Shown piece by piece: positions 1 through 37,618 of a stretch of DNA of 37,618 nt; position 1 is the stretch's first letter; every line of letters starts with the position of its first letter. This stretch comes from an uncultured Acetobacteraceae bacterium (GTDB lineage Bacteria; Pseudomonadota; Alphaproteobacteria; Acetobacterales; Acetobacteraceae). The notes under the pieces were generated by a model. That model was not told the DNA's origin. It worked only from the letters and a program-made list of their open reading frames with translations, and made no database searches. The stretch is from positions 1 to 37,618 of the forward strand of contig CALMVO010000019.1 of assembly GCA_937873205.1 (NCBI GenBank). The letters run 5' to 3'. The position numbers and the translations under genes are program-made.

Positions 1-479
1 GCCGTCTGCCTCGCCGCCCTCGTCATCTGGTGGTTGTGAGTCCGGAGCCTAGGGCCTGCCTCGCGGAACGCCCCGCCCATCCTCGGGAGTGCCGATCCGG
101 AGCAGGTCACGTAGGTGACTGGATAGTCCGGCGTGTGGCGGCCCTCCGACATGAAGACGGCGTCCTCCGCGTTCGCCTGGGCGATGAGCAGGTGGTCCCA
201 CGGATCCCGGTGGTGCCGTGGCAGGGACCCGAGGGCGAGCAGGTGCGCCGGCGCGATCGCCAGCAGGTCGAAATCCTGGGCGCGCATCTCGGCGAGGATG
301 TCCCGCAGGTCCGTCTCGAGCTTGCCGACACGCACCTTCACCTGTGCTTCCCACAGGGAGACGGCGGAGACGAGGACGTCGTTCGCCGGATCGCCGATGA
401 GGCCCCTGGCGGCTTCTCCGAGCCTCGGGTCGTCGCCCAGCCACCAGAGCAGGGCGTGGGTGTCGAGGAGGAGCTTCAC
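1..479 (-). CDS. VapC-like PIN-domain toxin, open at left edge
   Basis: PIN-domain ribonuclease toxins of this family cleave RNA and are neutralised by the antitoxin encoded upstream. The minus-strand reading from a GTG at 479 begins KLLLDTHALLWWL, the usual first strand with the first catalytic Asp. It continues through VSAVSLWEAQVKVRVGKL (conserved Glu) and DPWDHLLIAQA (third acidic residue). The GTG overlaps the antitoxin stop (GTGA), the usual coupling in such operons. The C-terminus is odd: FMSEGRHTPDYPV stands where families usually have a T/S-x-D-R strand, and the frame stays open to base 1, about 159 codons against a usual 125-140. Either the true stop lies outside the window or a frameshift has destroyed it. 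Identity as a PIN toxin is secure; integrity is not. Confidence 0.8.
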   Translation of the reverse strand, partial: MKLLLDTHALLWWLGDDPRLGEAARGLIGDPANDVLVSAVSLWEAQVKVRVGKLETDLRDILAEMRAQDFDLLAIAPAHLLALGSLPRHHRDPWDHLLIAQANAEDAVFMSEGRHTPDYPVTYVTCSGSALPRMGGAFREAGPRLRTHNHQMTRAARQT

Positions 480-748
480 TCCGCCTCGCCCTCCATCGCG
501 GCCAGCAGCTCCGGCGGTGCCGTATCGAAGTCGGGCGCCATCCTGATCTTCCCGCGCAGGGTGCCGGGCTGCCGCCGCCGTGGCGGCGATTGCGGCGGCT
601 GGATGATCGCGACCACCTCGTCGCGCGAGGTCACGGCGAACGAGGATCCGAGACGGACCTGGCGCATGAAGCCGGAGAAGTTGCCGCGAAACTCGCGCAC
701 GCCGATCCGGGGTGGCACGGGAGGAGACGCCTGGTCCTGCTTGGCCAT
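476..748 (-). CDS. Phd/YefM-family antitoxin
   Basis: A 90-residue antitoxin that should bind both the neighbouring VapC-like toxin and the operator upstream. The core at about residues 15-50, IGVREFRGNFSGFMRQVR followed by AVTSRDEVVAIIQPP, matches the Phd/YefM DNA-binding fold. The charged C-terminal tail (APDFDTAPPELLAAMEGEAE) is the kind of segment that wraps around the toxin. The ATG at 748 lies 14 bases from a double palindrome at 763-783. The stop overlaps the toxin's GTG by two bases, so the two are translationally coupled. Upstream in-frame codons are open far into the neighbouring genes, but this is a shadow of GC-rich antisense sequence. Confidence 0.88.
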   Translation of the reverse strand: MAKQDQASPPVPPRIGVREFRGNFSGFMRQVRLGSSFAVTSRDEVVAIIQPPQSPPRRRQPGTLRGKIRMAPDFDTAPPELLAAMEGEAE

Positions 749-762
749 GATCCATCCCTGAC

Positions 763-783
763 GTGTACACGTATTGTGTACAC
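763..783 (-). promoter_or_regulatory. Double GTGTACAC operator of the toxin-antitoxin operon
   Basis: Two copies of the perfect 8-bp palindrome GTGTACAC (763-770 and 776-783) are separated by 5 bp (GTATT), with centres 13 bp apart, just upstream of the antitoxin ATG. YefM-type antitoxins are known to recognise TGTACA cores in paired palindromes, so autorepression by the toxin-antitoxin complex is the natural reading. The binding itself is inferred. Confidence 0.72.
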
Positions 784-952
784 TTGAAGAGGCCGGATGG
801 TCAAGGCAGACGTGGCTCCCAGGCTCCATCGCCTGGCTCGGCGGTCGCCGAGACGCGGATCCGGCGACATCCTCATCAGGATCGGGTGGCCACGCGCTTG
901 CGGTGACCGGACCGTGGCTGGAAGATGCGACGGTCACGGATCGGAGAGCCTC

Positions 953-1297
953 ATGCCGCGTTCGCTTCGCCTTGCCGTGCCGATGCTGTGCGGCGGGCTC
1001 CTCCTGACGTCCCGGGCGGTGGCGGCGCCGGCGATGACCCCGGCGGATGCGGCGTTCGGGGCCGAGATGGCGGCGATGCATCGGGAGATGGCGGCGACAC
1101 CGATGACCGGCGACGCCGACCGCGATTTCGTGGCCATGATGATCCCGCACCATGTCAGCGCCGTCGCCATGGCGAGGACCGAGCTGCGATACGGCAAGAG
1201 CCCGCAGATGCGGCGGCTGGCGCAGGCGATCGTCGATGGCCAGCAGCGCGAGATCGGCGAGATGAAGGCCTGGCAGGCCGCGCACCCGAATGGCTGA
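953..1297 (+). CDS. Secreted DUF305 family protein
   Basis: A 114-residue exported protein. Residues 1-25 form a signal peptide ending near SRAVAAPA. The mature part carries the DUF305 core: DADRDFVAMMIPHHVSAVAM (about 53-72, with the MIPHH His pair), then a helical segment with MRRLAQAIVDGQQREIGEM. DUF305 proteins are periplasmic helical bundles, some linked to copper handling; the His and Met residues here would suit metal binding, but this is inference. The start is the ATG at 953, preceded by GGAGAG at a suitable distance. An upstream in-frame ATG at 797 would add a non-conserved, Arg-rich stretch and hide the signal peptide, so it was not used. The amidase starts 6 bases after the stop, suggesting one transcript. 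Confidence 0.85.
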   Translation: MPRSLRLAVPMLCGGLLLTSRAVAAPAMTPADAAFGAEMAAMHREMAATPMTGDADRDFVAMMIPHHVSAVAMARTELRYGKSPQMRRLAQAIVDGQQREIGEMKAWQAAHPNG

Positions 1298-1303
1298 GCG
1301 GCG

Positions 1304-2932
1304 ATGATCGCGCAGATGGCGGCGATGATGGCGGCGATGATGGCGGCGGCGCCGCTGCTGGTCGGGCTCGGAGGGACGGCGATGGCCGCGACGCAGGCAT
1401 CCTACGACGTGGTCGGGCGCAGCCTCGGCGAGATAGAGGGTGACCTCGCGGCCGGGCGGGTGACGTCGGTACGGCTGACCGAGGCGTACCTGGCGCGGAT
1501 CGCCGCGGTAGACGCGGCCGGGCCCAAGCTGCGGGCGGTACTGGCGACCGACCCGCGGGCCCTCGACGAAGCCCGCGCCAGCGACGCCCGCCACGGGCGG
1601 CTGCCGCCGCGGCCGCTGGAGGGCGTGCCGATCCTGGTGAAGGACAACATCGAGACCGCCGACCCGATGCCGACCACCGCCGGTTCGCTGGCGCTCGTAC
1701 GCAACGTGTCGGGGCGGGACGCGCCGCTGGTGGCGCGGCTGCGGGCGGCGGGGGCGGTGATCCTCGGCAAGACCAACCTGTCCGAGTGGGCCAACATGCG
1801 CGGCGACCGCTCGATCAGCGGCTGGAGCGGCGTGGGCGGGCTCACCCGCAACGGCTACGCGCTCGACCGCACCGCCTGCGGCTCGTCGTCGGGCAGCGGG
1901 GTGGCGGTGGCGGCGTCGCTGGCGGCGGCGGCGATCGGTACCGAGACCGACGGCTCGGTCACCTGCCCGTCCAGCGTGAGCGGGCTGGTCGGGCTGAAGC
2001 CGACGGTGGGACTGGTGTCGCGCACCCATGTGGTGCCGATCTCGGCGAGCCAGGACACTGCCGGGCCGATGACGCGCACCGTGGCCGATGCCGCGCGGGT
2101 GCTGTCGGCGATCGCCGGCAGCGATCCGGCCGATCCGGCGACCGAGGACGCCGACCGCCACCGCACGGACTACCTGGCCGGCCTCGACCCGGCGGCGTTG
2201 CGCGGCAGCCGGATCGGCGTGATGCGGTTCGCGGCCGGCTATCATCCGGCGGTCGACGCGCTGTTCGATCGGGCGCTGGACCGGCTGCGCGCGGGCGGGG
2301 CGACGCTGGTCGAGATCCCGCAGTTCGCGGGGCTGGACGCGATCGGCGCGGACGAGCAGATCGTGCTGCTGACCGAGCTGAAGGCGGGGCTGAACGCCTA
2401 TCTCGCCGGCACGCCGCCGGCGGTGAAGGCGCGCACGCTGGCGGCGCTGATCGCGTTCAACGAGGCGCATCGCGCGCGCGAACTGGGGCTGTTCGGCCAG
2501 GAGCTGTTCGTCAAGGCGGAGGCGACGGCGGGCCTGGGCGATCCGACCTATCGCGCCGCGCGTGACCGGGCGCGGCGGGCGGCGGGACCCCAGGGAATCG
2601 ACCGGCTGCTGGCCGTGAGCCGGCTGGACGCGCTGGTGGCGCCGACCGAGGCGCCGGCCTGGCTGATCGACCTGGTCGACGGCGACAATTATCTGGGCAG
2701 CGCCGGCACGCTGCCGGCGGTGGCCGGGTATCCGCACCTGACGGTGCCGATGGGCACGGTATCGGGGCTGCCGGTGGGGCTGTCGCTGATCGGGCCGGCC
2801 TGGTCGGAGCAGCGGCTGTTGTCGCTGGGGGCGGCGTTCGAGGCCGGCCGCCCGCCGGTGCCCGCCCCTGCCTTCCCGTCGTCGCTCGACGAGGCCGGTC
2901 GGATGCGGCCGTTGCTGGCGCCGGCGGATTGA
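1304..2932 (+). CDS. Secreted amidase, amidase-signature family
   Basis: A 542-residue amidase that hydrolyses an amide or peptide-amide bond; the substrate cannot be read from sequence. The catalytic triad of the family is visible: Lys113 in LVKDNIE, cis-Ser194 in ACGSSSGSG and nucleophile Ser218 in GTETDGSVTCPS. The Ser-Ser spacing of 24 matches bacterial peptide amidases. The N-terminus (residues 1-29) is a Met- and Ala-rich signal peptide encoded by a short GATGATGGCGGC-type repeat, so the export start is ambiguous among Met1, Met5 and Met8/9; the first ATG was kept. It follows the DUF305 gene by 6 bases. Closest by motif to peptide amidase and Glu-tRNA amidotransferase A-like hydrolases; it is not GatA, as there are no GatB/C neighbours and it carries a signal peptide. 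Confidence 0.88.
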   Translation: MIAQMAAMMAAMMAAAPLLVGLGGTAMAATQASYDVVGRSLGEIEGDLAAGRVTSVRLTEAYLARIAAVDAAGPKLRAVLATDPRALDEARASDARHGRLPPRPLEGVPILVKDNIETADPMPTTAGSLALVRNVSGRDAPLVARLRAAGAVILGKTNLSEWANMRGDRSISGWSGVGGLTRNGYALDRTACGSSSGSGVAVAASLAAAAIGTETDGSVTCPSSVSGLVGLKPTVGLVSRTHVVPISASQDTAGPMTRTVADAARVLSAIAGSDPADPATEDADRHRTDYLAGLDPAALRGSRIGVMRFAAGYHPAVDALFDRALDRLRAGGATLVEIPQFAGLDAIGADEQIVLLTELKAGLNAYLAGTPPAVKARTLAALIAFNEAHRARELGLFGQELFVKAEATAGLGDPTYRAARDRARRAAGPQGIDRLLAVSRLDALVAPTEAPAWLIDLVDGDNYLGSAGTLPAVAGYPHLTVPMGTVSGLPVGLSLIGPAWSEQRLLSLGAAFEAGRPPVPAPAFPSSLDEAGRMRPLLAPAD

Positions 2933-3042
2933 AGCGCTGCGGGAACGGGTCGTAGCTGCAACGAACGGGGCGGGGTCGTGCGGCGTTGGTGATGGTGGGA
3001 AGCTCGGCGGTGGCCGGGTCGGACGCCGGAGGACGCGACCCG

Positions 3043-3255
3043 ATGCAGCAGATCTTGAGCTACCGGGAGTGCCGTTACGTCATCGGGCCCGAGAACGATC
3101 GCGGCCGCGAGTGGACGATCTTTCCGGACAACGGCCCGACCGCCGGCGCCGAGCGCGGCACCGCCCGCAGCGAGGGGCTGCGCGGCTCGTTCAAGGTGGC
3201 GGTTCATACCGCGCAGCACGCGATCGACCGCTGGCTGGAGCAGCCGCGCGTCTGA
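3043..3255 (+). CDS. Small conserved-looking protein, function unknown
   Basis: A 70-residue protein starting MQQILSYRECRYVIGPEND. The start at 3043 is supported by GGAGGA at 3028-3033, 9 bases upstream; an in-frame ATG at 2986 has no such site. Third codon positions are nearly all G or C, as in the flanking genes, which argues for real coding. The composition is polar with two Trp and two Cys, with no signal peptide or membrane segment. The C-terminus forms a likely helix ending in HAIDRWLEQPRV. No family was recognised. It stands alone between the amidase and the sensor kinase, on the same strand. Confidence 0.65.
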   Translation: MQQILSYRECRYVIGPENDRGREWTIFPDNGPTAGAERGTARSEGLRGSFKVAVHTAQHAIDRWLEQPRV

Positions 3256-3262
3256 TCGGCGT

Positions 3263-3348
3263 CCCCGCGGCAGCGGGGCCGGCTCCGCGCGCGGCAGCGA
3301 GGCCAACTCCGCGCGCGGCAGCGGGGCCGAGTCCGCGCGCGGCTTGCC
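3263..3348. repeat. Imperfect 24-bp tandem repeat
   Basis: About three and a half copies of a 22-24 bp unit reading roughly CCGCGCGCGGCAGCGGGGCC (3263-3284, 3285-3308, 3309-3332, partial 3333-3348). It sits between the small protein and the kinase gene. Each unit contains the self-complementary CCGCGCGCGG, so the array can form several alternative hairpins. Confidence 0.75.
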
Positions 3349-3418
3349 AGGGTGCCGGATTGCCGGCCTAATCCGCTCACCGTAACCGTTCGAAACCGGC
3401 AGCAGGCCGCAGGCAGGA

Positions 3419-5452
3419 ATGACCGACCTGGCTCCTTCCCGCATGTCCGCGCCCGAGGAGGCCGCCGACGGCGACCGGCTGGCGGCGCTCGACGGCTACG
3501 ACATCCTGGACACCCCGCCCGAGGAGGGTTTCGACGACATCGTGCGGCTGGCGGCACTCGCCTGCGACGCGCCGATGGCGCTGGTCAGCCTCGTCGACGG
3601 CGAGCGGCAGTGGTTCAAGGCGCGGATCGGCTTCACGACCGACCAGACCGACCTCGGCAGCTCGGTGTGCGTGTACGCGCTCGCCGAGCCGGACCTGCTG
3701 GTCATCCCCGACCTCGCGGCGGACCCGCGCACCCGCGACAATCCGCTCGTCACCGGGCCGCCGCGCATCCGCTTCTATGCCGGGGCGCCGCTGCGGGCAG
3801 CCGGCGGCCAGGCGCTGGGCAGCCTGTGCGTGATCGACCGGACGCCGCGCTCGGACGGGCTCACGGCCCGGCAGGCCGAGATGCTGCGCACGCTGGCCCG
3901 GCAGGTGATGGCGCTGATGGAGCTCCGCCGGATCATCTCGGGCCGGGATGGCCGCATCGCCCGCCACCGCGAGGCCAAGGAGCGGCTGGACCGGACCGCC
4001 GCCCGCCTGCGGGTCAGCGAGGCGCACTGGCGCGGCCTGTTCGAGCGTCTGGACGAGGGCCTGATCATCGCCGAGGTGGTCCGCGACGAGGCGGGGCGTG
4101 CGCAGGACTGGCGCTACCTCGACGTCAACGCGGCCTGGGGCCGGCTGGTCGGCATCGATCCCGCCGCCGCCGTCGGCCGCACGGTGCGGGAGGTCTTCCC
4201 GGGGATCGAGTCGGCGTGGGTCCACGACGTCGTCGGCGTGGTCGAGACCGCCGAGCCGGCGGCGTTCACCCGCCCGCTCGGCGCCTTGCAGCGCTGGTAC
4301 GAGGCGCGGGCGTTCCCGCTGGACGGCGACCGCTTCGCCGTCCTGTTCGTCGAGGTGACGGGCCGCGTCCGCGCCGACCTCCGCCACGGCGCGCTGCTGG
4401 AGATCGGCGACCGGCTGCGCACCCTGGACACGCCGCCGGCCATCACGCGCATGGCAGCCGCCATCGTCGGGCCGGCGCTGGGAGCCGCGTGTGCCGGCTT
4501 CGGCTGGCTGGACGAGGGGGCCGAGCACCTCACGGTCGAGGCGGAGTGGACCGCGGACGGCACGCCAGGCCTTGCCGGGCGGCACCGCCTGGCGAAGTAC
4601 GGCGACGTCCGCCGCGCGCTGCTGCTCGGCGAGCCGGTGGTCGTCCAGGACGCGCTCGCCGATCCGCGCACCGCCGGCCGGCGCGGCCGCTGGAACGGGA
4701 TGCGGATCCGGACCCTGGTCGCCGTGCCGATGCGGGAGGGCGGGCGCACGGTCGGCGTGCTCGTCGTGCATGGCGACGCGCCGCGCGCCTGGTCGCCGGA
4801 GGCCGTCGCCTTCCTGAACGACGTCGCCGACCGGCTGATGGTGGCGATGGCGCGGGTGCGGGCGCAGGAACGGCAGGCGATGCTGAACCAGGAGCTCAGC
4901 CACCGCATGAAGAACATGCTGGCGATGATCCAGGCGATCGCCGGCCAGACCCTGAAGCGGGTGACGGAGCAGGACGCGGTGGAGGGCTTCCGGCAGCGCC
5001 TGCACGCGCTGGCCTCCGCCCAGGACGTGCTGCTGCAGGCGGACTGGGCCGCGGCGCCGATGCGCCAGGTGGTGGAGACGGCGCTGCTCGCGTCCGGGCT
5101 GGCGGATCGCGTCGCCATCCGCGGCCCGGACGTGACGCTCGGTCCCCGCGCCACGCTGTCGCTGTCGCTGCTGCTGCACGAGCTGGCGACCAACGCCGCC
5201 AAGTATGGCGCGCTGTCGGCCGAGGACGGCCGGATCGCGGTGGAGTGGCGCACCGAGGCCGCCACGGACGAGCTGGTGCTGGCCTGGACGGAGCGAGGCG
5301 GTCCGCCGGTGGTCCCTCCGACCCGCACCGGGTTCGGCTCCCGCCTCGTCGGCGCCGGCCTCGCCGGGACGGGAGGGGTCACGCTCCGCTACCCGCCCAC
5401 CGGCTTCGAGGCCGAGATGCGGGCCACCCTGAACCAGGTCCAGGCGCCATGA
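3419..5452 (+). CDS. GAF-PAS-GAF-HWE sensor histidine kinase
   Basis: A 677-residue cytoplasmic sensor kinase. A GAF domain spans about residues 20-175 (YDILDTPPEEGFDD and RQWFKARIG are classic), PAS 200-315 (RYLDVNAAWGRLVGID), a second GAF 325-485 and an HWE kinase core 488-670. Phosphoacceptor His495 lies in ELSHRMKNMLAMIQAIAGQT. The N-box is HELATNAAKYGAL, and the Trp-Glu pair that names the family is in AVEWR. There is no membrane segment, so the input is likely a soluble ligand, redox state or light; the GAF domains lack an obvious chromophore Cys in the canonical place. HWE kinases in Alphaproteobacteria often feed the general stress response, but no partner regulator is adjacent. The start is the ATG after CAGGCAGGA. 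Confidence 0.9.
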   Translation: MTDLAPSRMSAPEEAADGDRLAALDGYDILDTPPEEGFDDIVRLAALACDAPMALVSLVDGERQWFKARIGFTTDQTDLGSSVCVYALAEPDLLVIPDLAADPRTRDNPLVTGPPRIRFYAGAPLRAAGGQALGSLCVIDRTPRSDGLTARQAEMLRTLARQVMALMELRRIISGRDGRIARHREAKERLDRTAARLRVSEAHWRGLFERLDEGLIIAEVVRDEAGRAQDWRYLDVNAAWGRLVGIDPAAAVGRTVREVFPGIESAWVHDVVGVVETAEPAAFTRPLGALQRWYEARAFPLDGDRFAVLFVEVTGRVRADLRHGALLEIGDRLRTLDTPPAITRMAAAIVGPALGAACAGFGWLDEGAEHLTVEAEWTADGTPGLAGRHRLAKYGDVRRALLLGEPVVVQDALADPRTAGRRGRWNGMRIRTLVAVPMREGGRTVGVLVVHGDAPRAWSPEAVAFLNDVADRLMVAMARVRAQERQAMLNQELSHRMKNMLAMIQAIAGQTLKRVTEQDAVEGFRQRLHALASAQDVLLQADWAAAPMRQVVETALLASGLADRVAIRGPDVTLGPRATLSLSLLLHELATNAAKYGALSAEDGRIAVEWRTEAATDELVLAWTERGGPPVVPPTRTGFGSRLVGAGLAGTGGVTLRYPPTGFEAEMRATLNQVQAP

Positions 5453-5677
5453 CCCCCGTCGACGCGAGAGCACCGTCTCGCTGACGGCGGCGGGCGAGCC
5501 GGTGCTGCGAACGAGGGCGGTGGGCCGTGGCCGGGGCGGCCGGCCTCGGGGGAGGTTTTCCCTCGCTTTTACCGGCCCGGCTCTCTATGTGCGCTGCTCC
5601 GGCCGATCGCCACGTCGATGCCCCGGCCTCCGGCCACGGGCGGGTGCCGCCGGCCGCGTTGTCAGGATCCCGTCGCG

Positions 5678-7468
5678 ATGCCCTTCCCCGCCACCCACCC
5701 CGCCCTGGCCGCGGCGCTCGCCGCGCGCGGCTACGAGGAGCCGACGCCGGTGCAGGCCGCCGTGCTGCAGCCCGAGGCCGCGGGCCGCGACCTGCTGGTG
5801 TCGGCGCAAACCGGGTCGGGCAAGACGGTGGCCTACGGGCTGGCGGCGGCCCCCACCCTGCTGGGCGAGGCGGAGCGGCTGCCGCGCGCGACGAGCCCGC
5901 TGGCGCTGGTCATCGCACCGACGCGCGAGCTCGCGGTGCAGGTGCACCGGGAGCTGGCATGGCTCTATGCCGAGGCGGGGGCGCGCATCGTCGCCTGCAT
6001 CGGCGGCATGGACGTGCGGCGGGAGGCGCGCGCGCTGGAGGGCGGCTGCCACATCGTGGTCGGCACGCCGGGGCGGCTGTGCGACCACCTGTCGCGCGGG
6101 CGGCTGGACATGGCGGCGATCCGGGTGGTGGTGCTGGACGAGGCGGACGAGATGCTTGACCTCGGCTTCCGGGACGAGCTCGACCAGATCCTGGGGGCGG
6201 TGCCGGCGGAGCGGCGCACGCTGCTGTTCTCGGCGACCATCGCGCGCGAGATCGCGGCCCTGGCGCGCAAGTTCCAGCGCGACGCGCTGCGCATCGACAC
6301 CGTCTCGGGCACGCGGCAGCACGCCGACATCGAGTATCGCGCGGTGCTGGCCGCGCCGCACGAGGCCGAGCAGGCGGTGGTGAACGTGCTGCGCTGGTTC
6401 GAGAGCCCGACGGCGATGGTGTTCTGCGCCACCCGCGAGATGGTGCGGCACATGCACGGCAGCCTGGCCGAGCGCGGCTTCGAGTCCGTGGCGCTGTCGG
6501 GCGAGCTGAGCCAGGCCGAGCGCACCCGAGCGCTGGACGCGCTGCGCTCGGGCGCGGCCCGGGTGTGCGTCGCTACCGACGTGGCGGCCAGGGGGATCGA
6601 CCTGCCTGACCTGGGACTGGTGGTGCACGCGGCGCTGCCGGCGGACAGCGCCACGCTGCTGCACCGCTCGGGCCGCACCGGGCGCGCCGGGCGCAAGGGG
6701 ACGTGCGTGCTGGTGGTGCCGCAGCTGCGGCGGCGCAAGGCCGAGCAGCTGTTGATCGGGGCCCGGGTGCAGGCGCACTGGTCCGGCGCGCCGACCGCGG
6801 ACGAGATCCGCGCCCGCGACGGCGAGCGGCTGCTGGCCGACCCGATGCTGACCGAGGAGCCGACATCGGACGAGCTGACGCTGGCGCGGTCGCTGCTGGC
6901 GGGACGGGAGCCGGAGGAGGTGGCGGCGGCGCTGGTGCGGCTGTATCGGACGCGGCTGCCGGAGCCCGAGGAGATCCGGGCAATGGCGGTGGTGCCGGAG
7001 CGCCGGCCCGCGCAGACATCGTATGCGGGCCAGGCGGAGCGGCCGGTGCGCGAGCGGGTGCCGCACGCGGTGCATGGCGGGGCGGCCGGGACCTGGTTCG
7101 GCATGCCGATCGGGCGGCGCGACAAGGCCGATCCGAAATGGCTGGTGCCGCTGATCTGCCGGCTGGGCGGCGTCACCAAGCGCGACATCGGCGCGATCCG
7201 GATTGCCGACGGCGAGACCCGGTTCGAGATCGCGACCGGGGTGGCGGAGCGGTTCGCGGCCTGCATCGCGGCCACCGACGACGACGAGGTCAGGATCGCG
7301 GCGGCCGCGGCGCCGCCGGGGTCGCCGGCCGGGCCGACATCACGACCCCCGGGGCATGGCGGGCATGGTCCGGGCGGGGCGCCAGGCGGAGCGACGGGAC
7401 GACGAGGCCCGGCCGAGCGGCGGCGCACCGCCCCCGCGCCGCAGTCCTCGCGCAAGCGGGCCTCCTGA
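5678..7468 (+). CDS. DEAD-box RNA helicase with DbpA-like C-terminal domain
   Basis: A 596-residue ATP-dependent RNA helicase. The Q-motif region is at 18-31, Walker A AQTGSGKT at 43-50, the DEAD box at 154-157, SAT near 187 and the HRSGR motif VI at 329-333. A DbpA-type RNA-binding domain lies at about 471-540 (GTWFGMPIGRRDKADPKWLV onward), followed by a low-complexity Gly/Pro/Arg tail. This architecture is that of DeaD/CsdA and DbpA, which act in ribosome assembly and cold adaptation; a choice between them is not safe. The ATG at 5678 was chosen because homologous sequence starts there and AGGAT precedes it; an in-frame ATG at 5618 adds 20 Arg/Pro-rich residues. It lies between two sensor kinase genes with no sign of co-transcription. 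Confidence 0.88.
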   Translation: MPFPATHPALAAALAARGYEEPTPVQAAVLQPEAAGRDLLVSAQTGSGKTVAYGLAAAPTLLGEAERLPRATSPLALVIAPTRELAVQVHRELAWLYAEAGARIVACIGGMDVRREARALEGGCHIVVGTPGRLCDHLSRGRLDMAAIRVVVLDEADEMLDLGFRDELDQILGAVPAERRTLLFSATIAREIAALARKFQRDALRIDTVSGTRQHADIEYRAVLAAPHEAEQAVVNVLRWFESPTAMVFCATREMVRHMHGSLAERGFESVALSGELSQAERTRALDALRSGAARVCVATDVAARGIDLPDLGLVVHAALPADSATLLHRSGRTGRAGRKGTCVLVVPQLRRRKAEQLLIGARVQAHWSGAPTADEIRARDGERLLADPMLTEEPTSDELTLARSLLAGREPEEVAAALVRLYRTRLPEPEEIRAMAVVPERRPAQTSYAGQAERPVRERVPHAVHGGAAGTWFGMPIGRRDKADPKWLVPLICRLGGVTKRDIGAIRIADGETRFEIATGVAERFAACIAATDDDEVRIAAAAAPPGSPAGPTSRPPGHGGHGPGGAPGGATGRRGPAERRRTAPAPQSSRKRAS

Positions 7469-7497
7469 CCGCGTGACGGTGCGGCCTGGGGCTAGCC

Positions 7498-7522
7498 GGA
7501 ACGAACGCGCAGGAGCACCGTT
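7498..7522 (+). promoter_or_regulatory. Possible EcfG-type general-stress promoter
   Basis: GGAAC (7498-7502), 17 bp, then GTT (7520-7522), preceded by C so that it also fits the GGAAC-N16-CGTT form known for EcfG sigma factors of Alphaproteobacteria. It lies about 110 bases upstream of the CheB-CheR-HWE kinase gene, in the only intergenic stretch before it. This is a motif match only; a short motif can occur by chance. Confidence 0.4.
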
Positions 7523-7635
7523 CTTGTTAGAACGACGGAACGGACCCGCCATGCCTCGCCGCATTCCAGCAGATCTCCGGCCGCGACGATGCGACCGGCC
7601 GGCGGCGGATCCGAATTGACGGACGGGCTGGGCTG

Positions 7636-10600
7636 ATGGCGGGCGAGGACACCTCGGAGCCCGCCGCCGAGCCACGTGGCTCGGATGCGGGGCGGTTCTC
7701 AGTGGTAGGAGTAGGCGCGTCGGCCGGCGGCGTCGAGGCCCTGGAAGGGTTCTTTCGGGGCGTCCCCGAGCGGCCCGGCATGGGGTTCGTGGTGGTGACG
7801 CACCTCAGTCGCGACCGCCACAGCATCCTGCACGAGATCGTCGGCCGCTATACGAGCATGCCGGTGCAGGCGGTGGAGGACGGCGTCGAGGTCAGGCCCG
7901 ACAACGTCTACGTGCTGCCGTCGAACGCGGTGATCAGCATCGAGCGGGGCCGGCTCAGGCTGTCGCAGCCGCCGTCGGGCGGGCTGGAGCGCAAGCCGGT
8001 CGACATCTTCTTCGGCACGCTGGCGGTCGAGATGCGCGAGCGCGCCGTGGGCGTCGTGCTGTCCGGCGGCGACGGCGACGGCTCGCTCGGCGTCAAGGCG
8101 ATCAGGGCCTATGGCGGGCTCACCCTGGCGCAGGTGCCGGACGGCTACGGTCCGCAGCAGCCGAGCATGCCGGAGAGCGCCATCGCCACCGGGATGGTGG
8201 ACTTCGCGGTGCCGGCCGACGAGATGGGCCGGCACATCGTCGACTACGCGCGCAGCCTGTCCGAGCCGGCGTCGCTCCAGGCGGAGGCGGCGGGCGAGGT
8301 GCAGGTCGATCCGGCGTTCGAGGCGGCGCGGCCCGCCATCTACGACATGCTGCGCGGGCAGACCGGACACGATTTCGCCGGCTACAAGCTGAAGACGTTC
8401 CTGCGCCGGGTGCAGCGGCGCATGCAGGTCGTGCAGATCGACGGGATCGAGCGCTACCTGGCCCGGCTCCGCCAGGACCCGCAGGAAGTGACGGCGCTGT
8501 TCCGCGACCTGCTGATCAACGTCACCAACTTCTTCCGCGATCCCGACGCCTTCGCGGCGCTGGAGACGGAGGTGGTGCCGAAGCTGTTCGAGGGACGTGG
8601 CGCCGATTCCTTCGTGAGGGTCTGGATCGCCGGGTGCGCCACCGGCGAGGAGGTCTTCTCGATCGCGATCCTGCTGCGCGAGTACATGGATCGCCTGACG
8701 GCGGCGCCGCGGGTGCAGATCTTCGCCACCGACATCGACGAGGTGGCGCTGGCCGTCGCCCGCGCCGCCCGCTACCCGGCCATGCTGCTCGACAACGTCT
8801 CCGACGAGCGCCGCGCCCGGTTCTTCACCATCAATGGCGGTGGCTGCACCGTCGCCAGGGAGGTCCGCGATCTCTGCGTGTTCTCGCCGCACAGCCTGAT
8901 CCGCGATCCGCCGTTCTCGCGCATCGACCTGCTGTCCTGCCGGAACCTGCTGATCTATTTCGGGAGCGACGTGCAGAGCAACGTGCTGCCGACCATCCAC
9001 TATGCGCTGCAGCCGAGCGGCTACCTGTTCCTGGGTTCGGCCGAGAACGTGGGGCAGTTCGGCGATCTGTTCGAGCCGATCGACAAGAAGCATCGGATCT
9101 TCCGCAGTCGCGCGGGGAGCGGGCTCGTGCGGATGCCGCAGCGCGCCAAGATCCCACGAGGTGTCGGGCCGCTGGAGATCCATGCCGGGCGCGACGGCGG
9201 CCGGCGCGGCACGTCGCTCCGGCAGGCGGCGGAGGCGCAGGTGCTGGATCGCTACGGACCCGCCCACGTGGTGGTGAACCGCAGCGGCGACGTGGTCCAT
9301 TACTCCGGCCGAACCGGCAAGTATCTCGAGGCGGCGCCGGGGATGCCGACGCGGCAGATGCTGACCATGGCGCGCAAGGGCCTGCGGCTCGACCTGCACG
9401 CCCTGTTCAAGGCCGCGACCGAGAGCAACGGCGCGGTGCAGCGCGAGCATCTCGCGGTCGAGGGTGACAACGGCAGCGTCCAGCTGGTCACGCTCACGAT
9501 AGAGCCGTTGCGCGAACAGCCCGATCCAGGCGCCGCCGAGTCCGCGATGCTGTTCCTGGTGCTGTTCGAGGATGAAGGCCCGTCGCTCGCGCGCGACGAG
9601 GCGGCAGAACATGCGGCGCAGGCGGCCGACGACGTCGTGGTCCGCCTGGAGCAGGAGCTGCGCGACAGCCGCGAGCGCCTGCAGTCGATGATCGAGGAGT
9701 ACGAGACCGCGATCGAGGAGCTGAAATCCTCGAACGAGGAACTGGTCTCGGTCAACGAGGAGGTGCAGTCGAGCAACGAGGAGCTCGAGGCGTCGAAGGA
9801 GGAGCTGCAGTCGCTCAACGAGGAGCTGCACACCGTCAACGGCGAGCTCGCCATCAAGATCGACGCGCTCGACCTCGCCAACAGCGACCTGCAGAACCTG
9901 TTCGAGAGCATCGAGCTGGCGACGGTGTTCCTCGACACCAAGCTGGTGATCCGAAGCTTCACGCCGGCGGTGGGGCGGATCTTCAACCTGCTGCCGGGGG
10001 ATCGCGGACGGCCGATCACCGACATCACCACCCGGCTGGCGCTGCCGGGTTTCGCCGAGACGCTGCAGTCGGTGCTGGACAGCGGCCAGCAGGTCGAGCA
10101 GCGCATCGGCCAGCCGTTTCCGGACGCGAGCTACCTGATGCGGCTGTCGCTGCATCAGGACGACGGGAACCAGGTCAAGGGCGTCGTCGTCACCTTCGTC
10201 GACATCACCACGCTGGCGCAGGCGGAAGGCCGGCAGACCGTGCTGATCGCCGAGCTGCAGCACCGCACCCGCAACCTGCTGGCGATGGTGCAGGCGATCG
10301 CGATGCAGACGCTGGGCAAGGGGGGCTCGATGGACTCCTACATGCAGCGGCTGTCGGCGCTGGGGCGGGTGCAGAGCCTGATCAGCCGGGCCAGCGGCGA
10401 TGCCATCGACCTGGGCGAGATCGTCCGGCTGGAGCTGCAGGCGCATGCGCCGCGCGACGGCCGGGTCAGCGTGGCGGGGCCGCCGGTGGCCTTGCGGCTG
10501 GAGCAGGTGCAGACCTTCGCGCTGTCGCTGCACGAGCTCGCCACCAACGCGGTCAAGTACGGGGCACTGCATGTCCCGGACGGGCGGCTCGACATCAGCT

Positions 10601-10845
10601 GGCGGATCGAACCCGGCGAGGGCGACGACCCGTCCGGGGCTCGGCTGCTGCTGGACTGGGTGGAGAGCGGCGTCGTCATCAAGCCCGGGCAGGAGGCGCA
10701 GCGCGGCTACGGGCGCCAGCTGATCGAGCGGGCGCTGGTCTACTCGCTGCAGGCCGAGACCAAGCTGGAATTCCGCGCGGGCGGTGTCGCCTGCCGGATC
10801 GCGATGCCGCTGCGGGGGTCCGCGCAACAGGAACACGCCGCATGA
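7636..10845 (+). CDS. CheB-CheR-PAS-HWE hybrid sensor kinase
   Basis: A 1069-residue fusion. Residues 20-215 are a CheB methylesterase domain with Ser29 (GASAGG), His56 (THLSRD) and Asp148 (SGGDGDGS), so the triad is intact. Residues 225-495 are a CheR methyltransferase domain (NVTNFFRD, IAGCATGEEVFSIA). Residues 650-745 are a Glu/Ser-rich coiled coil with repeated SSNEEL/SLNEEL units. Residues 745-860 are a PAS domain. Residues 865-1060 are an HWE kinase with His876 in ELQHRTRNLLAMVQAIAMQT and N-box HELATNAVKYGAL. There is no membrane segment and no receiver domain. The downstream response regulator overlaps its stop by 4 bases (ATGA), so the two are very likely partners. A possible EcfG promoter precedes it. 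The targets of the esterase and methyltransferase domains are unknown; no chemoreceptor gene lies alongside. Confidence 0.92.
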   Translation: MAGEDTSEPAAEPRGSDAGRFSVVGVGASAGGVEALEGFFRGVPERPGMGFVVVTHLSRDRHSILHEIVGRYTSMPVQAVEDGVEVRPDNVYVLPSNAVISIERGRLRLSQPPSGGLERKPVDIFFGTLAVEMRERAVGVVLSGGDGDGSLGVKAIRAYGGLTLAQVPDGYGPQQPSMPESAIATGMVDFAVPADEMGRHIVDYARSLSEPASLQAEAAGEVQVDPAFEAARPAIYDMLRGQTGHDFAGYKLKTFLRRVQRRMQVVQIDGIERYLARLRQDPQEVTALFRDLLINVTNFFRDPDAFAALETEVVPKLFEGRGADSFVRVWIAGCATGEEVFSIAILLREYMDRLTAAPRVQIFATDIDEVALAVARAARYPAMLLDNVSDERRARFFTINGGGCTVAREVRDLCVFSPHSLIRDPPFSRIDLLSCRNLLIYFGSDVQSNVLPTIHYALQPSGYLFLGSAENVGQFGDLFEPIDKKHRIFRSRAGSGLVRMPQRAKIPRGVGPLEIHAGRDGGRRGTSLRQAAEAQVLDRYGPAHVVVNRSGDVVHYSGRTGKYLEAAPGMPTRQMLTMARKGLRLDLHALFKAATESNGAVQREHLAVEGDNGSVQLVTLTIEPLREQPDPGAAESAMLFLVLFEDEGPSLARDEAAEHAAQAADDVVVRLEQELRDSRERLQSMIEEYETAIEELKSSNEELVSVNEEVQSSNEELEASKEELQSLNEELHTVNGELAIKIDALDLANSDLQNLFESIELATVFLDTKLVIRSFTPAVGRIFNLLPGDRGRPITDITTRLALPGFAETLQSVLDSGQQVEQRIGQPFPDASYLMRLSLHQDDGNQVKGVVVTFVDITTLAQAEGRQTVLIAELQHRTRNLLAMVQAIAMQTLGKGGSMDSYMQRLSALGRVQSLISRASGDAIDLGEIVRLELQAHAPRDGRVSVAGPPVALRLEQVQTFALSLHELATNAVKYGALHVPDGRLDISWRIEPGEGDDPSGARLLLDWVESGVVIKPGQEAQRGYGRQLIERALVYSLQAETKLEFRAGGVACRIAMPLRGSAQQEHAA

Positions 10846-11243
10846 CCGACGCTTCGCCGCCGATCCGGCCTCGACTGCAGAACCGGCGGGTGCTGGTGGT
10901 GGAGGACGACTTCCTGATCGGCGACGCGCTCACCGAGGTGCTGGAGAGCCAGGGGGCGGTGGTGATCGGGCCGATCGGCTGGACCGTGGAGGCGCTCGCC
11001 GCGGTGCGGGAGGGGGCGCCGCGGTTCGACATCGCGGTGCTGGACGTCGACCTGCACGGCGAGCGGTCCTATCCGATCGCGGACGTGCTGCTGTCGCGCG
11101 GCATCCCGTTCGTGTTCACCACCGGCTACAACGCCGATGCGGTCGATCCGGCCTATCGCGCGCACGTGCGCTACGAGAAGCCGCTGAGCGGCACGGCGCT
11201 GGTCGCGGGGCTCGCGGCGATGATGGACAAGGGCGGAGCCTGA
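10842..11243 (+). CDS. Single-domain response regulator
   Basis: A 133-residue stand-alone receiver domain. The acidic pocket is Glu21-Asp22-Asp23 (VVEDDF), the phosphoacceptor is Asp68 (AVLDVDL), the Thr switch is in VFTTGY and the conserved Lys113 is in YEKPL. There is no output domain, so it acts as a phosphate shuttle or sink, or by protein contact. Its ATG overlaps the kinase stop as ATGA, which indicates translational coupling and a cognate pair. This receiver type (VVEDDFLIGDAL) is commonly paired with HWE kinases. It lacks the sigma-like domain of PhyR, so it is not the general-stress anti-anti-sigma factor itself. Confidence 0.92.
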   Translation: MTDASPPIRPRLQNRRVLVVEDDFLIGDALTEVLESQGAVVIGPIGWTVEALAAVREGAPRFDIAVLDVDLHGERSYPIADVLLSRGIPFVFTTGYNADAVDPAYRAHVRYEKPLSGTALVAGLAAMMDKGGA

Positions 11244-11258
11244 ACCCCCCGGGGTCCG

Positions 11259-11441
11259 TCATTGGGCGAGCAGGTCCCAGGCCTGGGCGCCGATCTCGTG
11301 GCAGGCGTTGCCCATGCCGTCCCGATCGATTTGCCGGCCGAGCGCCTCCATCATGTCGGTCACGGGGACCCGGGCGAAGCGGTCGCCCTGCAGCCGACGA
11401 CACTGGTCCAGCACCTTCGCGGCCACCGGTCCGATGCTCAC
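11259..11441 (-). CDS. Small protein of unknown function
   Basis: A 60-residue ORF from a GTG at 11441, convergent with the response regulator and ending 15 bases from its stop. The sequence begins VSIGPVAAKVLDQCRRLQGD and ends GAQAWDLLAQ; it looks like two or three amphipathic helices. About 85-90% of its third codon positions are G or C, like real genes here, and the segment lies in a 290-bp gap that no other gene explains. No clear ribosome binding site precedes the GTG, and the frame is open further upstream into arfB antisense, so the start is uncertain. No family recognised. Confidence 0.5.
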   Translation of the reverse strand: MSIGPVAAKVLDQCRRLQGDRFARVPVTDMMEALGRQIDRDGMGNACHEIGAQAWDLLAQ

Positions 11442-11534
11442 CTGGCGGCGGCGTCGGGGGCGGCATTGCCGGACGCCGGGTTCCGGGACAAGCTGTTTCG
11501 CCCATTCCGGCCCGCAGGAGCAACGACGATCGCC

Positions 11535-11957
11535 CTGATTCCGGTCACGGCACGGATCGCGCTGGACGAGGACGAGCTGCATGAAAGCTTCATGCGCGCG
11601 TCCGGCGCCGGCGGGCAGAACATCCAGAAGGTCGAGACGGCGGTGCAGCTGCGGTTCGACGTGCGGCGCTCGCCGAGCCTGCCGGAGCCGGTGCGGGCGC
11701 GGCTGGAGCGGCTGGCCGGGCGGCGCCTCACGCAGGACGGCGTGATCGTCATCACCGCGCAGCGGCACCGCACCCGCGAGCGCAACCGCGTGGACGCGAT
11801 GGAGCGGCTGCTGGCGCTGATCCGGGAGGCGGCAACACCGCCGCCGCCGGCACGCCGCCCGACCCGGCCGACCCGCGGCTCGAAGGAGCGGCGGCTCGAG
11901 GGGAAATCCCAGCGCGCCGACCTGAAGCGGCTGCGCGGTCCGCCGCCCGGCGACTGA
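11535..11957 (+). CDS. arfB: Peptidyl-tRNA hydrolase ArfB (ribosome rescue)
   Basis: ArfB enters stalled ribosomes lacking a stop codon and hydrolyses the peptidyl-tRNA with its GGQ motif. The motif is present in ASGAGGQNIQKVETAVQLRF, followed by the conserved TQDGVIVITAQRHRTRERNR segment. The Lys/Arg-rich C-terminal tail (GSKERRLEGKSQRADLKRL) is the part that lies in the mRNA tunnel. Homologous sequence begins at IPVT, directly after a CTG at 11535; starting there gives 140 residues, the usual length. No ATG or GTG exists near this point. In-frame TTG codons at 11466 and 11262 would add non-conserved sequence. An AGGAG at 11516-11520 is 14 bases from the CTG. Function is secure; the initiation codon is not. 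Confidence 0.85.
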   Translation: MIPVTARIALDEDELHESFMRASGAGGQNIQKVETAVQLRFDVRRSPSLPEPVRARLERLAGRRLTQDGVIVITAQRHRTRERNRVDAMERLLALIREAATPPPPARRPTRPTRGSKERRLEGKSQRADLKRLRGPPPGD

Positions 11958-11994
11958 GCGCGCCGACGGTCTTCCAGCTGGAGCCCGTCTCCCG

Positions 11995-12992
11995 ATGCAG
12001 TTCCGATCCGCACCCCGCCGGTCCTCCTCCTCCTGGCCGCGGGGCCGTCGCTCGCGCGCGGTCCAGCCGCCCTCGCGTCACCCGAGCCCGATGGCGTCGA
12101 TCCGCTGGCGCCGACCCCGCTCGCGATCCCGATCGAGCCGCTGCCCGAGTTCGGCACCCCGTTCAACCTCCGCCGGGTCGGCGCCGACGCCGGCCGAGGA
12201 CTGGCGGACCACGGGATCCATCTCGTCGCCAGGGACCTGTCGGAGGAGATGGGCGAGGTCGATGGGGGCATCAGGCGCGACGGCTTCTTCGAGGGCTACA
12301 CCGCGGTCGGCGCCGATTTCGACCTCGAACGCATCGCCGGCATTCGGTGCCGGCCGACGCGAACCACGGCGGCTTCCCCGGGCCGGACCGGGGCCTCAAC
12401 GACGTCAGCGGCGCCACCATCCCGGGCCAGATCGGCTACCGCACCAAGGCGCTGAACGACCGCCACCCGCGCGCCCACGCCGTCGGCGGCTTTGTCGACA
12501 CCGGGCGCTACGCCGACCCGTTCTTCAACACCGCCGGCCGCAACCGCACGCTGCTCGGCGGCGCCGACCGGACCGACCTGCAATCGGGCATCGTCTACGT
12601 GCAGGGTCAGCAGATGGTGTATCGCCGGGACCGGTCCGACCGCGGCGTCACGCTGTTCGGCGGCGCCGACTGGGCGGCCGGCGGGCAGCCCAGCATCGAG
12701 CGCATGGTGTTCGGCGGCGGGTTCTGGCGCGGCCCCATCGGAGCCAGGCCACGTGACACCGCCGGCATCGCCTTCACCGACACCGCAGTCAACTGCCGCA
12801 TCACCGAGCGCATCGGCACCGGGCCTCTCGATCAAGCCGTTCGGCGAGTTCATCAGCCACCCCGACCAGGAGGCGAGCGCCCGGCCCAGCCGCAACGACA
12901 CCCATGCGGTGCCGGTCGGCACGCTGTTCGAGATCGATCTCGCCGCCCTAATCGGGTTGCCGGTGCTGGTCCATCGGCCGTCGGCACCGTAA
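11995..12992 (+). pseudogene. Broken OprB-family carbohydrate porin gene
   Basis: Remnants of an outer-membrane OprB porin in two alternating frames. The frame with codons at 11997 reads a signal-peptide-like VLLLLAAGPSLARG and then LADHGIHLVARDLSEEMGEV up to FDLERIAGI near 12340. From about 12350 to 12820 the homologous reading moves to another frame (YRTKALNDRHPRAHAVGGFV, NTAGRN, VYVQGQQMVYR, RGVTLFGGADWA, GIAFTDTAVN). Near 12825 it returns to the first frame (SIKPFGEFISHPDQ to FEIDLAALIGLPVL) and stops at 12990-12992. Compared with intact OprB proteins, well over 100 residues are missing between the first and second blocks. At least two frameshifts plus this deletion rule out a working porin. 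An ATG at 11995 is in a third frame relative to the signal peptide. Confidence 0.8.
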
Positions 12993-13052
12993 ACCTCCGC
13001 CTCGGCCCGCTCCTGCGGGGTCCAAGCCATCGATAACCAAGGAAACGGTCCA

Positions 13053-13892
13053 CTGTCCGATTATGTAAAGCCGGCCGCAATCGTCGACGCCATGGTCGAG
13101 TCCGGCGTCGTGAAGGCGGCGCTGCCGATGCTCGACCTGCTGGTGCGCGGCGGCCTCGCCGGCGCCTACCTCGCCTTCGTCACCTCGATGGCGTTCCTGC
13201 TGTTCGCGCAGACCGGCCAGTTCGTGGTCGGCGCGCTGCTGTTCCCGGCCGGCTTCGCGCTGATCGTGGTGCTGGGCATGGAGCTGCTGACCGGCAACTT
13301 CGCCATCCTGCCGACCGCGCTGTTCGCCGGCCGCATCGGGGTCGGCGGGATGCTGCGCAACTGGGGGCTGGTGTTCCTCGGCAACCTGATCGGCAGCCTG
13401 ATCTATGCGGTGCTGTTCTGGATCGCCGCCACCGAGGCCGGCCACACCAGCGGCGGCCCGGTCGGTGACAAGCTGCGGGCGCTGGCGGTGTCCAAGACCA
13501 CCGCGTACGAGGCGTTCGGCGCCGCGGGCATGCTGACGGTGTTCACCAAGGCGATCCTGTGCAACTGGATGGTGAGCCTGGGTTCGGTGATGGGGCTGGC
13601 CTCGACGTCCACCCTCGGCAAGATCCTGGGCGCCTGGCTGCCGATCTTCATCTTCGTGAGCCAGGGCTTCGAGCACAGCGTGGTCAACATGTTCGCGATC
13701 CCGGCCGGTATGCTGCTCGGCGCCCACGTGACGCTCGCCGACTGGTGGCTGTGGAACGAGATTCCGGTGACGCTGGGCAATGCGGTCGGCGCGTTCGTCT
13801 TCACCGGCATGACGTTCTACGTCACCTACGGCCGCGGCGCGCGGGGCTCGTCGCAGGACGCGACGGCGGTGCCGCTGGCAGCCGGCCGCTGA
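13053..13892 (+). CDS. Formate/nitrite transporter (FNT) family channel
   Basis: A six-helix channel for small monovalent anions (formate, nitrite, hydrosulfide or similar), acting as a pentamer in the inner membrane. Six hydrophobic segments are visible. Family hallmarks include LLTGNFAILPTALFAGR, the KAILCNWMVSLGSVM segment and the EHSVVNMFAIPAGMLLG segment with the channel-lining His and Asn. The only canonical start in frame is the ATG at 13092, but the family's conserved N-terminus (YVKPAAIVDAMVESG) lies upstream of it. This points to the CTG at 13053, 8 bases after AAGGAA (13039-13044), giving 279 residues. The exact anion cannot be told. The broken porin gene directly upstream may once have been co-transcribed. 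Confidence 0.85.
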   Translation: MSDYVKPAAIVDAMVESGVVKAALPMLDLLVRGGLAGAYLAFVTSMAFLLFAQTGQFVVGALLFPAGFALIVVLGMELLTGNFAILPTALFAGRIGVGGMLRNWGLVFLGNLIGSLIYAVLFWIAATEAGHTSGGPVGDKLRALAVSKTTAYEAFGAAGMLTVFTKAILCNWMVSLGSVMGLASTSTLGKILGAWLPIFIFVSQGFEHSVVNMFAIPAGMLLGAHVTLADWWLWNEIPVTLGNAVGAFVFTGMTFYVTYGRGARGSSQDATAVPLAAGR

Positions 13893-14429
13893 AGCCGGCT
13901 CGGTCGTCGTTCCAGAAAGTATTCCTATTCAATCGAACGGGCCCATCCGATCGGATGGTGCTCCAGCTGTTTGATCCCGGTGCATGGTGATGCCAGCCTA
14001 ATCCAGATCGCATCGGCCGTTTGAACCCGATCCTGCAGACACAGGCGCAGGCCTTCCAGAGCTTGAGCCTGCATGCATGATCGTATGTGTCCAGGAACGG
14101 TCCGAGGTGCACCTGGAGCTGCCGGTTGGTCGATCCTGAACTTTGCAGTGGGATCGGAGCGATAGCGCGACCGTGTCAGGGCGCGACGAGACGGTGCTCG
14201 GTCAACAGGATTTCGATCCTGCCAAGGCCCGGCGAGTGATGACCGTAGCTCCGAACGGCCATGTCGAGTTGGTGCCGATGCGGGCGATTGTCGCCGAGCT
14301 CCAGCGGGTCGCACCTGACATCAAGCTCCGATCGACGTGGCTCGGCACGTGCGCTGTCGGCACGATCCGGCTCATCGCCGGCTCAGGACGCTGATCGGGG
14401 AGGTGGCGGCGGAGCTGCCGGTCAGGCAG
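13893..14429. other. Intergenic stretch without a supported gene
   Basis: Holds a degenerate copy of the hairpin element (13918-13966) and then about 460 bp in which I see no recognisable gene. A plus-strand frame at 14143-14394 (83 codons from TTG) is open, but its G+C at third positions is clearly lower than in neighbouring genes and it matches no family I know. It may be decayed coding sequence. Confidence 0.5.
13918..13966 (+). repeat. Degenerate half copy of the 108-bp hairpin element
   Basis: 49 bases align without gaps to the second hairpin of the element at 14430-14537, with 12 differences that are nearly all transitions (AGTATT...CTCCAG against AGCATC...CTCTAG). The first hairpin and the spacer are absent. 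Same orientation as the full copy 460 bp away. Confidence 0.7.
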
Positions 14430-14537
14430 CTAGAGGATGATCCGATCGCTTAGGCTCACGGATCATCCTCTAGCTTGTTGTTTTGACGAGCATCGTTATC
14501 CGATCGAACGAGTCCGTTCGATCGGATGATGCTCTAG
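14430..14537 (+). repeat. 108-bp two-hairpin element, copy A
   Basis: Bounded by CTAG at both ends. Hairpin 1 has 15-bp perfect arms (CTAGAGGATGATCCG and its complement). A spacer CTTGTTGTTTTGACG follows. Hairpin 2 has arms around CGATCGAAC-GAGTCC-GTTCGATCG and ends GATGATGCTCTAG. The terminal CTAG contains the TAG stop of the minus-strand asparaginase gene (14534-14536). An inverted copy with two mismatches lies at 27547-27654. There is no ORF inside. It could act as a terminator between convergent units; its structure suggests a REP/MITE-like mobile repeat. Confidence 0.9.
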
Positions 14538-15529
14538 GGGAACGCCGTGCGGAGCTCGCCGACCAAGGTGCCGGCCCAGTTGCGGAGCATGGGCCGGCAG
14601 CGCGCCGACAGCTCCGGCGCCGCCGCCAGGGAGGGCGGCAGGTGGCGCGACAGCAGGGCGGCCATCGCCACCTCGGCGGCACGGGCGGCGCCATCGGCGC
14701 ACTTCACCGCGATGCCCAGCCCCTGCTCCGGCAGGGCCGCCACGTGCACGCCCTCGGCCCCCATCTTGACGAAGGCGGTGCGGCCCAGCGCCTGCATCAG
14801 CACGGTGTCGTAGCGGCCGGGGCCGGCGACCAGCGCCGGATGCGCCGCGACCGCGTCGCGAAGCCGGCGGGCGGACGCGGCGCGGTCGGGATGCAGGCCG
14901 GCGCCGCTGCCGAAGCGGGCGAAGCCGCGCGCCAGCGCCCGCAGCGGGATCGCGTGCGTGGGGATGCCGCAGCCGTCGATGGCGGCGGGGCAGCGGTCCA
15001 GCCGCACGCCGGTCATGTCGGCGACGGCGCCCAGGACCTGGCGCATGACCGGGTGCTCGGGCCGGACATAGCCGGCGAGGTCGAGGCCGGCGTCGCGGCC
15101 GAGGCAGACGAAGCCGGCATGCTTGCCCGAGCAGTTGTTGTGCAGCGCCGAGGGCGATCCGCCGGCGCGGATCAGCGCCTCCTGACCGTGGCGGCTGGTC
15201 GGCCAGTGCGCGCCGCATTCGAGGCAGCCGGCATCCTGGCCGGCCCGGCCCAGCATGGCGCCGGCGGTCTCCACATGAACCGGCTCGCCGCCATGCGAGG
15301 CGCAGGCCAGGGCGAGCTCGGGGGCGGTGAGGCCGAGGCGGTCGGCGGCGCCGGTCTCGACCAGCGGCAGCGCCAGCAGCGCCTTGATCGTGGAGCGGGT
15401 GAACACCGGCGCCTCGACGTCGCCGGCGGCGAACAGCACCCTGCCCTGCTCGTCCACCACCACGGCGCGGCCGAGATGGCGGGACTCGACGGCGCCACCG
15501 CGCAGCGCCTCAACCAGCGGCACGTCCAC
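14534..15529 (-). CDS. Asparaginase II family protein
   Basis: A 331-residue protein of the asparaginase II family (the thermolabile, Rhizobium etli AnsA type, unrelated in sequence to E. coli AnsA/AnsB), predicted to hydrolyse L-asparagine to aspartate and ammonia in the cytoplasm. Conserved blocks include VFTRSTIKALLALPLVE, ACASHGGEPVHVE, LHNNCSGKHAGFVCL and the Cys-Gly-Ile-Pro-Thr motif in DGCGIPTHAIPL. The start is the GTG at 15529 (VDVPLVEALRGG), which matches the family N-terminus and lies 14 bases after the upstream gene's stop. Longer readings run through that gene. The TAG stop is supplied by the terminal CTAG of hairpin element A. It probably shares a transcript with the Gln-rich gene. 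Confidence 0.88.
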   Translation of the reverse strand: MDVPLVEALRGGAVESRHLGRAVVVDEQGRVLFAAGDVEAPVFTRSTIKALLALPLVETGAADRLGLTAPELALACASHGGEPVHVETAGAMLGRAGQDAGCLECGAHWPTSRHGQEALIRAGGSPSALHNNCSGKHAGFVCLGRDAGLDLAGYVRPEHPVMRQVLGAVADMTGVRLDRCPAAIDGCGIPTHAIPLRALARGFARFGSGAGLHPDRAASARRLRDAVAAHPALVAGPGRYDTVLMQALGRTAFVKMGAEGVHVAALPEQGLGIAVKCADGAARAAEVAMAALLSRHLPPSLAAAPELSARCRPMLRNWAGTLVGELRTAFP

Positions 15530-15543
15530 CGCGCGGGACCGGG

Positions 15544-16029
15544 TCAGAAGATCTTGTTGATCAGGTCGTCGCCGATGCCGAAGCCGGCTCCCATTTCGAT
15601 GGCGCGGCCGAATCCGGAGTTGAGGAACCCGCCGAGCAGGCCGGTGCCGGTCTGCGGCGGCGGGTAGCCCTGGCCGGGCTGCACGGAGCCGGGCTGCGGC
15701 GCGCCCCATGGCTGCGGCTGGGCCGGCTGCTGTGGATATTGCTGGGGGGCGTAGGCGGGCTGCTGGTATTGCGCCTGGGCCTGGGCTTGCGCCTGGGCCT
15801 CGTTGGCGACGAAGCCGTGCAGCGACTGCAGCAGGGTGCCGACCTGGTCCTGCTCGGAGCGGAAGGCGAGTGCCAGCTCGCGCAGGTCGAGCAGCCACTC
15901 GCGCGCCTGCTGGTCGCCGGACTGCGCGGCGGCCTGCAGCTTGGAGCCCAGGGTCTGCAGCGCCTGGCCGGTCTGCTGCGACTGGCCCTGAAGCTGTTGG
16001 TACTGCTGGTCGATGGTCTGCACGTCCAT
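15544..16029 (-). CDS. Gln-rich protein of unknown function
   Basis: A 161-residue protein. Residues 1-70 are a Gln-rich helical segment (MDVQTIDQQYQQLQGQSQQT onward) likely to form a coiled coil. Residues 80-130 are a disordered Gln/Pro/Ala/Tyr-rich linker. Residues 135-161 are a Gly-rich amphipathic end, GLLGGFLNSGFGRAIEMGAG through GDDLINKIF. The ATG at 16029 follows AGGAG by 8 bases. There is no signal peptide. The arrangement resembles DUF2076-type proteins (helical N-part, Q/P linker, Gly-rich end), but I cannot match the core motifs. The asparaginase starts 14 bases downstream, so the two are probably co-transcribed. Confidence 0.75.
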   Translation of the reverse strand: MDVQTIDQQYQQLQGQSQQTGQALQTLGSKLQAAAQSGDQQAREWLLDLRELALAFRSEQDQVGTLLQSLHGFVANEAQAQAQAQAQYQQPAYAPQQYPQQPAQPQPWGAPQPGSVQPGQGYPPPQTGTGLLGGFLNSGFGRAIEMGAGFGIGDDLINKIF

Positions 16030-16120
16030 GGTGGCATCTCCTGCGGCGGGGCGTCGCCGCGAAGCTAGAGGTGCCGGCTGATGCACCGCAAGCCGTCCGC
16101 GTGCGGGGACCGAACGGGGG

Positions 16121-17287
16121 TTACGACGGATAGGAGTCCGCCGTTGCGGTGGCGGCGTGCCCCGGTTGGGGGGTCTGCCGGCGCGGCTTGAGTGCCAGCG
16201 CCCGACGCTCGACCAGATGCCAGGACAGCCAGGCCGCGGCGAGGGCCGGAAGAAGCGAGAGCGCGGCGACCTGCCACCAGCGGGCGCCGGCTCCAAGGGA
16301 TCGCACGGCGATCTGCTGGATGGGAAACGCCCAGATATAGACCCCGTAGGAGAGGTCGCCGATCCTGGGCATCGGATCCGGCAACCAGCGGGATTTATGC
16401 AGACCGAACGTCAGCAGGGTGTAGGTGCCGAGGATGCTGCCGACCAGGGTGAAGTGGCCCAGGCGGAGGCTGAGCAGGACGAGGCCCGCACAGGCCAGGG
16501 CCGCCCACCATCGCCGCGGCATCCCGCTGAGATACATCAGGGCGCCCATCGTGAACGGGATCGACAGCTCGACGGCGGGCCCGCCCTGCCCGCGATGCCG
16601 CGCCACGATCGCCAGCACGATCAGGCCCAGCAGGGCCGGCCAACGGAGCAATCCGATCAGGCCCAGGACCAGCACGCCCACGTAGAAGCCCGCCTCGTAG
16701 CGCAGTGTCCACAGCGCACCGTCGACCGACGGGAAGGGGTTCGTGTCGAACACGCCCGGCAGCGAATACTGGACCGGGAAGACGAGGGCGGCGTTGCCCA
16801 GGTAACGGTAGGGCAACGGATTCGAGAAATAGGACGCGGCGCCGGTCGTCGAGATCAGCGGTCCGACGACGAACGCCAGGAGAACGACCACGACGATCAG
16901 TCCGGGGAGCAGCCGCAACCCGCGGGCCAGGACGAACCGCCAGCGGGACGACGAGCAGACATAGCTCTGGGCGATCAGGAAGCCGCTGATCGCGAAGAAG
17001 GCGATGACGGCTAGGTGGCCGACGGTGGTCTGTCCATGGGAGGCGATGTAGAGCGGCTCGGTCCGGTCGCTGCCCGAGGTCAGCGGGAAGCAGTGGGACA
17101 GCAGCACCGCCAGCGCCGCGAACAGGCGGAGCGCGTTGAGGTTGTTGTCCGCCGATGCCCGTCTCGTCACGTGTGCCATCGTGGTCTGTTCAGCCGCCGT
17201 CGGAGCCGACCGGGTCGGCACGTGCCGCACTGGCATGTCCGCTGACGGAACGGCCTCGATGTCCGGCGGCGGCGCAGGCACGGACAT
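16121..17287 (-). CDS. Acyltransferase 3 family membrane protein
   Basis: A 388-residue inner-membrane O-acyltransferase of the OatA/OafA/NodX type, which transfers acyl groups to sugars of surface polysaccharides. The family start NNLNALRLFAALAVLLSHCFPL (about 48-69) carries the conserved Arg and His; FFAISGFLIAQSYV and LWTLRYEAGFY follow, with about ten hydrophobic segments. There is no C-terminal SGNH domain, so it is the short form. The ATG at 17287 lies three bases after the stop of the upstream peptidase gene and makes a 47-residue cytoplasmic tail; an ATG at 17179 (MAHVTRRASADN) fits the family better, and neither has a good ribosome site. The target polysaccharide is unknown. Confidence 0.85.
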   Translation of the reverse strand: MSVPAPPPDIEAVPSADMPVRHVPTRSAPTAAEQTTMAHVTRRASADNNLNALRLFAALAVLLSHCFPLTSGSDRTEPLYIASHGQTTVGHLAVIAFFAISGFLIAQSYVCSSSRWRFVLARGLRLLPGLIVVVVLLAFVVGPLISTTGAASYFSNPLPYRYLGNAALVFPVQYSLPGVFDTNPFPSVDGALWTLRYEAGFYVGVLVLGLIGLLRWPALLGLIVLAIVARHRGQGGPAVELSIPFTMGALMYLSGMPRRWWAALACAGLVLLSLRLGHFTLVGSILGTYTLLTFGLHKSRWLPDPMPRIGDLSYGVYIWAFPIQQIAVRSLGAGARWWQVAALSLLPALAAAWLSWHLVERRALALKPRRQTPQPGHAATATADSYPS

Positions 17288-17290
17288 CCC

Positions 17291-19408
17291 TCAATCGACC
17301 AGGCGGCGGGCGAGGTAGGTGGCCTCGAGGGCTTGCTCGTGGGCGATCTCGGCGAGGTTGGCGGTGCCGGCGTGGCCGCCCTCGGTGTCCTCGTAATAGA
17401 GGAAGGGGACGCCGAGCTGGGTGAGGCGCCAGGCGAAGCGGCGCGCGTGCACCGGGCCCACGCGGTCGTCCTTGGTCGAGGTGAAGATGAAGGGCTCGGG
17501 GTAGGCGACGCCGGGGCGCAGGTTCTGCAGCGGCGAGATGCTGCGCAGGAAGGCGGCCTCGGCGGGGACGCTCATGCTGCCGTACTCGTCCACCCAGGAG
17601 GCGCCGGCGGCCATGGTCTCGAAATGCTCCATGTCGAGCAGCGGCACGCCGATGATCGCCGCCCGCCACAGCTCCGGATGCTGGGTGAACTCGACCCCCA
17701 TCAGCAGGCCGCCGTTGGAGCGGCCGCGGATGCCCAGGCGCCGGGTGGAGGTGATGCCGCGCGCGATCAGGTCCCGGCCGACCGCGTCGAAGTCGTCGAA
17801 CACGCGCTGGCGATGCGTCTTGCGGCCGGCCTCGTGCCAGGCGGGACCGAATTCGCCGCCGCCGCGGATGTTGGCCAGAACGTAGACGCCGCCGCGCGCC
17901 AGCCAGAGCCGACCGATGGCGCCGGAGTAGAGCGGCGTCATGGACACGCCGAAGCCGCCATAGGCGGTGAGCTCGGTCGGGTTGCTGCCGTCGCGCTTCA
18001 GGTCGCGGCGATGCACGACGAAGTAGGGGATCCTGGTGCCGTCGTTCGAGGTGGCCTCGAGCTGCTCGACGACGAGGCCGCCGGCGTCGAACTGGGCGGG
18101 CAGCGCCTTCACCATCGCGGCGCTGCCCTGGGCGGCGTCGGTCAGCCAGAGCTGGCTGGGCGTGAGGAAGCCGGTGACCTGCAGGAAGGCGCGATCGCTG
18201 CGCGGGTCGGTGTCGACCAGGCTCACCGACACGTCGTCGGGCAGAGGCAGGCGGTGCGCGGTCCAGGTGCCGTTCAGGCCCGGGGCGAACGAGACCGCGC
18301 TGCCGCGCACGTTGTCGTAGATCGCGGCGACGATGCGGCTGCGGGTCACGCCGACCGCCTCGGCCTCCACCGACTGGCGCGGGCCGGGCGCGAACACCAG
18401 CTGCGGCGGGGCGTCGGGGTGCGCTGCATCCAGCGCGGCCAGGCTGCCGGACGGGACCCTCGGGCCCGTGGCGGGCTGCCAGGCCTGGTTCAGCTTGGCC
18501 ACCAGCCGGCCCTGCACCAGCCCGACCACGACGGTCTTGGGCGGCAGCGGCAGCGGCACCAGCCCGTGCGGGGTCACCTGCCGGTACTGGCTCTCGAAGA
18601 AGCTGACGGCGCGCTGGATCAGCGCCTCGCGATGGCCGTCGCCATCCACCATCACCTCCGGCGTGTCGGCGATGTCGGCGGCCATGCCGCGCGCCACCTC
18701 GCTGGCCTGGTCCAGCGTCTGGCCGCGCTGCAGGCGCTTGACGACGAACCCGTAGCCGGATGCGGTCATGGTGCCCGGGCCCCAGTCGCGAACGACCAGC
18801 AGCGTGTTCGGACCCTCCCAGGCTGTGGTCTGCTTGGAGTGCGGCAGCAGGAAGCCGCCCGGGACGAAGCTGGCATCGGGCAGGTCGAATTCGCGCGCGG
18901 TGGTGGCGTCCTCGCCGCCGTTGGAGAGCAGCAGCACGCAGCGGCGCTCGTCCGGCTCCTCGCAGTCGGCGCCCTTCCAGACCCAGTTCACGTGCTCGGC
19001 CGCGGACAGCGCGTCGAGGTCGAGCACCGTATGCCAGGCGGGCGTCGCGGTGCGATAGGAGGCGAGGTCGGTGCGGCGCCAGATGCCGTGGCGGTGCTGC
19101 GCGTCCTGCCAGAAGTTGTAGACCTGGTCACCCAGCACCATCGGCACCGGGATGCGGTCGGTGGATTGCGCGATCGCCAGCGCGTCGGCGGCGAAGCCCG
19201 CGTAGCGCGGGTCGTGTTCCAGCAGGCCGAAGGTGTGCGCGTTCTGCGCATGCACCCAATCCAGCGCCTGCGCGCCCTCGATGTCGGTGAGGAAGGCGGG
19301 CGGCGTCGCGGAGGCGGCCGTCGCGGGAGGCAGGGTCGCCGCCCGCACCGCCGCCGGGGCCGCCAGAAGGCATGACAGGGCGAGGAGCAGGGGGTAGTGC
19401 AGGCGCAT
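17291..19408 (-). CDS. Secreted prolyl oligopeptidase family (S9A) protein
   Basis: A 705-residue serine peptidase. Residues 1-23 are a signal peptide (LLLALSCLLAAPAAVRA). Residues 40-440 form the beta-propeller, and the C-terminal alpha/beta hydrolase domain starts near 445. The catalytic triad is Ser564 in GIRGRSNGGLLMG, Asp647/648 in TKDDRVGP and His679 in EGGHAGT. A conserved NIRGGGEFGPAWHEAG block precedes the Ser. Prolyl oligopeptidases cut short peptides after Pro; export places this one in the periplasm or outside. It heads a minus-strand unit with the acyltransferase (3-base gap). The facing aminotransferase gene starts only about 60 bases away on the other strand, so they share an upstream region. 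Confidence 0.9.
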   Translation of the reverse strand: MRLHYPLLLALSCLLAAPAAVRAATLPPATAASATPPAFLTDIEGAQALDWVHAQNAHTFGLLEHDPRYAGFAADALAIAQSTDRIPVPMVLGDQVYNFWQDAQHRHGIWRRTDLASYRTATPAWHTVLDLDALSAAEHVNWVWKGADCEEPDERRCVLLLSNGGEDATTAREFDLPDASFVPGGFLLPHSKQTTAWEGPNTLLVVRDWGPGTMTASGYGFVVKRLQRGQTLDQASEVARGMAADIADTPEVMVDGDGHREALIQRAVSFFESQYRQVTPHGLVPLPLPPKTVVVGLVQGRLVAKLNQAWQPATGPRVPSGSLAALDAAHPDAPPQLVFAPGPRQSVEAEAVGVTRSRIVAAIYDNVRGSAVSFAPGLNGTWTAHRLPLPDDVSVSLVDTDPRSDRAFLQVTGFLTPSQLWLTDAAQGSAAMVKALPAQFDAGGLVVEQLEATSNDGTRIPYFVVHRRDLKRDGSNPTELTAYGGFGVSMTPLYSGAIGRLWLARGGVYVLANIRGGGEFGPAWHEAGRKTHRQRVFDDFDAVGRDLIARGITSTRRLGIRGRSNGGLLMGVEFTQHPELWRAAIIGVPLLDMEHFETMAAGASWVDEYGSMSVPAEAAFLRSISPLQNLRPGVAYPEPFIFTSTKDDRVGPVHARRFAWRLTQLGVPFLYYEDTEGGHAGTANLAEIAHEQALEATYLARRLVD

Positions 19409-19471
19409 GGAGTCTCCGGGGCAGAGGCGCGTATCGGAGACGATGCGGGCCGGCGATACAAGGTCGGACCG

Positions 19472-20671
19472 GTGACGGGCGCCCTGCCCTTATCCGAGCC
19501 CCATCACGACACGCTGGCGCGGGCCGAGATCGAAGCGTTGCCGGGCTCGCTGATCCGGGCGGTGGCGCAGGAGGGGCTGGGGCGGGCGGACGTGATCCCG
19601 CTCTGGTTCGGCGAGCCCGACGGCGTGACGCCGGACTTCATCCGCGAGGCGGCGAAGCGGTCGCTGGATGCCGGGCAGACCTTCTACACGTCGAACCACG
19701 GCATCCCGGCGCTGCGGAACGCGATCGCGACCTATCAGGCGGGGCTGGGGCGGAAGTCTGGCGCTGGCCGGGTGTGCGTCACGCCGTCGGGGGTGAACGC
19801 GATCCTGCTCGCCTGTCAGGCGCTGTTGTCGCCGGGCGACCGGGTGGTGCTGCCGACGCCGCACTGGCCGAACCTGGCCGGCATCGCCGCAGTCGCCGGC
19901 GCCACGGTGGCGACCGTGAGGCTGCGGCTCCTGGACGGGCGCTGGCGCATCGGGCTGGACGAGCTGCTGGCGGCGCTGACGCCGGACACGCGGATGGTGA
20001 TGCTGAACGCGCCGGCCAATCCGACCGGGTGGATGCTGACGGCGCCAGAGCAGGCGGTGCTGCTGGCGCATTGCCGGCGGCACGGGATCTGGATCCTGGC
20101 CGACGACGTCTATGAGCGCATCGTGTTCACGGGCCGCGTGGCGCCGGGGTTCCTGGAGATCACGGAACCGGAGGACCGGGTGCTGTCGGTCAACTCGTTC
20201 TCGAAGGGCTGGGCGATGACCGGCTGGCGGCTCGGCTGGATCACCGCCCCGGAGGCGCTGATGCCGGCGCTCGGCAAGATGATGGAGTTCAACACCTCCT
20301 GCGCGCCGGAATTCGTGCAGCGGGCGGGGATCGCGGCGCTGGAGCAGGGCGAGGCGGTCGTCGCGGCGACGGTGGCGCGCTACCGCGCCTGCCGGGACCT
20401 GGCGGCCCAGCTGCTGGGGGCGCTGCCCGGCGTGCGCGTGCCATATCCGGAGGGGGCGATGTACGCGTTCCTCTCGGTCGAGGGCTGCACCGACAGCCTG
20501 GCGCTGGCCCGCGCGCTGCTGCGCGAGGCGGGCGTGGGGCTGGCGCCGGGACGCGCGTTCGGGCCGGCGGGGGAAGGCTGCCTGCGGCTGTGCTTCGCGG
20601 TGGAGGAGGCGACGCTGCGGGAGGCGTGCGGACGGATCGCGAGGTTCCTGGCGGGGTGGCGGGAGCCGTGA
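19472..20671 (+). CDS. Class I/II PLP-dependent aminotransferase
   Basis: A 399-residue fold-type I aminotransferase that moves an amino group between an amino acid and a 2-oxo acid. The PLP-binding Lys245 lies in SVNSFSKGWAMTGWRLGW. The cofactor-contacting NAPANPTGW and the DDVYERIVF Asp-x-x-Tyr motif are present, with the substrate carboxylate Arg in CLRLCFA near the C-terminus. The GTG at 19472 (VTGALPLSEPHHD) was chosen because the ATG at 19397 would run back into the divergent peptidase gene. Substrate specificity (aspartate, aromatic or other) cannot be assigned from sequence. It stands alone: the gene downstream is on the other strand. Confidence 0.87.
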   Translation: MTGALPLSEPHHDTLARAEIEALPGSLIRAVAQEGLGRADVIPLWFGEPDGVTPDFIREAAKRSLDAGQTFYTSNHGIPALRNAIATYQAGLGRKSGAGRVCVTPSGVNAILLACQALLSPGDRVVLPTPHWPNLAGIAAVAGATVATVRLRLLDGRWRIGLDELLAALTPDTRMVMLNAPANPTGWMLTAPEQAVLLAHCRRHGIWILADDVYERIVFTGRVAPGFLEITEPEDRVLSVNSFSKGWAMTGWRLGWITAPEALMPALGKMMEFNTSCAPEFVQRAGIAALEQGEAVVAATVARYRACRDLAAQLLGALPGVRVPYPEGAMYAFLSVEGCTDSLALARALLREAGVGLAPGRAFGPAGEGCLRLCFAVEEATLREACGRIARFLAGWREP

Positions 20672-20939
20672 GGCGATCCGGCATGCCGGTCTCTGTCCTG
20701 GACGATCCATCGACGGTGCGGGCAGCGAGGGACAGGCGACCGTTCCGTTGTCGATGCGGGCCGCGCTGCATCTGCAGGCAGACGACGATCGAAGATCTGC
20801 GATCCGGTGCGGGCTTGCCGATGCCTATCGGCCGCCGGTGGTGCGACCGCCAGCAGCCGGATCCGGTCGTCGGCCGGGTTATGTCTTGGGGTGGAGCGGT
20901 TCGTGCTTGATCGTGGCCGATAACGTCGGCGCGACGCGT

Positions 20940-21623
20940 TTAGACGCGGAGAGAATAGCCGAGCGGCACCGGGTCCGCCCCGGCGACGATCGTGCTCCCG
21001 CCGGGAGGGACCTCGAAGATGCGTTCGAGGCCGTCCCAGTTGCCCTGCCGCGGCGGGTGATCGCGCGGATGGAGAAGATCGAATTCCTCCAGGAGGAAAT
21101 TGCCGCGGCCGTAGTTGCAGGCCGCGCACGTCAGATAGACGTTCTCGAGCTCGCTGCTGCCGCCGCGTGCATGCGGCAGGACATGATCGTATTGCGCCCA
21201 CATGAGCTGGAACGCCGCGTGCTGGGTCGCATTCGTGTCGCCCCAGGGGATCGCATCGGGGTAGTCCCTGCGGAGGGCAGCCCGGACTTCGCCCCTGATC
21301 ACCGGGATCTTGCAGAACCGGCAGTAGTGGCCGTCCCGCAGATGGATGAGACGTCTCGTCGCCTTGGTCGCCGCCCGCGGCATCGCTCGCCGCTCCCTCG
21401 GCAGGGCCGCAGGGTGAAGCAGCGTGCGGCAGGGACGGTTGTAAATGGTCTGCTTGCCCCAGACGGAGTCGAGCCAGTCCCATAGGATGCGGCTGTCGGT
21501 CGCCCGGAACAGCGCCTCGGCTACGCTGTGCTCGCCGCGGCAATGAGCGGCCGCGGCGTCTTCAAGCTGCCGGGCGGCGGCCTCGATTTCGGGGATCGGT
21601 CCGCGGAGACATGTGCGGCGCAA
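20940..21623 (-). CDS. HNH endonuclease
   Basis: A 227-residue HNH nuclease. The zinc-binding Cys pairs are C101-x2-C104 (YCRFCKIPV) and C166-x2-C169 (LTCAACNYGRGN). The catalytic block is YDHVLPHARGGSSELEN with Asp146-His147, His151 and Asn161, then Asn170. This is the McrA/HNH_5-like family seen in restriction, phage and stand-alone nucleases. The N-terminal 80 residues carry no recognised domain. The start is a TTG at 21623 just after an in-frame stop; no better start gives a full protein. No methyltransferase, terminase or immunity gene is adjacent, so its role is open. Confidence 0.82.
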   Translation of the reverse strand: MRRTCLRGPIPEIEAAARQLEDAAAAHCRGEHSVAEALFRATDSRILWDWLDSVWGKQTIYNRPCRTLLHPAALPRERRAMPRAATKATRRLIHLRDGHYCRFCKIPVIRGEVRAALRRDYPDAIPWGDTNATQHAAFQLMWAQYDHVLPHARGGSSELENVYLTCAACNYGRGNFLLEEFDLLHPRDHPPRQGNWDGLERIFEVPPGGSTIVAGADPVPLGYSLRV

Positions 21624-21770
21624 GTCTGGACGTCCGTTCTACTCCGCCCCGTCGGCGGTATCCTGCAGATGCTATCGCCATGGCCATGACCATTTCGTAA
21701 ACGCGCGCCGCACCCGGCTACTTGGCTCCCCGCCCGCGCAGGGACGATCTCGTCAACGCGGAGCTCCGCT

Positions 21771-23177
21771 TCAGCGTCGGGTCATCCCGGTCCCGTGGCG
21801 CGGGAGGCGGGCGAGATCGGACCTGATCCGGGCGATCGGCTCGGCCCAATCGCCCGGTTCGGGCTGCACGTAGAGGCGCATGTCGGAATACCAGGGCGTG
21901 TCGGTGCGGCCGGTCAGCCAGCGCCAGCAGCGGTCGTAGCGCGACAGCAGCCACACCGGCTTGCCGAGCCCGCCGGCCAGGTGCGCCGTCGAGGTGTCGA
22001 CCGCGATGACCAGGTCCAGTCCCGTCACCAGGCAGGCGGTGTCGTCGAAACTGTGGATCAGGCCGGTATGGTCGATGATCGGCAGCCCGTGCTCCGGCGG
22101 CAGCGCGGTCTCGCCGATCTGCAGGCTGTAGAACAGCGTGTCGGGACGCGCGTCGAGCAGCGGCTCCAGCTTTGCGAGATCGAGCGAGCGCCGGCGATCC
22201 GTGAGGGTGCACAGCCGGTTCCAGGGCCGAGGCGCCCCCGCCCAGACCAGTCCGACCCGCAGCGGGTCGACGCGGCCATGTCGGACGGCATCCTTCTCCA
22301 ACCGGTCGCGCCAGACAGCGACCCCGCCGGGATCCGGCGTCAGGTAGCCGGCCGGCGAGGGGATCGCGTCGATCGTGACGTTCAACGCCAAAGCGAGGCT
22401 CATGATCGGGCAGACCAGGTCGTAGGCCGGGAGCGGCGCGTCCATGGTCACGACCGCGTCCACGCCATCCAGTCGCGACAACAGCCCGGCCAGCGTCGGC
22501 CAGGTCCGCACGACCACGCGTCCGCCCCGTGCCCTGGCCAAGGGCAGGAAACGGGCGAACTGCAGCACGTCGCCGATCCCGGCCTCGACCAGGACCAGGA
22601 GGGTGCGGCCGGCGAAGGACTCGCCGGACCAGCGCGGCCCCTCGACCCACCTCGCGGTGTCGACCTCGAAACGGGCCTCGAAGGCGGGCCACCCGGCCGG
22701 ATAGTCGCCGGCGGCCAGCAAGGCGACCGCGCGGTTGAACCGGGTGTGGGGATTTCCCGGATCGAGCGACAGAGCGAGCTCGTGGAACCTCAACGCCTCG
22801 ATCGGCGCGCCGCGCCGATGCAGGGCCACGCCGAGTGCCGACAGCGTGCCGACATGCGCCGGCCGCAGGCGCAGCGCGTTGGAGAACGCCGCGATCGCGT
22901 CGCCGAGACGCTGCAGCTCCAGCATGGCGATCCCGAGGTTGAGCCAGAGGGCGGGCCGCCCGGGATCGAGCTCGACCGCGCGCGTCAGAGTCGCGGCGGC
23001 CTCTTCGAACCGGCACAGCTCGATCAGCAGGCCGCCGTAATTGCCGATCGTGCGGGCCTCGGCCGGGGCACAGGCGAAGGCCGCCTCGTAGGCGAAGGCC
23101 GCCTCGACGTAGCGTCGCGCCTGGACCGCCCGCTCCGCTGTCGCGATCGCTTCATGCTGGAAACCGGCCTGAGCCAC
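21771..23177 (-). CDS. TPR protein with glycosyltransferase-like C-terminal domain
   Basis: A 468-residue protein. About three to four TPR repeats span residues 30-155 (WLNLGIAMLELQRLGDAIAAF and similar units), followed by a glycosyltransferase family 9-like C-terminal region (about 185-460). That region has a first Rossmann part (LLVLVEAGIGDVLQFARFLPL), RVGLVWAGAP, and the nucleotide-sugar-facing LDLVIAVDTSTAHLAGGLGK. Proteins with this layout are common in Alphaproteobacteria, often in expanded sets; they are presumed to glycosylate proteins or polysaccharides, but this is unproven for most. The GTG at 23177 follows GGAAGG with 5 bases between. There is no signal peptide. It stands alone between the HNH and GNAT genes on the same strand. 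Confidence 0.85.
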   Translation of the reverse strand: MAQAGFQHEAIATAERAVQARRYVEAAFAYEAAFACAPAEARTIGNYGGLLIELCRFEEAAATLTRAVELDPGRPALWLNLGIAMLELQRLGDAIAAFSNALRLRPAHVGTLSALGVALHRRGAPIEALRFHELALSLDPGNPHTRFNRAVALLAAGDYPAGWPAFEARFEVDTARWVEGPRWSGESFAGRTLLVLVEAGIGDVLQFARFLPLARARGGRVVVRTWPTLAGLLSRLDGVDAVVTMDAPLPAYDLVCPIMSLALALNVTIDAIPSPAGYLTPDPGGVAVWRDRLEKDAVRHGRVDPLRVGLVWAGAPRPWNRLCTLTDRRRSLDLAKLEPLLDARPDTLFYSLQIGETALPPEHGLPIIDHTGLIHSFDDTACLVTGLDLVIAVDTSTAHLAGGLGKPVWLLSRYDRCWRWLTGRTDTPWYSDMRLYVQPEPGDWAEPIARIRSDLARLPRHGTGMTRR

Positions 23178-23266
23178 GCGAACCTTCCCCGGATGCCGAG
23201 CCCTCCGGAGCAGTATCGGGCACGGTCGTTAAGGAAGGGTTCCAGCCGGATCTCTTGGCGCCGGTC

Positions 23267-23713
23267 CTACGCCTTCTTGCGCAGCGCCCTCTCGTGGCGC
23301 CCGCCCGCGGGGACGAAGCCGGTGGCCAGGCAGAAGGCGTGCAGGATCGGATCGGGTTCCGTCAGCATCTCCAGGCTGCCGCAGCCGGCGGTGCGGGCGG
23401 CCTGGGAGGCGGCCTTGACGAGCAGGCGGGCCAGGCCGCGGCGGCGGTCGTCCTTGGCGACGAACAGGGCGGTGACCTGCGCCACCGGCTGCGGCCGGTG
23501 CAGCGGGCGGTACCAGTGCAGCTGCACCAGGCCGTTCGGCGGGCCCCATTCCAGGGCCAGCAGGGTGGTGCCGGACTCTTGGCGCAAATCGTCCAGGCGA
23601 TCGGCCAGCATGCGCGGCGGGACCGGATGGCCGGCCAAGGCCAGCAGGTCGGAAAGGCCCGGGGCGTCGGCAGGGGTGGCGGCGCGGATTTCCAGGCCGT
23701 GGCGGCTGCCCAT
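23267..23713 (-). CDS. GNAT family N-acetyltransferase
   Basis: A 148-residue acyl-CoA-dependent N-acetyltransferase. The acetyl-CoA loop is KDDRRRGLARLLVKAA (about 82-97), preceded by the beta-4 strand AQVTALFVA and followed by the FCLATGFVPAG motif with the usual Gly-Phe. The ATG at 23713 (MGSRHGLEIRAATPADAPG) follows AAGGGA and starts exactly at the family's first strand; the in-frame ATG at 23800 adds unrelated residues and runs close to the divergent peptidase gene. The substrate is unknown. It reads away from the S10 peptidase, with about 100 bp of shared upstream DNA. Confidence 0.85.
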   Translation of the reverse strand: MGSRHGLEIRAATPADAPGLSDLLALAGHPVPPRMLADRLDDLRQESGTTLLALEWGPPNGLVQLHWYRPLHRPQPVAQVTALFVAKDDRRRGLARLLVKAASQAARTAGCGSLEMLTEPDPILHAFCLATGFVPAGGRHERALRKKA

Positions 23714-23811
23714 CACGATTTTCCCTTGCCGGAACTCGGCCGTCCGCACATTGCGGCCGGTGGCGCGCTCCGCTCTACTCCCGCGCATCCCGACACCCAA
23801 GGAGCCCCGAG

Positions 23812-25539
23812 TTGCCGCTGCACCGTGCCCGCCTGCTGCTGAGCGCCGCCTGCCTGACTGCCCCCTTTGCGCTGCCGTTCGCCTTGTCGTTCACCCTGGC
23901 GCCTGCCTTGGCGCTCGCCCTGGCGCCCGCCGCTTGGGCGGCGGACGGACCGCATGGCAAACTGGCGGCCGCCAAGCCCGACCTGCACGACGACGCCGTC
24001 ACCACCGACGGCACCGTGACGGTGGGCGGCGCGCCGATCGCCTACCAGGCGGTGGCCGGTACGCTGGTGGTGCACCCGAAGGGTTGGGACGACGCCAAGG
24101 ACAACGACGAGCCGTCGGAGGCCGCTGGCGAGCCGGGCCAGCTGCCGGGCACCAAGAGCGAGGATGCCGGCGGGCACGACAAGGAGGCGGAAGCCAGGAT
24201 GTCGTACTTTGCCTACTTCAAGCATGGCGCGGCTTCCGCCAGCCGGCCGATCACCTTCGTCTATAATGGCGGGCCGGGCTCGTCGACGATCTGGCTGCAC
24301 ATGGGGGCGTTCGGGCCGCGCCGCGTGGTCACGGCGGACGATACCGTGACGCAGGGGCCGCCGTTCCACACCGTCAACAACGACGACAGCCTGCTGGACG
24401 CGACGGACCTCGTCTTCATCGATGCGCCCGGCACCGGGTTCGGCCGCCTCGCCGGCAAGGACAAGGAGAAGTCGTTCTGGGGCACCGACCAGGACGCTTA
24501 CGCCTTCTCGCAGTTCATCGTCGGCTTCCTGACCAAGTACTCCCGCTGGGGCTCGCCCAAGTATCTATTTGGGGAGAGCTACGGCACCACGCGCTCGGCG
24601 GTACTGTCGAACCTGCTGGAGGAGGACGAGGCGGTCGGCCTGAACGGCGTCATCCTGCTGTCGCAGATCCTGGACTATGCGAACAGCATCGACTCGCCCA
24701 AGGACACGCCCGGCGACGACCTGCCCTACGTGCTGGGCCTGCCGAGCTACGCCGCGGTCGCCTGGTATCACCACGCGCTGCCGGGTACTCCTCCCACCGA
24801 CCTGCCCGGCTTCCTGGCCGAGGTGCGGCACTTCGCCAGCACCGACTACATGCTGGCGCTGGCGCAGGGCGCCGCGCTGCCCGATGCCACCCGCGACGCC
24901 ATCGCGGACAAGCTGCACCAGTATACCGGGCTTTCCGTCGCCTACCTGAAGAAGGCGGACCTGCGCGTAGCCGGCGGCGAGTTCGCGCACGAGCTGCTGT
25001 CCGACACCGACACCAGCACCGGCCGGCTCGACGCGCGCTTCTCGGGGCCGAGCATGGATCCGCTCGATCGCGCGGCGCAGTACGATCCGGTCGATGCCGG
25101 CATCGACGCCGCCTACGTCGCGGCCTTCAACGACTACGCCCGCACCGTGCTGCACTATGGCGGCGACCGGAAGTACAGGACCGAGATCGACGTGTTCAAG
25201 GACTGGGACTTCAAGCACCAGGCGCCGGGCGAGGACGAGCCGCTGCCGGGCTTCCCGGACGTGATGGCGGACCTGGCGGCGGCGATGAAGTACAACCCGA
25301 CGCTGAAGGTGCAGCTGAACGCCGGCTACTTCGACCTCGGCACGCCGTTCTACGAGGGCATCTACGAGATGCAGCACCTGCCGATGCCCGCACGCCTGCA
25401 GGCCAACATCGAGTATCACCAGTATGCGTCGGGCCACATGGTGTACGTGCACGTACCCGTCTTGCGGCAGCTGCACGACAACGTGGCGGCCTTCATCCGC
25501 AGGACGGACGATCAGGCGGCGGCCGCTCCGGCGCATTGA
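23812..25539 (+). CDS. Secreted serine carboxypeptidase-like (S10) protein
   Basis: A 575-residue S10-family peptidase that would remove C-terminal residues from peptides in the periplasm or outside the cell. The signal peptide is unusually long (1-43, ending AWA-ADG). FVYNGGPGSS forms the oxyanion region. The triad is Ser256 (FGESYGTTR), Asp508 (AGYFDLGTP) and His542 (ASGHMVYV). The start is a TTG at 23812, well supported by AAGGAG 7 bases upstream; no ATG precedes the signal peptide. Residues 96-130 are an acidic, probably disordered insert after the first strands. It is the second of three secreted serine peptidases in this window. Confidence 0.9.
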   Translation: MPLHRARLLLSAACLTAPFALPFALSFTLAPALALALAPAAWAADGPHGKLAAAKPDLHDDAVTTDGTVTVGGAPIAYQAVAGTLVVHPKGWDDAKDNDEPSEAAGEPGQLPGTKSEDAGGHDKEAEARMSYFAYFKHGAASASRPITFVYNGGPGSSTIWLHMGAFGPRRVVTADDTVTQGPPFHTVNNDDSLLDATDLVFIDAPGTGFGRLAGKDKEKSFWGTDQDAYAFSQFIVGFLTKYSRWGSPKYLFGESYGTTRSAVLSNLLEEDEAVGLNGVILLSQILDYANSIDSPKDTPGDDLPYVLGLPSYAAVAWYHHALPGTPPTDLPGFLAEVRHFASTDYMLALAQGAALPDATRDAIADKLHQYTGLSVAYLKKADLRVAGGEFAHELLSDTDTSTGRLDARFSGPSMDPLDRAAQYDPVDAGIDAAYVAAFNDYARTVLHYGGDRKYRTEIDVFKDWDFKHQAPGEDEPLPGFPDVMADLAAAMKYNPTLKVQLNAGYFDLGTPFYEGIYEMQHLPMPARLQANIEYHQYASGHMVYVHVPVLRQLHDNVAAFIRRTDDQAAAAPAH

Positions 25540-25566
25540 TGGCGGCGCGGCCTGGCCGGCGTGCGC

Positions 25567-25962
25567 CTACTCGTGGATGCCGCCGACCAGGTCGAGCGAC
25601 GGGTGCGGTCCGGCCAGATGCGATCCGGTGTCGACGTTCTGGTCGCGGTTGAAGGCCTTGATCGCGGCGTCGGCATTCGGCCGGATGGTGAAGGGAACGT
25701 TGGAGGCCAGGGCCGCGCTCTGAAGCTCGGCGTCGCCGGTGAGGTCCGGCAGCCTGGTCTTGCAGATGGCGACGGCGCGGTAGAACGGCACGCCGGACTC
25801 CACCACCTGATGCCGGAAGCAGGGGATGTCGCGCCCCTGGTCGGCGGACAGTCGTTGCCACGTCGTCGTCTTGGCGCAGGAGGTCGTGACGGTGAGGAAC
25901 GCCAGCGCCAGAAGGCCGCAGCCCGGGCCCGGCCTGCCCGATGATCCGGTGGACGAGAACAT
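25567..25962 (-). CDS. Putative lipoprotein, function unknown
   Basis: A 131-residue protein with a lipoprotein-type leader: hydrophobic GLLALAFLTVTTSC with Cys at about residue 29. The -1 to -3 residues (T-T-S) are acceptable but not ideal for signal peptidase II. The mature part has two further Cys (IPCFRHQ and AICKTRLPD) that could form a disulfide in the periplasm. The ATG at 25962 follows AAGGATAGG. It converges with the S10 peptidase gene across a 27-base gap. No family recognised. Confidence 0.72.
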   Translation of the reverse strand: MFSSTGSSGRPGPGCGLLALAFLTVTTSCAKTTTWQRLSADQGRDIPCFRHQVVESGVPFYRAVAICKTRLPDLTGDAELQSAALASNVPFTIRPNADAAIKAFNRDQNVDTGSHLAGPHPSLDLVGGIHE

Positions 25963-26049
25963 GGTCCTATCCTTCTGGTTGGCGCCCGATCCTTTGCTTG
26001 GCGACCGGTGCGGTCAAGTCGATCGTGACGCGTCAACGCCGACTGTGTC

Positions 26050-26982
26050 ATGACGCCACCGGAGGACACGTCCCGGCCGGCGCTGCCGCTGTTCCTGGAT
26101 CTCGAAGGGCGGCTGGCGTTCCTGCTGGGTGACGGCGAGGCGGCGAAGCGGCGTCTGGCGACGCTGCGGGCGTGCGGGGCGGCGGTGCGGCACGAGGCGG
26201 CGCGATTCGTGCCCAACATGCTGGACGGGTGCTGCATCGCCATCGGCGCCGAGGCGCCGGACGCGGCGCTGGTGGCGATGACGGACGAGGCGCGACGGCG
26301 CGGCATCCCGTACAACGTGGTCGATCGGCCGGCGCTGTCGGGGTTCTCGACGCCCGCGGTGGTGTCGCGGGCGCCGCTGCAGATCGCGATCTCGTCCGGG
26401 GGTGCGGCGCCGGTGCTGTCGCGGCTGCTGCGGGCGCGGATCGAGAGCCTGGTGCCGCCGGCATTCGGGCGGCTGGCCCGGCTGGCGGGCGCAATGCAGC
26501 CGGAGACCCGTGCCCGTCTGCCCGACGTGCTGCGGCGGCGGCGCATGCTGGAGGCGGCCCTCGGCGGCCGGGTGGCCGAGCTGATGCTGGAGGGGCAGGA
26601 CGAGGCGGCGGAGGCGGCCTATCGCGCGGCGCTACTGGCGGCGGAGGCGGGGGCCGAGCGGCCGGAGCGGGGGATCGTGTATCTGGTCGATCGCGGGCCG
26701 GGGGCGCCGGACCTGGTCACGCTGCGGACGCTGCGGCTGCTGGGCGAGGCCGACGTGATCGTGCACGGCGCGGACGAGCCGGCGGCGATCCTCGAGCTGG
26801 CCCGCCGCGACGCCTCCCGGCTGGTGGTGACGCCGGGCGAGGCGGTGGCGCGGCTGGCGGCGCTGGCGGCGGGCGGCGCGAAGTTGGTGCGGCTGTCGCC
26901 GGGGCCGGACGAGGGAGCGGCGCTGCGGGCGGGCGGTCACCTCTGCGTGGACGTGCCCGGGGTGCCGCGGGCGGCGGATTGA
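26050..26982 (+). CDS. Siroheme synthase, dehydrogenase/chelatase half with truncated methyltransferase half
   Basis: A 310-residue CysG-like protein. Residues 10-205 match the N-terminal precorrin-2 dehydrogenase/sirohydrochlorin ferrochelatase half of CysG: the NAD-binding loop [32 protein letters not shown] and the [16 protein letters not shown] block. From residue 208 the sequence starts the uroporphyrinogen-III methyltransferase domain ([18 protein letters not shown]), but only about 100 residues follow, where a full domain has about 240. The later SAM-binding motif (GGDPFxFGR-like) is absent, and the first loop reads DRGPG instead of GAGPG. So the last steps of siroheme formation are plausible but the methylation steps are not. 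No stop or frameshift is seen, so this looks like stable reduction, not recent damage. MoaB follows closely. Confidence 0.83.
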
Positions 26983-27013
26983 CGGGGGTGGCGTGGCGCG
27001 GTTGATGTCGGGC

Positions 27014-27550
27014 ATGTCCCGTCTCGATCTCAGCCGCCCGTTCCTGCCCGTCCGCATCGCGGTGCTGACCGTGTCGGACAGCCGCACGGCGGCCAGCGAC
27101 ACCTCCGGCGACATCCTGGCCGGGCGCGTGGCGGCGGCCGGGCATGTGCTGGCCGACCGGGCCCTCGTGCCGGACGATGCGGACGTGATCGTCGAGCGGC
27201 TGCGCGTCTGGACCCTCGACCCGGAGGTTGACGTGGTGGTCAGCACCGGCGGGACCGGCGTCACGGGGCGCGACGTGACTCCGGAGGCCTTCGACCGCGT
27301 GGTCGAGAAGCGGATCGAGGGGTTCGGCGAGCTGTTCCGGATGCTGAGCTACGCGAAGATCGGCACGTCGACGATCCAGTCGCGGGCGCTGGCCGGGGTC
27401 GCGAACGGCACCTACCTGTTCGCGCTGCCGGGCAGCACCGGGGCGGTGCGCGACGGGTGGGACGACATCCTGGTCTGGCAGCTCGACAGCCGGCACGCGC
27501 CCTGCAACTTCGTCGAGCTGATGCCGCGGCTGCGGGAGCACATGCGCTAG
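27014..27550 (+). CDS. moaB: Molybdenum cofactor biosynthesis protein MoaB
   Basis: A 178-residue MoaB/MogA-type protein, which adenylylates molybdopterin before molybdate insertion. The fold-defining motifs are present: [19 protein letters not shown] at the N-terminus, [19 protein letters not shown] (nucleotide and pterin binding) and [15 protein letters not shown] near the end. The [16 protein letters not shown] start at 27014 matches the family; in-frame GTG at 26993 and ATG at 27005 are alternatives and none has a clean ribosome site. It follows the siroheme gene by about 30 bases, so co-transcription is likely. Its TAG stop (27548-27550) lies inside hairpin element B. Confidence 0.88.
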
Positions 27551-27654
27551 AGCATCATCCGATCGAACGGACTCGTTCGATCGAATAAAGATGCTCGTCA
27601 AAACAACAAGCTAGAGGATGATCCGTGAGCCTAAGCGATCGGATCATCCTCTAG
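27547..27654 (-). repeat. 108-bp two-hairpin element, copy B (inverted relative to A)
   Basis: The reverse complement of this segment matches 14430-14537 over all 108 bases with only two differences, both in the outer arm of hairpin 2. It begins with CTAG, which contains the TAG stop of moaB, and ends with CTAG next to the convergent membrane-protein gene. As in copy A, hairpin 2 is the gene-proximal end. Confidence 0.92.
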
Positions 27655-27662
27655 CCACGCCG

Positions 27663-29135
27663 TCAGCCCTGCGCGCCGCCGCAGCGGATCGATGCACAGG
27701 ACAGCCTGGAACGTGGTCCGCCGATGAGGCTCGTGCGGACGAAGACGATGGCGGTGCCGTCGGCATGCTGGCGCCGCCAGCCGAGCATCGCGTCGAACCT
27801 GGCGATCAGGGGGTCCTGCACGGCCAGGACGGCCCAGCCGATGCCGTAGCGGTCGACGGCTTGGCGCAGCCGATCGTCATCCAGTCCCGGCAGGTCCAGG
27901 AAATCGTGCAGGAAGGCGTCGCCGAACAGTTCGGCGCGCCCGTCGATGAACGGCCGCAGGCCAACGAACGCCAGGTAGCCGCCGAACTGGTAGCTGTTGA
28001 GGACGGGCGTGCGGGCGATGTCGGGAGCGAGCTGCGCGATCGCCGAGACCGGGGCGTCGAGGCTGTCGGCGCTGGCGATCGGATGCGCCAGCCGGAGTGC
28101 GACCGCGAGCGCCAGGCCCGACCAGCATGCCGCCCGACCGCGGGGTCGCGACCCGTTCGGGACCGACGCCGCGAAGGCTCGGCCGACCGGGCCGGCCAGG
28201 ATCAGCGGTGCCGCGACGCCGAACAGGAGCCCGTGCCGCCGGTGGGCGATCGACAGATAGAGCAACCCCACCAGGAGCAGAAGCCGGAGCGGCGGCACCC
28301 TGACCCGGCCGGTGCCGAGCAGTGCTACCAGCGCCAGCAGGACGATCTCGAAGGCGATGTCGGTCGAGAAGTCCATCGGCTGCCACTCGGAAATGGCTGC
28401 CAGGTTGTGCAGCCGCAGCAGGCGGAGGGGGAACAGCAGGCCGTTCAGCCCCTGCGGCGTGAGGCAGGCCGCGACGGCCGCCCCGGTCAGGAAGATCCAC
28501 CAGGACCGGACACTCCGGTCGGGGCGGGGACGCTCCAGCGTCGCCTCGACGGCCAGCGGCAGCGCGATGGCGAGTCCGGCCGCGAAGCCGCCGTGCATGT
28601 TGGCCCAGACCGCCATGACCGGCAGCAGCCGCCAGGAGGGCGCCCGCCGCTCGTGACGGGCGAGCAGCAGTCCGGCGACCCATGTTTCGAGCAGGGGCAG
28701 GGCCAGGATGTGGGGACGGGCGAGGATGTTGGGCAGGATGCAGGCCAGGGCGGCGGCGGTGAGGAGCAGCGTCTCCGTCCAGCCGCTCCAGCGGGCGATG
28801 TGGCGGGCCAGGTTGGCGATGGCGATCGCCGTGGCCGCCGCGGCGAGGAGCACGACGCCGGTCAGTCCCGCCAGCCGGTCGGCGACGGCCAGGAGCACCT
28901 CGGACAGCCACTCGTGGGCGTCCCAGGGGCGGCCGGCGAAGGTCCAGCTGAAGGGGTCCCGTGCCAACACCGCGTGGTGTTCGATCATCCAGGCGCCGGC
29001 GGCGATGTGGGTATAGGTGTCGCCGTCGTTCAGCACGTCGCGCAGGACGCAGACGAGCACCGCGGTCAGGAGCGCGAACAGGGCGGGCAGGCAGACGTGG
29101 CTCGGCGCCGCGTCCTGTGGGGTCCGGGAGGGCAT
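27663..29135 (-). CDS. Polytopic membrane protein, GT-C-like
   Basis: A 490-residue protein with about ten hydrophobic segments, a large first periplasmic loop (residues 35-85) and a soluble C-terminal part (about 365-490). The first loop carries acidic residues typical of GT-C glycosyltransferases (LNDGDTYTHIAAGAWMIEHH, then WTFAGRPWDAHEWLSE). The C-terminal part contains LNSYQFGGYLAFVGLRPFID and DGRAELFGD. Such proteins are usually annotated as hypothetical membrane or PMT-like proteins acting on lipid-linked sugars; activity here is inferred from topology only. The ATG at 29135 has a weak ribosome site. It is convergent with moaB across hairpin element B, 9 bases from the stop. Confidence 0.75.
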   Translation of the reverse strand: MPSRTPQDAAPSHVCLPALFALLTAVLVCVLRDVLNDGDTYTHIAAGAWMIEHHAVLARDPFSWTFAGRPWDAHEWLSEVLLAVADRLAGLTGVVLLAAAATAIAIANLARHIARWSGWTETLLLTAAALACILPNILARPHILALPLLETWVAGLLLARHERRAPSWRLLPVMAVWANMHGGFAAGLAIALPLAVEATLERPRPDRSVRSWWIFLTGAAVAACLTPQGLNGLLFPLRLLRLHNLAAISEWQPMDFSTDIAFEIVLLALVALLGTGRVRVPPLRLLLLVGLLYLSIAHRRHGLLFGVAAPLILAGPVGRAFAASVPNGSRPRGRAACWSGLALAVALRLAHPIASADSLDAPVSAIAQLAPDIARTPVLNSYQFGGYLAFVGLRPFIDGRAELFGDAFLHDFLDLPGLDDDRLRQAVDRYGIGWAVLAVQDPLIARFDAMLGWRRQHADGTAIVFVRTSLIGGPRSRLSCASIRCGGAQG

Positions 29136-29225
29136 GACCGGCAGAGGTTAGGGCAGCAAGCTTGACGGATCCTGAACGCGGCGGCGTCCCGCGGCCAGGC
29201 GGCAGGTCGCCCGCCGCGTGGCTAT

Positions 29226-29759
29226 TCAGCCGCCGCCGACGGTGCCGCGGACTTCGCCGACCTGCGCCTGGTGGTCGAGCCTGCGCTCCAGGAAGCCGAC
29301 CGCCCTGTCCTCGCCGTAGGTCGCCTGGCCGAGCCGGGTGAAGCCAAGGCGCACGTGGAAGGCGTCGGAGGCGAGGTTCGGCGGCCGGATGTTGACCTCG
29401 CAGGTCACGCGGTCGTGGCCGGCCAGGCGGGCCTGGGCGAAGAGGCGCTGGTAGAGGACGGTGGCGAGGCCGCGGCCGCGGCAGGCAGGGGCGGTGATCA
29501 CGCGGTCGATGTAGACGAAGCGCTCTAGGCGCTGGCGGAACCACAGGAAGTTGGGGCTGTCGTAGGGGGCGTCCTGGTCGAAGGCGATCAGGACGGCGTC
29601 GGCGTCGCCGACCTGCTCGGCGCGGAAGGCGTTGGCCAGCATCCAGTCCAGGCGGGCGGCGTCCAGCAGGGACGTCTCCCGGTGGTGGGCGTTGTTGAGG
29701 GCGAGCAGCCGTGCCGCATTGACCCCGGTGCCAGCTGACAGTTCAATCGGACCGTTCAT
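29226..29759 (-). CDS. GNAT family N-acetyltransferase
   Basis: A 177-residue acetyltransferase. The acetyl-CoA loop is APACRGRGLATVLYQRLFAQA (about 99-119), with strands FVYIDRVIT before and VTCEVNIRPPN after, then VRLGFTRLG. The MNGPIELSAGTGVNAARLLAL N-terminus with NNAHHRETSLLD is typical of the subgroup annotated as GNAT proteins of about 170 residues in Proteobacteria. The ATG at 29759 follows AAAGGGG by 7 bases. The divergent cyanase ATG lies only 16 bases away, so the two leaders and any ribosome sites overlap. The substrate is unknown. Confidence 0.86.
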   Translation of the reverse strand: MNGPIELSAGTGVNAARLLALNNAHHRETSLLDAARLDWMLANAFRAEQVGDADAVLIAFDQDAPYDSPNFLWFRQRLERFVYIDRVITAPACRGRGLATVLYQRLFAQARLAGHDRVTCEVNIRPPNLASDAFHVRLGFTRLGQATYGEDRAVGFLERRLDHQAQVGEVRGTVGGG

Positions 29760-29775
29760 CTCGGAACCCCTTTCC

Positions 29776-30225
29776 ATGACCACGCGCGCAGACCTCGTCG
29801 AGAAGATCGTCCGCATCAAGATCGAGCAGCAGCTGTCGTGGGCGGAGCTGGCGGGGCTGGTCCCCGACCTGTCGAAGGAGTTCGTGACGGCGGCGCTGCT
29901 GGGGCAGATGACGCTGCCCAAGGCCGCGGCGGAGGCGGTCGGCGACCGGCTCGGGCTCGATCCGTTCGAGATCAAGCTGCTGCAGGTGCCGCCCTATCGC
30001 GGCTCGCTGCCGACCGCGGTGCCGACCGACCCGCTGATCTACCGGTTCTACGAGCTGATCTCGGTATATGGCACCACCTTCAAGGCGCTGATCCACGAGG
30101 AATTCGGCGACGGCATCATGAGCGCCATCGACTTCAACATGGACCTGTCGCGCGAGCCGAACCAGGCCGGCGACCGCGTCGCCATCACGATGAGCGGCAA
30201 GTTCCTCCCCTACAAATCCTACTGA
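29776..30225 (+). CDS. cynS: Cyanate hydratase (cyanase)
   Basis: A 149-residue cyanase, converting cyanate and bicarbonate to carbamate and CO2, then ammonia. The catalytic residues correspond to Arg90, Glu93 and Ser116 (YRFYELI and MSAIDFNMDL), each shifted by six from the E. coli enzyme. The N-terminal helical DNA-binding-like domain (LSWAELAGLVPDLSKEFVTA) and the C-terminal GKFLPYKSY are conserved. No cynT carbonic anhydrase, cynR regulator or cyanate transporter is adjacent, unlike the E. coli operon. The start is the ATG at 29776, which lacks an obvious ribosome binding site because the 16-base gap to the divergent GNAT gene leaves little room. Confidence 0.95.
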   Translation: MTTRADLVEKIVRIKIEQQLSWAELAGLVPDLSKEFVTAALLGQMTLPKAAAEAVGDRLGLDPFEIKLLQVPPYRGSLPTAVPTDPLIYRFYELISVYGTTFKALIHEEFGDGIMSAIDFNMDLSREPNQAGDRVAITMSGKFLPYKSY

Positions 30226-30247
30226 ACCCGGCCGGCGAAGGATGCCC

Positions 30248-30859
30248 ATGACCACGACCCCCCAAAGGCCGTCCGGCCGCCTCCTCGGTGCGGCGCTCGC
30301 CGGCGCGGCGCTGCTCTCCGCCCCGGCGCACGGACAGGGGCTGACCGGCAGCTACACGCTTTCCAAGGTCACGTTCCAGGGCAACGCCCAGGTGTCGACG
30401 GCGGACCTCGAGGCGGCGCTGCCGATCCAGGTGGGGCAGACGATCGATCAGACCGGGCTGCAGCAGGACGCAGACGCGGTGGAGGCGGTCTACAAGGCGC
30501 GTAACGTCGGCACGAGCATCAGCACCAAGCTCACCGTGCTGCACAAGACTCGGGCCGAGATCGCCTACACGTTCGCCGAGCAGGCGCCGGAGGCGCCGAT
30601 CGTCCGGCATGTCGGCGTCACCGCGGACACGGTCTCGGTCACCGGCAACAGCAGGGTCTCCACCGCCGACATCCTGGCCGCCGCGAACATCAAGCCGGGC
30701 CAGGTCGTGACCAACCCGGAGATCAGCGCTGCGCAGGCGGCCATCGTCGCCTTCTACAAGAAGGCGAACGTCGGCGTCGCGGTGAACACCGACTGGACCA
30801 ACGTGTCGCCGCAGCACGTCGCCATGGTGTTCAAGATCACCGAGAAGGACGACAGCTGA
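30248..30859 (+). CDS. Secreted protein of two POTRA-like domains, no barrel
   Basis: A 203-residue exported protein. The signal peptide covers about residues 1-30 (LLGAALAGAALLSAPAHG). Two POTRA-like repeats follow. The first (about 35-112) reads YTLSKVTFQGNAQVSTADLE and then a GQTIDQTGLQQDADAVEAVY helix. The second (about 120-200) reads VSVTGNSRVSTADILAAANI and then KPGQVVTNPEISAAQAAIVA. POTRA domains normally precede an outer-membrane barrel in BamA, TamA or TpsB proteins; here the gene ends right after the second, with no frameshift seen. A periplasmic binding or chaperone role is inference. The ATG at 30248 has GAAGGA 5 bases upstream, better than the ATG at 30242. It lies 22 bases after cynS, so co-transcription is possible. 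Confidence 0.8.
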   Translation: MTTTPQRPSGRLLGAALAGAALLSAPAHGQGLTGSYTLSKVTFQGNAQVSTADLEAALPIQVGQTIDQTGLQQDADAVEAVYKARNVGTSISTKLTVLHKTRAEIAYTFAEQAPEAPIVRHVGVTADTVSVTGNSRVSTADILAAANIKPGQVVTNPEISAAQAAIVAFYKKANVGVAVNTDWTNVSPQHVAMVFKITEKDDS

Positions 30860-30906
30860 CGCGAGATCACTTCTTGAAGAATGCGGGTCTGGGGCGGCTC
30901 GTCCCA

Positions 30907-30936
30907 GCGGGGTCCAGGGGCAGGGCCCCTGGCCTG
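30907..30936 (-). repeat. Short GC-rich hairpin repeat, copy 1
   Basis: Read on the minus strand it is AGGCCAGGGGCCCTGCCCCT followed by GGACCCCGC, a hairpin with a characteristic GGACCCC tail. The same core recurs at 33545-33571 and 37498-37527. It lies in the gap between the POTRA gene and the DPP-IV-like peptidase gene. Confidence 0.75.
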
Positions 30937-30957
30937 TCTTTGCTCCAGGGCCGGATC

Positions 30958-33132
30958 ATGCGTCTGAACCTCCCTACCCTCCTTGCCTGCCTCGCCCTTT
31001 GCGGGAGCGCCCGCGCGGCGGAGTCATGCCTGGCGACGCTGGCGGCGACACGGAACTTCACGCTGGGGCAGCCGCGCCATGCGATGCCGACGCCGGACGG
31101 GCGCTCGGTGCTGTTCCTGCGCAGCGGGCCGCGCGACACCGTGCTGCACCTCTACCGCTTCGACGTCGCGAGCGGCGCCGAGACCGAGCTGGCGCGGCCG
31201 GATGCAGCGCCCGAGCAGCTGTCGGTCGAGGAGAAGGCGCGGCGCGAACGGGCGCGGATGACGCTCTCCGGCATCACCGACTTCCAGCTCTCGCGCGACG
31301 GCGGCACCGTGCTGGCGACGCAGGCGGACCGGCTGCTGCGGATCGGGCTGGCCGATGACCGGGTGACGCCGGTGGCGGGCAGCGGCTGGATCGCGCCGCG
31401 GCTTTCGCCGGACGGGCGGCTGGTGGCGGCGGTGCGGGACAACGACCTGCACGTGGTGACGCTGGCGACCGGGCAGGACCGGGCGCTGACGCAGGGCGGC
31501 AGCGAGACGATGACGCGGGGCCTGGCCGAATTCGCCGCCGCCGAGGAGCTGGACCGCGCCGACGGGGCGTGGTGGTCGCCGGACAGCCGCACGATCCTCT
31601 ACGAGGCCGCCGACACCTCCGGCGTCGAGCAGCACTACATCGCCGATCCGGGGCATCCGGAGCAGGCGCCGACGATGTTCCGCTATCCGCGCGCCGGCAC
31701 CGCCAACGCGCGGGTGCGGCTGGGGCTGGTGTCGGCCGCGGGAGGGCCGACGCGCTGGGTGGACTGGGACGGGACGGCGTTCCCGTATCTGGCGCGCGTG
31801 GTGTGGCCGGAGCATGGGCGGCTGTCGCTGGTGGTGCTGAATCGGGCGCAGACCGAGGAGCGGGTGCTGGCGGTCGATCCGGCGACCGGCCATGCGCGAG
31901 TGCTGCTGTCGGAGACCGATCCGGCCTGGGTGAACGTCGCGCCGGCGGCGGAGCGGCTGGGGCCGCCGCTGCCACGCTGGCTGCCGGACGGGTCCGGGTT
32001 CCTGTGGGCGGCCGAACACGACGACCGGTGGCAGCTCGAGCTGCATCGTGCGGACGGCACGCTGGACCGAGTGCTGACCGGGGCGACGCTGCCGTTCCTG
32101 GCGGTCGAGGATGTCGACCCGGCGGCTGGCACCGTCACGATCAGCGCCAACCCCGACCGGCTCGGCGTGGCGCTGTACCGGATCCGGCTGCGCGACGGGA
32201 CGACCACGCCGATCGCGGCGGAGCGCGGGCTGCACGAGGCGAGCTTCGTGCCGGGCGGGCACGGCGTGTTCGTGGACGCCTTCAACGGCGCCGACGGCAC
32301 CGCAGCAACGCTGATGAGGGCGGCGGACGGCCATGTGCTGGCGACGCTGCCGAGCCGCGCGGAGCAGCCGGCGTCGCTGCCGCGGATCGCGTTCACCGAA
32401 ATCGGCGCCCGGCATCTCGACGCGCTGATCGTGCGGCCGGCGGACTTCGTGGCCAGGCGGCGCTACCCGGTGCTGCTGTCGGTGTATGCCGGGCCCGGCG
32501 TGAAGATGGTGCAGCGGGCGCCGCGCCTGTTCCTGGAGGACCAGTGCCTGGCCGATCGCGGCTTCATCGTCGCGAGCTTCGACGGGCGCGGCACCCCAGG
32601 GCGCGGCCGCGATTGGGAGCGGGCGATCAAGGGCGACCTGATCGACCTGCCGCTGGCCGACCAGGTGGACGGGCTGCAGGCGCTGGCCGCCCGGGTCCCG
32701 GAGATGGACCTGGGCCGGGTCGGCGTGACCGGCTGGTCGTTCGGCGGATACTTCACGGCGATGGCAACGATCCGGCGGCCGGACGTGTTCAAGGCAGGGG
32801 TCGCCGGGGCGCCGGTGGTGGATTTCGGTGACTACGACACCGCCTATACCGAGCGGTATCTGGGGCTGCCGCAGGACGACGCCGAGGGCTACCGCAAGAG
32901 CGATGTGCTGACTTATGCCGCTCAGCTGTCACGGCCGCTGCTGGTGATGCATGGGCTGACCGACGACAACGTCTATTTCGAGAACAGCTACAAGCTGACG
33001 CAGGCGCTGCTTGATGCCGGCAAGCCCTACCAGCTGCTGCTGCTGCCAGGGACGCACCAGCTGCCCGACCCGCTCATCCGCACCCGCGTCGGCGAGGCGC
33101 GGGTGGGATTCATGGAGCGCAACGTCAGGTAG
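30958..33132 (+). CDS. Secreted dipeptidyl-peptidase IV-like (S9B) peptidase
   Basis: A 724-residue serine peptidase. Residues 1-20 are a signal peptide ([16 protein letters not shown]), 30-490 a DPP-IV-type beta-propeller and 500-724 the peptidase domain. The triad is Ser594 ([11 protein letters not shown]), Asp669/670 (GLTDDNVYF) and His700 (PGTHQLPDP). The propeller carries the double-Glu segment [10 protein letters not shown], which in DPP-IV holds the substrate N-terminus, so removal of N-terminal dipeptides is likely. The ATG at 30958 was chosen over an in-frame start at 30874 because it opens the signal peptide and the upstream part is encoded by repeat copy 1. The cupin gene follows 14 bases after the stop. 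Confidence 0.9.
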
Positions 33133-33146
33133 GGCAGGAAAAGATC

Positions 33147-33542
33147 ATGGAGATCAGGCGCAGCGGATCGCAGGCGTCGGCGATGGGGCCGGCGGAGTAT
33201 TTCACCGGCGCAGTGCGGATCGATGCGCCCTTTGCCGGCAGCGGCGATGCCCGCATCAGCGGGTCGACCGTCACCTTCGAGCCCGGCGCCCGCACGGCCT
33301 GGCATACCCATCCGCTCGGGCAGACGCTGCTGGTGATCTCGGGGGCGGGCTTGGCGCAGCGGGAGGGTGGTCCGGTGGAGGCCATCCGGCCCGGGGACGT
33401 CGTCTGGTTCGCGGCCGGCGAAAAGCACTGGCACGGTGCCGTGCCCAATTGCGCCATGAGCCATGTCGCCATCGCCGAGAGGCTCGACGGCAGGGCGGTG
33501 GATTGGATGGAGCCGGTCACGGACGAGCAATATGGGAGGTGA
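33147..33542 (+). CDS. Small cupin-domain protein
   Basis: A 131-residue single-cupin protein. Cupin motif 1 is [20 protein letters not shown] with His53, His55 and Gln59, and motif 2 is [19 protein letters not shown] with His94 and His96; together these form a divalent metal site. This subgroup (AWHTHPLGQ plus EKHWHGA) includes the bacterial manganese (R)-hydroxynitrile lyase-like cupins and carboxymuconolactone-decarboxylase-associated cupins; most members have no known substrate. The ATG has AGGA 7 bases upstream. It is 14 bases after the DPP-IV-like gene and probably in the same transcript, although one product is secreted and the other cytoplasmic. Confidence 0.88.
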
Positions 33543-33544
33543 GG

Positions 33545-33571
33545 AAGGCCAGGGCTCTGCCCTGGACCCGC
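33545..33571 (+). repeat. Short GC-rich hairpin repeat, copy 2
   Basis: AAGGCCAGGGCTCTGCCCTG followed by GACCCG starts 2 bases after the cupin stop. The hairpin arms CCAGGGC and GCCCTGG flank a 2-base loop. It could serve as a transcription terminator without a T-run. Confidence 0.72.
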
Positions 33572-33735
33572 TGAGGCTGGCAGCCCCGGACCCGCGGACT
33601 TGAAGCGGTCCCGACTTCGAGCCTCGCATGGGCAGCCCTGCAGGCTGCCGCACCTCGACAACCCCGAGACTGGCCGTGACTGCGGCGTCCTGTCGAACCG
33701 TTCCGATGCGGCCGCTGGCAGGAGCCCCGTGCCGG

Positions 33736-34217
33736 TCAGGCGGCGCGGCTGCGGCTGATCGGGTCCTCGACGGCGGTTTCCAGCAGGAAGGCCTGGCGAG
33801 CCAGGCCCTGGGCGACCTCGAGCACCTGGCCGGCGGCCTGGCCGGATTGCTGGGCGGCGTCGTCCACCCCGCTGATGTTGGTGGCGGCGGTGCGCGTGCC
33901 GACCGCGGCGCGGTTGACGTTGCCGGCGATCTCCTGCGTCGAGGCGCGCTGCTCCTCGACGGCAGCCGCAATCGCGGTGGCTCCTCGACCACCTGGCCGA
34001 TCGCCTGGATCGACTCGACGGCGCTGCGCGTCGCGCCCTGCATCGTCTTGATTTGGGTGGCGATCTCGCCGGTGGCGCGCGCGATCTGGTTGGCCAGGCT
34101 CTTCACTTCGGTGGCGACCACGGCGAAGCCCTTGCCGGCCTCGCCGGCGCGCGCGGCCTCGATGACGGCGTTCAGCGCCAGCAGGTTGGTCTGCGCCGCG
34201 ATGCTGCTGATGAGGCC
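33736..34217 (-). pseudogene. 3' fragment of a methyl-accepting chemotaxis receptor gene
   Basis: Only the signalling tip and the end of a chemoreceptor remain. The first frame reads [20 protein letters not shown] and continues [20 protein letters not shown] up to QAIGQVVEE near 33985. There one base seems lost, and the sequence continues in another frame as [20 protein letters not shown] to the stop at 33736-33738. The sensing domain, HAMP and upstream helices are missing. At about 34214 the fragment joins directly to a DUF3667 gene remnant read in the same direction, with no repeat visible at the join. Not functional as a receptor. Confidence 0.82.
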
Positions 34218-34690
34218 CCCGCGCGACCGCCTCGGGATCGTCCGCCGCGTGACCCAGATGGCGCTGCAGCCAGGCCGTGAGACCGGGATGCTTCGCGATG
34301 ACCAACCGGCGCGTTCAGTCCGCTGGCGGCGCTCCATGGCCGACATGGACCTCGACGCCGCCGATCGAGACCACCCAGGAACAGCGCGAACAGGGCGGCG
34401 AAGAAGAGCCGCACGGGGGGCACGTCGCGGACGCGCCGCCCATCGAGCCAGTCCCGGGTGAGCCGCCCCGGGTCGAAGGTCAGCAGGCGCACCGTGCGCA
34501 GCACCCGGCCGTCGCCGTGGGTGAACGCCTCGATGGTCTCGCCGGCGAGATGCAGCAGCGACCGGTGCGTCGGCCCCGCCCCCTGGCCGCAGGCGTGGCA
34601 GAACGATCCGACCAGAAGCGTCCGGCAATTCAAACAGGCGGCCGAAGCCGCGCCGTGCTCCGCCTCCAGTTCCTTCACCTGCCCGTGCAT
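34210..34690 (-). pseudogene. Truncated and frameshifted DUF3667 gene
   Basis: The ATG at 34690 opens a DUF3667 protein. A zinc-ribbon-like [18 protein letters not shown] (about 20-37) is followed by [38 protein letters not shown] and [17 protein letters not shown] up to about residue 102. Then the frame is lost. A later family segment, [20 protein letters not shown] followed by DDPEA, appears in another frame after an in-frame stop, and at about 34214 the sequence becomes chemoreceptor. The C-terminal transmembrane half is gone. Members of this family are inner-membrane proteins of unknown role. Confidence 0.78.
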
Positions 34691-34800
34691 CCCAGCCGCC
34701 TCGCTCCCCCGCGACGCCGCTATCGTCCGCTGTCGGGCTGCGATGATCCATATCGAAGTCTTCGCGTTCTCGAAACGGTTGTCGACGATGGCGGGGACCG

Positions 34801-35276
34801 ATGGGGTATCGTCTCCGGGCGTCGTCGTCTCGGCGTGACCGCATCTCTCGTCGTCGCAGGGGCCTGCCTGCCAGGGCAGGGGCGTCTCCGGATGCCTTCG
34901 TGCGCACGCTGTACTGGGGCTATGGCCGGGACGGTAGGGCGGACGAGCTGGGGGTGCCGGCCTCGACGCTGTTCGCGCCCCGGCGGCTGGAGCTGATCCG
35001 GGCGGGACAACGGGCTTCGGTGGGAGAGACCGGGCGGCTCGACGAGGAGCGACTGCCAGGACGATGACGGCTTCCGGCTGAAGCGGATCGCGATCGATCG
35101 ACGAGCGGCCGGTCGCTCACGTGCGGTTCAGGATCGGTAGGATGCCGATCGAGATCGTGCCGGATCTCGTGACGATCGGCGGCGCGTGGCGGATCGCCGA
35201 TGTCCATGGACCGCGGGTCTCGAGCCTGATGAACTTCCTGGGGAGCACCGTGTCGGCGTCGTCGGGACGGCGTTGA
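34801..35276 (+). pseudogene. Frameshifted DUF3828-like lipoprotein gene
   Basis: Three frames together give a plausible secreted protein. A lipoprotein leader [15 protein letters not shown] lies near 34835-34885 in one frame. [20 protein letters not shown] with VFAP-like ASTLFAPRRLELIRAGQ runs from 34890 in the frame of the ATG at 34801. QDDDGFRLKRIAI follows in another frame near 35058. The C-terminal VRFRIGRMPIEIVPDLVTIG to WRIADVHGPRVSSLMNFL ends at 35276. The order and motifs resemble DUF3828 domain proteins, a family of small secreted proteins. An in-frame stop at 35079 and the frame changes indicate decay. The family link is from memory of its motifs and is moderate. Confidence 0.55.
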
Positions 35277-35307
35277 CCGCCGTCCCGCTGGGGTCAGCGT
35301 GGCGCGG

Positions 35308-35517
35308 TCAGCTGCGGCCGCCTTCCCCGGGCTTGCGCTTCTCGTGCACGGTGCCGCCGCCGGTGCTGTTCTGCTCGTTCGGGTGCTTGCGCTCGGCGTC
35401 CTGGTTCTGGTGGTGCGCACCGGCGTGGTTATCCGGACCTTTGTCGCGGTTCTCGTGCGAGCTGCCGGGGCCGCCGGCGGAGCGGTCGGTCGCCGGGATC
35501 TTGCTGCTGGTGCTCAT
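35308..35517 (-). CDS. Small hydrophilic disordered protein
   Basis: A 69-residue protein of Asn, His, Gly, Lys, Glu and Asp residues with almost no hydrophobic residues: MSTSSKIPATDRSAGGPGSS then repeats such as HENRDKGPDNHAGAHHQNQD. The ATG at 35517 has AGGAGGA about 9 bases upstream, the best ribosome site in this part of the window, which argues for real translation. The composition recalls small stress or desiccation-linked hydrophilins, but no family motif is recognised. The ABC transporter gene begins about 130 bases away on the other strand, so they share an upstream region. Confidence 0.68.
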   Translation of the reverse strand: MSTSSKIPATDRSAGGPGSSHENRDKGPDNHAGAHHQNQDAERKHPNEQNSTGGGTVHEKRKPGEGGRS

Positions 35518-35644
35518 GAGTATGGTCCTCCTGACGCCTGCAACGGTCCCGGGCCGGTCGGGGTTCGCGTGGGCGGAGCGGCCACCCGATCCGTGATCGG
35601 GGCGGCGGTTGACCCTGTCCCGGTCCCCGCGCATCGCTGGCGGC

Positions 35645-37522
35645 ATGTTCCATCTCTTCGAGCGCCTGCTGGTGCCCACCGCCCTGCCCCCGGACGCCGC
35701 GCCGCCGGCGGTGGACAGCCCGCGCGCGCTGCTCCGCTTCTACTGGCACTTCATCGCGCAGGCGCCGTGGCTGGTGGTGGCGCTGTTCGCGACCGGGCTG
35801 GTGGTGGCGCTGCTCGACACCACGATCCCGGTGTTCATCGGCCGGGTGGCATCGCTGGTCGCGACGAAGACGCCGGCGACGCTGTTCCACGACGCGGGCC
35901 GGCAGCTGCTCGGCATGGCGGCGGTGCTGCTGCTGGCGCGGCCGGCGGCGCTGATGGCGCAATACCTGGTCACCAACCAGGCGATCGCGGCCGGGCTGTC
36001 CAACATGATCCGCTGGCAGAACCACTGGCACGTGGTGCGGCAGAGCTGGACCTTCTTCCAGAACGACTTCGCCGGACGGATCGCCAACCGCGTGATCCAG
36101 ACCGGGGCCAGCCTGCGCGAGAGCGTGGTGCAGGGGACCAACGCCGTCTGGTACCTGGCGGTCTATGGCGGCAGCGCAATCGTGCTGCTGGCGCGGATGG
36201 ACTGGCGGCTCGCTCTGCCGATCGCGTGCTGGTTCGTGGGCTATATCGGCGTGCTGTGGCTGTTCGTGCCGCGGATGCGCGAGCGGTCGCGGCGGATGTC
36301 GGAAGTGCGCTCCAGCCTCACCGGGCGGATCGTGGACAGCTACACCAACATCCTGACCGTGAAGCTGTTCGCGCGGTCTCGCGACGAGGACGCGTTCGTG
36401 CGGGATGCGGTGGACGAGCACACGGAGGCGTTCCGGCGTCAACTGCGGCTGGTCACGCTGTGGAGCGTCACGCTGGCGGTGATGAACGCGCTCATGGTGA
36501 CCGGGGTCGGCACGCTCGCGATCCTGGCCTGGCGGGCGGGGCGGATCCCGATCGGCACGGTGGCCACCGCGCTGCCGCTGGCGTGGCAGATCTCCAACAT
36601 GGCGGGCTGGGTGGCGCAGAACATCACCGGGATCTTCGAGAACGTGGGCGTGGTGCAGGACGGCATGCGCTCGATCGCGGTGCCGCGGCAGATGGCCGAT
36701 CCGCCGGCCGCCGTGCCGCTGCGGTTGGTGGCAGGCGCGATCCGGTTCGAGCGGCTGAGCTTCGACTATGGCCGGGAGCGGCCGGAGGGCGCCGGCGGGG
36801 TGCTGCACGGGCTCGACCTCGCGGTGGCGGCGGGCGAGCGGGTCGGGCTGATCGGGCGGTCGGGGGCGGGCAAATCGACGCTGGTAAACCTGCTGCTGCG
36901 GTTCCACGATCCGGGCTCGGGGCGCATCCTGATCGATGGGCAGGATATCGCGGGGGTGACGCAGGAGAGCCTCCGCGCGCAGATCGGCATGGTGACGCAG
37001 GACACCTCGCTGCTGCATCGCTCGATCCGCGACAATCTGCGCTACGGGCGGCCGGATGCCACCGACGACGAGATCGAGCAGGCGGCGCGGCGGGCGCACG
37101 CGCTGGGCTTCATCGAGCGGCTGGAGGATTGGCAGGGGCGGCGCGGCTTCGACGCGCATGTCGGCGAGCGCGGCGTGAAGCTGTCGGGCGGGCAGCGGCA
37201 GCGAATCGCGATCGCCCGGGTGGTGCTGAAGGACGCGCCGATCCTGGTGCTGGACGAGGCGACGTCGGCGCTGGACTCCGAGGTGGAGGCGGCGATCCAG
37301 GAGCAGCTCGACGAGCTGATGCAGGGGCGGACGGTGATCGCGATCGCGCACCGGCTGTCCACGATCGCGCGGATGGACCGGCTGGCGGTGTTGGAGGACG
37401 GGCGCGTTGTCGAGGAGGGCACGCATGCGGCGCTGCTGGCGCGGCAGGGGGCCTATGCGTCGCTGTGGCGGCGGCAGTCGGGAGGCTTTCTGCCTGAAAA
37501 GGCAAGGGGCTTTGCCCCTTGA
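35645..37522 (+). CDS. ABC exporter half-transporter (fused membrane and ATPase domains)
   Basis: A 625-residue type IV ABC exporter subunit, working as a dimer in the inner membrane. The six-helix transmembrane domain spans about 30-330. The ATPase domain is at 365-600: Walker A GRSGAGKST at 404-412 (Lys410), Q-loop in MVTQDTSLLHRSIRDNLRYG, signature KLSGGQRQRIAIARV, Walker B ILVLDEATSALD, and the switch His in IAHRLST. All ATPase motifs are intact. The substrate is unknown; lipid, peptide or drug export are all possible. The ATG at 35645 fits the family; a TTG at 35609 is an alternative. The last residues EKARGFAP and the stop are encoded by a hairpin repeat (37498-37527), so the natural C-terminus was replaced or extended by the repeat. 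Confidence 0.9.
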   Translation: MFHLFERLLVPTALPPDAAPPAVDSPRALLRFYWHFIAQAPWLVVALFATGLVVALLDTTIPVFIGRVASLVATKTPATLFHDAGRQLLGMAAVLLLARPAALMAQYLVTNQAIAAGLSNMIRWQNHWHVVRQSWTFFQNDFAGRIANRVIQTGASLRESVVQGTNAVWYLAVYGGSAIVLLARMDWRLALPIACWFVGYIGVLWLFVPRMRERSRRMSEVRSSLTGRIVDSYTNILTVKLFARSRDEDAFVRDAVDEHTEAFRRQLRLVTLWSVTLAVMNALMVTGVGTLAILAWRAGRIPIGTVATALPLAWQISNMAGWVAQNITGIFENVGVVQDGMRSIAVPRQMADPPAAVPLRLVAGAIRFERLSFDYGRERPEGAGGVLHGLDLAVAAGERVGLIGRSGAGKSTLVNLLLRFHDPGSGRILIDGQDIAGVTQESLRAQIGMVTQDTSLLHRSIRDNLRYGRPDATDDEIEQAARRAHALGFIERLEDWQGRRGFDAHVGERGVKLSGGQRQRIAIARVVLKDAPILVLDEATSALDSEVEAAIQEQLDELMQGRTVIAIAHRLSTIARMDRLAVLEDGRVVEEGTHAALLARQGAYASLWRRQSGGFLPEKARGFAP

Positions 37523-37527
37523 CCCCA
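37498..37527 (+). repeat. Short GC-rich hairpin repeat, copy 3
   Basis: AAAGGCAAGGGGCTTTGCCCCTT, cut here as AAGGCAAGGGGC / TTT-loop / GCCCCTTG, then GACCCC. Arms of 8 bp (CAAGGGGC and GCCCCTTG) enclose a 3-base loop. It overlaps the 3' end of the ABC transporter gene and supplies its stop codon. Confidence 0.8.
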
Positions 37528-37546
37528 CCAAAGGCGGAGCCTTTGG
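37528..37546 (+). terminator. Hairpin CCAAAGG-CGGAG-CCTTTGG
   Basis: A 7-bp perfect stem with a 5-base loop directly after hairpin repeat copy 3 and running into the large palindrome. It lies just after the ABC transporter stop, so it may help end transcription. There is no T-run, so the terminator label is tentative. Confidence 0.4.
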
Positions 37547-37618
37547 AAACCTCTACTTAAATAACGGGATCCAAGGGCCGCGACCCTTGGATCCCGTTAT
37601 TTAAGTAGAGGTTTCCAA
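37543..37618. repeat. 76-bp perfect palindrome at the right edge
   Basis: Left arm 37543-37577 and right arm 37584-37618 are perfectly complementary over 35 bp, around the 6-base centre CCGCGA. The right arm ends on the final base of the window. The arms are AT-richer than the surroundings (ACTTAAATAACGGGATCC within). It may be a third part of the hairpin-repeat unit, a strong bidirectional terminator, or a fold-back at a contig end. Confidence 0.9.

Follow-up and report, generated by a model that had tools for sequence, protein, structure and literature searches.

A CTAG-bounded double-hairpin repeat found most often on gene stop codons in an Acetobacteraceae genome

Here we analyzed two copies of a 108-bp element lying within a window of 37,618 nucleotides (the whole stretch of DNA that was analyzed) from an uncultured Acetobacteraceae bacterium. 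Copy A (14430..14537, plus strand), delimited from its sequence and from the genome-wide family, comprises on the same strand hairpin 1, a palindrome running from CTAG to CTAG (14430..14473; arms given by alignment pairs 1-15 with 41-55), the T-rich spacer CTTGTTGTTTTGAC (14474..14487) and hairpin 2 (14488..14534), whose 5' arm carries an asymmetric internal loop according to folding and to pairing across lineages. Copy B (27547..27654, minus strand) has its hairpin 1 at 27611..27654, its T-rich spacer at 27597..27610 and its hairpin 2 at 27550..27596, all on the minus strand and placed by sequence and, for the hairpins, by folding. As the original prediction had it, copy A and the reverse complement of copy B mismatch at 2/108 positions and share the same layout of a CTAG at each end and two hairpins separated by a T-rich spacer, and the predicted folding energies of the two copies are -60.4 and -57.3 kcal/mol. 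It was likewise right in stating that the outer CTAG supplies an in-frame TAG stop (ORF and Pfam evidence), at 14534..14536 on the minus strand for the asparaginase II gene ending at copy A (14534..15898, minus; PF06089, E 4.7e-110) and at 27548..27550 on the plus strand for the moaB-type (MoCF_biosynth) gene ending at copy B (26993..27550, plus; PF00994, E 1.6e-29). In both cases hairpin 2 is on the side of the gene that shares its stop, and the stop position at copy B is shared with relative G001 and not with G002, G004 or G005. The convergent gene arrangement that had been described stands only in part: an opposing ORF (27663-29135) does adjoin copy B, but it has no Pfam match and leaves convergence unproved, and the left gene at copy A, a formate/nitrite transporter, ends ~540 bp off. 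A sequence related in degenerate form to the spacer plus hairpin 2 portion of the element, part of which was also detected as repeat D5, lies at 13901..13965 (plus strand; nhmmer E 2.1e-6).

The unit was neither confined to these two loci nor placed at random, and its occurrence in the genome is far above chance. A pattern requiring both ends recovered 80 intact-ended copies and the end motif gave 201 matches, with reversed controls yielding 0 in either case, while 21 good copies in a 430-kb sample extrapolate to a genome total of ~180. Because copy density is thus about 1 per 20 kb, the inverted pair formed by copies A and B, which might allow the 13-kb segment to flip, is nothing special in this genome. 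The family is young, with 13/64 aligned copies matching the consensus exactly and 53/64 carrying four substitutions or fewer, and diverged relatives built to the same two-hairpin plan are present both within the genus and elsewhere in the Acetobacteraceae. Being short and gene-less (108 bp is too short for a transposase) and present as many dispersed near-identical copies, the element has the general features of a miniature inverted-repeat transposable element (MITE).

Ten joined empty sites were tested against relatives G001-G005, and at two of them (L079 and L004) the junctions were clean, the filled site showing a net gain of 104 bp at CTAG. The copies are hence insertions, and these two sites prove insertion without discriminating duplication of TA from duplication of CTAG. 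At L079, located at the ffh stop, the empty site reads CTAG in G002, CTAT in G003 and CTAA in G004, with a gene-strand TAG stop in each, and the junction is gapped in G001 and G005; at L004, which lies within an ORF, the empty site is read through as CTGG in G001 and in two G004 loci. Relatives devoid of the element keep the stop at the same codon at some sites, as also at L078 (mainly a gene-side match), where the stop is TAA in G001 and TGA in G003, G004 and G005. The junction of L015 in the comparison with G004 is one base off under the TA model, no junction was obtained at five of the ten joined sites (L002, which is copy A, L011, L014, L081 and L096), and a family-wide search for empty sites of copies deviating at the right end found none spanning the junction among those listed. 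These results, together with the 80 intact-ended copies, uphold the recent spread proposed for the unit. The alternative that old fixed repeats were homogenized by gene conversion, without recent movement, would account for the high identity of distant copies, but it is hardly credible to us: gene conversion alone, one of the two causes of identity put forward at the outset, fails to account for the cleanly empty sites of congeneric relatives, and identity to copy A is 71-86% in relatives (full-length matches, among the matches listed) against 96-100% within the genome (40 of 156 candidates scored).

Classification with a codon model placed 41/59 copies on a stop codon, compared with 29/128 unoccupied CTAGs (odds 7.8, p 1.5e-9), in agreement with the residence at CTAG/stop sites claimed in the original prediction; an earlier and cruder classifier had given 37/66 copies against 28/147 CTAGs. 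Of the remaining copies, 15 were called intergenic and three were inside ORFs. The 108-bp element is therefore found most often exactly on the stop of a gene, where it restores the stop and leaves the protein unchanged. Where an ORF runs into the element (43 flanks), it ends in frame at the outer TAG in 39 cases, the others being divided equally between the two other frames (2+2), and in 20 chosen from the 41 stop-ending ORFs a Pfam domain was found in 17, the last domain being complete to its end in 14. The same model, trained on the own genome of the element and applied as such to other genomes, placed 11/11 classified copies on stop codons in G002 and 3/4 in G004, the preference being weaker in G022 (3/8) and in a mixed named set (10/29).

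Selection rather than target choice could produce such an excess if the element were kept at gene ends as a terminator or as a 3'-end RNA stabilizer. In line with this, the excess persists when copies are compared with CTAGs called intergenic (odds 6.2, p 6e-7), a contrast that would shrink to the extent that these CTAGs hide gene DNA missed by the codon model; the hairpins are stable and their pairing is conserved, and hairpin 1 is followed by CTTGTTGTTTT, which resembles a terminator in one orientation. We nonetheless regard this explanation as improbable. Genes lie on either side of the element, facing hairpin 2 in 25 cases and hairpin 1 in 16 (p = 0.21), copies were also called intergenic (15/59) or inside ORFs (3/59), and an Rfam search of the region 13800-14700 returned six matches, all far under their gathering scores. 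The fixed geometry with hairpin 2 toward the gene, which copies A and B had suggested, is thereby not supported, and neither is the simple terminator reading, because only hairpin 1 precedes a T-rich run on the transcript strand and a U-rich run consequently follows the stem only when hairpin 1 faces the gene.

Examination of the ends identified terminal inverted repeats, CTAGAGGATGATCCGATCG and CTAGAGCATCATCCGATCG, alike at 17/19 positions, as is characteristic of MITEs. In other lineages the agreement between left and right ends is shorter, in several being limited to TAGAG(C) and a few bases, whereas the arms of each hairpin remain complementary to one another; hairpin 1 arms show changes on both sides in 6/15 pairs, and hairpin pairing is maintained through paired changes across lineages. 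Mismatched ends with complementary hairpin arms are unusual for a MITE moved by a DDE transposase and would fit an enzyme that reads hairpins. The outer bases are also asymmetric, the left one being C in 130/134 copies and otherwise T or A, and the right one G in 123, A in 14 and T in 3 of 140, so that deviants number 4/134 on the left against 17/140 on the right (p = 0.005), which is unexpected from a symmetric transposase. Both the co-change of the hairpin 1 arms despite two ends that need not match and the strict left and looser right outer base speak for a hairpin-recognizing enzyme (HUH-like, acting on single strands or cruciforms), under which the left CTAG would be the target, the right CTAG would be part of the element itself and no target duplication would occur. 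Coupled arm changes could equally result from correction of one arm of a quasi-palindrome by the other, however, and no match to the Y1 transposase family PF01797 was found in the own genome, G002, G004 or G022; taken together, we consider this enzyme an unlikely mover.

The PF01797 search, in which controls rang in 5/14, gave no match in 10/11 genomes, these four included, and matches were confined to G023, where the element is represented by one partial match. The TnpA-REP (RAYT) partner initially envisaged was therefore missing from the own genome, G002, G004 and G022 as judged by this family. A REPIN-type element moved by RAYT would be short, palindromic, high-copy and mostly non-genic, like the 108-bp element, and two hairpins per unit also recall it. 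PMC3733652 describes REP families tagged GTAG and CGTC, the CGTC repeats being missing in Acetobacteraceae, whereas the 108-bp element has CTAG at both ends and neither tag, and with PF01797 matched only in G023 we hold this origin to be very improbable.

Genes for DDE enzymes of the IS5 type (Pfam PF13586 and PF01609) were matched in 7/7 genomes searched, and some insertion sequences (IS) of these genomes have ends that start with TAGAG or lie at CTAG. A candidate autonomous IS with identical ends was sought by an inverted-repeat scan of PF13586/PF01609 loci and by a motif scan of 82 transposase loci, which are part of the PF13586, PF01609 and PF13358 matches and overlap in some cases, and neither scan produced one; none of the 82 fetched loci had the end motif on an IS, and the partner with the same ends that would accompany a MITE was not among them. 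The sole motif match (L282), at a contig start and with the 42-bp spacing of hairpin 1, looks like a copy of the 108-bp element.

Rhizobium-specific intergenic mosaic elements (RIMEs) are repeats of comparable size with two palindromes. Three Rhizobium plasmid copies (L301-L303), which we take to be RIMEs, are designed like the 108-bp element (CTAG, hairpin 1, CTAA, AT-rich spacer, hairpin 2, CTAG), and L301 and L302, unlike the shorter L303, share with it the asymmetric internal loop that interrupts hairpin 2 in its 5' arm. No sequence match between the two repeats was found beyond TAGAGCAT-type ends, and copy A, run by blastn against plasmids, matched one Acidiphilium record and none from Rhizobium. 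The element agrees with RIME and Bru-RS repeats in its length (~100-120 bp), its two large palindromes and its mostly intergenic location. The IS5-family insertion sequences compared, presumably of the IS427 group, resemble the element in their use of TA, CTAG or YTAR and, in some IS of these genomes, in TAGAG ends, and differ from it in being ~840 bp long with a transposase and in their inner end sequence. In the published work, RIMEs are listed among annotated intergenic repeats (PMC2573895), Bru-RS are palindromic repeats of 103-105 bp, class 'I', here taken as intergenic (PMC2267715), and the 842-bp IS711 of Brucella, which generates TA duplications at YTAR, occurs in association with Bru-RS palindromes (PMC3163539, PMC2266754). 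As described, Bru-RS are like the 108-bp element in palindromic structure, similar size and association with a TA/YTAR IS, and unlike what we propose for it in that they are described as a place where IS711 inserts and not as moved by it.

Placing our results together, the explanation that we judge probable is a non-autonomous MITE-like element of the RIME/Bru-RS kind, with two palindromes and a T-rich spacer, inserting at CTAG; a transposase of the IS5/IS427 type, targeting the TA in YTAR and acting in trans, may be what moves it. Insertion into CTAG would most simply duplicate the central TA of YTAR, in which case the element proper would start with GAG and end with CTC; the outer bases, mostly C on the left and G, A or T on the right, were compared with YTAR as in IS427-type targeting. 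Since a pyrimidine followed by TAR is also a codon end followed by TAA or TAG, and CTAG is scarce in a GC-rich genome, stop codons would make up a good share of the targets. Because the element begins with G at both ends, insertion into the TA of a stop would rebuild TAG at that codon whichever way the element pointed, and the upstream protein would be unaltered; copies at stops could therefore persist by neutrality and copies within genes would be rare. It is possible, though rather doubtful, that the insertion machinery actively prefers stops beyond what CTAG supply and the loss of harmful insertions provide, with the GAG ends as a stop-rebuilding adaptation and perhaps an undescribed hairpin-reading enzyme; if true, the translation stops of ordinary genes would serve this mobile element as a safe harbor.

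In the open-licence literature searched there is no recognized account of the 108-bp element or of such repeats inserting at stop codons, and the published work found leaves their mover and their effect on gene ends unsettled. The family offers a tangible example, open to counting, of a mobile element on stop codons that leaves the protein unaltered, TAGAG-ended double hairpins being present in Acetobacteraceae and, with a different sequence, in Rhizobium. Whether RIME and Bru-RS likewise reside on stop codons can now be put to the test. With its young copies and several genes for IS5-type transposases, this genome is well suited to a search for the mover.

Some minor observations concern variation within the family. 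The solo hairpin 1 copies that a motif scan had suggested turned out to be elements whose 3' end is mutated or truncated. An excess of substitutions in the hairpin 1 loop and spacer over the hairpin 1 arms, seen in the 53 young copies, was not repeated among 13 young copies from the 430-kb sample, whose spacers had 0/182 substitutions. The element also forms head-to-tail arrays, in which neighboring copies share one CTAG.

The two-hairpin element in the genome of this uncultured Acetobacteraceae bacterium (G000; 3.73 Mb in 155 contigs) lies most often at stop codons. Its two copies in the window, copy A (14430-14537, plus strand) and copy B (27547-27654, minus strand), are as near-identical as first described, both measuring 108 bp and differing at 2 positions, and both follow the order CTAG, hairpin 1, CTAG, T-rich spacer, hairpin 2 and CTAG. 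They do supply the stops attributed to them: the asparaginase II gene ends on the outer TAG of copy A and the gene of a MoaB-type protein on that of copy B. We classed copies and free CTAGs with a codon model trained on 430 kb (the window together with 20 stretches from large contigs, a non-random sample), and 84 distinct copy rows came down to 59 once array members, partial copies and copies flanked by less than 240 bp had been set aside. Residence at CTAG/stop sites, also part of the original prediction, held: 41 of these 59 copies lay at a stop, 15 were intergenic and 3 in a gene, compared with 29, 66 and 33 of the 128 free CTAGs (P = 1.5e-9 for stops against all other sites; P = 6e-7 for stops against intergenic sites, a contrast that would be lower if, as may be, the intergenic CTAGs include gene DNA overlooked by the model). 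An earlier classifier placed 37 of 66 copies and 28 of 147 CTAGs at stops. That hairpin 2 faces the gene, as in both window copies, was not supported as a rule (25 genes faced by hairpin 2 versus 16 by hairpin 1, P = 0.21).

Among relatives, copies lay at a stop in 11 of 11 classed in G002 (of 15 elements found, 12 had both ends and 1 a short flank), 3 of 4 in G004 (14 found, 4 with both ends), 3 of 8 in G022 (11 found; the codon model was made for another genome) and 10 of 29 in a mixed set of named records (71 found; the model was likewise not theirs, and the loci come partly from the genomes of G002, G004 and G022). A Pfam domain was found in 17 of 20 ORFs chosen from the 41 stop copies, and in 14 the last domain was complete, including those of a TonB receptor, HemN, YajC, a histidine kinase, an ammonium transporter, G6PD and SRP54; judged by their domains, the ends of these 14 look natural rather than truncated.

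For ten copies the empty site was reconstructed by joining the flanks, and these joins were sought in five congeneric genomes (G001-G005). The site of a copy on the ffh stop (L079) is element-free in G002 (CTAG), G003 (CTAT) and G004 (CTAA), with a TAG stop in all three, and shows gaps at the junction in G001 and G005. A copy within an ORF (L004) corresponds to uninterrupted reading as CTGG at two loci of G004 and in G001, and for L015 one relative matched with the junction off by one base. At L078, where the match is mainly gene-side, G001, G003, G004 and G005 all have their stop at this codon, and in G002 the match ends just short of it. The moaB stop of copy B has the same position in G001 and a different one in G002, G004 and G005; copy A and four other sites gave no junction in the five genomes. 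Given the empty-site junctions, the copies are insertions at CTAG with a net gain of 104 bp, and at L079 and L078 that codon is a stop even where the element is absent.

The left outer base is C in 130 of 134 copies and the right one is G in 123, A in 14 and T in 3 of 140, which would agree with a YTAR-like target centred on TA. YTAR doubles as a codon ending in Y followed by TAA or TAG, so that stops could serve as targets. Insertion would restore TAG there, since the element proper would start in G on both sides and the target's TA would be followed by that G. CTAG itself is scarce in the sample (191 observed, element copies included, against 505 expected from CTA, TAG and TA counts). This account explains neither the left-right asymmetry of the outer bases (P = 0.005) nor why stops exceed what CTAGs classed as intergenic would predict. 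In Brucella, IS711 is associated with the Bru-RS palindromes, and its duplication of TA at YTAR sets a precedent for such a target (PMC3163539, PMC2266754).

Recent spread had been proposed from two copies, and the genome agrees: a pattern requiring both intact ends found 80 copies in G000 (reversed control, 0), and among 64 copies of 107-108 bp that were aligned, 13 equal the consensus. Within 4 substitutions of it lie 53 of the 64, 7 have 8-12 differences, and 4 rows with 27-46 are probably indel copies compared without gaps; this spread fits a recent burst of copying. The end motif by itself occurs 201 times, and several contigs start or stop within a copy. An HMM census of the 430 kb gave 21 copies (one with an internal deletion, one cut by a contig start); a truncated and a degenerate copy came in addition. 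The 21 copies extrapolate to about 180 genome-wide. Four head-to-tail arrays (L018 1397-1608, L021 1396-1608, L080 1500-1655 and L089 1500-1815; five adjacent pairs, each in one orientation) have a period of about 104 bp, neighbours having one CTAG in common. In another copy (L142 17311-17393) hairpin 1 has lost its loop and 3' arm and both terminal CTAGs remain, which could show in nature whether hairpin 1 is needed.

Element matches occurred in 10 of 40 genomes including G000, thus in 9 of 39 relatives, with 25 in G002, 26 in G004, 16 in G022 and at most 7 in each other, counts that include some second, partial opposite-strand matches of a single copy. Full-length matches in relatives had 71-86% identity among those listed, and the G002 copies have a sequence of their own in common. 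The exact spacer-plus-hairpin-2 core was present in 14 of 299 family genomes, led by G000 with 67 matches (runner-up, 17). Scanning genome contigs with this core gave at least 64 stretches; the records among the matches listed were titled Acetobacteraceae, Rhodospirillales or single genera (Nguyenibacter, Gluconacetobacter, Acetobacter, Asaia, Acidomonas, Roseococcus and Neoroseomonas, all Acetobacteraceae). One G004 copy recurs together with its flanks in a record titled Acetobacteraceae (L244). Between lineages hairpin 1 varies and hairpin 2 and spacer vary less, a comparison biased toward conservation of the latter since loci were picked by that core. In an Acetobacteraceae MAG (L261 7415-7497) a second spacer-plus-hairpin-2 unit stands head to tail with a copy and has no hairpin 1 of its own, so this half may duplicate alone.

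In an alignment of 12 sequences the proposed pairs were formed in 95.0% of 404 cells, and both sides had changed in 11 of 34 pairs (35 cells), a level that none of 500 shuffles reached. When the structure was slid along the alignment, 28-37% paired, a control favouring the proposed structure, which was drawn from copy A; the invariance of the outer stem of hairpin 2 is owed in part to the search core. Pairs kept through paired changes across lineages argue that the hairpins are real. Such changes are expected both under selection for the hairpins and under arm-to-arm correction of a palindrome.

A rhizobial repeat that appears to be RIME matched 368 plasmid records. Three Rhizobium copies share the plan (CTAG, hairpin, AT-rich spacer, hairpin, CTAG) and differ in sequence. 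RIMEs are named among annotated intergenic repeats in PMC2573895. We place the element in a known kind, the two-palindrome, MITE-like repeats of Alphaproteobacteria, as a new family; for stop-codon residence of such repeats the open-licence literature searched yielded no account.

As for the mover, the RAYT partner envisaged in the original prediction found no support, PF01797 giving no profile match in G000, G002, G004 or G022. IS5-type DDE families (PF13586, PF01609) matched in 7 of 7 genomes searched, and since some of these IS end in TAGAGGGTGTTATG, TTAGAGCCCGTTTG or CTAGGCTCAGGAC, they have the target and partly the outermost bases in common with the element, the inner bases differing. 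None of 82 transposase loci scanned had an IS with the element's ends. In G002 the two families matched only 2 and 3 times, with an internal stop in 1 and 2 of the matches, and DDE_3 gave none. At L160 (G000:C63:35498-35740 region) an IS5-type element, about 837 bp long and bearing CTAGGCTCAGGAC ends, has CTAG on both sides, and at L027 a CTAGGCTCAGGAC-type end adjoins an element copy at a common CTAG. On an Acidiphilium plasmid an IS200/IS605 tnpA is followed, after about 64 bp, by the start of a copy of the two-hairpin type (L304, about 543-650).

Two other repeats lie in the window. A 76-bp near-perfect palindrome (37543-37618; 38-bp arms, 97%) at the extreme contig end, whose first 24 bases had no match in the other loci compared, may represent either the terminus of a different hairpin repeat or a fold-back artefact of assembly. 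At 3266-3343 a CGCGGCAGCGGGGCCGGCTCCGCG-type unit stands in three tandem copies with 24-bp spacing.
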